A stretch of 64,000 bases of DNA, taken from positions 62,001 to 126,000 of the forward strand of contig NW_024882798.1 of assembly GCF_019059575.1 (NCBI RefSeq), in the 5' to 3' direction. This DNA is from Amphibalanus amphitrite. Lineage: Eukaryota > Arthropoda > Thecostraca > Balanomorpha > Balanidae. The position numbers and the translations under genes are program-made. Under the pieces are notes generated by a model. It saw only the letters and a list, made by a program, of their open reading frames with translations, did no database searches and was not told where the DNA came from. Positions 1-64,000 of this stretch are shown one piece after another; within the stretch, counting starts at the first letter, position 1, and each line of letters opens with the position of its first letter.

Positions 1-213
1 GCAAGTAATCACCCTTCATCCATACCTGATAGGTATAGGCACTGGGATAGAGCGACAGGCCGAAGAGGCTTTGTCGATGTCTATGATAACATGTTTATTT
101 TCTAAATTCATCTTTGGGCTAGGTGTAAACGAAACCTACTCAGTACATATCTTTTCATGGAAAACAGTGGTTTAGTGGCATTGCTCTCGGTTGGGGGTAA
201 GCTCGCCCACTCG

Positions 214-3200
214 CCTGGGGTCAGGGGCGTCGCCACGGATTTTTGAGTGGGGGGGGGTCGGGTTTCTAGTCTTCACCCGATGGGTAGGGGTGTTTTTTTT
301 TGCCACACTTCCCAGTTTTGTGCGTGCGTATGTGTGTGTGTGTGTGCGTGTGTAACAAATCGGCGCGCAGCGCCGCCAAATTTGGTATAACCTATTAGGT
401 AGGTGTACCTACCTACATCACTTGCGTAAAAATTATCACTGGTCACTTAAGGTCAGGTCGCCATGTCAAGTTCAGTTATACGGTATACCTCTATAAAAAC
501 TTTCCCCTCTCGCCATTCTTGTAGCTTTTCTCCCATAACTTCGAAATTTGGTACACTGTATAGGTACCTAATGTATGGGGTTATACGTGTCAGCAATTCA
601 TGATTCTAACTGAGGATTTACATCTATGATCTGAAGGCAGGTCAAATACGTGACCTCATCATTAGAAAATAATGAGAAATTAGAAAAAGCACGAATGCCT
701 CCTGCTTTGAAAAAGTTCGTCAGAAACGCAAAATATCCCTCGCCGGTCGAGGGGGGGAGGCGGGTGCCGCCCCCCCCATAGGGTTTTTTTCGCGATAGCT
801 CCAAACACGCTGGCGATAGAGAGCTGAAACTTGGCATACCTGACCTTTGATCCAAGCCGCATCTTTTGACACCAACCGCATTTTCGGGTCAGGTCAGGTC
901 ACTGACCTATGACGTCATAAGTGAACTTCTGCACGGTCTTCAGATGTCGCAACTTCGCAACGCCCTCACTGCCAGAGGAGATGTCACAGGGAAATGAAAC
1001 TTGCGGGATCTAGTATCCATTATGAGTCCCACAACTTGTATATCTCAGATTTTTCCTAAAGGTCATATGAGGTCAGGTCATTTTCGTGACCTCACCATTA
1101 TAAGTCAATGGGGAAAAATGAAAACTGCTATTCTGGCGCCGGGAACGATCTCCAACTATCTCAAGCACACAGAATCGTGATTTGATGCACTCCTTGCAAG
1201 GTTAAATGCGTCACTTTTGCAATGTTGACGTCATCAAGGTCATATTAGTTTTTCGTCAATAACTCTTGATCAAATTGAGCTAGCGAGTCGGGAAAGCCAC
1301 CAATGGACTCAGAAAGACCTGCCGAATCGAATGATATGCGACATGACCTCTTTCGACCAACTTCGTGACATGGGGGTGCTGACCTGACCTTGACCTGAGG
1401 TCAACACCCCAAGTTGACCTGACCCGGACAAAAAGTATATCATTCGACGCGCCTGAGCGGGACGAACACGATGCTGCCAAAATCGGCGCTCTGCGGCCGT
1501 TTTTTGCGAAGTTATTCACCAAAACCTGAACCGTACCTTGGGGCACTTGACCTGACCTCAGAGGTCACCGGTTGACCTAGGACCTTAAAATCGGGTACCA
1601 ATCTCTGCGTCTCGTAACGGCGCACACGCTCGTTTTTTCCGCGACGCGCTAGCTCCACCAGGGGCGAAACGGCGAGGGGGTCGTACCCGCCCCCCCCCCC
1701 CCCCCCCCTCGGCCGGCGCGTATGTAGAAAACCAATAGGTCCGGCGAGGGATATCTTTGGAGCCATGACAAATCAGCTCATCATTGCCAGGGACAGGGTG
1801 CAACTTATGGCGAGTGATGACTCGAAAGGTCATTAGTGGAAATGTCCATCGATGGCCACCAGCATTTTTTTCTACAACTTTTGACGAAGACGCGGTAGAG
1901 CGATGACAGCACCTGGAAGGTGTTCACTGTTCAGCTCAATAACACGGATCCATTCATATGCAGCAGGAGGTCCTTTTTCGATCAGGACATAACGTTGACC
2001 TGAGGTCGTTTTAACGTTAATTCTGAATGGTCAAATTTTAACTTAAGTGACGCGTCTCAAAGAGATCAAGACGGTGGTACTGGTGACAAGACAACATATG
2101 TAAATACCATACAAATTCACGGAATCGAAAGTTATTGCAAAGCAGATGTTTCGGCAGAATCTGTCCAGTTAGCTGTTTGCCTTCTTATGGGCCAAACATA
2201 GACCTGAGATGAAATCTAATGCGAAGCTAGCGAAAGAGCGTTAAAAGAGCTATCGAATAGTTTTCTGCTTCACTGTAGCCCTTCTATTGGTGGTTTCCCA
2301 GTCGCTAACGTATAACGTATACTAAACTAACGCTGAGGCATGCTTTCGACCCCTGATCGATCTACAGGTTTGCGGAAAAAAGAGCATGCTGCCCGTGACG
2401 AGAGAAAGCCGATGATACCCATTTACAAGTTTTCGGGTCATCTCAGGACTCAGGTCATCGCCAATAAGTAGAGAAACTCGGGACCTGCTAGAACTTAACG
2501 AATGTAAGTTGTGATGGTTTTTCGAGGTTCTGATTACGAATGTTATCTTAGTTTTGAACGAAGATGATGACTCCATGCATTTGGGGTAGATCAGGTCAGG
2601 TCAGATCGACCAGTACCTAATAGTGGATGACCACCACCGATTGCTTCCTAGCATGTTATATGAATAAGCAACACAACTACTTCTTAAATGTTCAGATGGG
2701 CGCTAAGTTCAAAATCAGCTCCAAAAACTACCCTATCAATTAAAAGCACGTTATGAAAAAGTGAACTAAGGTCATCTTTATTTGAATCAGGGATATCGAT
2801 TTATTTTAAGTAGGTGATTAACTCGAGCGCACCGGAAGTTTTGTTGCAATCGGCTCCTTTTTGCGCGACTTCTTTGCGAAAGCCCGAGACGGTTCCATCT
2901 GACTCCCTTTCCCCTACATGTGCACTGTACAGCTAGTTGTGACGGTAGCCATGGGGCTGAGGCTAGTTTGTAGTTTTGTAGTTAGGTACTGATCCGACGA
3001 ATCGACTGCGACCATTTTTTTAAAACGATCAGACGAACGCTCGGGGCAGTTTTGGCGTGTCCAATCCTTTGAGGGATAAAAAGGTACTAGGATGGGGGCT
3101 ACTTAAAAACATTGTTGTGCTTGTGTTCCCCGCCCACAGCTAATTGACCTTTAGGTAATTGGCTAATTGGCTTTAGGGAGCTCTTGAAGCGATTTTGAAT

Positions 3201-3375
3201 CTGATGTATTTGTTGGTGTTGCTGACGCCTGCTTCACTGACATAAAAGCTAAAAAGCATACTCAGCATCGCAAAAAGTGGGGGGTCGACACCCCCAGTTT
3301 TCAAGAGTGGGGGGGTCACGACCCCCCCCCCCCCCGACCCCCCCCCCCCCCGTCGGCGACGCCCCTGCCTGGGGT
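214..3375. mobile_element. Non-autonomous hAT-type DNA transposon, 3.1 kb, with 8 bp target duplication
   Basis: The element occupies about 222-3367. It starts CAGGGGCGTCGCC and ends with the inverted counterpart GGCGACGCCCCTG, and CAGGG-type ends are characteristic of hAT elements. The flanking octamers are identical: CCTGGGGT at 214-221 and again at 3368-3375, the 8 bp duplication expected of hAT. No transposase reading frame is visible, so it would have been moved in trans. Just inside both ends are long G or C runs. The interior is rich in AGGTCA/TGACCT motifs and carries a second element (737-1750). Ends and duplication are read directly from the sequence; the hAT assignment follows from them. 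Confidence 0.82.
737..1750. mobile_element. Nested short DNA transposon, G-tract family C, copy 1
   Basis: The stretch begins CCCTCGCCGG and ends CCGGCGAGGG, so its outer 10 bp are inverted repeats. Further in, a G-run plus GCGGGT at 750-765 is mirrored by ACCCGC plus a C-run at 1684-1710. ATAT lies on each side (733-736 and 1751-1754), a possible 4 bp target duplication. It sits inside the hAT element, so it is the younger insertion. No protein is encoded. A close copy lies at 5852-6644 and a fragment at 42180-42545. The interior holds TGACGTCA (around 910), AGGTCA half-sites and the core shared with several other elements (around 1440-1490). Confidence 0.6.
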
Positions 3376-3555
3376 TACCCCAATGTGCTAATTTTATCTT
3401 AAAACAGCCATGTTTGGAAAAAATGCCAGCCTGCCTTGTCACCCCTCACTACAAACACTTCAACGATCCTTTCATAGCATTCGTATAAATATTAGGTTTG
3501 TATGGTATAACATTAACAGTGCAACATATCTCAGTTTATTTTTGCTTTATAACTA

Positions 3556-4476
3556 CCAGCAAAACGCCTTTTGGGCGAAGAACGAGCGAGCGAGATAGTG
3601 AGCCCTGCACGTGCCAGAAGGGCGAGAGGGAACTTCCAACCGGCTTGCGCAAAGCACCCTTCTAACCGGTAGCTAGCGGTGTACCAAATTTGAACGCAAT
3701 CGGCCCAGCCGTTCCTGAGATCTGGAAGCGGCATTCTGCACGTGCGCACGTGCAAACGGGGTCCAAACTAACTTTTGCACGGCACCCTACTAACTGGTCC
3801 CCAGCCTTGTACCAAATTTGAGCGCAATCGGCCCAGCCGTTCTCGAGATCTGGAAGCGCTCCCTGCGCGTGCGCACGTGCAGTAGCACCCTAACCGCAAC
3901 ACATGGGAATGCATTGCCTGGTGGGTGCCTACCTGTATGCCAAGCTTCAGCGAAATAGCCCTAGTAATTACCGAGTTATTAAAATGGGAACAAATTTGAC
4001 ACCTCTTATAGTTGTATTTTGCACGCGCAATGGGGGTGACCCACATGCATCGATCGAGAGTATCCTATTTTTGGTAGAAGGGGTGCTGATACCCTATAAA
4101 AATTACCGCAAGTCAATCGCCCAAGCGGTTGCTGAGATATGAGCCTCTGAAAATCACTACTTTTGCAAAACAGCTTGAACACCCTTGACTTTTCACGTGG
4201 CACGTGCCACGACGGTCACTGAGATGTATCAAAAGTAGTCAATTACGGGGTAGAAGGGAAGGGGCTACCCAGCAAAAAAGACCGCAGGTCAATCGGTCCA
4301 GCGGTTGCTGAGATATACCTAAGCCTCTCAAAAGCGTTACCTACAGGCCGGGCCGGGCCGGGCCGGGCCGCTCATACTGAGATTTTTCCGTTATATGCAC
4401 AGTCACGCACAGTGTATATAAATAGTTATATGTATTGAAAAGACTCGCTTCGCTCGCTGCGCTCGCTCGCTCGTAA
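3556..4476. mobile_element. Family A element, copy 1 (possible Helitron-like, non-autonomous)
   Basis: This 921 bp element starts CCAGCAAAACGCC and ends CGCTCGTAA. GAGCGAGCGAG near the left end faces CTCGCTCGCTCG near the right end. Inside are two roughly 115 bp tandem units, each ending in a GCACGTGCGCACGTGC-type palindrome (3738-3753 and a variant near 3866), and a GGCCG repeat at 4349-4370. Copies lie at 8019-8898 and 36551-37243. The bases outside are A on the left and T on the right, with no target duplication. That is how Helitrons insert, but the ends are not the textbook TC...CTRR, so the class is an inference. Confidence 0.6.
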
Positions 4477-5352
4477 TAGCAATATACAATTTTTGTTAGC
4501 GTTAACTTCTACGCTGGCGTTACCTCAGCTGCCATGCTGAAAGGACAAACACTTAAGCATTTTATTATGAATAATTTAGCCGGAAACGGTGTGGCCGGGC
4601 TTCCCCCACGCCCGGGTTTACCCCGGCTTCCCCTATTGCTCATATTCAATTAGATCGAACTAAAGGTCATGTGACCTTTAGGCCTTGTAATGTATCTTCA
4701 AATTGTAGCTCGATAGTAATTGGTGGGTTGAAATGGATATACTCGTAACAATGCGAAGCCGTAACATCGTCGCGAATTTAACAAACGATAATGAGGTAAA
4801 AGACAATGCGAAGGTGCAACTGCTCTAAACGTCCCGCTAAAAGACAATGACTCGTTATAACACATAAAACACTACCTTTCACGCAAACAGCCACAAGACG
4901 AAACCGCTAGTTTGTACTGTCGTTGCCCGTTCCGCACTTCGCGGTGTCTGCTGAAACCCGGACGGACAATTAGAAACTGGAGTGGAGTGAATACTTACAA
5001 CATTTGGTCACGGACCAGCTGCGGTCATTGTGCCAAGTACTCGGCATAACGCGCGATTTACTGACATCAGCTGCATCACGTCCCCGAGTGGGTCCAATGA
5101 CACTATCTGTTTCAAGTTGTCCAGTGTTGAATGTGTCCGCGTCGTCTAGGTATTATAGCTCTCGTCACGTCGCTCACCGCTCACACGGTCGCTGGATGCA
5201 GCGTGCACCCTCAGCGTGTCGTGCGGTGAGCGCGCGCGGCGCTCAGTCTGCCGCCAGCCGCGGCCGACGGCGCACGGTGGTCTGGTGGTCCCCTGGGTCT
5301 GCCGGGTCCAGTCCCCTGTGCCACACAGCTGAGAGCACAGCGTCCAGCAGAC
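4477..5352. promoter_or_regulatory. Probable promoter and 5' UTR region of the FAS1 gene
   Basis: No gene is visible in 4477-5150, which is ordinary AT-rich DNA. From about 5150 the composition turns GC- and CpG-rich up to the signal-peptide exon at 5353. An initiator-like TCAGTC lies at 5243-5248, but no TATA box precedes it at the right distance. The promoter role is inferred from position and composition only; the exact start of transcription cannot be read from the sequence. Confidence 0.3.
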
Positions 5353-5445
5353 ATGGTCTGCGGTGGACCGGCCACAGCCGCGGGGCGTCTGCTTCTTATC
5401 ATCAGCTGCGTTTGGCTCTGCGCGGCTGATAGTATTGACACCCAG
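5353..5445 (+). CDS. Signal-peptide exon, probably exon 1 of the FAS1-domain protein
   Basis: An ATG at 5353 opens 31 codons beginning MVCGGPATAAGR, followed by a hydrophobic core (LLLIISCVWLCAA) and SIDTQ, a typical secretory signal. The exon ends exactly at a strong donor (CAG|GTAAGA, intron from 5446) in phase 0. The next convincing + strand coding exon begins at 29500, also in phase 0, after a good pyrimidine tract and TTTCAG. Joining the two gives a secreted protein that would otherwise lack a start codon and signal. The link across 24 kb is an inference; another first exon, or extra small exons between, cannot be excluded. Confidence 0.55.
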
Positions 5446-5851
5446 GTAAGAAAGGGTGCAAATTTGGGCTAGCGCTCTTTGGCAACACACGCTCAAATAT
5501 CTCTCGGGATTTTTTGTTTGTTTTTGTTTTGCTACATCATATTGTGATGCATTGCCGGTGCCGTCAGCCATACGTTTGTGTACCTATAGCAGCCACAAGT
5601 ACTCCGGTATATCAATGTGCTAGCATTTCGTTCGCGCATTTGTTTTATTGCATCAACGCCCGGCAGTAAAAATTCGTTTGCCTATTCGCTTTTGCTGTCC
5701 CTCCCCCCAGTAGCGACATTTTTGTCCTGACTGGGGGAGGGGGGGGGGCAGACCGGTGACTGCGGGGGTTTTGCCCCCCCCCCCCCCCGTTAACATGACA
5801 AGACCCTGGAATTTGGTATATAAGTATACGAAAAAGTGCAAATTTAAGCAT
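5446..5851. repeat. Start of the large intron, with a G-run/C-run hairpin
   Basis: At 5733-5790 a long G-run (TGGGGGAGGGGGGGGGG) is followed by GCAGACC..., a GGGGG stretch and a C-run ending before GTTAACATGAC. The same type of end, C-run then AGTTAACATG, recurs at 17940-17958. It looks like the edge of a short element, but no matching second end was found. I see no gene here. Confidence 0.4.
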
Positions 5852-6644
5852 CGCCGGCCGAGGGGAGGGGGGCGGGTGCCGCCCCCCCCCATAGGGTTTT
5901 TTTCGCGATAGCTCCAAACACACCGGTGATTCAATATCATTCAAAGCTGAAACTTGGCATACCTGACCTTTGATTCAAGCTGGATCTTTTGACACCAACC
6001 GCATTTTCGGATGTCAGGTCACTGACCTATGACGTCATAAGTGAACCTCTGTACAGTCTTCATATGTCGTAACTTCGCAACGCCCTCACTTTCGTGACCT
6101 CACCATTATAAGTCAATGGGGAAAAATCCAAACTGCTATTTTTGCGCCGGGAACGATCTCCAACTATCTACATACAGCACACAGAATCGTGATTTCATGC
6201 ACTCCTTGCAATGTTCGATGCTTCCATTTTGCAATGTTGACCTTGCGTGACGTCATTTATGACGTCACGCAACCTGACCGACCGTGACCCGAGGTCAACA
6301 CCCTAATTTGACCAAACCCAAACAAAAAAGTATATCATACGACGCGCCTGGGCGAGACGAACACGATGCTGCCAAAATCGCGGCTCTGCGGCCGTTTTTT
6401 GCGAAGTTATTCACTAAAAATGGAACCGTACCTTGGGGCACTTGACCTGACCTCAGAGGTCACCGGTCGACCTAGGACATTTAAATCTGGTATCAATCTC
6501 TGCGTCTCGTAACGGCGCACACGCTCGTTTCTTCCGCGACGCGCTAGCTCCACCAGGGGCGAAACGGCGAGGGAGGTCGTACCCGCCCCCCATCCCCCTC
6601 GGCCGGTGCGTATGTAGAAAACCAATAAATAGGTCCGACGAGGG
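5852..6644. mobile_element. Short DNA transposon, G-tract family C, copy 2
   Basis: This matches 741-1750 over most of its length. The left end is CGCCGGCCGAGG, then a G-run and GCGGGTGCCGCC; the right end is ACCCGCC, a C-run, CTCGGCCGG and the tail GTAGAAAACCAATA...CGACGAGGG. It is about 200 bp shorter inside than copy 1. It carries TGACGTCA near 6030 and 6250 and the shared core at about 6335-6385. No coding capacity is seen. Confidence 0.6.
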
Positions 6645-6693
6645 TTACGACGAGGCCCCGCGCCCCGCTGGGCTTTTCAGCCATACGCGCCCT

Positions 6694-6732
6694 GCTGGGG
6701 GGGGGGGGGGCAGAATCTGCCCCCCCCCCCAT
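6694..6732. repeat. Perfect G-run/C-run palindrome
   Basis: A run of about 12 G followed by CAGAATCTG and a run of about 12 C forms a self-complementary stretch. It can fold as a hairpin, and the G-run alone could form a quadruplex. The same design occurs at the ends of several short elements in this window. Confidence 0.6.
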
Positions 6733-7398
6733 GTCTAACTTCCGAACCGATGGTCGTAGAAAGACGGGGAAAACGGCAATTGAAAGCCCGCAAAAAGGCG
6801 GATCTTAAGAGCCGATTTCGTTTGCTTAAGTAGGTCAGAGGTCAGGTCAAGGTCAGGTGAAGGGTAAAAAATGCAAGTTTCTACAGTATCGGCCTTGCAC
6901 CGTAGTTGCCGAAGAATGGACTGAGACTGATTGCCCAAAACGTGTTCTTAGGCTACTAAGACAAGATTCGTTGCATACAATGTCATACAAAGGTCAAGGT
7001 CAAGGTCAGGTCAGGTCACCAAATACGAAATATAGAAGAGGGCATATGCGACATATGTTTCATGAGTTATTTTATTCACAGAATTCAATGGGCACAGTCA
7101 ATTAGTGATATGGACCACACCTGGATGAATTTCAGATCGAGGCCAGGTCACGGTCAGGTCAAGCGAGGTCAAATTTTGAAGTTTATTGTTAAGACCTAAA
7201 AAGGTGTCTATCTGATGCCGTTTTTCACGTCGAATCGAATGGTGCCATTTTTGTTCCCGTATGAGGTCAAGAAGTTCCATAGATTTCATTTTTTGAAAAT
7301 TGTGTGTTTCGTGACGTCATAAAAGTTTGAATACCACCCACATTTTTGAACTGATTCTTCTAAAATTTGTTATGCGGGTGCACATAGACCACATCTCT
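6733..7398. other. AGGTCA-rich intronic repeat DNA
   Basis: No gene is seen. The stretch holds dense direct repeats of AGGTCA and AAGGTCA (6838-6860, 6989-7018, 7135-7172), including TCAAGGTCA at about 7000. Short open frames here follow no coding pattern. It is probably the remains of another member of the GGTCA-rich transposon group. Confidence 0.5.
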
Positions 7399-7967
<569 letters not shown>

Positions 7968-8957
7968 CCAATCCAAGCGTCAATGCCTAAAATGGCTTGA
8001 TTTTAGCAACTGCAATCACCAGTAAAACGCCTTTTGGGCGAAGAACGAGCGAGCGAGATAGTGAGCCGTGCACGTGCGGAAGGGCGAGAGGGTACTTCCA
8101 ACGGGCTTGTGCAAAGCACCCTTCTAACCGGTCGCTAGCGGTGTGCCAAATTTGAACGCAATCGGACCAGCCGTTCCTAAGATCTGGAAGCGGCATTCTA
8201 CACGTGCGCACGTGCAAACGGGGTCCAAAATGACTTTTGCACGGCACCCTACTAACCGGTCTCCAACCGTGTACCAAATTTGAGCGCAATCGGCCCAGCC
8301 GTTCTCGAGATCTGGAAACGCCCCCTGCACGTGCGCACGTGCAGTAGCACCCTAACCGCAATACATGGGAATGCATTGCCTGGTGGGTGCCTATCTGTAT
8401 GCCAAGTTTCAGCGAAATCGCCCCAGTAATTACCGAGCTACTGAAATGGGAACAAATTTGGCACCTCTTCTTTTTGTATTTTGCACGTGTAGTGGGGGTC
8501 ACTCACATAGATGAAGAGTATCCGACCTTTGGTAGAAGGGATACAGCTACCCTATAAAAATGACCGCAAGACCATCGCTCAAGCCGCTGCTGAGATATTG
8601 GCCTCTCAAAATCATTACTTTTGCAAAACTGCTTGAACACCCTTGACTTTTCACGTGGCACGTGCCACGGCGGTCACTGAGATGTATCAAAAGTAGTCAA
8701 TTACGGGGTAGAAGGGATGGGGCTACCCAGCAAAAAAGACCGCAGGCTATTCGGTCCAGCGGTTGCTGAGATATAAGCCTCTCAAAAGCGTTACAGGCCG
8801 GGCCGGGCCGGGCCGGGCCGGGCCGGGCCGCTCATACTGAGATTTTTCCGTTATATTGAAAAGACTTCGCTTCGCTCGCTGCGCTCGCTCGCTCGTAATA
8901 AACTGGGCATTACGCTAGATACATGTTTCCTGTGAAGGAAATAGCTAACACAAATTT
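7968..8957. repeat. Dispersed repeat B, interrupted by a family A insertion
   Basis: The segments 7968-8018 and 8899-8957 together match 11508-11616 almost base for base. The inner 880 bp (8019-8898) is absent from the other copy. Repeat B itself is short, non-coding and of unknown class. Confidence 0.75.
8019..8898. mobile_element. Family A element, copy 2, with a readable empty site
   Basis: The element runs from CCAGTAAAACGCC to CGCTCGTAA. Because repeat B exists uninterrupted at 11508-11616, the insertion point can be read: ...GCAATCA | TAAACTGGG... The target was cut between A and T and no bases were duplicated. The boundary is ambiguous by one base, because A lies both just outside the left end and at the right end. 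It contains the GCACGTGCGCACGTGC palindrome (8327-8342) and a GGCCG tandem repeat (8797-8830). No coding capacity. Confidence 0.65.
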
Positions 8958-9157
8958 TCGTGGTTTCAAGCGTTCAAACATCTGAAATGATGTTGGTCCC
9001 ATGCATTAGGGTGGATGTCAAGGTCACCTGAACGTCAGCTCAGGTCATTGACCTTTGATAACCTCGGTTCACTTTTTCGGATTGTACATGTTTCTAGGCC
9101 AGTTTTTGGAGCTGAATTCGAATTTAACAACCATATGAACGTTTACGAATATATATT

Positions 9158-9289
9158 ACTGACCGGGCCGACGAAATTATTTGGAAACGAGGTTTGCAAA
9201 ATTGACGGAGGCCCGAGTGCGGAGCACGAGGGCCGGAGTCAAATTTTGCAAGCCGAGTTTCCAAATAATTTCCTACGGCTGAGGTCAGT
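9158..9289. repeat. 132 bp near-perfect palindrome
   Basis: From ACTGACC at 9158 to GGTCAGT at 9289 the sequence is an imperfect inverted repeat. The left arm, including AAATTATTTGGAAAC and TTTGCAAAATT, pairs with its right-hand counterpart around a short CGAGTGCGGAGCACGAG centre. It resembles a fold-back MITE or a transcribed hairpin. No protein-coding sense. Confidence 0.7.
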
Positions 9290-9356
9290 CAGGGCTGTCT
9301 CATCCCTATCTCCGTAACGTGTCGTAAGCGACCAATGACGTCACGGCATTGCGGCG

Positions 9357-9612
9357 TTCTGAGGGCTGTTCACGGGCCCTGTGTGCGGTCGGACCGCACA
9401 CAGCCTCCAAGCTCCGCCCACTGCGTCCCTACGTCAGCCTTCCGTCACCGCACACAGCGATCGCTGTGGCCGGTCGGGACTGGCCACAGCGGACCGTCCA
9501 CCGCACGCAGCCGTGACGTCAGAGCCGCCTACCCATCCCCTACCCCCACGCCTGCTGGACGCTCCGCACACACCGCACGCAGCAGTGTGCGGTGCCCGTG
9601 AACACCCCTCTG
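9357..9612. repeat. GC-rich element with inverted ends and an internal 25 bp palindrome
   Basis: The left end, CTGAGGGCTGTTCACGGGCC, and the right end, GGTGCCCGTGAACACCCCTC, are inverted repeats with a few mismatches. Just inside, 9379-9403 is a perfect palindrome (CTGTGTGCGGTC, one base, GACCGCACACAG). TGACGTCA-type motifs lie near 9337 and 9510. It is probably a MITE-like element. The open frames over it (9335-9689) look like products of base composition. Confidence 0.5.
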
Positions 9613-10542
9613 ATTGGGCGGCAGCTCTGAATCACCCGACTGGTGGTCCCCGCTCGACAAGCGCACGTTCGCCGACTAGACATTTGTAGTGGCATTGACG
9701 GCAGAAAAAGTGAGGTAATGCAGAGCTCTGAATATACTTGAATAGAGTCTAAGCCGTTAGTAATACGTAAAAACGTCAGATAGGTTTCTTGTTCGTCTTG
9801 ATTTGAGCTTTTATGTGATATAACTTTTACCTTAGTGTCGAGGTTGGCAGCTATGTGGGAGAGCCCTCAAGTTGGGTCATTTTCCATAGGATTGCATTAC
9901 AGCCGTCCGACCCTTCGTACCAGTGACGTCACGGAAATCGCTGCTTCGGCCTAATGAGCATACCTTCTATATAGGGCCTTGGAGGTCAGTAAGATTTTTC
10001 CTACATGCCGCATACCTATTACAACGTTTTGACATGTTTTGGTGACACTTAACAATTGTTTTGTCCATAATTTTCTATCAATGATTGTGATACTGCTGTG
10101 GATAAAGCTTTGAAGGAAATTCATAGAAGAAAATGCATCAAAATACCTTACTTCAAACGGAATCGTCTCTGAAAATATTACCTCAGATTGGCACAACAAT
10201 TGGATATCCAAGGAACATAATGCATGAATGATTTTTCACGACATAAGAAAAAGAAGAAGGTTTACTATTCCTAGTGATTAAACGTGAATTTTCCAGTCTT
10301 GTTGCAAAAAATATTTGCTTTATATATGTAATCGTGCTGTGTTGATGCCCTATGGCAAAACGTTCGTGAAATACATTATATTTTCCATATTTTAGGTACA
10401 TGTATGTTTCGAGGACAGGACTATACAACTATCAAATAATAACTCAATAAAGAAATAAACTTAGGCCCAAGGAAACGGTGTACATATAAAACGAAGATAA
10501 GACAACAATCGATAATAGATTTCGGTTAATAGGCGCATATCT
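9613..10542. other. Intronic DNA, nothing recognised
   Basis: AT-rich sequence without a convincing reading frame, tRNA-like box or long repeat. Confidence 0.5.
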
Positions 10543-10692
10543 AATTATAAGAAAGAAAAACATTGACCTTTTTCCTCGAATCTATAGCAAAATTAATGAA
10601 AAATCACCTTTTTTACGTAAATAAGAAGGTGATTTTCATTAATTTTGCTATAGATTCGAGGAAAAAGGTCAATGTTTTTCTTTCTTATAATT
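10543..10692. repeat. Long inverted repeat with arms of about 68 bp
   Basis: The left arm (10543-10610) and right arm (10626-10692) are complementary over their whole length with a single one-base difference in an A-run, separated by about 15 bp. A transcript would fold into a near-perfect long hairpin. The near identity of the arms implies a recent origin or maintained pairing. Confidence 0.85.
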
Positions 10693-11507
10693 GTATCTAT
10701 CATGTTCCTCGCCAGAGCTCTGGCTCTGCAGAGCACTGGCAAACATTAATACTATCGGGCGCATATCTAACCATAATTTGGGCTTTGTAACCAATAGGTA
10801 CAAAATATTTCAAGGCCCTTTATAAGTAGAGCAGATAGTTTTTACCAAAAATGTAAGTTTTCTAATCTTACGATGCAAATATCATGCAATAATGATGTCA
10901 ATTATACATTCCCTGGGCCAATACCTCTGGGTTAATGCGATAATATTCCATAGTTCAGAGGTCATTGCCCTGGGCAGTAAACCCGGGCAGTAAACTTTTG
11001 TTTACTGCCCGGCCTATCAAATCAAGATTACTTTTATCAAATAACATGGCATTTTGACACCGACAGTTTCTTGCTCATAGTTTTACTGCCCGGCTCGTGC
11101 TGTGCTTAAGACATACCCCGGCATGTAGGAAACAGTTTTGGTGCCTTCGTAACATGTTGCGAAGCTGTCAGAGGCGGTTGACACCTATTACGAATACCCG
11201 GCAGGACCCCTACTGGTTGACCTGACCTGACCTGACCCGACCTGGCCTAAATGCATGAAGACATCATCTGTGATCAAAACTAACATAATATTCGTAATCA
11301 GCACCCCGAAAAGGGATGCAGCCAACCAGGATGCAGCCAGCCGCGGCTACAGCCGGCCTATGCAGACCTCTACTGGTCAGCGGTCAAACCTACCGGAGCC
11401 GATCAGGCGCGGGAGCGAGCAGCGACTCTCTAGTTCCAGAGACACTCGCTCAGTGTTTAGATACACAATAGAATATCCCATCACTGCATTTATATTAAAG
11501 CATCACT
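10693..11507. other. Intronic DNA with a 13 bp-arm hairpin and a GGTCA cluster
   Basis: A perfect hairpin lies at 10983-11012 (CCGGGCAGTAAAC, TTTT, then its complement), with a further partial copy of the arm near 11080-11093. A run of TGACCTGACCTGACC lies at 11218-11240. No gene is seen; a 91-residue open frame at 11255-11530 has no recognisable feature. Confidence 0.5.
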
Positions 11508-11616
11508 CAAATCCAAGCGTCAATGCCTAAAATGGCTTGATTTTAGCAATTGCAATCATAAACTGGGCATTACGCTAGATACATGTTTCCTGTGAAGGAA
11601 ATAGCTAACACAAATT
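11508..11616. repeat. Dispersed repeat B, uninterrupted copy
   Basis: This copy matches both flanks of the family A insertion at 8019-8898 and so represents the empty insertion site. Homology ends near CACAAATT at 11616. Confidence 0.75.
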
Positions 11617-11747
11617 AAAACTGTATTTTCATTCAAGCACTCATGCTAGTCTAAAATATATGGACCCTCCACCGCTCACTCAAACCCCATAATGCCTCTA
11701 ATGACCCTGTAATCCATCCAGTCAAGGCCTATCGGACTGTCCCTATG

Positions 11748-11930
11748 GACATGTGACAGCCCCTGGGGACGGTCCCTGCGGACATGGGACGGTCCCTGCA
11801 GGCATGGGACGGCCCCTGTAGACATGTGACGGCGCCTCTGGACATGGGACGGCCCCTGCGGACATGTGACAGCCCCTGGGGACGGTCCCTGCTGACATGT
11901 GACAGCCCCTGCAGACATGGGACCGCTGGC
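11748..11930. repeat. Minisatellite of about 20 bp units next to the protease-homologue stop codon
   Basis: About nine imperfect copies of a unit such as GACATGGGACGGTCCCTGCG lie directly beyond the stop codon of the - strand gene at 11949, where they would form the start of its 3' UTR. Units vary mainly at GGGAC/GTGAC and at the junction GGTCC/GCCCC. Each unit contains the self-complementary GGGACGGTCCC. Confidence 0.8.
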
Positions 11931-11948
11931 CGCTGCCTCCGGTCAGCC

Positions 11949-13688
11949 TCAGTTGGCGGCCGGGTCGCGGCAGTACTCGCCGTCGGCGGCGCTGGTCCAA
12001 ATCCAAAACAGCGCATCGGTAACCCTGGCGTACACGCCCGGGTAGTCTGGACGCGCGCAGCCAATGGACCAGGAGACGACGCCGACGAGCGAGTAGCGGT
12101 TGTTCTCCAAGCTGACGAGCGGGCCGCCCTGGTCTCCGTGACACCAGCCCTTGCCGCCTAAGCCCAGCAGGCCGGTGCAGATCATACTGGAGGTGACTGT
12201 TCTCGTCGTTCTTCTCTGGTAGGCAGACGCGCATTTGTAGTAGCTCATTATGGGGACGTTAGCCTCTTGCAGCGTGGTGGGCTTAGGGCCGCGGTGCGAG
12301 GTGGTGCCGAAGCCGGTGACGATGGCGTCGGCGCCGACAAAGTCGTTGGAGGCGGTCGGCAGGCAGGCGGGCGCGATCTTATTGTCGGTGGGGAAGGTGA
12401 TGGCCGTGGCCAGCTTCAGCAGCGAGAAGTCGTTGTGGTGTGTGTCCGGATCGTAGTACGGGTGCGCCTTGATCTGGGCGACGCTGAAGCGGATCTCGTT
12501 GTCGTCCTGGCCGGTGAGGTGCTTGCGCAGTAGGACCTTGATATCGCTGGCCGACACTTGGCTCGTACAGCGCGCTGTCGTCAGCACGTAGAGACTGTTG
12601 ATGATGGCACCGCCACAAAGAAGAGAGTTATAATAATGCCTCGCGAATATAGCCGCCTGCCACGGGTACTCGTTGGCCTCCGTATCCTCACCACCGACGA
12701 TGCGCGAGGCGCGGTTGACTTGGCCGCAGGCGCACGTGTCGGAGGGCGGCGGCGTCTCTCCGACGGTGACGGTACACTCGAAGCCGGGCCGCACCGAACT
12801 GCGGTCAGTGTGCCAGTGAATCGACATGCGGTCGACAGCAGCCACGTCGCTCGGTCTGCGGGTGCTGCAGAATCTGATGCCGTTCAGGGACAGCCAGTCG
12901 GAAAGACACATTGAGTCGTACTCGACGTCGAACTGCGAGCACGTCACCGACAGCTGGTCGCCGGCCTGGTCGGCGTACAGCTGGTAGTGGCAGTCGACGT
13001 CGTTGCTGTAGTCGCCGTCGCCGTCGGTGATGGTGTGCTCGCCGCGCGCCAGCCGGCTGGTGCCGCAGCTGAGCTGCGAGCCGGCTGGCACCACGGTCGG
13101 CTCCACCAGCTTCACCGTGCACCGGTAGCCCGCAGCGGCGGTGCTTTTGTCGCTGAAGAAGACGATGTCGAGGCGAGATCCGCCCACGGCCGACGGCCCG
13201 CTGGAGCCGCAGTACTTGATGTCGTTAACCCGTAGCCAGTCCTGCTCGCACGAGTCGTCGCCCTCGAGCTCGAATGTCTCGCAGTTCAGCTGGAGCTCCT
13301 TACCGGTGTCGGTGGTGAACGAATAGGCGCAGTAGGCGTAGTTGTCGTAGTTGGACGGATAGTTTGGCGACTCGATAACTGCCGACGAGCCTTCGGCGAT
13401 AACATGAGAGCCGCAGGACAGCGCCCCGGAGCGCGCGCTGGGAGTGTCAGAGTCGCCGAGTGAGGCCAGCGTCCTGTCCTCGGGTGCTGGTCTCTTTGTA
13501 CCATCAAAGTGCGGCTCCATACCATCAAACTCCAGTGCTGTATTATCAGACATCTTACCATCAAACTCGGGCCTCTCATCCAACGGCTTTCCCGCTTCGT
13601 ACCCACCTTCCTGGTCTTGGAGCGTGCTGGGCAGCGCCAGAGCGCCGGCCAGCAGGCAGTTGAGCAGCAGCAGCTGACACGTCTTCAT
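11949..13688 (-). CDS. Secreted CUB-CUB serine-protease homologue (catalytically inactive)
   Basis: This is a single-exon 579-residue protein. The start at 13688 (MKTCQLLLLNCLLAGALALP) is chosen because a signal peptide follows at once and a TATA box lies about 60 bp upstream; an in-frame ATG at 13796 lies beyond that TATA box. A signal peptide (about 1-19) is followed by an acidic linker with three FDG repeats (42-63), CUB domain 1 (about 92-196), CUB domain 2 (about 208-309) and a trypsin-like domain from RIVGG at 329. The chymotrypsin-numbering His57 is Arg373 (LTTARC), Asp102 is kept (Asp420), and Ser195 is Gln520 (WCHGDQGGPL). The residue at position 189 is Gly514. The disulphide cysteines remain. 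Arthropod protease homologues of this kind act as cofactors or binding proteins in clotting, melanisation or matrix; that role here is an inference. Confidence 0.9.
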   Translation of the reverse strand: MKTCQLLLLNCLLAGALALPSTLQDQEGGYEAGKPLDERPEFDGKMSDNTALEFDGMEPHFDGTKRPAPEDRTLASLGDSDTPSARSGALSCGSHVIAEGSSAVIESPNYPSNYDNYAYCAYSFTTDTGKELQLNCETFELEGDDSCEQDWLRVNDIKYCGSSGPSAVGGSRLDIVFFSDKSTAAAGYRCTVKLVEPTVVPAGSQLSCGTSRLARGEHTITDGDGDYSNDVDCHYQLYADQAGDQLSVTCSQFDVEYDSMCLSDWLSLNGIRFCSTRRPSDVAAVDRMSIHWHTDRSSVRPGFECTVTVGETPPPSDTCACGQVNRASRIVGGEDTEANEYPWQAAIFARHYYNSLLCGGAIINSLYVLTTARCTSQVSASDIKVLLRKHLTGQDDNEIRFSVAQIKAHPYYDPDTHHNDFSLLKLATAITFPTDNKIAPACLPTASNDFVGADAIVTGFGTTSHRGPKPTTLQEANVPIMSYYKCASAYQRRTTRTVTSSMICTGLLGLGGKGWCHGDQGGPLVSLENNRYSLVGVVSWSIGCARPDYPGVYARVTDALFWIWTSAADGEYCRDPAAN

Positions 13689-13746
13689 CCTGTGACCTCG
13701 GCGAGCGGCCAGGGCTGACTGGGACGACAGCACCGCGGGGTAGACC

Positions 13747-13755
13747 CTATTTATA
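13747..13755 (-). promoter_or_regulatory. TATA box of the protease-homologue gene
   Basis: On the - strand this reads TATAAATAG, a consensus TATA box. Transcription would start about 25-35 bp downstream, near 13720-13728, giving a 5' UTR of about 30-40 bases before the ATG at 13688. This supports a self-contained, regulated promoter rather than a processed-copy origin. Confidence 0.8.
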
Positions 13756-13796
13756 CCGCCTGGACATGTCATCGCCACCACTTCAAAATGACGCAT

Positions 13797-14989
13797 GTAT
13801 AGGTGTACTGTGTAAACTATCCTGGTGTCGTGTTTTGGTTATGACTGCAACAAACTGTCTACATAGGTGTGCGCCAGAAAACATGTGCAAAAAGGTCTTC
13901 GAACAGTGACTCATCACATATGTTGCCTGCCTGTAACGTAGAAACGACAAAAACCCAGCAACGCCATATGTGACCCAGAAACGTCATATGTAAGTACTAA
14001 TGCATGTAGTTAGTATACATAGTGCTCGACCCCTTGGATAGCTTGCGCCTTGCATAATGCATATACTGCCCTTTCCTCTTCGTTCTTTAACTTATAGGAT
14101 TATTTCATTCTCTTAGCGGGAAGTGTTGCGACTTTTCAGTTTGCCCGTGCTCAACGAGTCGAGCTCCAATGTAGATCGTTACGCCCTGTTGGGGGAGGAG
14201 CTGAACATGTACATACGTATACCTACCGTTTTACTCAGCTTCTGGGCCACATAGTGGCAAGTGGTAAACAGCATTCGAAAGGTAAAAAAAAGAGAGGGAA
14301 TTTAATTCGGCCATTTTTAGGTGAGGTCAATGGCCAAGAACCTAAAGGTTAGGAACAGTCAACTTACTAGATTTTACAATTTTGGTCAAACTTAGGTATA
14401 GCTTTCATATAAAAAAAACTCATGCAATACATAACTCTCCAGAAGTTATTTTCCTTACATGTGTCCTGTCCTCGTAATATCAGTTTGGCCCACTTAGGGT
14501 ATAAGAGAGATTTTTTTTTTTTGCAAAACAGTTCATTTGCAATGAGTGCAATGCATTTTGACTGAAGTGCTGTATCAGGCTTCTTTTACCACTTCCATGT
14601 TTCTTTCACCGAGAGGGTTCAATTTCACGCTGACATAGGTATTCAGGTCTACTAAAAGTTGATCTGTAGGTAGTCAAGGTAGTGAACTCATCGGTCAATA
14701 CCAGCTCTTCTTGTACCCACCCCGTCCTTTATGTTGAAACGAACCCCTTCCTGGGTATTGTCATTGCTATGACATGCCTTTATCAAAAGTTATTGTCGAA
14801 AGACTGTTGCTGACCTTATGACGTCAAATGGTCTCATAAGGAGACAACGGAACAAATTGTCTAAGGTTATCCCTCTGGCCTCCATTTCAAGCGAGTACCG
14901 TAAGTGCAATGCACAGTGGGGATTTTAGAAGCTAAAGCGGCTTAATTACAAAACCCTTTTTAGGTGTTACCTTTTGGTGTGAATTCCCA
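13797..14989. other. Upstream region of the protease homologue, nothing further recognised
   Basis: About 1.2 kb of mostly AT-rich DNA with no repeat family or reading frame of note. It is the natural place for upstream control elements of the - strand gene, but none is identifiable by eye. Confidence 0.5.
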
Positions 14990-15195
14990 GTAAACATGCC
15001 GACGTCGGCCCGACGTCGGCCGACGTCGGGGTGACGTCGGCAACTCGGCATCGGCATGCCGACGTCGGCCCGACGTCGGTCCAACCTCGGCACGACGTCG
15101 GCTGGATGTCGGATATGCCCGCACGTACCGACGTCCAGCCGTGGTCCAGCCGACGTCGGGCCGACGTCGGGGCGATGTCGGACCGACATCGGCCG
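14990..15195. repeat. CCGACGTCGG repeat element, copy 1 (one end visible)
   Basis: It starts CCCAGTAAACATG and consists largely of the self-complementary decamer CCGACGTCGG and one-base variants. It ends near GACCGACATCGG without the mirrored GTTTACTGGG end. Reading frames across it are artefacts of the repeat. Confidence 0.75.
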
Positions 15196-15754
15196 CTGTT
15201 TTGACCGTTAAAATAATATAAAATGCATGTTTCATGTTTCATAAAGAGCTTCTGTATTCAAAATATCCTCAAGAAACTCAAATCTTCCTCCACGCCGCAA
15301 CCCCTTGATCCGGACTGGACGGGAAACTTTATCCCATTTGGGATTGCCCGTAAGCCGAGCTCGCCCGTAGCCGGGTGCGGTGAGTGCTTGGGGGCTGCTC
15401 GGCCTATCCTTTGGTCAGGCTCAGCCCCGGCAACTCACCAGGGCCGGGCCCAGTTCATATAGAAAGGCCAGTCGGCAAGTGTCACTTTGCCAAAGTGCCA
15501 CTAATCAAAGGGACACTTTGGGAAACGTTGGTGCAGTTGTGTAAGAGTGGCTATATGAATCCATTGTGGGTAGGGTCGCCCTTTCCAAAAAGTGTCACGT
15601 AACAGCAATGGGACCGGGGACTCTACATATATGAACTGGACCCAGGGTGCTCGCCAAGAAGACCAATGTCTCCATCCTATCACCATGCCGGCTCTGAATT
15701 GGTCTTGTCAGACCGAAAGGGCATAACCCAACAAAACTACAAAATTTGCTATCT

Positions 15755-15846
15755 GGCTGCTTGGTGTAGTGGTTAGCGCACTAACCTCGCGTTCAAATGA
15801 CACGGGGCTCGAATCCCATCGCCGGCTGATGCTTTTGGCGTGTTGT
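15755..15846 (+). repeat. tRNA-derived SINE-like head
   Basis: GCTTGGTGTAGTGGTTAGCG matches a Pol III A box in tRNA context, and 35 bp on GGGGCTCGAATCCC matches a B box. The cloverleaf is imperfect, with no credible acceptor stem, so this is tRNA-derived rather than a tRNA gene. It runs directly into the CCGACGTCGG element, and a second B-box-like GGGGCTCGAATCCC occurs at about 15876-15889 inside that element. Confidence 0.5.
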
Positions 15847-16131
15847 CCCAGTAAACATGCCGACGTCGGCGACTGGGGGCTCGAATCCCGCCGCCGGTTG
15901 ATATTTTTTGCGCGTTGTCCCAATAAACATGCCGACGTCGGCCCCGTCGGTCCAACGACAAACGATCTCGTCAACCTCGGCAAACGACCTCGGCCCGACG
16001 TCGGCTCGACGTCGGCTGGACTTCGGCTCGACGTCGGAACATGCGGGGCGCGGGCATATCCGACGTCCAGCCGATGTCGGGCCGAGGTTGAACCGACGTT
16101 GGGCCGACGTCGGCATGTTTACTGGGTTGGA
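15847..16131. repeat. CCGACGTCGG repeat element, copy 2, with terminal inverted repeats
   Basis: The left end reads CCCAGTAAACATGCCGACG and the right end, near 16107-16130, is its reverse complement (...CATGTTTACTGGG). Between them are many CCGACGTCGG-like decamers and a fragment of the tRNA-like sequence. An internal CCCAATAAACATG (about 15920) suggests one unit inserted in or fused with another. It is a MITE-like, highly fold-back structure. Confidence 0.7.
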
Positions 16132-16300
16132 CTAAAAATTGATTGAATGGTTGGCATTTTTTCTGTATTTATACAGCCAGACAAGGAGAAACGTTTAAAG
16201 TTCACCTTCATGCGTAAGATAACTCAGAAACGACTGAGAATTTCGACTCGACGCAGGGCCTCGTCTAAGGAATTTTTACTGGGGGGGCAGAGACTGAAGG

Positions 16301-16392
16301 AGCCAAACCTAGGGTACCCCCAAATCCTGTTTTCTCACCGGATTTAGGCCACTTATTTTTCGTCACAGCCCTGAGACCATGATTTTTTAACA
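16301..16392. repeat. Short dispersed repeat, second copy at 49262-49350
   Basis: CCTAGGGTACCC...AAATCCTGTTTTCTCA...GATTTAGGCCA and CGTCACAGCCCTGA are shared, in order, with 49262-49350. Class unknown; non-coding. Confidence 0.6.
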
Positions 16393-16419
16393 ATTTTCTT
16401 TTTTAATTTGATTTTTTAT

Positions 16420-17571
16420 CCCGCGCGGGCCGGGGGATTCGGTTTTTCGCAGATATTTAAGAAACGGCGGCGTGGAGCGCCGTCGTTTTTGGCACACCTG
16501 TTCATGCATCTGTTCCGCACGTGTTGTGAAAATTTAAGACCCTGGTCACTCAAGGTCAGGTCACCAGGTCACGTCAAGTGACGTCACCTGAGAAAAAAGT
16601 GAGAATCCTCGTCATAGCTGCACCGACCGAACGATCACCTTAAAACTTTCAGCAATTGATGAGAGTAACAGTATATACAAAATGTTTATCTCGGAATTTT
16701 GGTATCGGTGACCTAAGGTCAGGTCAATTTTGCGACCTCTCTGTTATAGGTACCTAAGTCAATAGGAGAAAATTGAAAGGCGCCTTTTTGGACGAACGTC
16801 ATTCCAAACACTCTCAAGCATTGTGTTACAGGTAAACTCGACAAGCTGAACCGAAAAATGGCACCCGTGACCTCTCCTTATGACCCTGAGGTCTATTCAG
16901 GTCATAAAAGGACCCATGAGTTTTTTTACAATAACTTTTGAGAGACATGCTATAGCGATGAAAACACCTCACATGTGTTCCGCTCGACGATACGGATCGA
17001 CTGATATGCAACATGACCTTTTCCGGTCAGGTCATGACCTTGACCTGAGATCAAATTTTCAAAATGACCTTTCAACGTCAAATTATAGTTCATTCGACGC
17101 GTCTCGACAAGAGGAACGCGATGCTTTCAAAATAAATGTCACTTCCTTGAGTCAAAAGTTATTGCAGAAAAACGTGTTTCATAACAACGGGTATTTTTTA
17201 GATTTTGGCCTCTGGAGGCTAAACCGTTGACCTGAGGTCAAATCTGAGGACACACCGGTGAAAGAGCGTTAAAAGAGCTATCGAATGGGCTTTTCCTCGG
17301 CGCTTTAACTCTATCGGTTCCAGAGTTAGCCGTTAGCAGTTTCCAAAATTGTTGAAATGGACAAAATTTGACCTTTGATGACCTCTGGCGTCGGCGATAT
17401 CAACTTTGACCTTCCTAAAAGCATGACTGAAGTGTTTCCGTCATTATTTTTGACGCTCTTTCGAATGCCGCTTAATGCGTGTCGCTACGTGGCCCAGGAG
17501 CGGAGTTAGAAGGGGGGGTTCAGACACCCCCGGTCCGGCGCGGAAGTCGCGGAGCACCGGCCCGGCGCGGG
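16420..17571. mobile_element. TTAA-targeting short DNA transposon, family E, copy 1
   Basis: It begins CCCGCGCGGGCCGGGGG and ends CCCGGCGCGGG, with TTAT on the left and TTAA on the right. Close to the left end a hairpin-forming ACGGCGGCG...CGCCGTCG follows. The interior matches 24982-26168 read backwards and contains the shared core (about 17090-17140). Ends beginning CCC at a TTAA target are typical of piggyBac-like elements. No transposase is encoded. Confidence 0.6.
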
Positions 17572-17861
17572 TTAACATTGTGTTACCCCCTCACCAGACA
17601 GTGATAAACATACTTATCCGTGTTGGCCGTTTGATTGAGTGTGTGTGTGGGGGGGGGGCAAACACGAGTTGGGTCACTGGCCAGCTCTGCTAATTGACAA
17701 TTTGCTAATTGGCGCTCTCAGCTCTGAAAATCACAAAACTCTGGCTTTTCCCGTAGCCATGAACAGTTATTGAACAAATCATTTAATGTTTCTCGTTAAA
17801 TCCATGTAAGACTCCTAGCAAAACGTATTGCAGATAAGGTAATTTTGTGAGAAGTTCACGT

Positions 17862-17960
17862 GTTGACTGGGGGGGGGGCAAATGTTGGCCACTGGGGGGG
17901 GGGGGGGGGGCAATCCGCTCGACTGGGGAGGCAATTGCCCCCCCCCCCCCAGTTAACATG
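17862..17960. repeat. Multiple G-run/C-run hairpin block
   Basis: TTGACTGGGGGGGGG, a second run of about 17 G near 17895-17915, then GGGGAGGCAATTG and about 14 C ending in AGTTAAC. The left TTGACTGGG and right CCCAGTTAA are inverted repeats, so this may be a whole element of about 90 bp or two fused ends. Confidence 0.5.
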
Positions 17961-18949
17961 TTAGACGAGGCCCTGACTCGACGTTTCCAGTACCCACATC
18001 TCCGGACATTAATTTCATACAACTCCTGAAAAATTAGGTCCTAGTTCATCTCAGGTCGTGAGTCAAACTGAGGTAATGTTCAGCTATTTTTGGTCGAGAG
18101 TTCACGGAGAAACATCGCAGAAAATCAGACTATTTAATTAGGGGCTCACCAATTAAACCGTAGGAACAAAAAGATGTCAAGCAAATTATTACCTATCTCG
18201 AAATTTCCCAAACATAAAAATATTTATCTTGAGATTTTGTAATTCAAAATTTAGATTTCTGGAGATATTTTTGAAATTGTGATAAATTAAAAAAAAAACG
18301 GAATTAATGTCAAAGAACACTTCACTGCCATTACATAATACTCATGCCATAAATCAACAAAATATCTCTAAAACTCCCAGAGATATAGCCATCTGAAAGA
18401 CTAAAAATATACAGCCTGTTCTTATCACGCTTAATTGTTTTCAGCATTTGTGCCTAAAACAGTCTAGATCACTCAGAACTTAGGTAATATCTCGACTTGT
18501 TTTTGTGAAGGGGAGACTGACCTCTCTTGTGACGTCACAGGTCACCATCCATTCAGGTGGCTATCCATATGTCAGATGTAATATACACGTCATATTCAGA
18601 ATCATATTAGAAACCTTTTTTTTTACCGATTTCTCGTCGTTGTAAATAGAACAGATTTGACCTTGTTTGACATATGTAGGTACCTTATCTCTGTAACGTC
18701 ACAGGTCAAATATCGTGGTCATCGATGTCATATCTTGTGTATTTTGATGAGTTCTTTCGAATGCTGTTTGAATTTTTCCGATCTGACTATTGGTTCCGGA
18801 GATACGATGGGAGGCCCTTTGCCCCCTTCCCCCCCCCCCCTCCCCCAACAGGGCCTGAACCTGCCAGGCCTCAACGGGGTGCGGGTGAATAATTGCATGT
18901 CATCATAAAAGTACCTTTATTAGGAAGGGGCTAACATATAGAATTTGTA
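17961..18949. other. Intronic DNA with a decayed family D right end
   Basis: Mostly AT-rich and unrecognised. From about 18650 to 18885 the sequence resembles the right end of the family D elements downstream (TTTGAATTTTTCCGATC, GGAGATACGATGGG, then C-runs), so an older member is present in fragmentary form. Confidence 0.4.
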
Positions 18950-21349
18950 CCACAACCTTATTCACCTTCCAGGCGGTGGGGGGCATTTTTTGCCCCCCCC
19001 CCCTTTGTTTTTTCGATATATCTCGAGAACCGCTGCGCCGATCGTCACCAAACTTTCATATACCCTCCCGGGAGTATAGCTAGCGCACATGGTGACCAAA
19101 AATTTTCCAAAGGCTGTGATAGGCTGGCCGCTAATGACGTCAGAAAGACGTCATTTTTGCCATTTTCGACCCAAAAAAAGGTTTCGCGGGAAGAGCTGTC
19201 AGGCCTATAGCTTTAGAGATACAGAAAAATGTTTCAGACATAAAAGGTGTGAAATCACCAGGGCTACAAAACTGCTATTTCGGTTTTTCGAATTTTTTGG
19301 ATGTTGACCCCCAAAAATAAAAAATAGATTTTTAGAATATAATAGCCGAAAAATCCAAAAAGTTTTTTTTTTAATTTTGAAAAAACGGAATATATGTGAT
19401 AGTCCTTACCGCTTTCTATCTACATACCAAATTGGAGATCAATAACTCTTTTTTTGGCCAAGTTATAGCGAAAAAACTGTTCAAAGTTGATGACGTCAAA
19501 TTTTCAAACTCAATTTTAGCAATTCTAGACCTCGTAGCGCAAAACAAAGACCACCATTAGACTCCCCGTGACGAGCTGCATCGAATCAATATATTAATGC
19601 AAAAATATCAACTTTGAAGTTTGACCTTTTTTACCTGACCTTGACCTGACCTCCACCAGAAAGTGACCTTAACCGTACCTGATGGTCTTATAACCAGCAC
19701 CATTGAGTTTGAAATGAAAAACTGGCCATAAAACATGCATCGCACAACCTTAGTAAAGTTGGGTTCATGTGGTGACCCTTGGTGACCTTCGGTGACCTGA
19801 CCTGTGACCTGACCTGGTATGACCAGTGACCTCTAATAGCAACATATGTACTAGACAACTGACGCCCTATCGCCGATTTTCGACAAAATGCGTTTTACTC
19901 GGTGTTATAGCGCTTTCCTTAGAAGCCCCGTGAACGGTGAAACATTTTATCTTTGACCTGACCTGTGACGTCATCGGTGACCCCGAGGTCAATGAAATTT
20001 GGTTTCCTTCGACAAATTTAACCCGCGACCTGGTGGGGGGGGCTATTTTTTGCCCCCCTCCAGACTTTTCGCTATATCTCCAGAACCGCTGCGCCGATCG
20101 TCACCAAACTTTCAGTACCCTCCCGGACATCAATTTTACACATTGTGACCAAAAAATTTTTCCAAAGGCTATGATAGGTTGGCCGGAAATGACGTCAGAG
20201 TGACGTCATGTTCTGCCGTTTTCGACCCAAAAAAGGGTTTCGCGGGAAGAGCTGTCAGGCCTATAGCTTTGCAAATACAGAAAAATGATAAAGACATAAA
20301 AGATGTAGAATCAACAGGGCTACAAAACTGCTATCTCGGATTTTTGAAATTTTTCGATTTTGATCCCCAAAAATCAAAAAGTAAATTTTTTGGATATAAT
20401 AATCGAAAAATCCAAAAAGTTTTTTGCATTTCGCAAAACCGGAATATATGTGATAGTCCTTACCACCATCCACCCACATACCAAATTTGAGATTGATACC
20501 TCTTTTTTTGGCGAAGTTATAGCGAAAAAACTGTTCAAAATTGATGACGTCAAATTTTCAAACTCAATTTTTAGCAATTCTAGAACCCGTAGCGCAAAAC
20601 AAAGACCACCATTAGACTCCCCGTGACAAGCTGCATCGAATCAATACCCATTTTATGCAAAACTATCAACTTTAAAATTTGACCTTTTTTGGCCTGACCT
20701 TGACCTGACCTTGACCTGAACTTCACCAGAAAGTGACCTAAGCCGTATCTGATAGTCTTATAACCAACACCATTGAGTTGGAAATGAAAAATTGGCCATA
20801 AAACATCATCACACAACCTTAGTAAAGTTGGGTTCATGTGACCTGACCTGTGACCCTTGGTGACCTGACCTGTGACCTGACCTGGTATTGTCAGTGACCT
20901 CTAATAGCAACATATCTACTAGGCAACTGACGCCCTATCGCTGATTCTCGACAAAATGCGTTTTCCTCGGTGTTATAGCGCATTCCCTAGAAGACCCGTG
21001 AACGGTGAAACATTTCATCTTTGACCTGACCTGTGACGTTATCGGTGACCCCGAGGTCAATGAAATTTGGTTTCCTTCGACAAATTTGACAGGCCTTTCG
21101 AACGCCGTTTGAATTTTGCGGATCCGTCCAGTAGTTTCGGAGATACGAGGGGGGGCAAAAAATAGCCCCCCCCCCCCCACCAGGTCGCGTTATAAACAGA
21201 CCCCACCAGGGCGCGGGTTAACAGGGCTATCGAACGCCTTTTGAATTTTTCGGATCCGTCAAGTAATTTCAGAGATACGGGGGGGGGGCAAAAAATGTCC
21301 CCCCCCCCACCGCGCGGAAGGTGGCCGGGAGGCCCACCGCCTGCCGGGG
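18950..21349. mobile_element. Family D short transposon, copy 1, split by an inserted copy
   Basis: The outer element comprises about 18950-20021 and 21222-21349. The two parts join cleanly at TTAA: the sequence before 20021 (GACAAATTTAA) continues after 21221 (CAGGGCTATCGAACGCC), matching the uninterrupted order in the inserted copy near 21085-21105. Its left end, GGCGGTGGGGGGCATTTTTT, and its right end, mirrored at 21290-21330, are inverted repeats; TTAA follows at 21350-21353. The exact left boundary is uncertain. No coding capacity. Confidence 0.6.
20022..21217. mobile_element. Family D short transposon, copy 2, inserted at TTAA
   Basis: It begins CCCGCGACCTGGTGGGG and ends CCACCAGGGCGCGGG. 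TTAA lies immediately outside both ends (20018-20021 and 21218-21221), and removing the insert restores a continuous family D sequence, so this is a true insertion with a TTAA duplication. An extra mirrored end (CACCAGGTCGCG at 21178-21189) lies just inside the right boundary. The interior is roughly 90 percent like copy 1 by eye. The TTAA target and CCC ends point to piggyBac-like mobilisation. Confidence 0.7.
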
Positions 21350-21570
21350 TTAACAAAAATGTCATTTTAAAAAACCTTCAGGCACATATCAAAGTATTGC
21401 AATTCTAAAGAAATGTAGGAAATCAACAATGTACTCCATGCTTCTTCACTCTGCAATATATCCTATTATATTCGCCACTTTCTCCTGAACGATGGCACAG
21501 CCATTGTTGACACAGCTTTGGGAAATGCTCCTTGAATGCGCCGGTATTGGCTTGGAATATCTGCATGACG

Positions 21571-21655
21571 GCCTGGTGACGCCTTGGTGACGCCCTGGTG
21601 ACGGCCTGGTGGTGCCTTGGTGACGCCCTGGTGACGGCCTGGTGACGCCATAATG
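21571..21655. repeat. 12 bp minisatellite
   Basis: About seven copies of GGTGACGCCCTG and variants. The open frames across it (Arg/Pro/Ser-rich repeats) are artefacts. Confidence 0.85.
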
Positions 21656-22245
21656 GACGTCCGGCGCCGGCGCCCGGCAGCGAGAACTGAATCGGCCGGC
21701 GCCGGCCACCGCACCGCCGCTCTGGCGGGATTTTAGACTTTAGTTTAGGTTAGGTACACCCCTGTAACTAGAAAAGTTGCAGACCGATTTACTGATTGCT
21801 TTCATGACAAGATGCGCAATTCAATTTTGGGGAGGTATTGAAAACTTTAACGTTAATAGAATGCTTACGGCGTGAGGTAGTTATTTGCAAAAACAGGGTG
21901 GTGGTCGAAATTCGCATCCCCTTTCCACTGAGCGTGTTAATAAGTATTTGTGTTATAAAGTATTTGTCCGAAAATGAACTTGGGAGGTACCTATAACACA
22001 CGAGTATATGCGCTGGAACCAGGGTTGCGGAGTCAGAGTCGGAGTCAACACTTGGAAGCCAGATTCTGATTCAGGGTATGAGTCGCCGAAAATGCTTCGA
22101 CTCACTCAACAGCTCTGCTGGAGACTGCAACGCGTAGCTTAAAGCTAACACTAGGACTGCAATGTGTAGCTCAAGAACAACACCAGAACTGCAACGCGTA
22201 ACAGAAGGGTAACACCAAGAAAGATCCGCTCTATCTTTCGCCACT

Positions 22246-22424
<179 letters not shown>

Positions 22425-24981
22425 CTTTGGATAGTCAAAAGTGCTTCGTTGTGCTTTAAATGATGAAACAAGTATGGCGAAACAAATAAGGAAATGACCA
22501 GTGATCCTAACTTAAAATTGAAAAAAGTTCAGGGAAGAGGTTTCATTCAGGCATAGAATGAAACGTCTTCGATTTAACTTTGGTGACACAAAACGAGATG
22601 GTCAGGTCAGGTCAAGGTGTCATCAACACAATTGGTTCTTACACAATTCAGCAACTAGCTTTGAAAAGGGTCGTTGATGAAATGCCCGTTGAAATATTTA
22701 TACCACATCTGGCAATTATGCGGAAGCGCTGGCGGCTATGCTTTTGTTTTCCATCTTTCCCCCATTACATAGGGTTGTCAGTGTCTGCGCGTCTGTGACA
22801 AACCTGGCGCGCCGCTCGTCTCGGGTGGCCGCCGCCGCGCTGCTCGAGCCATTAATCCGCCGTTTACCTGCGGGTGGTGACTGTTGGAGCGTGGCGACGA
22901 CCGCATCCGAGCTGGACCGGCGGGTTTATGGCGTGAGACCGGCTCGTCAGTAAGTAGGTACTGGGATCAGATGGGCCAGTTGGATGGCATAGATCATAGG
23001 CCACGATGAGGAATGGTGAGAAGATGGATGAATTTAAAGCGTTGACGTTCTCTATGACATTAAAGGTCTGTGTTGGTTTGGGTTTGCCTTGCCTGAACTA
23101 GCCTGATTTTGATGTTCCAACGTGGGATGCAGTCAAAATACTCTCATGGCAGATTAGAGCCAGCGTTAAAGGGACCCACCCTCCCGGCTCCCACCTTAAA
23201 AAAAGTTAATGAGTTGGCATGGAAGTGATGTCCCTCGGTTCAGAAAGAGCGAAAACGAATATCTACCAAATTTCATCGAAAATTTTTCACCGGTTTTCAA
23301 GATATTATACTTCTACTTTTGTTAACTTTTTGGGATCTCCGCTGTTCCTAGTGAATTTATTTGAAAGTGCAGCACTTGTTGCGCGCAAAGCAGCATATAC
23401 CACCACGTGCTACCAAACGTTTCAGTAAGAGATTTTAAATCGTTAGATCTGCGCTGACGGCACACATTCAGAGGGGGCATTCTAATGCATTAGCCCCTCA
23501 AGTGCTGCAACTTTGCAATGAGATATTTTCGATTTGAGGCATTCTAGGATCTTGTGAGTGCTCAAACCAGTAAGTGCAAGCCAGGGACCCCATTTTGGCT
23601 ATCTCAACTCAAAACTAATGTTAAGGTGGGATGGTCACTTAAAAGTTGCTGTAGTACGACTAGTAGACTGGGGCTTGCATAGTCGTGCAGTGAGCGACCG
23701 TGACCAGCCCGACCGCAAAGCGATCCCAGCGACTCAGAAAAACTACACGTTGTTGTCGGGAATGGAGAGGGTAATGGCATCACTAACGGACCATTTGCTC
23801 ACCTACTTACCAAACATGACGGCACATGTAACGCAGATGCGTTACATTTTTTTCATCTTTCATGCTGAACTGCAAGCTGTGCCACAAGCTGAAACACGGC
23901 CATCTGCGAGCGCCGCACAGACACGGTCAGCCGGCTAAATCGGCTGTGATACCCTCTCTCCGTCCCAGCTGGCGTCCACACAGACGGCGCAGTCGACTCT
24001 GACAAACAGGGGTCCTCTATAGATGACCACCCCACTTCATGAGAACCCGGATCTGAAGCCAACAAATAGCATACCGAAACGCACTATCCTGCCGGTGTCG
24101 AGCCATTAATCAGTTTAGTCGTTGGAAAACAAGACTCTGTCCCACGCTCGGCACCCCGCCAGAAGAGAAGAACAAGGAGAGGGGAGTGCAGACCGGCCCT
24201 GATTTGAACCAAAACAAGAAAGGGGAGCGGGGACCGACCCGGTTTGTACGAAAACAGGATGAAATGGAACTTGGTCACCGCCATGGAAGAAGGACACCTG
24301 GCCGTAGACATTCAAAACAGGGGGGGGGGGAGCGCAGGACTAAAAACAAGAAAGGAGGGCGCAGAGCCGGCCGCCACCTGGCGCCTCAGGCGGCGCAAAT
24401 CGCCGGCGGCGAGTTCCATCCGATCGCTGCGTGAAAGGGTGCGACTGCCATGGCCGGGGGTGCCGAACTTCAGCAAATCACGAACGTTTGAAGGCGGAGC
24501 CAAACGCACTTTCTGAGAATGGAGGAAGAAGATTGGACAAGGAGATGCTGCCCGGCCCTCTGAAGTATGACGTCATCAAAAGTATAAGTTGATGAAACGG
24601 AACTGGAACTCTCTCTCGGGCACTCTCTCGGACGACGCATCCCGCGCCGGTGGCACTCTCTCGGCCCACGTCTCTCGTCTGACATCGCGGACAGCCCACG
24701 AGACACCAGCGGCTGGCATCACGGCGCCGGCGGCGGCTCCGGCCGCCGGGCCGGGCGCTGGACGGACACGACCATCACGTCAGCGACTCCATCTCAAGTA
24801 AGATCACGCGGTGAACACGGGTGCGCACCTAGTCCCTAAATCCTTCAAGTAACCCCCCCCCCCTCGTTACTGCTATGTGAGCCACATTATATTCCCTTTT
24901 TTGGTGTCGTCCGCAATATTTTAGGCCATTCAGTTTAGGTAGTTCATTTTATTTTGGGGACATTCAGTCTAGGTAGCTTAA
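22425..24981. other. Intronic DNA with two possible 5' exons
   Basis: No convincing coding gene. Two GC-rich stretches end at strong donor-like sites: about 22790-22949 (TCA|GTAAGT) and about 24610-24799 (CAA|GTAAGA). The second is preceded by a consensus CRE (TGACGTCA, 24568-24575) and a TATA-like GTATAAG (24582-24588). They could be untranslated first exons of an alternative transcript of the surrounding gene. The phase-2 end of a reading frame at 24592 does not match the phase-0 exon at 29500. Confidence 0.25.
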
Positions 24982-26168
24982 CCCGCGCCCGGCTGGGGGT
25001 CCTGGATTTCCACGCCCTGCAGGGGGGGTGTTTGAACACCCCCCCCCCCCTTGTAACTCGGCTCCTGGGCCACGTAGCGATACGCGGAAGGCGGCGTTCG
25101 AAAGAGCGTCAAAAATAATGACGAAATCACTTCGGTCAATTTTTTGGTCAGGTCAAAGGTCAGGTCACCAGAGGTCATTGAAGGCAAAATTTCGCCGATT
25201 TCCAGGTCGAATATCGAAAATTTCCAAGAAGCCAACGCATAACTCGGGAACCAATAGAGCTACAGCGCCGCGGAAAAGCGCATTCGATAGCCCTATTAAC
25301 GCCCTTTCTGAGTAATTCTCTCAGATTTGACCTAACGTCAACGGTTTTGCCTGCAGGGGGCAAAAACTGCAAAAATAGCCGATTTTTTCGGAAACAGTTT
25401 TTCGGCAATAACTTTTGACCCAAGCCTTGTACGAGCTTACTTTTACCGGCATCGTGTTCCTCTCGTCAAGACGCATCGAATGAACTATAACTTGACCTTG
25501 AAAGGTCAACTTGAAAATTTGACCTCAGGTCAAGGTCATGACCTGACCGGAAAGGGTCATGTTGCATATCAGTCGATCCGTATCGTCGAGCTGAACACAT
25601 CTAAGGCGTTTTCATCGCTCTAGCATGCCTCTATCAAAAGTTATTTGCGAAAAACTGTTAGATACCATTCGTGACCTTAGATGACCTCAGGGCATAAACA
25701 AGGGTCACGGACACCATTTTCATGTTCAGTGTGTCTAAACCACTTGTAATTCAGTGTTTGGGAGTGTTTATAATGTCTTCCGTCCAAAAGAGGCGCATTT
25801 CAATTTTCTCCCATTGACTTATAATGGGGAGGTCGCAAAATTGACCTGACCTTAGGTCACCGATATCAAAATTCCCAGATATACATTTCATAGATACTGT
25901 TACCCTTATCAATCGCTGAAAGTTTCAAAGCGATCGGTCACTCGGTGTAGCTATGACAGACATTGAAACTTTTTATGAGGTGAGGTCACTTCAAGTGACC
26001 TGGTGACCTGACCTTGAATGACCTTGGTCTGAAATTTTCACAACATGTGTAGAATTGATGTATGATAAGGTGTACCAAAAACGGCGGCGCTCCGCGCCGC
26101 CGTTTTTGAGATATTCGCAAAAAACCACAAGGGGGGGTGTTCAAACACCCCCCCCAGCAGGGCGCGGG
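24982..26168. mobile_element. TTAA-targeting short DNA transposon, family E, copy 2
   Basis: It begins CCCGCGCCCGGC and ends GCAGGGCGCGGG, flanked on both sides by TTAA (24978-24981 and 26169-26172). Next to the ends lie G-run/C-run hairpins centred on TTTGAACA or TTCAAACA, and at 26084-26106 a GGCGGCGCTCCGCGCCGCC stem-loop. The interior is the reverse complement of 16420-17571. It includes the shared core (about 25450-25490 on the - strand) and AGGTCA half-sites. Non-autonomous. Confidence 0.75.
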
Positions 26169-26172
26169 TTAA

Positions 26173-29100
26173 TTTAACGGTCCGATTTCGGTCAATTATT
26201 TAACTATGGGCGTGGTGCAGGACGCGTGCCGACGTGGAGTGGACCCTCGTCCGGCGCCCGTGGTGATTAAGGCGGACGGAGGGGATTATGCACCGGGGGA
26301 GTCTGGAAAGGGACGGGCGATTGTGTACCGCACCGCGCGGTTTGTGGGGCTCAGTTGATGGGCGGCCTGGGCCCAGAATGTTTCCTTTAATTTGGACGTG
26401 TAAGGGAATTTAAGGTGTTGCGTCGGAATATGTAAATAAATGGGACTTGTAAATATTGAAATACGAGTGTGAGTAGTGCTGAAGGGCAGGGATCGGAGGA
26501 TGGAGCATAAAAGGCCATATGCCAGCCACACAGTCGGGAACGCGGTCGTTTTCAAGGTGTCTGGCTCGTCACAGTAATTTACAACGATCAGTTTTCTTTA
26601 TCTGTTTATTTTACACAGTACACAAAGGGATTCTGTACGCACATTGGACCTAACCGAACGCATTGTACACTGGTGGGTTCCACTGGTTGAATTCCATGTG
26701 CTGTTGAGGCGGCTAACCCATTTCCTACCTTACCATATCCCAAGTGTCCTTGACATAACCTGTGCCAGTGGATTCCTGGTACTGCCTCCTAAGCAATTCA
26801 CCAATGTCCCGCACACAAGCACCATGCATATACAAAGTCGCACCTGTCCAATTGCATAATCATCTGATGAATAGGGATTGCGGAACCGGGGAGATAGATG
26901 ATGCACGTCACGCCCCTGTGCGTGGAAAGTCCACCGACGCGGCTACGGGTTAGGAGGGAGATGAGAAGCGAGTGAAATGGAAGAAGACTGTACACGTAGA
27001 GGAATCGGATTTCCTGAATGAAGCTCAGCTCGGATAGACCCCACTTAAATAGTAGGCCTCGCTTGGGTAAGCCCTGAATACGTGCAATAAGTCGCGAAGT
27101 GAAGAGAAAGGATGAGAGCGAGTTGAGGATCGATTATTGAGGATGAGTGCATAGCCGACGAAGGCTAATCCGTTCGGTTGCCGGCGCGGGCCCCATAAAG
27201 CCGTGGCTATACGGAGACGATGCAGGCAGCCCGGAGGGACCTAGTGACCCCGCCCGGTTTTAAAAGATAGGTTAGGTCCGCTATCGGTCCATTGAGTGAT
27301 CAGCGCAGGATGACATTCGATAAGCGACGCAGGTAGTTTCGGAGATGGTTAGGACCCCAGGCGTCCCAGCGAGGAGACGTATGCCGCCGGTTAAGTAATG
27401 TCCCGCGAAGAAACGTGTGATGCTGCAGGACGGGGGTGAACATTAAATACCAAAGCATGCGAGTCGGGTGATCGCGGTAAGTCGGTACTGGCCACCCCGC
27501 TGTCAGTCGATTTACTCCGGCCGTGCAGCGGTCATTTCGGATAGGTCTGTGACGACAGCTTAACTACCAGCAACGGATAGATAGGGCTTCGGGCACCTAT
27601 AACGCTGGTAGTCGTGGATAAGTGTGAAGCCAACGGAGGCTAACCCGTTCGGCCGCCGGTGCTGTTCCAAAAGCCGTGGCTATACGGAGACGATGCAGGC
27701 AGCCCGGACGGACCTAGTTACCCAGCCCGGTTTCAAAGTTTAGATAAGCCCACCGCGGGCCGTGGTACGCTTAGTTTTCGTTTTATTATAGGCAATTTGG
27801 CATAAACTGGTAGTCATGGATTCGTGTAAAGCCGACGAACGACTAACCCTTTTCGGTCGCCGGGGGCTGGCCCGAAAACCGCGGCTAAACGGAGACGACG
27901 CAGGCAGCCCGGATGGACCTTAGTTACCCAGCCCCGGTCTCAAATTTCAAATAAGTCCCCCTCGGAAACCGGACTACACAGGGTCCTGCGAGCCGTAGTC
28001 TCGGAACCGCTGGCCGAAGACATTTATGTTTTTGTGTAGGTAGTTCGAGATGGTGATGGGACGGACCGCAATAAGTCACGTAAGGCGAGGGTCGAGTGCC
28101 GAAATCTGTGGTGGGTCGTATCTCTAATTGTGTAGCGTGAGCATTATGAAGCGTTTGTCTGATGTACGGAGCATTGAGGCTATGAAGGGATGACGGTTAA
28201 ATGAAATTTAAGGCCAATAACTCGATAACGACTTTGCGTGCGCCCTAGCACCACCGGGGGAAGTTAGGAAAAAGAGGGAGGGATCGGAGACGGCTAACTC
28301 TGATTATTTTGAGGTATGACTGGACGTATGACAGGAGTGAGAGGGGATGGACAAGTGACAGTGTGATTGTCGTGTATATCCGGTGGGAGATAGTCCTCAG
28401 CTAGGACGGGTGCCGTTGTTAGGAGTTGGAATCTGTTAAGTAGAGCTAATTTCTTATTTCAATGTGATCAAGGATAATGGGTTATTATCATTTATCTCTC
28501 CCCCATTCCTTAACCCTGGCCTATGTGTTTCCGACGATTGATCGCCCCGGAAAGATAGAGTCAGAGTCGGAACGGGTTCGCGAGGGGCTGGATACAGAGA
28601 AGGGCTTTTAGGAGCGCACCGACGGAGCTATCTTCAATATCCCTCTTTCTTGCTCTCTATCTGTACCAGAAGACACTGCCCGGTTAGCCCAGCAACGGCG
28701 AAACCCCGCTACACACATATCTCACTCTATACAGAGACCTATCCCATCCCACCCGTCGTAAGGAATGTCCACACGCCCCGCGCCGTGCCGAGATGTCGGG
28801 CGGTGGCGCCGTAACGGACTCGGTCTGAGACGGACGCGGTCCGGTGACCGGTACCTCCCGCAGCGCCTGAGAGCGGCGCGCGCACGAGTCGCAGGTGCCG
28901 ACGGCAGCCGAGCGCGCCAGGCGTGCCGTCGGAGACGGCCCAACAATGGACTCCGTCGGCTCCCCTCTGTCCGGCCACACCCGCGCCGCAGACTGCCGAG
29001 ATTAATTAGACGTGGGAGGCGCGGTCCGGCACCGGAACTCCTTCAGAGGCCATTACCACCTGATAGCTGATCAGGAGGGAGCTCGCAGCGAAGAGCTCAA

Positions 29101-29499
29101 ATAGTGCTCCCAATGCTATCTTACCTAAATTTGTTCTTGCACTGGTTGCTGTGCACTTTAAAAATTCATTGGTAGGTAGATACTATTATTCTATTATATG
29201 CAATTATGTTCGCCTAACTATTATGTCCATTGACAATTAAACGGTTCCCGTGAACAGTTATAATGACATGCAGTCGTTTACATATCATGTCGAAGTGAAC
29301 GTTAACAACTATTCTGCTCGCTATTTAAAATATTTGTCGTATTGCTGCTTGTTTAAAGTTTCTCCTAAAAATAAAATCATGGGGGTAAAAACAATTATGT
29401 ACCTACATACATATATTGCTTAGCACCCATACTGAATTTTGCATTTAAACTTCATAACAATAATTCAATAATGTCAGATGCTTCTTCCTTCCATTTCAG
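26173..29499. other. End of the large intron, with a thrice-repeated unit
   Basis: No coding gene is supported. Three diverged copies of a unit lie at 27151-27265, 27600-27745 and 27799-27960. A GC-rich block at 28760-29070 gives overlapping open frames on both strands with no domain or splice context. The last 450 bp before the exon at 29500 is AT-rich and ends in a good pyrimidine tract (CTTCTTCCTTCCATTTCAG). Confidence 0.5.
27151..27960 (+). repeat. Three copies of a structured unit of about 115 bp, class unknown
   Basis: Copies at 27151-27265, 27600-27745 and 27799-27960 share, in order, AGCC-loop-GGCTAA, CCGTTCGG, GCCGTGGCTATACGGAGACG, ATGCAGGCAGCCCGGA, GGACCTAG, and CAGCCCGGTTTCAAA. 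Short self-complementary pieces (AGCC...GGCT, CCG..CGG, AGCCGTGGCT) suggest an RNA fold, though not every stem is kept in copy 3. Copies 2 and 3 also share about 25 bp upstream. I do not recognise the family. Confidence 0.5.
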
Positions 29500-32400
29500 A
29501 GTCAATTAGAGGCTCCACAGCATGATCGTCAGGATACGACATCCGTGCCAACATCGACAGCTGTCCCTGCTTCAATTGGTCCCAGTTTGAGCCCTGCCGT
29601 GAGTCCCCTACCCACAACCTCTGAAACTGATCCCTCTCTCCACCCACCCGTCACCGAGTACCGTCCCGTCGCCCACCCACCCGTCACTGACCCACCCGTC
29701 ACCGACCCACCCGGCCCCGAGCGTCCCGTCGCCGCCGACACGCTCAGCTCCGTCGAAAGGGAAACCGATCACGGCCGGCAGCGGGATGCGCGCGGCCGGC
29801 CGGTCACCGCGCGCCCCACCGGTGACAGGCCAGGTGGGCCGTCACCGACAGTTCCGATCGGTGACACCGGCGGTCAGCCAGTCAGGACGGATGGTGTCAT
29901 TGGTTCGAGCAGAGTAGGAAATGGAGCGGCCGACCGCGGAGGCGAGACCGGTGGCGGTTACGGTCCTAAATTAAACCCACTGTTGGAGGAACATGTAAGT
30001 GACAGAATGGGTAAACAAGGGAGTGAGATGGTCTTGAAACGGGAGCGTAACCCCGACGAAGGCGAAGAGGATAGTTCACAGAAGGACAAGGAAGAAATTC
30101 TATCGAATTCTGTTTTCTTAGATCGGGGTGCGATCAATTCGCTTCAAGACGCTACCAATGGAGCGGTACATGAGCAAATGGTTTTCGAATCTAACCCTCA
30201 GCACAACGTCCCAATTTTGATAAGTACGGAGCATAGCTTACTTGAAATCGATATTCCAGAAGCAGTCAATATAGCTGGTGTCCTACCTCAAATCGGAAAA
30301 GATCTTCGTCAAACGTTAATCCCAATCAGCGGAGGGTCACCTCGTCAGAAAACCGATACACTAGTCTCCGTTCGCCTCTCCAGCGACACGCGGCTAAGCA
30401 GCCACCATCTAACGTTCTCTTCTGTACTGAACGGCACCGAGGAATCTTCCAATCATCCCAAGCACGAGATGATTAGCGTGCGGAAACCTGCCGCTAACTC
30501 GATAAGTGGGCTACGAGCCGACACAGATATTACACGCCCAGTTACCGGCGCGGCGGCGGCCAGAACGGGGTCTCCGGCGGCCCCTGGCCCAGTTCACAGT
30601 TCTGCCGGCACGGTGGACGCCCATGTGCGCAGCCACGCTCCATGGGGCCGCGTGCGACTGCCGGCACACTCGATCGACCGCGAGGCCGCGAATGATGTCA
30701 GGCGCGGCTCATCTCTCACCAGCTCCGAGGCCGTGAGTGGTCCGCCGACCAGTGATGACGCTTCTCATGCCAGCGAAGAGCAGCCCTGTCTCACGGGCGG
30801 CCTGACCGACTCTGTGAACGACGTGCTCCCACCGGCTGGCCCCCCTCTCGAGCGTGTCGGAAGGCCGGTCCGCTCTCAGGGAGGCAGCGTCCAGAGTGGA
30901 GTCTCAGAGCAGCTGGGAAACACCGACTCCGCAAACCCAGTCTCAGACCAGATCGCGGATCGTATTCAGGCCGACAGGCTTAGGTCAGACACAGTGCCGG
31001 GCCACGCACAGCAAGGGTCGATTGATTTTGCCGAGCTGCCCAAGACAGAGGACACTGCAAACCAGACGCACAGCAAGGAGTCAACAGTTACGTTCCCAGA
31101 TGATCCACACACTGTAGGCGCCGCCAAGAGGGAAGTGTATTACCCGGTCGATACTCCCTTCACACCCGGAAGCCATGTTCCGAACAGCCCGACGAGCCGC
31201 AACCCCGACAGTCGTGAGAATGCAGCCGTCGCCGAGACCGCGGACCAGCTGCGTGAGGCCAGCACCGGGCGAATCCCCGGCCCAGCGCAGAGACGTCCAG
31301 CTGGGGCACAGACGCACCACGAGCTCGACGGTGTGCGGCCGCAAACGAACCTGCCAACCACAGTCGCCGCCACGACCACTGCCGCTGGTAGTTTTTTGGA
31401 GAAGGTGACCACAGTCGCCGATATTTCTTTAGACAAGATGACCGCAGCACGTGCGCTTGCTGGTCCAGCTGTCGCCGCGGCTGTTGATACGACTACCTTG
31501 TGTTCAAAAGCAGAGGCTACCGACGACTCTTTAGGTATTGTCACCGAAAACGAGACTGATGGCAATGCGTTATCCGATTACGTGGGGGAGATAACGAATC
31601 TAAATGTGTCTCACAGTCACGATGGTCCACACCATGATCTGAATATAACCGAATTGACAACAGGGGAAGATACTTCTCAAGTGAATGCGGCGACTCAAGC
31701 ACAAGAAAAGTGGCCCGAAGAGGAGCATGGTAAACTTGCCACTACATTAGCATGGTCTTGGGCTAACGAAACTAGCACAGAGCCTCAAGAAACTCCTCTG
31801 CCGTTGTCAGGCAAGGATTCATCCTCATTTATGACGACCACTACGCCCCTATCCCTGAAGCAGATTCTTTCGACAGATAAAACGTTAGAGACGATACAAT
31901 ATGATAAGGACGTAAAAACACCTAAGCCGACAACGCCTGCAAAATATCTCGATGAAGACCATAGATCTCATGTCACCGTCCCCGAAAGTGACGATTTTGT
32001 GGAAGCTTGGTCGCTCTCGGAGGAGCAGCTACATTCAAGAAACAACCGACCGTTATCAAATGACGACCACCCGTCCTCGGGAAACGACCGGCCGTCCCCG
32101 GGAGACGACCAGCCGTCCTCGGGAGACGACCAGCCGTCCTCGGGAGACGACCAGCCGTCCTTGGGGAGCAGCCAGCCGTCCTCGGGAGACGACCAGCCGT
32201 CCTCGGGGAGCAGCCAGCTGCCCTCACCAGACGGCCGCCCACCCTCGTTAGGAGGCCTGGAGGTGCACCCCGTGGACCGGTACCGGTACGGGCCTCCGCG
32301 AGTGGCCATCTCCTCCGAGCCGCTGCCGGACCGGTACGGCACCCCGCTGACGGTGCTGCGGTCCCGGGTACACGGCGAGCCCCGGCACCGGTACCGTCCA

Positions 32401-35400
32401 CCGGTACCGGACCGAGGCCACCGGCACAGGAGCCCTCCGAGGGGCGACTACCGCCACTATCACGTCAGCTCTCTGCACGGCAGCGCTCATCGCAGCCCTC
32501 ACACGAAACCTTACAGTAGTCCTCAGGCCAGCTATCACATTGGTTATCACACCAATTCTTATGCTGCTTTTCACACTAATCCTCAGGCTAATCCTCATGC
32601 CAGGCCCCAAGGTCCTCGCATCAGCACTTTCGTTCATTCTCACACTGGTTCCCACAGTGATAGCGTTTACCCACTGATCAGACCCATTCACAGGCCGGCA
32701 ATATCAAAGTTTCGCCCTCATGACGAGGAAATCCACGAGCTGGATAAAGAAGACCGACGAGAAGAGGGGTCTAGTGGCAAGGTGCTGCATCTGGTAACAC
32801 GGAGTACTCCGCAGCCGGACTCTGAAAGACCGTCAGTGGCTTCAGAAGCCACACAGACAGACAACGACCTGATAGAAGAGTCTTACAGCTCGTACGGCCA
32901 GGGACGGGAGTCTTCGAATTGGGCGAAGGAGCCTGATCAGGCTCCTTCGACGGTGCCGATAAACGTTTATGGACCAGGAAACCGACATACTTTGTTCTAC
33001 AGACCACCAGTTCATCTCCACGACGCACCTCTCAAAGTTAAGGACGATGCAGAGACCAAGTCAAAAGCACATCCGAACCTCTCACTCTATGGCGATTACA
33101 AGCCTGTATATGTGAATTTCAACCATTATCTCGTTTCACCGGGATATGGATCTTATCCGGCCAGCACGGAGCGTGGAAAAGAGCCACTAATTACGACTAA
33201 ACCTGAGTATGCTTCACGACTACCACACCTTTTCAAACAGGCGTCGATCGCGTCCAATAAAGGTGTGCTAAATAATATAGCACCGCCTCATTCATACTTG
33301 GCTACAGACGGTCAAGACGGTGCAGCTGGTTCTGTGCCAACGAATAGGCACGGCCCTCTCAGGATCAACAACGGCAAACCTGTAAGAATCACGCCTGTAA
33401 GGAACTACATTGCACCGCCCGTGACCAACCTTCAAAGAAGGTCACTGACTGGGGATGAAGCAGCCCAAGCCATTCACCAAAAGCATAAGAGATTTCCTCT
33501 CCCTGAGTCTAGCTCCGTGCTTCCCTTCTCCGCCGCCAGGCATCCTTCGACCACCTCACCGCCTCCCACAGAGCTCCTCACCTCTCCTGGCGCCAACCGG
33601 ACGGCCAGCAGCATCATGGAGTTGCTGCAGAGCTCCAACGCCTCCACCCTGATCCAGCTGCTGCGGCTGGCGGAGCTGGACACCCTGCTGGCTGACACAG
33701 GTAGGTGGCGACACGGCCACACGCTGATCATTTGCTTGGAGCGACTTTTGTCCCACCAATCGCATCACCAAATCCAGAGGCGTTCACTGAGTGACCGTTT
33801 AACTAATTTCACCCCTGACCGGTCGTGTCATTCTGGCGAGCCCGTCTCCAGTGACCTCCCGTATACTAACTGTCACCGCTGTGTTGACGGCCCGTCATGG
33901 CGTGTCGGTGGACGGGCGGTCACACATGGTGTCAGCCGGCCGACACGGCCGCGGTCACGGCCGCTGCGCCTGGAGTGTGGGGAGGCATCCGGGCTGTATA
34001 CTATATACGACAAACGGTGCGAATCGTGTGGGATATTGGGGTCAGGGGTTGGATTCCCATGCCGTGAAAAGGTGGCGATTATCGCGCGTCGAGTCACACA
34101 TCAGACGACTCGAGTCTGCGAGTATGGGAAACCATGCGATTCTCAATGAATGTATATTATTTTGGTTCGCAGCGAACATTAGTCGAGTCGGCAGGTGATG
34201 CCAAATTATCTGCAACTAGTTGAAACCAAATAACCTGAACTGGTGAGACGAACTGGTGCTCCTAACTTAGAGTAAATATTAAACGGTGTCTAAATAACTG
34301 CGCTTTCTAGGAAATTATTAGTCTGCAACAGATCCTGGCTAATATATGCTCACTATGTGACGTTCGCAGGGCCGTACACATTATTTGCTCCCACCAACGA
34401 GGCTGTGGATGAGCTGGTGAAGCGACTGGGAGGACCACGGCAGATGTTGGAGAAAATGGGCAAACCCAATCTTGTCAAGGTAACGTCTCGCATGACTTTG
34501 CTTCAGCTTAAATGTACATTATACCCGTACAAGTGCCAACTGGTTGGATATACTATGCGTACTCTGTATGCCCGCATATCTAACTTATTACTTTCTATTA
34601 TACACAATCCATAACTTTTCAATCGAATTCACCTTCATACCTATAATTTACGCGATGTGTGAACACCTGCACCTATTGCGGTACAGTGCAACTATCGGCT
34701 CTTGTTTTGTCCCTGTTATCCAATCAGCTGCTGCTGTACCACGTGATGCGTGGGTTCACCCTGGAGGAGGACCTCAGGGATGACGTGCTGGGTCGGACAC
34801 TGGCCGGCGGACGGCTGAGGATCAATCAGCACCGCGTGGCCAGCACCAGCACCAGCTCCAGCAGCGGCCGGCGGCGCCTCGTCACCACTGTGGACGGGGC
34901 GCGCCTGGTGTCCGGGCCGCGGCTGGCAGAGAACGGCGCCCTGTTCTCGGTGTCGGCCGTGCTGGCGCCGCCGCAGCCGGGCGTGCTGGCCGCGCTCAAC
35001 GCCGACCCGCTCGGCAGGTTCACCGTGCTGCTGCAGACGCTGCGACTGGCCGGACTGCACGACCAGCTCCAGCACGACGAAGGTACAGGTCCATGGCAGG
35101 AGCGGTCCCTTTAGAAAAGTTAGCTAATTTAAGCAATATAATTGAGCGCTATATCTATGTTACGGCACGGTCTAATATTTTAGGTTTGCTAGTTCCATGA
35201 TTTAAAATATTCTTAGAGCAATCATATTTTTTTATTTACCAATATAATATGTCTCACAGAATAACCCTCTCGCCCAATGTGCCCGGCAGCGGGCCCGGTG
35301 ACCCTGTTTGCCCCGACAAACGCCGCGTTCGCGACCGTCCCGGAGCGGCAGCTGCGGCGGCTGCTCGGCGACCGGCGGCGGCTGCGGCGCCTCCTGCTCG

Positions 35401-35846
35401 GCCACCTGGCCACCGGCTGCCTGTACTCGGCCCGGCTGACCGACTCCGGGACGGTCACCACCCTGGCCGGCTCACAGGTCACCGTCACCGGCAGCCCAGG
35501 TCAGTCGGCCGAGGCGCCAAATCCGATACCTATAACTTCATAGAAACTTGTTGGACTTAACTTTTGATAAATTAGTCGTAGGTACAATGACTTTTTCAGT
35601 CACGTGCTGGAAATGACCGACCGGCGACCACGATAGGAACACCCTTGACCCTTGACACTGCCTGAGCCGTCTGTGTGTGGTCCCTTAGAGCATCTGACGG
35701 TGGACGGCATCAGCGTCCTGCTGCCGGACATCTCCACCGAGAACGGCGTCATCCACGCCATCAGCGGCGTCATCGGGCGGCATCGGACGTCATCAGAGAC
35801 GTCATCAGTGACGTCACCAGGGGCGTCATCAGGGAGGGCTGCATGA
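29500..35846 (+). CDS. Secreted low-complexity protein with two C-terminal FAS1 (fasciclin) domains
   Basis: Exons: 29500-33700, 34370-34479, 34728-35082, 35290-35499 and 35689-35846 (stop TGA), all with GT-AG borders and matching phases. With the signal exon at 5353-5445 the model has 1708 residues. The 4.2 kb exon encodes a disordered Ser/Thr/Pro-rich region: PPVTD repeats near the start, a GDDQPSS repeat (32040-32225), then an Arg/His/Tyr-rich stretch (32270-32700). FAS1 domain 1 spans about residues 1399-1550 (IMELLQ..., GPYTLFAPTNEAV, LLYHVMRG). Domain 2 spans about 1554-1693 (GPVTLFAPTNAAF, ENGVIHAISGVI). FAS1 proteins such as periostin and TGFBI work in extracellular matrix and adhesion. 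Domain 1 has a divergent second motif (ENGALFSVSAVL), and domain 2 has GH for the usual YH. An adhesive or matrix role is inferred. Confidence 0.85.
32040..32226 (+). repeat. Coding tandem repeat in the FAS1 gene
   Basis: About eight units of 21 bases, such as CCGTCCTCGGGAGACGACCAG, encode degenerate copies of PSSGDDQ and SSQPSSG. The frame is kept throughout, so the repeat is translated. Length polymorphism between individuals is likely for such an array. Confidence 0.85.
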
Positions 35847-36550
35847 GTGTTATCAGGGATTTCAGTACAGTGCGCCAGTGCCGTCGGAGGGTCATTTAAC
35901 GCCCGCCACTCAGGACAAACGGGCACCGTATAGCTGCGTGGGGGTGCTGTCCTCCACAACTGTCGACTGACGATTAAATGGCTAGTCTAATACCAGCTCC
36001 GTTTTGCTCTCAGTGGGTGTCAGACGATACATAAACGCACGGTGCTGCTGCATGTGGCGCCCATATCTGCAGAGTGCAGGGATTAACCACAGGGACCATA
36101 CCTGTGCTGCGACTACATATGTACACACAGCTCTCTCTATTGGTTTATACGTGTCGCGCCGGACGCACCTACAACCGGCTTCATGTCGTGAGGCGAACCG
36201 GCTGGGTGGTAGTGTGACTGATGGTACGGTTGAGGTGTGACTGATGGTCCCTCTACGAGTGACAGATGTGCCTCAGTGTTGACAGAGGCGGCTGTTCCGA
36301 GCCGTGACTTATAAAGCACCGGCTCATGGCGGTCGGTAACGCACCGCTAAACCAGGAAACATTCGTCCGCACGGTTAATGATGCTTCAGTGGACGAGTGA
36401 TGCCGTTTGTTGGTTATTGTAGAATGAGTGTCGAATAAGACGTGTGGCCGTTGATCTGTATCGAAATGCACTAATTGACAGGTTAAGGTTCATAAACATG
36501 ATGACTGAAATTCAGGAAGTTCGAATCAGGAAACAATGGACAGTAAAGAA
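35847..36550. other. 3' flank of the FAS1 gene, nothing further recognised
   Basis: Apart from the ATTAAA noted separately, no gene or repeat family is seen. Confidence 0.5.
35973..35978 (+). terminator. Candidate poly(A) signal of the FAS1 gene
   Basis: ATTAAA, the commonest variant of AATAAA, lies 127 bases after the stop codon, followed by a GT-rich stretch (GTGGGTGTC, about 36014). No closer canonical signal is seen. Confidence 0.35.
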
Positions 36551-37243
36551 CCAGTATAGCGCCTTTTGGGGCGACTAACGGAGCGAGCGAGGGGGTGAAT
36601 CTTGCACGTGCTAAATTTCGAGGGGGTACCTCCAACTGACTTGTGCACGGCACCCTACTGACCGGTTTCTAGCGATGTGCCAAATTTGAGCACAATCGGC
36701 CCAGCCGTTCTCGAGATCTGGGAGCGGCACCCTGCACGTGCGCACGTGCAAAATGGGTCCCAACTGACTTGTGCACGGCACCCTACTAACTGGTCCCTAA
36801 CCGTGTACCAAATTTGAGCGCCATCGGTCCAGCCGTTCTCGAGATCTGGAAACGACCCCTGCACGTGCGCACGTGCAGCAGCACCCCAACTCTGGCACAT
36901 GGATATGCAGTGCCTAGTGGGTGCCTACCTACATGCCAACTTTCAGCGCAATCGGCCAAGTAGTTACCGAGATATTGCAACAATTACAAAAGTGACACCT
37001 CTTCGTTTTGCACGTGGCACGTGCATAAGGGGTCACCCACATGCATCGGGAATAGTCCAATACTTGGTAGAAGGAATGAAGCTACCCTACAAAAATTACC
37101 GCGTGTAAATCGGTCAAGTGGTTGCTGAGATATAAGCCTCGCAAAAGCGTCCGCACGGCCGGCCGGCCGGCCGGCCGGCCGCTCATACTCAGAAATTTCC
37201 GTTAATCTAAGGAAAGACTCCGCTCGCTTCGCTCGCTCCGTAA
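36551..37243. mobile_element. Family A element, copy 3
   Basis: It starts CCAGTATAGCGCC and ends CGCTCCGTAA. It shares the internal tandem units, the GCACGTGCGCACGTGC palindromes (36735-36750 and near 36861-36876), and a GGCC tandem run (37157-37181). It is about 200 bp shorter than copies 1 and 2. The base after its right end is C rather than T, so the A|T target rule is not met as clearly here. Confidence 0.6.
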
Positions 37244-39041
37244 CAATTGTTCATAAGTGTTACATCATTCGTGCTTCATACCAGACTGTACCTATTGATT
37301 GTTTTCACATTTTGGTAGCATATTGGTTTGTGCTCGTCATTTATCGCACTATAGAAGGTACGATTATATCGCATTTTGGCGTATGTTTGTCAGCCACGGC
37401 GCCGATATAATTGTTAGACGATGATGATAACGGACCGTCGTACAATATACCGCTTACTTCACCACGGCACGGCGTGACTAACGCTCTAATCCATCTCCCG
37501 ATGCACGCTGTGATCTCACTGCTGGGTTGACGGCGCGGTTTACTGGGCGGGTCTATGGTGGGAACTCTGCCTAGCTCGGGGCAATCCGTTCCGGCCGCGC
37601 TGGCTTTATGTGCCGACCGGGATACGGACACTGAGCTTGTCCGTTTTTTTTTTTTACTGATGTACGTTGACTTTTATTATCGTTCTATAGATGACATATT
37701 TGGTACAGGTGCCTCTGTTACAAGGCTATGTAAACCCTCTGTTAGAATCTATCATGATTCCCTGTTGTTGTTGTTGGTTGGTTATTTCTCAAATTAAAAA
37801 ACGTCACAATCAAATAAAAACGTCACCTTCACAATAAAAAAGCTCACATTCAAATCAAATTAAAATACATTTAGATTTAAAAGGTCGCATTTAAATGAAC
37901 AACTTACGATCAAATTAAAAAATCGCATTCAAATAAAACTAACTTTCAAATTTAAAAAGGCCACGTTCAAATTCAGTACACTGTTGGTCCCGTGAAACCT
38001 TTTCCAGCCTTATATCTTGACAACCATTGGACCGATCTACAAGCGGTCTGCAGCATCAGATAACCCCATCATTTTAAAAATTAACGTGACTTTTATATCC
38101 GGGTAAGCGTCCCGGCGCGAGCTAAATGCCCAATCAGGGGCGCCTAAATGGCTGCGCTCACAAAACCCCGCACTGACTGGGACGTTGGCTGATGGCTCTG
38201 CAACTCATGGCTTGTCTTTAGGTCCCGACGGCCACAGCATTTCCGTGTGTCGTGGTTGGGGTGCTATTGCACGTGCGCACGTGCAGGACCCGCTTGTGTA
38301 TCTTGAGAACAACAAGGCCGATTGCGCTCAAAGCTGGTACCGGCTACCTGGGTGACCTGAATAAGTCAGTTGTTGTCTCATTTTACACCTAGGTACGCAC
38401 GTGTTAAACCGAATATATCTCAAGAACGGTTAGGTTGATAGAGTTGAATTCTATAGAGCTGGTGACCGTACAGTTACCGTCGATAGATAATGAAAGTGAT
38501 AGTGGTTGTCTAACATGTATGAATTGATTACTATCCTCGGTGATTTGAGCTTATAATAAATTCCTGTTGACGACCATGGAAGAGACAGTGCACTTGCCAA
38601 CATTGGCAGGAGGCTCACATCTATTTATCCACTTCATCACATATCACACATTTATCGAACCGTGCAAGCCTTGCATAAACACGGCTATATGGCAGTTGGC
38701 ACATCCTTCGAATCAGCATAACAATATGCAACATATACCTACATTATAAACTCATTAGCTATTAAAGAAAGCGAGCTGTCAAGTGTCAAATCTGTTCCGC
38801 CTGACGGGTGCCGATAGTGCTTCGTACCTCTGCCGTGTATATCGTTACATAGTATACTAACCCAATATGAGTGTGTGCTAATAACGACCAAAGTCCGAGT
38901 CAGGCACCGAAAATATTTATCAAAAGAAAAAAACGAAAGCTGACGACTGACAGATTATTTTGGTAAGCGATCAAATAACTCAGTAATAGATGAATGAAGG
39001 TTCACACATTCATCGTGGAACCAGCATCGCAATCGCTGCAG
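37244..39041. other. Intergenic DNA with AT-rich tandem repeats and a family A fragment
   Basis: At 37786-37980 a degenerate array of units like TCAAATTAAAAACGTCAC repeats about ten times. At 38255-38345 a diverged inverted piece of a family A element contains GCACGTGCGCACGTGC (38269-38284). No gene is supported; a 60-residue frame at 38567 has no features. Confidence 0.5.
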
Positions 39042-42000
39042 TTAGTCTCCCTCTATTCTGTTGGACGACCTCTGCTCGTGCGCTGCCGAAGCCAGTGTGT
39101 AGAGCACCACTCCCTGGGCCAACACTAGCGCCACGATACCGACGTAGTGTTCAAACAGCACACTCTCAGCTTCCGTGTGCAGCCGGTAGGTGGTGCTGAC
39201 CAGCAGGTACACCGCTGCAGCGCCCTTGAACGCATCCCAGACGACCACGGTGATGCTGCCGGCCGGCCACCCGTTCTGGAGACTCAGCAGCAGCAGCAGG
39301 TGCAGCAGCAAGTCGACTCCTCCGGCGCAGGTGGTGGCGATATCTACAATGGTTTGCTCGGAGCAGGTTTCACTGCAGTCCGCGCCGTGGCGCCACAGTC
39401 GCTGAGCACCGCAGGTGACCACGGCCACGGCCAGAATCTGTCGAGAGGAGAGGAGAAGATATCAGTCCATTGCAGACCCACGCTCGCATTGGGAGCTCAC
39501 TCGTGCGTAAAACTGATCGGACCGGGCTCTGTAATTTAAGATAGCTAGTCACGCTTCATCTTTTTGTGTGGTGACCGAAGCGTTAGCCAATAGCCCATTT
39601 ATGCTGAAATCAACAGGATGAGTATTGAGCAATGCAGTCACCTATAACGAATAACGATAGACCAAGAGATCAGCGCTGAAAATTATGACATACCTACCTA
39701 AGGGGCAGCGTTGTTTTTATCATTTTAGAAATATCCAGTATCCTCCAGTATCCTACATATCCACCCACCAACATCAAATGTATGTCAGTGTTTTTATGTA
39801 GGCTGTAGCACATTTCAGCAAGGACCTTGGAAGTTGGAAAAGTGCCGCAGTTTGAACATGTTTGATGTTTGATGTGGGGGAGAGCCGGGACATTTGATCG
39901 AGGTGTCGATGTCGACACTCGCATTTTTCATCGACAGCCCGTCATGACAGTTCGATCCATCACTTCTCTGCTCGGTGGGCGACCGTGTGGGCAGCGGCGG
40001 CCTCATAGTCGTTTGATGTGGACCGCTTCCGCCGACAGGCCGACCCAAGTCCCGCCAAAACAAATCCACGCGGCACGCACGCAGGAAACTTTTCGACTGA
40101 GTCAAATAAATGCATGGAAGCAAGCCGATTTCCGAATCAAATGTGGTAAAAAACTATGCGTATCTAATAATCTGACTTATAAAGACCTGGACCATCTCAG
40201 AGAACCGTCGAAGATTGACCAAGCTTATATAAGCTCGTATATGCACTGCAGTCATGACTAACGCATCCTCTCCGTTTATCCGATGAATCGTCTATCGAAT
40301 AATCACTTCCCTATTTATGCCGCAGAAAAGTAAAGCTCATAGCACTTGCGATAAACATAGCCCGCACACGGGTAGGGTGATTCTCCGTTCTTGGTCACAA
40401 GTCCTGGCGTGACGGCATCGATGACATAGGCGGTGTACCCTTCACCGGCGCACCCCGACAGTGACCAGCTGCGGCGCCTGAGTCACGGCAATTCGTCCTG
40501 GCAGAGCTCGACTCACGGTGCTGGGAGAGGCGCATCCACTCTTATAGGTACAGCCCACCGCTAAAGTAATGTAGGGTTTTACCAATCTCAACGGTTGGCT
40601 TTGACTGGCGATTGTTTAATGCGGAGTGATCGAAAAGAAGATGTCAATAGCTTAAGTTGCAGCTGCAAGGGTGACGATACATATAAGCTACATTCAAACT
40701 TTCATTGTAGTCTGGCTAATCGTTCCTAAGCTTCAGAAGCAGAACATACCCATGACTGAAACCCCACATTACTTTTGCTGTGGACTGTACGTACTAACCT
40801 ATCGAGCCCAACAATACGGGGGCAAGGTGTTAATAAGATCTATGTGTAGCCAATTGCTAGAGTCATAGCGTTGAGCGAATGTGAGCGTTTACGTTTAGAC
40901 GGTGACGGAGTGCATAATTTTAACCGTAGGTACTAAAAACAACACCGGGCGGTATTTCCCCTCTCGGTCTCTCCATGTTGCCATCATCCACACAGGCGGA
41001 GCGATGGTGGCGGACAAACGGGGAGGTAGGTAATTAGGGCTGCCATCAAACAGCCAAGGCCGCCGCCGCCGCCTCATCCCAGCAGCAGCTGCAGCAGCCG
41101 GCTGCAAAACGACTGACGTGTCGGATATAGTCGGCCTCCAAAGTCTGTCGGAATTAATAATGATGCGTCCTCAGGCCGCGACGCTTCACTTCGGGGTGAG
41201 TTATCCCTGAGCGTCATAGCTAGCAAAGGACGTCTGTTCTGCCGAAAATGATGCCATATTTTACGCACGGCTATCTGTTGCAGGGACATCTGTGAATAGA
41301 TCCAAGTTTTCTGTGACAATATGTCGACTGGCGTCATCCGACATGTCGCCCATTTTCTGACACTGAAAGACCACTTATGGCAAAAGATGGTCACTTATGC
41401 CAGCGAACAACAGCGAGGCTCAAACATGAACAGCTGACATCGGTTCAACAATGCCCGACCAGCACCCCTGACGAAACATGCACCAAACCGACGGCGTTCT
41501 GAATCACCTCCCAGCGACACTGATTCAGCGTTACCACCTCCCCCGGGCACTTCCAACAAAACCCAAACAGCAGCAGACCGGTCACCTGTTCCGGCGGAGC
41601 TGGCGCGCTGCCACCGGCCGGAGAGCACTGCCCCATCGCCGCTGACCGGTCAGATCGCGCCCTTCCCATCGGGGACTCACTGCGCGGGGTGGGTTATTGC
41701 AGGGATTCCGGGGATTCAGCCGACGGAATGGGCCTGTCTCACCGGGTGATAGAAGTGACAGGTCTGCTCTGAGCGGGGAAATAAAGAACCGAGAGTGGCT
41801 CAGCGTGCCGGTTCGGGTGTGTGATAGTGTATGTGCTGTAGAGACCCGCCGTCAATGGTAGTGTCTCACTTGTGGCTGGGTTCAGCTGGATGACTTACTG
41901 CCATCAATATCACTGTTGCTAGTAATGTGGCCATGTAAACGGTCGAGGCCGAAACGCCCGATGAGTACAAGTAGGTATAGAGAATAATAAACAGCCCTGA

Positions 42001-42807
42001 GAGTAAGTACGCAAGACATTACGACATCATCCGCTTGGGAGTTGGGAATGGAACGGTTTAAGAGCAAGGTCAATGTCTGGTGTCTCATAACCGTTTGATA
42101 AATTACTTAGATTGACTGGAACCAGCCGTTCTCTGCAGGGGATGTTTAATTTCACGTGCCAATCTAGTATGACTTTTGGATTAAATACCACCACATTGGT
42201 GCATGTGGGCGTGGCCTATAGTTAAACTCTATAGAACGATTTCATTTATCCCCGAATCGAATGGCACGTAAAATACCTTTGACCTGCCCTTGACCTGAGG
42301 TCAGAGCTTTAAGTTGACCTTTCCCAAACATAAATTACGTACCCACAGGCACCACGACGCGCCTGCGCATGACCAGCACGATAGTCAAAATCGCGACTCT
42401 GCGACCGTTTGGGTAAAGTTATTGACCTGACCGGACCTAAGAACATTTGACTTGACCTCAACCAGTTGAGGCCATTGCGCCAATCACTGCATCTGGAAAT
42501 CGCGCATTCGCTCGTTTTTCCTGCGAAGCGCTAACTAAATTGGGGGGGGGGGGGGAGAAATTCTAAGGCGAGTCCCCCCTTCTGCCTCATGTTCATATGT
42601 ACGAAAGTATACGACGATAAATCGATTGGTCCGGCTAGTTCAAACCGTTCACTGGAAACTTATTTCCCCGCAGAGCATACTCACCAGGATCAGAGTGGTG
42701 ACGCTTTGGGCGGCCTTTTTCCAGATGCTGGGGTACTGGAAGCCCTCCACGGCCTTGAAGCCCGTGTAGCTGGCCGAGGAGGCCCCGGTCCGCCGCCTCT
42801 CCCGCAT
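39042..42807 (-). CDS. Four-transmembrane-helix protein of 172 residues, MARVEL-like layout
   Basis: Two exons on the - strand. Exon 1 is 42807-42685 (41 codons, starts MRERRRTGASSASYTGFKAV) and ends at a GTGAGT donor. Exon 2 is 39437-39042, beginning after CTCTCGACAG. Both borders are phase 0 and the join falls inside helix 1 (TTLIL|ILAVAVV). Predicted helices lie at about 36-53, 78-95, 103-122 and 138-158, with a basic N-terminus and a short polar tail. A cysteine pair (Cys62, Cys66) lies in the first loop. Small tetraspan proteins of this shape often organise membranes or junctions, but I do not recognise a specific family and assign no function. The ATG is the first in the exon. Confidence 0.7.
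39438..42684. other. Intron of the tetraspan gene
   Basis: The 3.2 kb intron holds no gene I can support. Its upstream part contains the family C fragment described separately and, at 42540-42556, a run of 15 G. Open frames such as 41074-41394 and 41395-41628 lack any recognisable feature. Confidence 0.5.
42180..42545. repeat. Fragment of G-tract family C with the shared core
   Basis: The sequence from TTGACCTGCCC through CACGACGCGCCTGCGCATGA, CAGCACGAT and CAAAATCGCGACTCTGCG to the G-run matches 1370-1690 and 6290-6590. Neither end is complete. Confidence 0.5.
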
Positions 42808-43300
42808 GGTCTGGTCGGCTCCGACCTAAGGTGACCCGAGCTGGCCTCTGAAGACCTTGTTGATTTTCACCGACCTTCGCCGACCCACGTAGACCTCCTG
42901 GGACTTCAGAGCATCCCTGCTCGAGTTGGTAGTCCTCTGATAATCTCAATCGTCGAGCTGGGCTGAGCTCGCATCCTGTCCTGCTCACTTCGATGACCTC
43001 AGCTTCTTCAATGTCACCATGTCCAATGACATCTGTGATCAGTTCCCATGTGTAAATGGCCGCTGAGTCGCACGCCGTAAGCGAGACCAAGTTCTCACGG
43101 ACCTCCACCGGTTCACTATGACGTCCCTGACTGTCCGCCCTCACTCCCGCACCGCCCACCGCCCGGGCGAGACCGCCACCGCCGCCGCCGCCAGTCCGCT
43201 CGGCACTAGCCGCCCACCGAGCCGCCCATGTGCCGCGCTCTGCACCGCCCGAGCCCGCCTCATATAGTGGCACGTCGCCGCGCCCCGCCGACGGCCCGCG
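42808..43300 (-). promoter_or_regulatory. Probable 5' UTR and promoter region of the tetraspan gene
   Basis: The region is GC- and CpG-rich. On the - strand a TATA-like CTATATGAGG lies near 43257-43266. A 212-residue open frame crosses this region in another frame and is discussed under rejected items. The promoter call is by position and composition. Confidence 0.3.
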
Positions 43301-46300
43301 TGCTGATTTATGACACGGGCCCGGTCAGCCTTGAGCAGGGCTGCCGGCCGACCGGCTGTCCTGCCGTCCTGCCGCTCCAGTCCCGGCAACAGGCGCACTG
43401 CGGTCACTGTCTGCCGGGGACTGTTTATCCACCGAGCAGTGCCGGGCGGCGGACGCCGACTCTGAGCAGGGCACGGCTCAGCGCTCACAGCTGGTCCGGC
43501 GACACCGGCGGACCTCGCAGAGCCGCGGCGCAGCGGAAGGGGCGGGCCGCCAGGGGGCGTGGCAGGGGAGACAACAAACACTCCTGCAGCGCAGCCTGTC
43601 GCCGTGCCGTGTCGGCCGTCACACTCACTCGGCGCTCAGCTCCGAACAGATGCGCTGTGGCCACGCGCTAACGACGTGTTGGTTCTCTGCTGTCAGCACC
43701 AGCCCTCCGCGGCCGGCTGGAGCCGTTCCCGGCGGCCAGCTGGGGCCGTTCCCGGCCGCCGCGACGTGCATACAGAGGCCGATCCCGTGCACAGTGCACT
43801 TAATCAACACCGGCCGCACAAAGCCACAGGTGCACGAACGTCTGATACAAGCGCATTTATAGTTGCAGTTCAGACTAAGAAGCGCTATAATCACTGCACT
43901 TCACCGCAGTTCCCAGCAGCAGCAGGATTCTAGATTGATGACACAATACAATGGCACCGCAGAGCAGTGAATCCTTTCTAGAGGGCGTCTGTCTCTGGCA
44001 GTCACAACTGTCGGAGCTCAGCCGCTGCTGCGGCCGACGGACACAGCCGCCGAGCTGACGGGGCGCCGAGTGTCGTGACCGGACCGAATCAGCGCTGATT
44101 TACCGGGGGCTTAGCTCTCCGTCCGCCCCCGCTCCGGCCAGCTCTGTCCCAGTGCAGTGACGCAGCAGTCTGACCGCTAACTAACCGCTCCGGCAGAGCT
44201 GCACACGATCCATTCGACCTTTCAATCAGAGGTCACCCGAGTGGACAAATTGCGCGGCCGCCCGGCCCATGACCGGCGCCCGATCCAGGAGGCTGGGAAC
44301 TTGATTTGGCCTGAAGTGGACCTGTCAGGCCGCGCCATGCATCATGAATTGAAGCGGGCGCTCACTGCAGCCGGATTTCCATAAATTCGATGGCCGGTTT
44401 AGGGTGTCTGATTTCTCGGTAGTCAGATGCCGGTGGCAAACCAAGCTCCTCTGTTGCCGGGTAGTACCACCGCTCTCCGGCGACTCGGCTAGCCAAATCA
44501 TGCGTCGACTCACAGTAGCAGACGTGGTGTAAACGTTTGTTGCGTATGGAGCGATGTTATACCGCGGGAACGCCATTCTGCCTACACACAGCGTCCTGTG
44601 GTTGGATTAGAATCCGGCTAGCGGCAGCGGGCGGGGGCGACTTGGATATAAGTGCCCCGTCGCGACGGGGATAATTTTCCCGACGCGTGACGCATCGAGA
44701 TAATCGAGGGAGAGCGACCCAAATTTGGCCCTCCCACAGTAGCATCTTCAGATGCGCACGAGCGCTAGTCCCGACCGAGACATTTGCATTCAGACGCAGT
44801 GGAAGGCTACATCACCACGCTCGACGCGATCAGCGGTTACAATGGCCAGCAGTGAAACACGTCTGCTCGACGTCGTTCAGCATTTAGCACGCCTTCGTAC
44901 TTCGCTACTAAAGCCGTTTTAGAACAAGTACACTTGCACGGCTGTAGCACTGTCACGCTTGCAGTCAGGCAGTTATCAAAGCACTGCCGAATTGCGAGCA
45001 TGTAACTTTGTCACCGGCTCGTGTGGCTGACACGATGGGACCACGTCGTGGGCCGCAACAGTGCCGTTCACGGCAGCTCCTCAGTCCTCGCCAAATAAGG
45101 CGATAGAATGGCTCGCCTCTATTCCCCTGCCGTCAGCTCTATAGGACAGTGAAGGGAGGCGACACACCGCTCGGCCTTGGCCATGTGAAAAGCCCGCCTC
45201 TACCACATTTTCAGTGACCGCTGTGGCCTATGCGACACGCTGAATCACAGCGGTACAAAAAGGTTTGAGCCGCCTCAAACAGCTCAAAGCACCCAGCCCG
45301 TGTCGATTACAGGTCTGCGGCCATGTGTTGACGTTACCGGTCACGGCGGTAGGTCCCCTTTGACAGCTGTCATCCAGTGTGTCATCGCGCCGCTGTAAAT
45401 ATGACAGCAAGTGGCTGCCGACAGCCAGCCACCTCTGCAGCCGCACGGGAGGACCGCGATGACAGTCGACCAAAACAGACACGCGAGCTCCCAGCGCCAA
45501 TACCATTAAACATACCAAACGGCCGATAAAAGTCGCCAGTAGTTAGCAGTTAGCACTCGGCAGTTAGCACATACTCGTGTAGCGAAATGTAGCGACTACA
45601 TAACTTTGGATATCAACACCATGTCATCCCCATCACGCAGCACGGCGCGTGGCGTGATGAACAGACCGTCCAGTCGCGGACAGGTGCTCCTAACTGCTCT
45701 AGCCGCGTCACGCCACAGCGCCAGGTGTCACCATATGTCAGCCGCTCCGGCTAATGACACGCGGCCGGGCGCTGGCGCTGGCCGACCTCCGCCGGACGTG
45801 TTGATAATGCGCCCGGTCTGTTCAGATATTCAGTGGCGGCTGCTACACGCCCGGATAGGATCGCGGCGGTTTTACATATTCCGTCCGCGGATGGGTCCAG
45901 GGATGTAATGCAGGCCAGAGGCGGGCGGGCTGGTGGTGAAAGCCGAGCAGCAGAGGGTTTGTGCGTGACTTCGTATGAAATAATTAAGACGGAAAATACA
46001 GCGCGATTTTATTCGGTTTTCCTGAGCTCCATGCATGGTAAATTGTGGGTAGCTGCTAACAATGCTTCAGAGTGAAAAGTACGGCACAAAATACTGCAGC
46101 GATCCATTTTTGTGCAACACATATCTTCCACGGTCACTTAATGGGGAATGTTTCCCGGGTCACAAATTCTCCGGTTTATATTTTCGAAATTGAAAGTACT
46201 CACATCACGCTCCTTTTGTAAACACGAGGTCTTTCACCATGAACTTTTTGAAAAGGGTTTGTGGCGAAGGCAAAAAGTTCGAGCTGTGAAACTGTCTTTC

Positions 46301-47039
46301 AAACTTATTCATTTACTACGAAATATAATACAATTTGCTCTCAGACGTGTGAATTATCGCACCCAAGACGTATGGAAATATTTAAACGAGTATGTACGAA
46401 ATCGATATCAATCATGACATGACCGAAACAAAACAATGCACATTCAAACACCACCTGCTTCGGAAACAACTGACACATCCGGAGCAGCATGCTGTCAAAA
46501 TCGTCCACGACTGCCCGACAGCTGAGAAACATAACAAGCTGACAGCAGCCGACAGGGACCCAGCCGCACCCCGGGCACCGTCTGTCCTCCCCTCGGCACC
46601 CTGCAATGGCGCGATGTGAGCCCCGAACTCCGGCGGAGTAACGGTGTCGGGCGGGGCGCGGCGCCACCGACCGGCGAAGGTCACTCGGCGGGGAGCGTGA
46701 CCACTGGAGCTGACCGCCGTCGCCGCCGTCACAGGGTGCGACACCGGCCGAGCCCGCCGCTCACGCGATAACCAAACGGTCGGCACACAAAAATAAACAC
46801 CGCAATCGGCGATACGAGTCGGAAAAGTCACCAGCTCGACGGGTCACGCGGTGGTTCCACGTCACTGTCGGTCACAACTACCGCGAAACGCAGCGTGCCG
46901 TCGCACGAGCGATACGCGACAGCGGTGACACGGGCGAGCACGTGATGCACGTGATCATGGCGGAGGTAAACGTGGCCCGTGACACACGTGCACGAAGTTC
47001 ATGACACTAAAACGTTCACACGGGAGGGCACTTTGACGT
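43301..47039. other. GC-rich intergenic DNA, no gene supported
   Basis: Composition is high in CpG between about 43300 and 44300, which produces many overlapping short frames on both strands. None has a recognisable domain, a consistent splice context or a repeat-family match. From 46000 to 46500 the sequence is AT-rich. Promoter-like function cannot be excluded. Confidence 0.5.
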
Positions 47040-47660
47040 TCAAGGTTTATCGCTGTTCGAAGGTGGTTCACTGTCTGAATTTTGAGCTTTGGATTGTGTC
47101 CCTGAGCCCTCCGCGGGCGTCATCTCCACATCCGAACCGCCCTCTGCCGGTGCTGAGTCCGTTTTCGCGTCACCAGTCTGCTTCTGGTCCTTCTCTGCTG
47201 TTTCAGAGCACGGCTCCTTTTCCTTCTCTGCTGTTCCAGAGGACGGCTCCAGCTCCGTTTCCCTGTCCTTCTCCGACCCCCCGGCTGACTCAGTTTCCTT
47301 TTCCGATTCCTCCGTCGAGTCCTCTGCCTCGGGAGGCGGGATCGCCGGCGGCGGTTCCTCGCCCTTCTTCCTCAGGAACACGCGCTGCATGGACAGCTTC
47401 TTGTCGGAGAAGCACACCTTGGACCACGTCTTCTGACCGCCATCGTCGGTCGACTGGCCCAGGAAGAGCGCCGAGCCGATCTGGTCCTCGTAGTGTCCCA
47501 GGAAGTTGTACTTGCCGAGCTGCAGCACCGGCTTGTCGGTGTCGATGCCGACGAACTGGTAGGAGCAGCCCTTGGTGAGCAGCTCGTCGTCGACCAGGCC
47601 GTGCAGCTCCACCAGTACCACCATCTCCTCCTCCTCGTACTCTGAGTCACCGCTCTCCAT
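47040..47660 (-). CDS. GTF3C6: GTF3C6 homologue, small subunit of transcription factor TFIIIC
   Basis: A single-exon 206-residue protein. The start at 47660 (MESGDSEYEEEEMVVLVELHG) is preferred over an in-frame ATG at 47786, because the conserved family begins with an acidic run directly before VLVELxG. Residues about 13-100 form the conserved TFIIIC small-subunit (triple-barrel) domain, with VLVELHGLVDDELL, VGIDTDKPVLQLGKY, HYEDQIGSALFL and KKLSMQRVFL all aligning with my memory of human GTF3C6. The C-terminal half is a disordered Glu/Ser/Pro-rich tail. The protein is part of TFIIIC, which binds the B box of tRNA genes and recruits TFIIIB and RNA polymerase III in the nucleus. An intronless gene is slightly unusual, but the frame is intact. 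Confidence 0.88.
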   Translation of the reverse strand: MESGDSEYEEEEMVVLVELHGLVDDELLTKGCSYQFVGIDTDKPVLQLGKYNFLGHYEDQIGSALFLGQSTDDGGQKTWSKVCFSDKKLSMQRVFLRKKGEEPPPAIPPPEAEDSTEESEKETESAGGSEKDRETELEPSSGTAEKEKEPCSETAEKDQKQTGDAKTDSAPAEGGSDVEMTPAEGSGTQSKAQNSDSEPPSNSDKP

Positions 47661-49721
47661 GGTGGAGCAGCGCGGACGGGCGCCACGGGCCGCGTCACCG
47701 CCAGACGGCTCCCGGTCACACCGCAGGTTACCACACCTAGCGCAGACGCACTGAGCGGTGGGATTTGTTGTGAAGAGCAGACACAACAGGCTTTAGTACA
47801 GTGGACTTGGCCAGTACCCCATGTGTTCCACCCACCTCAGGGCTCAGATGGTGCTCCACAGCTGCCTCGAGCTTTCTCCAATCCTTTTATTGATGAGTAC
47901 TCTGGCTTGTGCTTCACCTTGCTAGATCTTGTAAATAGAACACAGTACAGATACTGCAATGCAAAACCAAGTTAGGTAAAGTCAGAAAAGAACAGCCAAA
48001 ATATCACATGAAGCAGCTGGCAGTCCCAGTAATGGGCGAAATGGGGGACAGAGGAATGGGGCAAAAACTCTGGAAAGGAGGCATGTCTGGTCAGGCACCT
48101 ATGACCTACAGGTGGCTACATCTTTAAAAAAATGCCAACTGCCAAGGGAAAAAGGAAAAGGGTCATCACCCATCCCATGTGATAAGTGTGAAGGTGTGAT
48201 AAGTGTGATAAGATGTGATAAGTGGCATGGCAGCCGCATAGGCCCCTGCAGCTACCACCACCAGTCGGTAGGATGCTACGTGAGGCAACAAGGGAAAAAG
48301 GAAAAGGCCAACAGCCTTAGAGGCAAAAACATATATACATACTACCTCATCCGGCTAAAGGTCTTGCAGATTTAAGGTGTAAGTAGATGTTTGTTGAAAT
48401 AACATCCAAACTGCATGCTAACACTGGTTTATTGTTATGTCTGCATTCTCCAAATACAATGCTTTCAACATTTTTTTAAAAAATAAATTAAAGCCTACAT
48501 TTCACTAAGAACGCAAGCGCAGAGCACACAAAAATGTTTCATGCCACTTACCACATTGCATAGCCACTTACAATTTTTTTTTTTAAATTGAAATCTTGAA
48601 AACCATTCGCCAGGACGCTAAAGCGAGCACACATACAAGCAAAAAAGTGTTCAATAGCTGCAGGTTATAAAAAGTACCTGCTCGACGAACAGAAAGACGA
48701 AGATTTTCGCCAATTCTCTAGCTGGCTTTTGCCAGAAACGCCTTCAACATATATTTTCGAGCACAAATCTTACACCAGAAATGTCTCAAATGCGCAGTTT
48801 GCACTACAGTTGCCATATTTGAAGAAAGTAGCTCAAAAATCAAAACAAATAAAACAAATAATACGGTTAGATCCGGAGGATTCTGAGGTTGTCGGTCGCT
48901 TGCTGTAAATTTTTGCGCATTTTAGTTTCAGGTTTTCAAATTTATTAGACATTTCGATCGTATAGGCATAACAGCATGGCGGATAACATCACAACCTGTG
49001 CAAGGGCTTGACGAGGAAACAAGGCCCTATATAGAACGAGGAAAAGAATACCGAAAGCAGGTCAAGGTGGGTTGATTCCCATTTTTTTTTTTCAAGAGGA
49101 TGCTGTTTTTCGTGAATAGCTTAGCAACTTCCTGTTAATTTAAATCTCTCCAATCACCATGAATTTTTGCTGGCATATTGGGTTATTACCTAGTGCTTAA
49201 GCACTGATGGATTCAGACTTGCGTTTGGGGGGAGGGGGCAACTCATGCACAAGGGTACCTGTCCTAGGGTACCCTAAATCCTGTTTTCTCATTAGATTTA
49301 GGCCATTCATTTTTCATCACAGCCCTGACATGATGAATATTTTTTAACTATAAAGTAAAATATAGAAATGGTAGCCCACACGACCCATGCCTTCAGGTCG
49401 AGGTGGGAGGACTCTGACGGCACTGCAGGCAGAGAGAGAGAGAGCGAGCGAGAGCGAGAGCGAGCAAGGCGGGAGCGAGAGCGAGAGCGAGCAAGGCGGG
49501 AGAGAGAGGGAGAGAGAATATATATAGGCCCTGGTGTGAATAGCTTTGATGTATGAACATTTGAATGTCCCCATTTACAGTGGACCTCACACTAATTTAC
49601 ACCATCATACCTCCTGACTGGCCTGCCATGAGCCATCACTAACTGTCAGGCGCCGTCTGCCCGCAGCCTCCGGAGCCACGCCTATGTGAAACCACACTCA
49701 CAGTGAGCAGCGGCCGCAGCC
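47661..49721. other. Intergenic DNA between GTF3C6 and the zinc-finger locus
   Basis: 47661-47790 is GC-rich and probably carries the GTF3C6 promoter. The remainder is AT-rich without a supported gene. 49262-49350 is the second copy of the short dispersed repeat found at 16301-16392. Confidence 0.5.
49432..49521. repeat. GA/GAGC microsatellite
   Basis: GAGAGA runs are interspersed with GAGCGAGC and two copies of AAGGCGGGAG. The charged open frame over it is an artefact. Confidence 0.9.
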
Positions 49722-52700
49722 ATGGAGTCGCTGCGCGCCTCGTCCTCGAGCTACTTCCCGGAGGTGGACGACGAGCTGGGCCGCGACGCGGGCTCACCGT
49801 ACGCCGGCCAGCAGGCGCTGCAGGCGGCGTCCTACTCGGACCAGGAGGCCCTGCCGCCGTCCTCCGTGGCCACGCTCAGCCCGGGCCCGCAGGAGACCTA
49901 CCTGCGGGCCGGACACTACACGGTGGTGGCGGCGCGGCCCGGCGAGCTGGTACACCAGGTAGGTACCGCAGCGGGCCGCGGTCGGCGGCGCGGCCGGGCA
50001 CGTGGGGAGCGAGGACTGCCGCACTCTGGGGACGGACTGTGGGGAGAAGTTTGTAAGAGGGGCGGGAGATCCGCTACTGACCCTCCGCTCCATTATTGAC
50101 CCGTTTCCCCCTTTATTGTCTTAGTCTCTCCCCTTGTTGGCCTGTTCGTCATTATTGACCCACTCCTATTAGTCATTCAGTCGCTCCCTTTATTCATTGA
50201 CCGGCTCCTCTGTCATAGACTGGTTTTACTCCTTTATTGCCCCACTCCACCGGTAGGGGCCAGCTCGCCTCCATTATTGACCTTTTGTTATTGACCCATT
50301 CCTGCTCGATTGGCCCACCCCAGCCATTGACACACCACTCGGTCTGCCCGTTTCTGACCTGTCTGCCTCCGCCGCCAGGACGGCGACAAGGAGGGCGAGG
50401 CGGCGTTCTGCGTGCAGGCGGTCGGCGCCTTCTCTGAGGCCGGCGCCGAGCTGGACAAGTCGGTGTCCCACGAGCTGCAGTTTATCGGCGCCGGCACGGA
50501 GCTGGCCGGCGGCGCGTACCAGCTCAGCGCCGCCGGCGACGTCTACAAGCTGGTGGTGCGCGAGTCGAAGCCGGGCGACGTGTCGGCGGAGCAGCTGGCC
50601 GTCCACTACGGGCACCCGCTGCTGGCCGAGCCGCTGCTCCCGGTGGCGGCGGCCGTCACCGACCACCACGTGCCGCCGCCGCAGCCCGACCAGGTGGACA
50701 AGAAGGTGGCGCTGTCCGTGCCGGAGGCACAGCCGTCCCAGCAGCTGGCGCCGCCGCCGCCGCCGCCCCACTGCCTCATCTGCGACATGCGTCTGGCCAA
50801 CCACCCGGTGCTGGACATTTTCAGCAACACCACCCACCAGACGAGCACCACGTACGCCATCAAGCTGCGCCAGGTGACGGGCCACCGGGCCAACTTCGCC
50901 TACCACTCGGACGTGCTCTGCGAGTCGTGCGCCTCGCTGCTCAACGTGGTCGACTCGTTCGAGGCCCGTCTGCGAGAGATCAAAACCCGGCTGGACGACA
51001 CGCGCGCAGAGGTGCAGAATAAGTTCATCCGCACGTGCGCACGATATGACGAGGCTCAGCTGACGGGACCTACTGAGCCAGAGGGGGAGAGTGATAAGGT
51101 GCAGGGGAGAAAGAGAAAAGCAGAGGAGACGGCACCGCAGCCCAAGAAGAGAAAGTCGCGTATCAAGACGGTCGCTGTTTTAAAAGACACATCGTACAGG
51201 GCGAAGACTGCTGCTGCCTCTTCTTCCGCGGAGGACGTCGGTAAGGAGCGACAGAACGGATTAATTCACACATGGACATGCATCAAGCTATATATGTTTT
51301 GTATACATTTTAAGTGTAAATGTATCGTTAAAGCTGGCAATGTCTTGGACTGGCACGACATTAACTAGTTTCTTGTTGGCCTTTGTAAGAGCCATTACAG
51401 CAGCTGAATGTAAGCTCCACTCACCGGCCGGTTGTGCCCCTTTGTTTCAGGGTCGGCGGCGGTTCGGCAGCGTCGGCCGGCCCGGCGCGCCGCCGAGCGA
51501 GTCAGGACGCTGGCCGAGGACGCCGACAACCCGGAGGGCGTCGACGACCCGGAGCCGGAGCCGGAGCAGGCCGCCGACCCCTCGTACGGCGAGGTGAGCG
51601 ACGGAGGGTGACCACTGGCGAGTGAGGTTGGGTTCACGATATATCAATATTAGATTAAACAGTGACAGGGTACGGTACGTCATGGATGAAGTTTAGAAGA
51701 TACCTACCAAGGATTGGGGTTACTTGTTATGTCATCTGCTTTGTTTGTAATCGTGAAGGTGTTTGAGCGTGTTCTGCGTGTCCGTCATTTGGTGGACGTG
51801 AAGGTATGACTTATGACAAACTAAAATATTCGTTCAATAACAAAAACAACGTTGAAAAAACATTGCACAAAACATCACGTGCACCGGCAATGCCAGTATT
51901 CTGTTCCGCCACCTACCAGTCATCTATGTAAGCCAAAGTGCAGATAGGGCGGCTGCTCACGCTGGCTGGAGACTCGGAGGTACTCGCGTGGGCCGGCCGG
52001 CCGGCTGGACGAGTGAGGCGGCTGGGCGGGCCGCCGGCCGCCGGCCGCCGCGCCGCCGTGTGTGTCCGGCCGTCCGCTGACGCCGCCTCCCCTGTCCGTC
52101 CAGCTGGCCAGCTCGCTGAAACTGGAGACCGCCGCCGCAGAGGAGGACGACGCCGCCGAGGATGAGGACGATGACGAGGACGAGGACACCACCAACCTCT
52201 CGGACGGCCGGCCACTGCGCGTGGCCAACATGTGCGACCGCTGCGGCCGGCTCTTCATCAACCCGATGGTGCTGAAGGTGCACCAGCTGACGCACGAGCG
52301 GGAGCAGCAGCGCTCGCCGTCGCCGGCGCCGGAGGCCCCCTCGGACGGGCTCATCATCCCGGCGCTGGAGATGGAGTACCCGGGCGGACCGGACGACGTG
52401 CTGGCGCAGGCCGTGCAGCAGATGCAGGGGGCCGACAGCCCGGCGGCGGCCGTCACCCAGGAGCGGCCGCCGGACGGGCCCGAGACGGTGCCGCCGCCGG
52501 CCGAGACGGACACTGTGCCCGGGGCGTCCGGAGGGGCCGGTCAGTCGGCGGCGGGCGTGCAGGAGGTGTTCAAGTGTGACTCGTGTCCGAGCATATTCCG
52601 GTCGCTGCAGAGCCTGCAGCGTCACCACCGCAAGGCGCACACGCAGGCCGTGTGGCGGTGCTTCGTCTGCTGGCAGGCCGTGGACAGTCTGCGCCGGATG

Positions 52701-53621
52701 CGCCGGCACGTGGCCGCGCACGGCGAGCAGAACAGCTGCGCCGTCTGCCTGCTGCCGTTCGAGACCAAGGCGCAGCTCAAACTGCACGTGACGCGGAAAC
52801 ACCCCGAGACGCAGACCAAAAACAACTACTGCGAGCTCTGCAACAAACACTTCGACAACCAGGGCTTCATCGAGCACGCGCGTGGCGTACACGGCGTGGG
52901 CGCCGACTCGTCGCGCCGGATCAAGTGCGACCAGTGTGACAAGGTGCTCTCTAACAACGTCAGCTACGCGAGACACATGAAGGTGCACAAAAGGGACTTC
53001 AACTGCCAGTACTGCGGCAAGTCCTTCAACAGCCGCACCAACCTGGACAACCACGAGCGCACCCACACCGGCGAGAAGCCCTACATCTGCCCCGACTGCG
53101 AGCGCTCCTTCATCTCCAAACAGGTGCGCGATATCCACATCCGCACCTTCCACCGCCAGAACCCGTACGCCTGCAAACGCTGCAAGCGGCGCTGCGAGTC
53201 CAAGGCCGCCTTCATCCGGCACATGCGCTCGCACGCCGGCGTGACGCCGTTCGAGTGTCCCGTCTGCGGCAAAAAGATGACCACCGAGTATTCGCTGAAG
53301 ATGCACATCCGCGCCGTCCACGACCGCAAGCTGCCGTTCCAGTGCCACGTGTGCCAGAAGGCGTTTCCGTACAAGTCTTCGCTGACTCTGCACATGAACA
53401 CACACTCTGGCGACAAGTCGCACATCTGCGACATTTGCGGAAAGTGTTTCGCGTCTCGCGGTTCACTGCGCACGCACATGCACACGCACAGTACGGAAAA
53501 GCCGTACAAGTGTGAGTGGTGCGACCGCAGCTTTTCGCGGAAGGACCTGCTGGCCGGACACAAGCTGCAGATTCATGGCATTCAGCCGGTGACCAACTAC
53601 TCGCGGCTCACCCGACACTGA
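49722..53621 (+). CDS. ZAD-like C2H2 zinc-finger transcription factor, 13 fingers (isoform A)
   Basis: Exons: 49722-49958, 50379-51240, 51451-51593 and 52104-53621, all GT-AG with matching phases; 919 residues. The ATG at 49722 follows a GC-rich leader and opens MESLRASSSSYFPEVDDELG. A ZAD-like zinc module lies at about 211-285 (CxxC at 211/214 and 260/263). Basic nuclear-localisation clusters lie near 323-340 (RKRKAEE, PKKRKSR). An acidic stretch (EEDDAAEDEDDDEDED) starts exon 4. Thirteen C2H2 fingers run from about 458 to 904, with a TGEKPY linker after finger 7. ZAD zinc-finger proteins are arthropod DNA-binding regulators in which the ZAD mediates dimerisation. The target is unknown. Exon 3 ends in phase 0 and could splice instead to the second finger module at 55032. 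Confidence 0.85.
50086..50335. repeat. Degenerate intronic tandem repeat in the zinc-finger gene
   Basis: About ten loose copies of a unit like CTCCTTTATTGACCCACTC fill most of intron 1. Spacing is irregular. Confidence 0.5.
51594..52103. other. Intron 3 of the zinc-finger gene
   Basis: The intron runs from GTGAGC to TGTCCGTCCAG. The part near 51990-52060 is a GGCCGGCC-rich stretch. Nothing else is recognised. Confidence 0.6.
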
Positions 53622-53624
53622 GCG

Positions 53625-53766
53625 GCCGGGGAAGGGTCGGTACGGACTCCAACTCTGTGCCCGGGGAAGGGTCGGTACGGACTCCAACTCTGTGCCCGGG
53701 GAAGGGTCGGTACCGACTCCAACTCTGTGCCTGGGGAAGGGTCGGTACGGACTCCAGCTCTGTGCC
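53625..53766 (+). repeat. 35 bp minisatellite in the 3' UTR of isoform A
   Basis: Four copies with a period of exactly 35 bp (GAAGGGTCGG at 53631, 53666, 53701 and 53736). The first three are nearly identical. They begin within a few bases of the stop codon, so they are transcribed. Confidence 0.9.
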
Positions 53767-54017
53767 TCTGAATGGGTGTGTTAGAAGAGGGGCGGTAACT
53801 GTACAGAGGCGGTGTGTGTGTGTGGCGTTGGAGAGTGACGCGATGGGTCCGTGTGGGGAGCTGTGAGGGGCGCTGCGCCCTGCACTCGGGCTGTTGATGT
53901 GGGCAGGGTTGGTGGCCTGATGTTTGCGTTGGCATTATCCGTCCGTGCCTGGTCCGTGTTGGTTGACACCGCCCGCTGCCGGTCGGGCCGGTGGTACGGC
54001 TGAACCCGCCGGCCGAC

Positions 54018-54023
54018 ATTAAA
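54018..54023 (+). terminator. Candidate poly(A) signal of zinc-finger isoform A
   Basis: ATTAAA lies about 400 bases after the stop codon at 53621. Cleavage here would leave out the second finger module downstream. Confidence 0.35.
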
Positions 54024-54623
54024 CCCTGCACCCGGAGCGCACATCTCGTGAGGTCCCCCACAGATGGGGTGATACAGGCGTCCCGGAGCCGCGGGGAGCT
54101 GCGCCATCACCTCCCTGAAGCCCGGCGTGACACCAAGCGTGTCTTAGGATGACGAATTTCGATACTGCACCTTTGATAACAGTCGAAAATAGTTGTATGG
54201 TCAAGATGGTCTCCGTGCCTGCAGTGCACGTGCGAATGCCGGTGTTTGGTATATACTTTTATGGTGAACGTTTATGCAGCGTTTTATGATGATTTTTGCT
54301 ATCTTTTTCCTGTTGTCTTGTGCGTGATAGGTCAGTTTCTTTTTGTACTTTGTATCTGTGACGTGGGAGCTACATCTTTGTAACCTGTTTCAAGGTCCCT
54401 TTCAGGGCGACTAGATGTCTCAATCTTGTGCAGGTTAGCCTTCATTCGAATGTTATCTCTGATGTCCGCAATATCCAGGTTGTAGGACTGCTGCGTGGTG
54501 TAAGGAGTTATCATGACTCTTTTCAATAGGTGTTGTACGAGTTGTGAAATACACAAAGATTATCTATAATATTTGTGTCATGTTACGGGTTGTGATCTGT
54601 TTGGGATGCTCAACTCATATGAA

Positions 54624-54675
54624 GGGAACCATAAAAAACGAGTTTGGATCATCCAAACTAGTTTTTATGGTTCCC
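54624..54675. repeat. 52 bp hairpin between the two zinc-finger modules
   Basis: GGGAACCATAAAAA...GTTTGGA is followed after two to three bases by its reverse complement TCCAAAC...TTTTTATGGTTCCC, with two small differences in about 24 bp. It is a near-perfect fold-back. Confidence 0.8.
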
Positions 54676-55031
54676 TGGATGTATGACATGCAGTTGCTTA
54701 CATACGAAGAAAGTTAATCCTGACCAATCGGCGAAAAGCTGGTCCGAAGGTGGGCTGGAAGGTGCAAGGTGCACTGTGGATGACTGAGGAATCTCTCAGC
54801 GTCTTAAACCCAGTTGTGCATTCAGCAACATTCGCACAGGTGTTAGAGGCATATGGACCACCTCTATCTCAAGTATTATTGCGTTCTGCGCCGTGAATCT
54901 GATTGAGATGGAGCGGGGCAGATCCCCTAAAACGTTGAATTTGCACCATATCTATGATGACCGCCTCCAACACGAATGAGCCTCTGAACTGTTGAGTTCT
55001 CACTATAGTGACCACCGCTCGCCGCCCACAG

Positions 55032-56800
55032 CCGAGCGGCGAGGCCGACGGCAGCGGCCGGTCCTCCGACGACGCAGAGACGGACGCCGACGACGACGAG
55101 GACGACGAGCCCTCGGAGCGGCGCGTCCGGGTGGTGAACCGGTGTCCGCACTGCCACGCCGTGCGGGACAACATGCACGCGTTCCGCGCCCACCTGGCCT
55201 CGCACGCCGAGCTGACGGCCGACGCCGTGGCCGAGCACCTCACTCAGAAGGCCAACGAGAGGCTCGCCTACGCGTGCAGCAGGTAAGGACCGAGAGGGGA
55301 CGGCCGGACCCAACTGGTCAACGCTGGTCGCTGCAGCCTGGCTTAAGCTTGGGTTTATCGCTCATATCCAGTGTCATTGTTCAAGGTGCTCGTGGCCCAA
55401 TTCACAATGACTGGAGTTCGTTACAGCGGGCAAATCGCGTCTGAGTGAATGATCACTTACTTGGTTATGCTTTCAGCTCGTTGGCGTTTTTTCCAGACTT
55501 TGTTAGCACTGAGCAGTCCTGTTAAATTATTCGGAGCACGTGTAGTGTAGGTTCCGTACCGTAAGATCGATGAATTAGGCGGTATGCACATCTCATCTGC
55601 CGCCGATTACCGTTCGCTGACGCCGCCCCCGGTCCGGCCGGCAGGTGCTCGACCACGTTCTCGGCGTACCGGGAGCAGCAGCGGCACGTGCGCTGCCGAC
55701 ACCCGCGGCTGGGCCGCTGTCCGGTCTGTCTGACAGAGGTGGAGGAGACGGGCGGCCTGATGCAGCGCCACCTGGCCTCGCACGCGGCGCCGGCGCGCTG
55801 CTCCTTCTGCTCGGAGCAGACCGACTCGGTGACGGCGCTGTGCCGACACACGGAGCAGCAGCACCCGCTGGCGCTGCACAGCCTCTACTGCGAGCTCTGC
55901 CGGGCGTTCGTGGACGAGGCCGCGATGGCCGCGCACCTGCGCACCGACCACAGCTCCGTGCCCGAGCTGAGCGTCCAGTGCCGCCGCTGCGGCGAGGTGG
56001 TGCGCCGCAGCGCGCTGGTCGGCCATATGAAGGTGCACGAGCAGAGCCACCGGTGCGGCTACTGCGGCCGGGCCTTCCCCAGCGCCGCCGCGCTGGTCAT
56101 CCACGAGAGGACGCACACGGGCGAGCGGCCCTATCGGTGCCAGGAGTGCCGCAAGTCGTACATCTCCAAGGCCACCCTGGAGGCGCACGTGAGCGCGTTC
56201 CACCGCTCCAACCAGTACGAGTGTGACCAGTGCTCGCGGAGTTACACGAGCGCCGCCCGGCTGAGGCGACACCAACTAATGCACAGCGACACCAAACCGT
56301 TCATCTGCCAGGTGTGCAAGAAGGGCTTCAACCTGGAGAACCACCTCAACATGCACGTGCGCGCCATCCACCTGGGCGAGACACCGTACGAGTGCCACGT
56401 GTGCCACAAGCGCTTCCCGTACAAATCATCACTCAAGAATCACGTGCACGTGCATACGGGCGACAAGTCGCACTGCTGTCCCACGTGCGGCAAGCGCTTC
56501 AGCACGGCCAAGATCCTGCGCTCGCACTCGTTCACCCACCGCGCCGAGAAACCGTACAAGTGTGACTACCGGCCCTGCGACGCCAGTTTCTCCCGAAAGG
56601 ACCTGCTGGCGCGACACCGGCTCTCGAGCCACGGCATCGCGCCCGAGGTGCGCTACAGCCGACTGCAGGGCCGGCCGGCCGCCCGGCAGCCGGCGCCGGC
56701 CCCTCCCGCACCGCCCCCGCCGCCGCCGCCCCCGCTACAGCCGTCTGTACACTACGTGCTGACCTACCAAGCGCCCCCGCGGCCCGCACATCCGTCCTAA
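55032..56800 (+). CDS. Second 13-finger C2H2 module, probable alternative 3' end (isoform B)
   Basis: Exons 55032-55282 and 55645-56800 (stop TAA). The first begins after CCGCCCACAG in phase 0 and has no start codon: the frame is closed by a TGA at 54993 with no ATG between. It must therefore be spliced to an upstream exon, and exon 3 of the preceding gene (end 51593, phase 0) fits. The joined isoform would have 882 residues. The content parallels the first module: acidic run, RVRVVNRCPHC (compare RPLRVANMCDRC), 13 C2H2 fingers, a final FSRKDLL finger and a YSRL tail. It then adds a Pro-rich C-terminus. The last finger has CxxxxC spacing. AATAAA at 57767 could end it. A separate gene with an unseen first exon is the alternative. 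Confidence 0.75.
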
Positions 56801-57331
56801 TGTCCGAGAGCAGTGATACGGCTGTGTACCTGTGAGCTGTGGGCTCGAACCTGGCCGGGGCTCGAGTCTCGACATGGGCGGAAATTTCTATACCTACTTG
56901 AGCCATCTGTGCTGGCATGTGATTGCTGTTTTCGTCGTCAGCGGCTTGTGCGTATCGTACAAGCTTACTGTTATTGTACGTGAAGGTCGAGTGAGAACCC
57001 CAGAGGTGTTGGCGCCTATGGGGTGAGTATACGGGGTCAAACATTCCAGGCAGCATACAATGGGCTGGGCATATTGCCGATCTCGAGCGGGGACTGAAAC
57101 GGTTGTTTTTTCCTCGCCCGCCATGTTACATTACCTATATGCTGACAGACATTAGACAATAAGTGTCTATCGATGAAAATCGTGCTTCACTGGACACGAC
57201 GTACCACGTGATATTTTTGGGTCTGCACAGTGCACCGGTAGTGTTTTTCGTTGTAGCATCCACATTCCACACCAGCTCCACTTCGCCAGTCGTATATTTG
57301 AAAATCCCCAACCCCGTAACAACCACATTCA
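56801..57331. other. Convergent 3' flank between the zinc-finger locus and NOC2L
   Basis: No gene is seen. The + strand zinc-finger 3' UTR and the - strand NOC2L 3' UTR should meet or overlap here. Confidence 0.5.
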
Positions 57332-59641
57332 TCAGCGAACCTTTGCCTTCTTCGCTCCGGCCTTGGTCTGCTGCGGCCGTTTCCGTTTCTTGTTTTTCTG
57401 CTGCTTCTTCTGTTTGTTTTTGGAGGGTTTCAGAGGTTCGAGCTTGTCGCCCTCGTCTTCTACCTCGTCGCTCTCGCTCTCTAACCTGTGAACCGAATGG
57501 CGCGTCAGCAACTCGGGCTCCAGGAGCTCTGTCTCGCCTAGCACTGTACCTTATCCGTCATCTCACTGACAACCTCGACAGTCAGAATTCAGAATGAGTT
57601 TCTGAAACAGGCATTGTAATTGTATGTTATTTTACTATGTTTTTCATCATTACATTGCGTGTTATGTATTGGTTTTTGTACGTCTGCCAAGCAACGTTGC
57701 AAACATGATTCATTGATGTAAAATGTTGTATGTAGTCCGTCTGCTGACTGTTTTGCACGAAAATCAAATAAAAGCACTTAACAACATTCACAATGCACTT
57801 TTGAGACATGATTACGCAAATGATAAAATTTCCTATTATAGCCGCATCTGAAGAGCTTAGAAAGTGGTGGGCGGTTTTGCACTTAACAAAAGGCGTTCGT
57901 ATACGGTGGTGGGACAGATCTTTTTTTAAGCGCATGATGCCAAAATGTACTTAAATATATGGGGACAGATTTACTCAAACATTTTTACTGTACTTGTAGT
58001 GTCATTGTATCAGCGTGGTATAAAGTATTCGTATTTCGGTAAGATCGTAAATATTTCAGGCTTATTTATCACTTGCTCGGAAGCTATGTCCCACAGCAGT
58101 GCGGAGACGATACTCATTTAGCCCCTATCCGCCGCCCAGCGCCGGATGCGTTCCTTTTGTTAGGTCGCGTCGAAGCGCGTTATTGGGCAAGAGACCAGAA
58201 TCGAGGGCAACAACCGGTCCTGCTTAGAACGTATTTGCCAGCCGGCTGACGATTTAACACGTCCTCCGGGCCGGATTTGAACCAGCGACCTATGGATGCC
58301 TGTGAGAGCCGCTACAGTCCACCGCTCTACCAACTGAGCTACCAGAGGATATCAAACCAGTGGAACAATGCCAAATGCGCTAAGCTTGACGTCGCTGTTC
58401 TGGCCTGCGACAGAGTGAAAGTGAACACCCAAATTCAGAGATTGCAACACACCTGCTCTGCAGCCGCAGCTCGACATAAACACAATCCGCCAGGCCTCTG
58501 GTAGCTCAGTTGGTAGAGCGGTGGACTGTAGCGGGACACTCAGGCATCCATAGGTCGCTGGTTCAAATCCGGCCCGGAGGACGTTTTGAACCGATATTTT
58601 TTAGAACTGGGTCGGTTGTGACTTGTGGTTGGTTGAGAATTGAATGTCACTGCGGTTTCGTCAGGGACCTACAACAATTATAAACTTTGCCTAGCCCCGA
58701 GAGCAAGACAATGAGACGGCTACGCGCGCTAAACAGTTGGTCCGCGAAACCTTCACTCGAGTGTTCACTTTCAGCCACCACGCAAAGAATGATCACTGAA
58801 AGGTACCCAACATGTTTCACCACAGCGGACTTCTCAAGCTATCCTACGGTGCGAAGAACTTCGTTCAGTCATTCACTCACTAAATGAAATCGGTGCCCGG
58901 ACAGTATCTTCCAAGGCTCAAGCTATAAGGACGAGAGAGATGCGCAGTACGACCGGATGGCAAGAAGGGCCAAACACTCACCGTAACACCATCTCCCCGT
59001 CCTCCTGCTCGCCCTCGGAGTCGTCCTCTGCGTCCTCGTCGAACGGGCGCACCTCGTCCTCCGAGTTCTCCTCGTCCTCGTCCACACTGTCCACGGCGTC
59101 CGGGCCGGCCCGCACGCTGATCTTGGAGTCCTGCGACACCGCGGACGGGGTTAGAGGGGAGTGTGGGAACACAGCGGCGCGCTCTGCGGCTGGACAGGCG
59201 CGTCTGGATGTTTTCCATAACAAATTTCCAAAAGCCACAAGTGAGGTTGCCGACGCATAAGAATCACTCGTAAACACCAATTGCTCCTTATAAATACCAT
59301 CATTGCTTCACCATTTACCATCCTCACGCACTAATCTCATCCCCACACCCACAACACACTCGTTCAGCCCCTCACGCCGCTGCATCACCAACCTTGCCGG
59401 GCTTGGCGCTGCTCTTCTTCTCCTGCCGTGCGCGCCAGAGCTCGTAGAAGGCGGTGAAGGGCGTGCCCTCTGTGCGTCGCTCCTGTTCCCAGCGGCGCAC
59501 CGCCTCCAGGTCGGACAGCTCGAACGGCAGCGTCTGGCGCCGGGCGTCCAGGTGCTCAGCGTTCGCCTTGATTTTGTCCAGCACCTCCTTCATCTGCTGG
59601 TTGTAGGTGCGCACCTTGCACTTGGAGAGGAACTCCTTCAG
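57332..59641 (-). CDS. NOC2L: NOC2L homologue, last three exons (5' part outside the window)
   Basis: - strand exons: 59641-59393, 59130-58982 and 57485-57332 (stop). Acceptors are CAG in each case; the middle donor is GTGAGT, while the first donor is a weaker GTTGGT. Phases match (0, then 2). The first exon reads LKEFLSKCKVRTYNQQ...LDKIKANAEHLDARRQTLPF...EGTPFTAFYELWRAR, which lines up with the C-terminal end of the Noc2 domain of human NOC2L as I remember it. The second exon is very acidic and the last ends in a basic Lys/Arg tail. Noc2 pairs with Noc1 or Noc3 to carry pre-60S ribosome particles from nucleolus to nucleoplasm. No upstream exons are seen to 64000, so the rest lies beyond, and the tRNA cluster sits in its introns. 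A truncated copy is the alternative. Confidence 0.75.
57767..57772 (+). terminator. Candidate poly(A) signal for zinc-finger isoform B
   Basis: AATAAA on the + strand, 967 bases after the stop at 56800. If used, the 3' UTR would run antisense across the last NOC2L exon. Confidence 0.35.
58262..58348 (-). tRNA. tRNA-Tyr (GTA), 14 nt intron
   Basis: The acceptor stem CCTCTGG pairs with CCGGAGG; the discriminator is A. The A box (TAGCTCAGTTGG) and B box (GGTTCAAATCC) are intact. The anticodon GTA sits in GGACTGTAG, followed by a 14-base intron (CGGCTCTCACAGGC) at the usual position after base 37. It is paired head-to-head with 58495-58581. Confidence 0.95.
58495..58581 (+). tRNA. tRNA-Tyr (GTA), 14 nt intron
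   Basis: The mature sequence is the same as the neighbour on the other strand; the intron is CGGGACACTCAGGC. All stems pair. It diverges from 58262-58348 across a 146 bp spacer. Confidence 0.95.
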
Positions 59642-60506
59642 CTGAGTCCCCGGACGGTGAGGGGGAGGTCAGACTGGTGTGACGGTAGCGAGCTCAGAGT
59701 GGGTGACGGAGGCACGATACACACGGATATCCACCGCTCAAAGAGAAGATGGATAGATTCGAGGCAGAATCAAAACAAAAGTTTGATGTGTAGACAAGTT
59801 GGGATTTTTATTGGACGCAAATTGAAAAGAATCTTAAACGAGTTTGGAGCGAAACGCAAACAAGCCAAGAAGACGTCGACTGCCAATGACCTAGCATGCG
59901 TTCCATGTCAAAACGTCCTCCGGGCCGGATTTGAACCAGGGACCCGCAGATGTCTTTGCCCGTATGTTCACCTCCGGCCCGGGGGCACCGGAGTCACTGG
60001 AAAATTGACCAGCCAGAGAGGGACTCGCGGCAATTACAAATCCTTCGTGAAATAGGCATCAGGTCAAATAACAGACAAAAGCCGAAGGTCAAATTTTCTA
60101 ACTGAAGGTCAAACTATGATTCAACCGACGCGTCTCGACGAGAGAAATACGATGCTCGTAGAATCGGTGTCGCACAAGGAGTGTATTGAACGTTATTGCA
60201 GAACAAGCCTAAAAAATGTCCATTTTCACATTATTTGTCCAATGAGAACGAACCGTCGCCCTGAAGTAAATTCTGAGCATATACATCACAAGAGGTTGCA
60301 AAGAATTATCGTTTGCACTTTACTGCGAAGCCGTAGCTCATCATTTCACGGGTTATACGTCGATTTGTCGAATCATATTTTTCTTCAATGACCTCAAGTG
60401 ACATTGGTATTGACCTGAGACCTGAGTAGAAAATGACAACATTTTCCAACTAAGATACTCGTTTAGGTATATATTGATCACCTTTACTGTTTTTATCCTT
60501 TTTTAG
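59642..60506. other. Intronic DNA of NOC2L with a core-bearing fragment
   Basis: Besides the tRNA-derived piece at 59916, the stretch 60085-60200 carries the shared transposon core (CCGACGCGTCTCGACGAGAG...ACGATGCT) without recognisable ends. A 250-residue open frame over 59303-60055 crosses the NOC2L exon antisense and is not a gene. Confidence 0.5.
59916..59965 (-). pseudogene. Truncated tRNA-Tyr-derived sequence
   Basis: The 3' half (GGTCCCTGGTTCAAATCC GGCCCGGAGGA, read on the - strand) matches tRNA-Tyr with small changes. Beyond it the sequence does not form the anticodon arm or 5' half. It retains a B box but no A box. Confidence 0.7.
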
Positions 60507-61703
60507 CCCGCGCCCTGATGGGGTCTGCCGAGCAACGCGGTCTGATGGGGGGGGGGCATTTTGCCCCCCCCCCCCTAGATCTCGAGAACCACGCAACATA
60601 GCGACAACGGCAAACGGCGTTGGATAGCCCCAACGGGGAACTACCTTGTGACCCAATTTCATTGACCTCGGTCCAACCGATGACGTCACAGGTCAGGTCA
60701 AATGTCGAATTTTCACCGTTTACAGGCATTTCAAGAAATGCGTTGTAAAATCGAGTAAAATGCATTTCATTGAAAATCATCGATGGGGAAACGTTCGTCA
60801 AGCACATATTTTGTTATCTGAGGTCACTGATACCAGGTCAGGTCACAGAGGTCAGGTAACTGAGGGTCACAATACGAAAATATCATGTGATGCATGTTTT
60901 ATGGTCCAGTTTATATGCCAAATGCGATTATGTGGGGCAGGCAGCCCTTGGGGTCAGTTGATATTATGTTTTGGTGAAGGTCAGGTCAAGGTCAGGTCAA
61001 GGTCGGGTCAAATTAGGTCAAATTTCAAAGTTGATATTTTTGCATAAAATGGGATCGATTCGATGCAGTTCGTCACGGGGAGTTCAATGATGGCCTTTGT
61101 TTTGCGCTGAGTGGTCTAGAAATGCTAAAATTGAGGTAAAAAAATTTGACGTCATCAATTTTGATTTTTTTTTTTGCTATAACTTATCGATCATTAAAAC
61201 TTATCGATCAAAAAGAGGTATCGATCTTAAATTTGATATGCATATCAAAGAACGCAGGGAGTATCACATTTATTCCGTTTTTTTATCGAAATTCGATTTT
61301 TTTTTAGATTTTTTAAAAAGTTTTTTTTTTCTCTAAAAAAATCATTTTTTTTGTTTTTGGGGGTAAAAATCCAAAAATTTTGAAAACCCGAGATAGCAGT
61401 TTCGTAGCGCCGTCTTTCCTCTACACGACCACATAAAGAACTTTAAAATTGCTTGTTAACTGTAGATTTGGTGAGCGTTTCAAGATGTCATGTTTTTTGC
61501 TAATTTTTACTCGAACATGACCTCAGTTTGACCTCAATAACTCCTGACCCAAGGTGACCTGTGACTTGAAATTTTGTGTGAATATGTCAAATTGATGCCC
61601 AGAAAGGTACTGAAAATTTGGCGGCGCTGCGCGCCGCCGTTTTCTTACTATTTAAGAAAAACCACAGGGGGGGGGGCCAAAATGCCCCCCATCAGGGCGC
61701 GGG
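60507..61703. mobile_element. Family D short transposon, copy 3 (reverse orientation)
   Basis: It begins CCCGCGCCCTGATGGGG and ends CATCAGGGCGCGGG, with TTAG on both sides (60503-60506 and 61704-61707), a 4 bp duplication differing by one base from the usual TTAA. The interior is the reverse complement of the 18950-21349 elements (for example the TTGACGTCATCAATTTTGA region and the CAAAGTTGATATTTTTGCAT region). A GGCGGCGCTGCGCGCCGCC stem-loop lies at 61621-61639. No coding capacity. Confidence 0.7.
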
Positions 61704-61831
61704 TTAGTGTACGCGATAATCAGGTGTGCGATAAGAAGGCCCTCACTGGCCATCGGTCACCACCATGGATACATCGACTGAGAATCCCACCACAAATTAA
61801 AAGATTTTGACCCGTCACCGAGGTCAAAACG

Positions 61832-61918
61832 TCCTCCGGGCCGGATTTGAACCAGCGACCTATGGATGTCTGAACGTTCCGCTACAGTCCACCGCTCTAC
61901 CAACTGAGCTACCAGAGG
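61832..61918 (-). tRNA. tRNA-Tyr (GTA), 14 nt intron
   Basis: An intact cloverleaf identical in its mature part to the other copies; the intron is CGGAACGTTCAGAC. It is head-to-head with 62062-62147 across 143 bp. Confidence 0.95.
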
Positions 61919-62061
61919 AAGCTGAATACTAGTGTCGCCGCGCTGACCTGCTCGTCGTCCCGCCCCCGCTCAGGGCGTGGTCCCTTTCACTACACAGTTC
62001 CACCCGCACTTCACGGCCCGCCGTCGCCGGCGCGCGATACCGCGTCAGAGCGGCCTCATAT

Positions 62062-62147
62062 CCTCTGGTAGCTCAGTTGGTAGAGCGGTGGACTGTAGAG
62101 CACTCACAGGCATCCATAGGTCGCTGGTTCAAATCCGGCCCGGAGGA
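62062..62147 (+). tRNA. tRNA-Tyr (GTA), 13 nt intron
   Basis: Intact; the intron is AGCACTCACAGGC, one base shorter than in most other copies. The 140 bp upstream is nearly the same as upstream of 62890-62975, showing that both belong to one duplicated unit. Confidence 0.95.
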
Positions 62148-62261
62148 CGTTTTGGCCCAGTCGCTGGTCTATTTTATTCTTATACACGATACTGGACTGG
62201 AATGGACTTTAAATTGCACCCAACCACTGAACACCTAGCAGACACTAACAAAACATCACAC

Positions 62262-62475
62262 TAGTGTGCAATTGGACACCGTGCCGGCGTAAGCCAAGCC
62301 ACCGAACTGGTGTGAAACAAGACACCGGAATGACATGAAATAAGAGACCGGACTGACATGAAACAAGAGACAGGACTGACATGAAACAATACACCGGGCC
62401 GGCGAGAAACAAACATCGGACTGGTGGGTAACCAATAACTAGACACCTGACTGGTATGAAACAACTTAACATCGA
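62262..62475. repeat. Degenerate tandem repeat of about 23 bp between tRNA units
   Basis: About eight units like ACACCGGACTGACATGAAACAA. In units reading ACACC GGACT GGTGT the first 15 bases can fold back on themselves. Confidence 0.75.
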
Positions 62476-62652
62476 AATGTACCGTGGAGTACCGTGCCGG
62501 GCACAGCTTCACTGAAAAAAAAAATGGATGAAGCCTGAGCCATTGCCGGTTTATTTGGATTTTCGAGCGTTCCGAATGCGAATGTCATTTGCACTCATAC
62601 AATCTAAGCGACAGCAATTTCAGGATCTGACCAGCAGTTGCTCCCCAAAACG

Positions 62653-62739
62653 TCCTCCGGGCCGGATTTGAACCAGCGACCTATGGATGCCTGCGAGTTC
62701 ATCTACAGTCCACCGCTCTACCAACTGAGCTACCAGAGG
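62653..62739 (-). tRNA. tRNA-Tyr (GTA), 14 nt intron
   Basis: Intact; the intron is ATGAACTCGCAGGC. It is head-to-head with 62890-62975 across 150 bp. Confidence 0.95.
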
Positions 62740-62889
62740 ATGTTGAACATTTTGCCGCCGTGCTGGCCTGTCTGTGGCCCCGCCCCCACTCAGGGCGTGG
62801 TCCCTTTCACTACACCGTTCCACTCTGTAACCGGCACTTCACGGCCCGCCGTCGCCGGCGCGCGATACCGCGTCAGAACGGCCTCATAT

Positions 62890-62975
62890 CCTCTGGTAGC
62901 TCAGTTGGTAGAGCGGTGGACTGTAGAGCACTCACAGGCATCCATAGGTCGCTGGTTCAAATCCGGCCAGGAGGA
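62890..62975 (+). tRNA. tRNA-Tyr (GTA), 13 nt intron, one acceptor-stem mismatch
   Basis: The intron AGCACTCACAGGC is identical to that of 62062-62147. In the 3' acceptor strand CCGGAGG is changed to CAGGAGG, giving a G-A mismatch at pair 6-67. Promoter boxes are intact; the gene may still work or may be at the start of decay. Confidence 0.85.
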
Positions 62976-63060
62976 CGTTTTGGAACGGTCGCTGGTCTGG
63001 TATGGTCTGGTCCGATTTGAAAACGACACAGAACTGGACAGTGGTTCGCAGCTATAAGCT

Positions 63061-63460
63061 ACGATACTGGACTGGGCTAGACAAGAGCCAGACAACACGA
63101 TAATAGTTATATAAAATATAAATAGACACCAGAGTAGTGTGTCAACATAGACTCTACACTAATGTGTAACAAAACGCCACACGTAATTGGAACAAGATAC
63201 CGCGCGGCGCGCTGTGGTGTAAAAGTTACCGGACTGGTGTGTAATGAGAGATGTGACGGAAAGTGGGTAACAAGACACCTGACTGGTGTGAAATAAGTCA
63301 CCAGGCTGGGGTTACCTAAACAAGATACGAGTACCTAACTGGTGTAAAACAAGGCGCCGGGCTGATGTTTAAAGAGACAGTAGGCTGCTCAATGACCTGA
63401 CGCCGCATTATCGTGTAACAAGACACCACGAGACGATACTGGTGTGAAACTAAATGTCGA
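63061..63460. repeat. Second block of the tRNA-unit tandem repeat
   Basis: Degenerate units resembling ACACCGGACTGGTGTGAAACAA continue after the third tRNA pair, more diverged than at 62262-62475. They are followed by sequence matching 62475-62640, so the whole unit is duplicated. Confidence 0.6.
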
Positions 63461-63635
63461 AATATATGGTGCATTACGTACATAAGCACAGCTACAATAT
63501 ACTAACGTAGCAGCCGAATCACTGCCAGTTTATTGAGGCTTTCGAGTGTCACGACTCAGTCACTGGCACCCATGCAATCTAAATAAGCGAAGCGACAGCA
63601 AGGTCGGGATCTAACGACAGTTGTCCTCCAAAGCG

Positions 63636-63711
63636 TCCTCTGGGCCAGACTTTAAACAGTGACCTATGGATGCCTGAACGTTCCGCTCTACCGCTCTACC
63701 ACAATGCGGTG
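63636..63711 (-). pseudogene. Decayed tRNA-Tyr copy
   Basis: It lies exactly where a third unit would begin. It keeps the CCTATGGATGCCTGAACG segment and parts of the acceptor end, but the B box is destroyed (TTTAAACAGT for TTGAACCAGC on the + strand) and the 5' half is shortened. Confidence 0.8.
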
Positions 63712-63860
63712 TCGTTCCACAGGGCATTTCGGTGTCATTCAGGTGAGCCGGTGTCTGGTTACACACCAGTTCGGTGTCTTGTTTCACATCAGTCTGATGT
63801 TTCGTCTGGCAGGTTACACCACTTTGCGGTGGCATCTCACGGACAAGTGCGGTGGTCTAC
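63690..63860. repeat. Third block of the tRNA-unit repeat, opposite orientation
   Basis: Units such as TTCGGTGTCTTGTTTCACATCAG are the reverse complement of the repeats at 62262-62475. They point away from the decayed tRNA at 63636. Confidence 0.55.
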
Positions 63861-64000
63861 ATTTACAGTCATAAATCATTGTGTTTGGCTATTGTCATGT
63901 CCAGTTCGGTCCGATCCAATTCAATCTAATCCGGTACCTGTTGGCAGTTCGCGGTACAGCCCAATGTCGTGTTTGAAAACGAAAGAGACCAGAAGCCAGC

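Follow-up and report, generated by a model that had tools for sequence, protein, structure and literature searches.

The pairing of one shared front end with different sets of zinc fingers in a transcription factor is familiar mainly from a handful of fruit-fly genes. The lola gene of Drosophila is described as giving rise to at least 20 isoforms, with a common N-terminal interaction domain and variable C-terminal zinc-finger ends (PMC4528330), and mod(mdg4) as joining a common 5' part to a variable, zinc-binding 3' part (PMC4667647, PMC4528330). All Drosophila mod(mdg4) mRNAs are reported to be trans-spliced (PMC12692577), although trans-splicing is not general, given that the homologues from Daphnia, Tribolium and Apis are described as cis-spliced (PMC4667647). 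The fruitless gene, which is assigned to the BTB-zinc finger family (PMC7027472), produces isoforms whose distinct C-terminal zinc fingers are reported to lead to distinct regulatory roles (PMC3852243). The ZAD-C2H2 proteins, including Pita, ZIPIC, Zw5 and Grauzone, are described as typical of arthropods; near the N-terminus they have two pairs of cysteines with a spacing of about 50 aa, then a long helix, and their C2H2 array is C-terminal (PMC5509000). Among the titles and abstract openings of the literature searched, no ZAD gene with alternative finger arrays is described and none deals with the barnacle gene considered here; in one article on ZAD-ZNF genes (PMC7655104), the main text never uses the word "isoform".

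A locus in the barnacle Amphibalanus amphitrite resembles lola in its constant N-terminal part and variable zinc-finger ends, mod(mdg4) in its common 5' part and variable 3' part, and fruitless in isoforms that would vary in their C-terminal zinc fingers. Unlike lola, which has a BTB head, many ends and evidence of trans-splicing for one of them, the barnacle locus has no BTB match and only two ends, each an array of 13 fingers. It differs likewise from mod(mdg4), with its BTB head, FLYWCH domains in most variable ends, more than 30 isoforms and trans-splicing, and from fruitless, which belongs to the BTB family and has male-specific isoforms. The variable ends of fruitless are also much smaller than those of the barnacle locus.

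Organization of the locus and annotated joining of the head to module B

The window is the whole 64,000-nucleotide stretch of DNA that was analysed. The locus occupies positions 49722-56800, with three head exons and two finger modules, A and B, all on the same strand and spanning about 7 kb:

49722..49958, + strand: exon 1 of the shared head, with the ATG start, 79 aa and a phase 0 end at CAG/GTAGGT
50379..51240, + strand: exon 2 of the shared head, with the ZAD-like region inside (Pfam match 50772-50984)
51451..51593, + strand: exon 3 of the shared head and proposed branch point between the modules; donor GAG/GTGAGC, phase 0, score 9.89
52104..53621, + strand: module A, a single exon that encodes an acidic run and 13 C2H2 fingers and ends in YSRLTRH before the stop
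53588..53589, + strand: weak internal donor CCG/GTGACC (score 4.96) that would give the A-to-B joint of the database protein P0001
54018..54023, + strand: ATTAAA, a possible poly(A) signal for A transcripts (sequence match only)
55032..55282, + strand: exon 1 of module B, with an acidic run, finger 1 and the start of finger 2; phase 0 acceptor
55645..56800, + strand: exon 2 of module B, with the remainder of finger 2, fingers 3-13, YSRL, a proline-rich tail and a stop

The locus is flanked by a TFIIIC_sub6 gene and a Noc2 gene, each on the opposite strand.

The coordinates and phases of exons 1-3 (49722-51593) hold, with an end in phase 0, as do the phase 0 starts of the modules at 52104 and 55032, each preceded by CAG. 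The end of exon 3 therefore fits two 3' zinc-finger ends, although the shared phase of the two acceptors is expected by chance one time in three and is, taken alone, a weak indication. Both spliced products are open, at 919 aa for head+A and 882 aa for head+B. Module A ends in a TGA stop at 53619-53621; module B, in contrast to the single exon of A, is divided by a phase-2 intron (55283-55644) within finger 2. With splice-site matrices made from textbook frequencies, which also underlie the donor scores given here, the acceptor of A ranks among the best 1.4% of AGs across the window and those of B among the best 5.2% and, for its second exon, 6.3%, such that the preliminary description of good acceptors suits A and is less apt for B.

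Joining of the head to module B is found in the annotation. P0002 of A. amphitrite (882 aa), named "zinc finger and BTB domain-containing protein 17-like isoform X2", is 100% identical to spliced exons 1-3 plus B, with 414/414 residues of the head matching its residues 1-414 and 468/468 residues of B matching residues 415-882. The proposed 51593-55032 junction is thus present in an annotated isoform, which is a model rather than reads. The name "isoform X2" implies at least one further isoform. None of the listed database proteins (7987 candidates scored) equals head+A; such a record may be hidden within the 4-member cluster of P0001.

Tandem homologous zinc-finger arrays are the usual result of gene duplication, and B could be a gene in its own right, with a promoter and first exon to itself, its joining to exons 1-3 being a prediction error. 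The middling strength of the B acceptor is in keeping with this, as is a non-coding first exon followed by the ATG at 55173, though such a start would remove the acidic run and some of finger 1. However, several observations make a separate gene quite improbable. A separate first exon between 53621 and 55032 had been named as the alternative to look for, and no coding one was found within 53622-55031, where 0 ATG frames reach a phase-0 donor with a score of at least 6 (the average in 300 mononucleotide shuffles is 1.9). Isoform X2 joins B exactly to exon 3, head and B are in one protein in all three full-length models (P0001, P0002 and P0003), and the window was found to hold no second copy of the head by tblastn (E up to 0.01). 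In the frame of B there is a TGA upstream at 54993 and the first ATG comes only at 55173, inside finger 1, which bears out that B has no start codon of its own.

It is very improbable that a promoter of its own drives B and that trans-splicing then links it to the head, as for mod(mdg4). The logic of a constant head and variable end is the same and B opens with an acceptor and without a start codon, but the head, A and B lie close together on one strand, where ordinary cis-splicing suffices, as described for the mod(mdg4) homologues of the other arthropods named above (PMC4667647).

Fused gene models and the end of module A

Two models fuse the modules into a protein of 26 fingers: P0001 (A. 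amphitrite, 1378 aa) comprises the head, A up to GIQP, and B, and P0003 (Pollicipes, 1350 aa) comprises the head, A through YSRLSKH, and B. Given these fusions, mutual exclusion of A and B is unproven. A could be a cassette, such that transcripts with A continue into B, for 26 fingers, and those without A have B only, for 13, with splicing just upstream of the A stop codon to avoid the stop. The fused models favor this arrangement, as does the whole number of codons in 52104-53588, and the Pollicipes genome was annotated by the NCBI pipeline with RNA-Seq among its inputs. The cassette is nonetheless rather unlikely. The donor that it needs, CCG/GTGACC, is the sole phase-0 GT in 53500-53640 and scores 4.96, whereas the four donors used in the main model have scores of 7.69-11.59; the A-to-B joints of P0001 and P0003 are at different positions; and A has its stop in the window, with the protein P0039 ending at the same place, after YSRLNRT. 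P0039, which matches module A at 85%, is taken by similarity to be a barnacle protein.

A splice at 53588 would also lose the YSRL tail. YSRL is found at the end of A in all three A modules that reach past the GIQP joint (window, P0003 and P0039), and in the B modules of the window and of Pollicipes, whereas A in P0001 ends ahead of it. Because YSRL is kept in both A and B modules, the tail of A looks translated and constrained. The candidate poly(A) signal ATTAAA is 397 nt past the stop of A.

The locus is, on balance, probably one C2H2 transcription-factor gene with a shared head, in which the exon 3 donor is spliced to either A or B. In this view the N-terminal head, common to all products, comes from exons 1-3 and contains a divergent ZAD-like region. 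If the donor at 51593 is spliced to terminal exon A (52104-53621), the product would have the stop of A and probably a separate poly(A) site; if A is skipped, the same donor would be joined to B, at 55032-56800. In either product the identical, presumably self-associating head would be attached to an array of 13 fingers that differs between the two. A head+A product and a regulated choice between A and B are what this arrangement would entail.

A broader proposal is that the lola design arose independently on a ZAD-type head in barnacles, before Amphibalanus and Pollicipes split, with a three-way locus that makes head+A, head+B and head+A+B. A decision to stop or to splice at the end of A would set the product, and the head could be directed to A sites or to B sites, or could bridge both in one 26-finger polypeptide. 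This is unlikely.

Relationship and age of the two finger arrays

The features first noticed in the modules are present in both: an acidic run, the RVxN.C..C motif in the form RVAN.C..C or RVVN.C..C, and 13 C2H2 fingers, the last of which contains FSRKDLL. A and B align with 42% identity over 351 aa (E 9e-90) and both are also found in Pollicipes, in agreement with the tandem duplication that had been proposed; judged by sequence, they are old tandem paralogues. Their presence in Pollicipes places the duplication before the Amphibalanus/Pollicipes split, which one published estimate dates to about 247 million years ago (PMC11331182). Collinearity is incomplete, with the best-matching finger having its own number for 6/13 fingers from A to B and 10/13 from B to A. 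A third module was not found within the window, where tblastn (E up to 0.01) gave known exons only.

The proteins listed in a search with head+A residues 1-560 (7987 candidates scored) number three, all barnacle. No orthologue stands out beyond P0001-P0003 and P0039 among the best 120 of 786 matches to B (from at most 7985 candidates; identity at most 40%) or the best 120 of 5058 matches to A (at most 41%).

The finger-by-finger comparison that had been suggested finds that the DNA-contact quadruplets of A and B differ in 13/13 fingers, with 0/13 identical. Identical quadruplets number 9/13 between A and Pollicipes A and 3/13 between B and Pollicipes B, and the contact residues kept are 16/52 for A and B, 44/52 for the two A modules and 36/52 for the two B modules. 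Identity between A and B is 0.31 at contact positions versus 0.32 at neighbouring positions; contacts are therefore not more diverged than their neighbours, and no excess change speaks for selection of a new specificity. Both modules probably go back to an ancient tandem duplication of the 3' region that encodes the fingers, after which their contact residues diverged, and they may have different DNA targets.

Module B evolves somewhat faster than A, as judged by the contacts kept with Pollicipes, and some of its fingers, such as 1 and 3-6, are by eye off the usual hydrophobic pattern, as might be expected of a decaying duplicate drawn in by gene predictors only. This is extremely improbable, given that the C2H2 residues are intact in 13/13 fingers of both species and that B is 71% identical to Pollicipes B over 403 aa after so long a separation. 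The changes between the window and P0001 are similar in number across the protein: in B, where 466 residues align, 6 substitutions and 2 missing residues; in the head, 4 substitutions in 414 and 3 extra residues; and in A, 5 substitutions in 495. A pseudogene is disfavored by the conservation with Pollicipes.

The head domain and the proposed lola-type design

The head was proposed to contain a ZAD. Like the ZAD-C2H2 proteins it has two cysteine pairs, a long predicted helix and, at the C-terminus of the protein, a C2H2 array (13 fingers per module), but it differs from them in its sub-threshold Pfam score, in a ZAD-like region that lies 210 aa from the N-terminus, and in its two alternative arrays. 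The C-x2-C pairs, at 211/214 and 260/263 with 45 residues between, are kept in Pollicipes, and the second is followed by a long predicted helix. Pfam zf-AD matches head residues 211-281 with 15.1 bits and E 0.028, below the cut-off of 28. For P0003 there is no zf-AD match in Pfam up to E 1. The hhalign score of the head against five insect ZADs is 10.5, versus a mean of 11.2 and a maximum of 18.8 for 60 column shuffles; the five come from six scanned insect ZAD proteins, with P0098 left out as a partial match. An AlphaFold model of the head piece, from three sequences, has a mean pLDDT of 60.9, with a confident long C-terminal helix and pLDDT below 50 for residues 1-49 of that piece, the globule. 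None of eight PDB sequences similar to the head (up to E 10) is named as a ZAD, an NCBIfam search of the head gave nothing usable, and a ZAD search of the barnacle's own genome gave 0 matches in a run that detected 0/14 controls. The ZAD-like region is divergent, and the head is best termed ZAD-like only. Its self-association or dimerisation is presumed.

A Pfam search of the head up to E 1 gave zf-AD and Glypican (E 0.16) only, with no match to BTB/POZ, and the database name "ZBTB17-like" therefore looks misleading. The analogy to lola and mod(mdg4) is partly supported: the joining of the head to B in annotated P0002 and the old paralogous ends agree with a variant of that design, whereas the either/or choice is less secure and the BTB-free head is only ZAD-like.

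If confirmed, the locus would mean that a constant head with a swappable DNA-reading end is not restricted to BTB proteins, and that other protein-association heads can be used in this way. With two ends only, both retained since a split that a published estimate puts at about 247 million years ago, it would offer a much simpler system than lola or mod(mdg4) for learning how an end is chosen and what each end binds.

Predicted splice products of the locus and an annotated isoform

The sequence from 47500 to 58500 was read, its frames were listed and the exons were spliced by script, which upheld the coordinates proposed in the preliminary description for the exons and both downstream modules.

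49722-49958, + strand, exon 1 of the shared 5' part (the head)
50379-51240, + strand, exon 2 of the head
51451-51593, + strand, exon 3 of the head
52104-53621, + strand, module A
55032-55282 and 55645-56800, + strand, module B

When joined, the head exons are open without a stop and encode 414 residues, ending in phase 0, as had been described, at GAG/GTGAGC. Scripted splicing of the head to A yields a protein of 919 aa, and to B one of 882 aa. Each module carries the 13 C2H2 fingers originally counted; A has no intron, and B has one phase-2 intron, within finger 2. The intron that precedes A has a 3' end (52070-52103) resembling that of the intron in B (55610-55644; 29 bp, 86%, E 0.004), not the acceptor at 55032; with such GC-rich DNA the likeness may be accidental.

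When B was used to query protein sequences, the matches included P0002, a protein of 882 aa annotated as 'zinc finger and BTB domain-containing protein 17-like isoform X2 [Amphibalanus amphitrite]', which is 100% identical to the head (414/414 residues) and to B (468/468 residues). The splice model for head plus B had been built before this search. The predicted 51593-55032 junction therefore already exists in public annotation, in one isoform of the gene. This independent annotation bears out the core of the reading. Going by the name 'isoform X2', the gene has at least one further isoform. A search with the head gave three proteins among the matches listed, and P0001, a second A. amphitrite protein, stands for a four-member cluster.

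The end of module A and the origin of B transcripts

Rather than ending the protein, A could be spliced on into B to give a 26-finger fusion. Two database proteins have this form: P0001, from another annotation (1378 aa), contains the head, A as far as GIQP and then B, and P0003 from Pollicipes pollicipes (1350 aa) contains the head, A through YSRLSKH and then B. Given that the Pollicipes annotation was made by NCBI's pipeline, which uses RNA-Seq input, according to PMC8917513, P0003 carries weight and is not to be dismissed. In A. amphitrite, however, the fusion requires a donor at 53588 (CCG/GTGACC) that scores 4.96, whereas the main model's four donors score 7.69-11.59, on matrices built from textbook frequencies. 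It also discards the YSRL tail, which is kept in A of the window, P0003 and P0039 (a protein with an A-like module, taken for barnacle by similarity) and likewise in both B modules, that of the window and that of Pollicipes. Moreover, A closes with a stop in the window, at the place where P0039 ends. On account of the weak donor, the lost tail and the shared end, A is favoured as a terminal end, with the fusion as a live rival; A and B would be mutually exclusive.

A separate first exon for B had been named as the competing case. Over the 1410 bases that separate the A stop from B, not one ATG frame runs to a phase-0 donor scoring at least 6, and 300 mononucleotide shuffles averaged 1.9. B, described as lacking a start codon of its own, has its frame closed upstream by TGA at 54993 and its earliest ATG, at 55173, inside finger 1. 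The test covers ATG frames running to phase-0 donors and is compatible with a non-coding first exon and translation from 55173.

The A-B gap has a G+C content of 52% versus 65-80% in the exons, and the flanking genes, TFIIIC subunit 6 and Noc2, both lie on the opposite strand. Two possible poly(A) signals are sequence matches without a chance control.

54018, + strand, ATTAAA
57767, + strand, AATAAA

The second is the first found after B and lies beyond an open frame facing B (57332-57550, - strand), which may be where the Noc2 gene ends, so that the 3' ends of the present gene and the facing gene may overlap. About four copies of a 35-nt unit (53617-53791) stand immediately 3' of the A stop codon. 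A strong, near-perfect hairpin with arms of ~25 bp (54623-54676) lies between the possible A poly(A) signal and the B acceptor; folding of 54600-54710 gives a z-score of -5.85, with equal stability in 0/200 shuffles. Within the window it has no other copies beyond 13-bp matches, and the repeat search of the window does not list the inverted pair. The hairpin may have been left behind by a small mobile element, or its folding may act on the choice between A and B.

Elsewhere in the window, Rfam matches tRNAs six times at 58262-62975; the matches form three pairs of opposed orientation, and five of them score 59.5-59.6 bits. ARAGORN in bacterial mode gives four tRNAs of differing isotypes here, and the region may be a cluster of tRNAs with introns or a repeat derived from a tRNA. 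A long open frame at 11949-13838 (- strand) matches two CUB domains and a trypsin domain, and in one of 1561 codons at 29464-34149 (+ strand) Pfam finds nothing up to E 0.01.

Duplication and divergence of the finger arrays

Modules A and B align at 42% identity (351 aa, E 9e-90), and the C-terminal ends of both contain FSRKDLL and YSRL, which are not part of the finger consensus; on these grounds the modules are taken for paralogues. Since A is 74% and B 71% identical to its Pollicipes counterpart, values well above that between A and B, the duplication predates the Amphibalanus-Pollicipes split. PMC11331182 gives a divergence estimate of ~247 million years for four barnacles, including Amphibalanus amphitrite and Pollicipes pollicipes. 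Collinearity is clear for most fingers, not all: the top match is the same-numbered finger for 6/13 fingers from A to B and for 10/13 from B to A.

Identical DNA-contact residues (positions -1, 2, 3 and 6 of each helix, all 13 fingers), full quadruplets, and residues in the evenly linked array of fingers 7-13
A and B: 16/52; 0/13; 12/28
Pollicipes A and Pollicipes B: 13/52; 0/13
A and Pollicipes A: 44/52; 9/13; 27/28
B and Pollicipes B: 36/52; 3/13; 22/28
A and P0039: 45/52; 8/13; 27/28

The finger-by-finger comparison that had been proposed thus finds no quadruplet the same in A and B. Because the contact residues differ between modules and are mostly kept across species, A and B should read different DNA, and the locus would have two DNA specificities. 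The contacts have diverged no further than adjoining residues (A-B identity 0.31 versus 0.32), so that this is divergence under constraint and does not speak for positive selection.

The head and related systems

The head, first described as ZAD-like, is probably so, though this is unproven. Its four cysteines have the placement known from ZADs, and identity to Pollicipes is 76% over the 112 residues that contain them versus ~51% over the whole head. Pfam places zf-AD on residues 211-281 with 15.1 bits (E 0.028), under the cut-off of 28, and does not list it for P0003 in a scan up to E 1; a head profile scores 10.5 against five insect ZADs, no better than the column-shuffle mean of 11.2. AlphaFold, run on three sequences, is confident for a long C-terminal helix only. 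The head may act in dimerisation. A Pfam scan gives no BTB match in the head, and the name of P0002 therefore looks wrong.

In lola and mod(mdg4), a constant BTB head is joined to variable zinc-binding ends (PMC4528330, PMC4667647), in mod(mdg4) in trans (PMC12692577). Among the papers listed in the literature searches, judged by titles and the starts of abstracts, none reports alternative finger arrays for a ZAD gene. The barnacle locus follows the plan known from lola and mod(mdg4), a constant head with variable zinc-finger ends, but differs in having another head and just two ends, each a complete 13-finger array.
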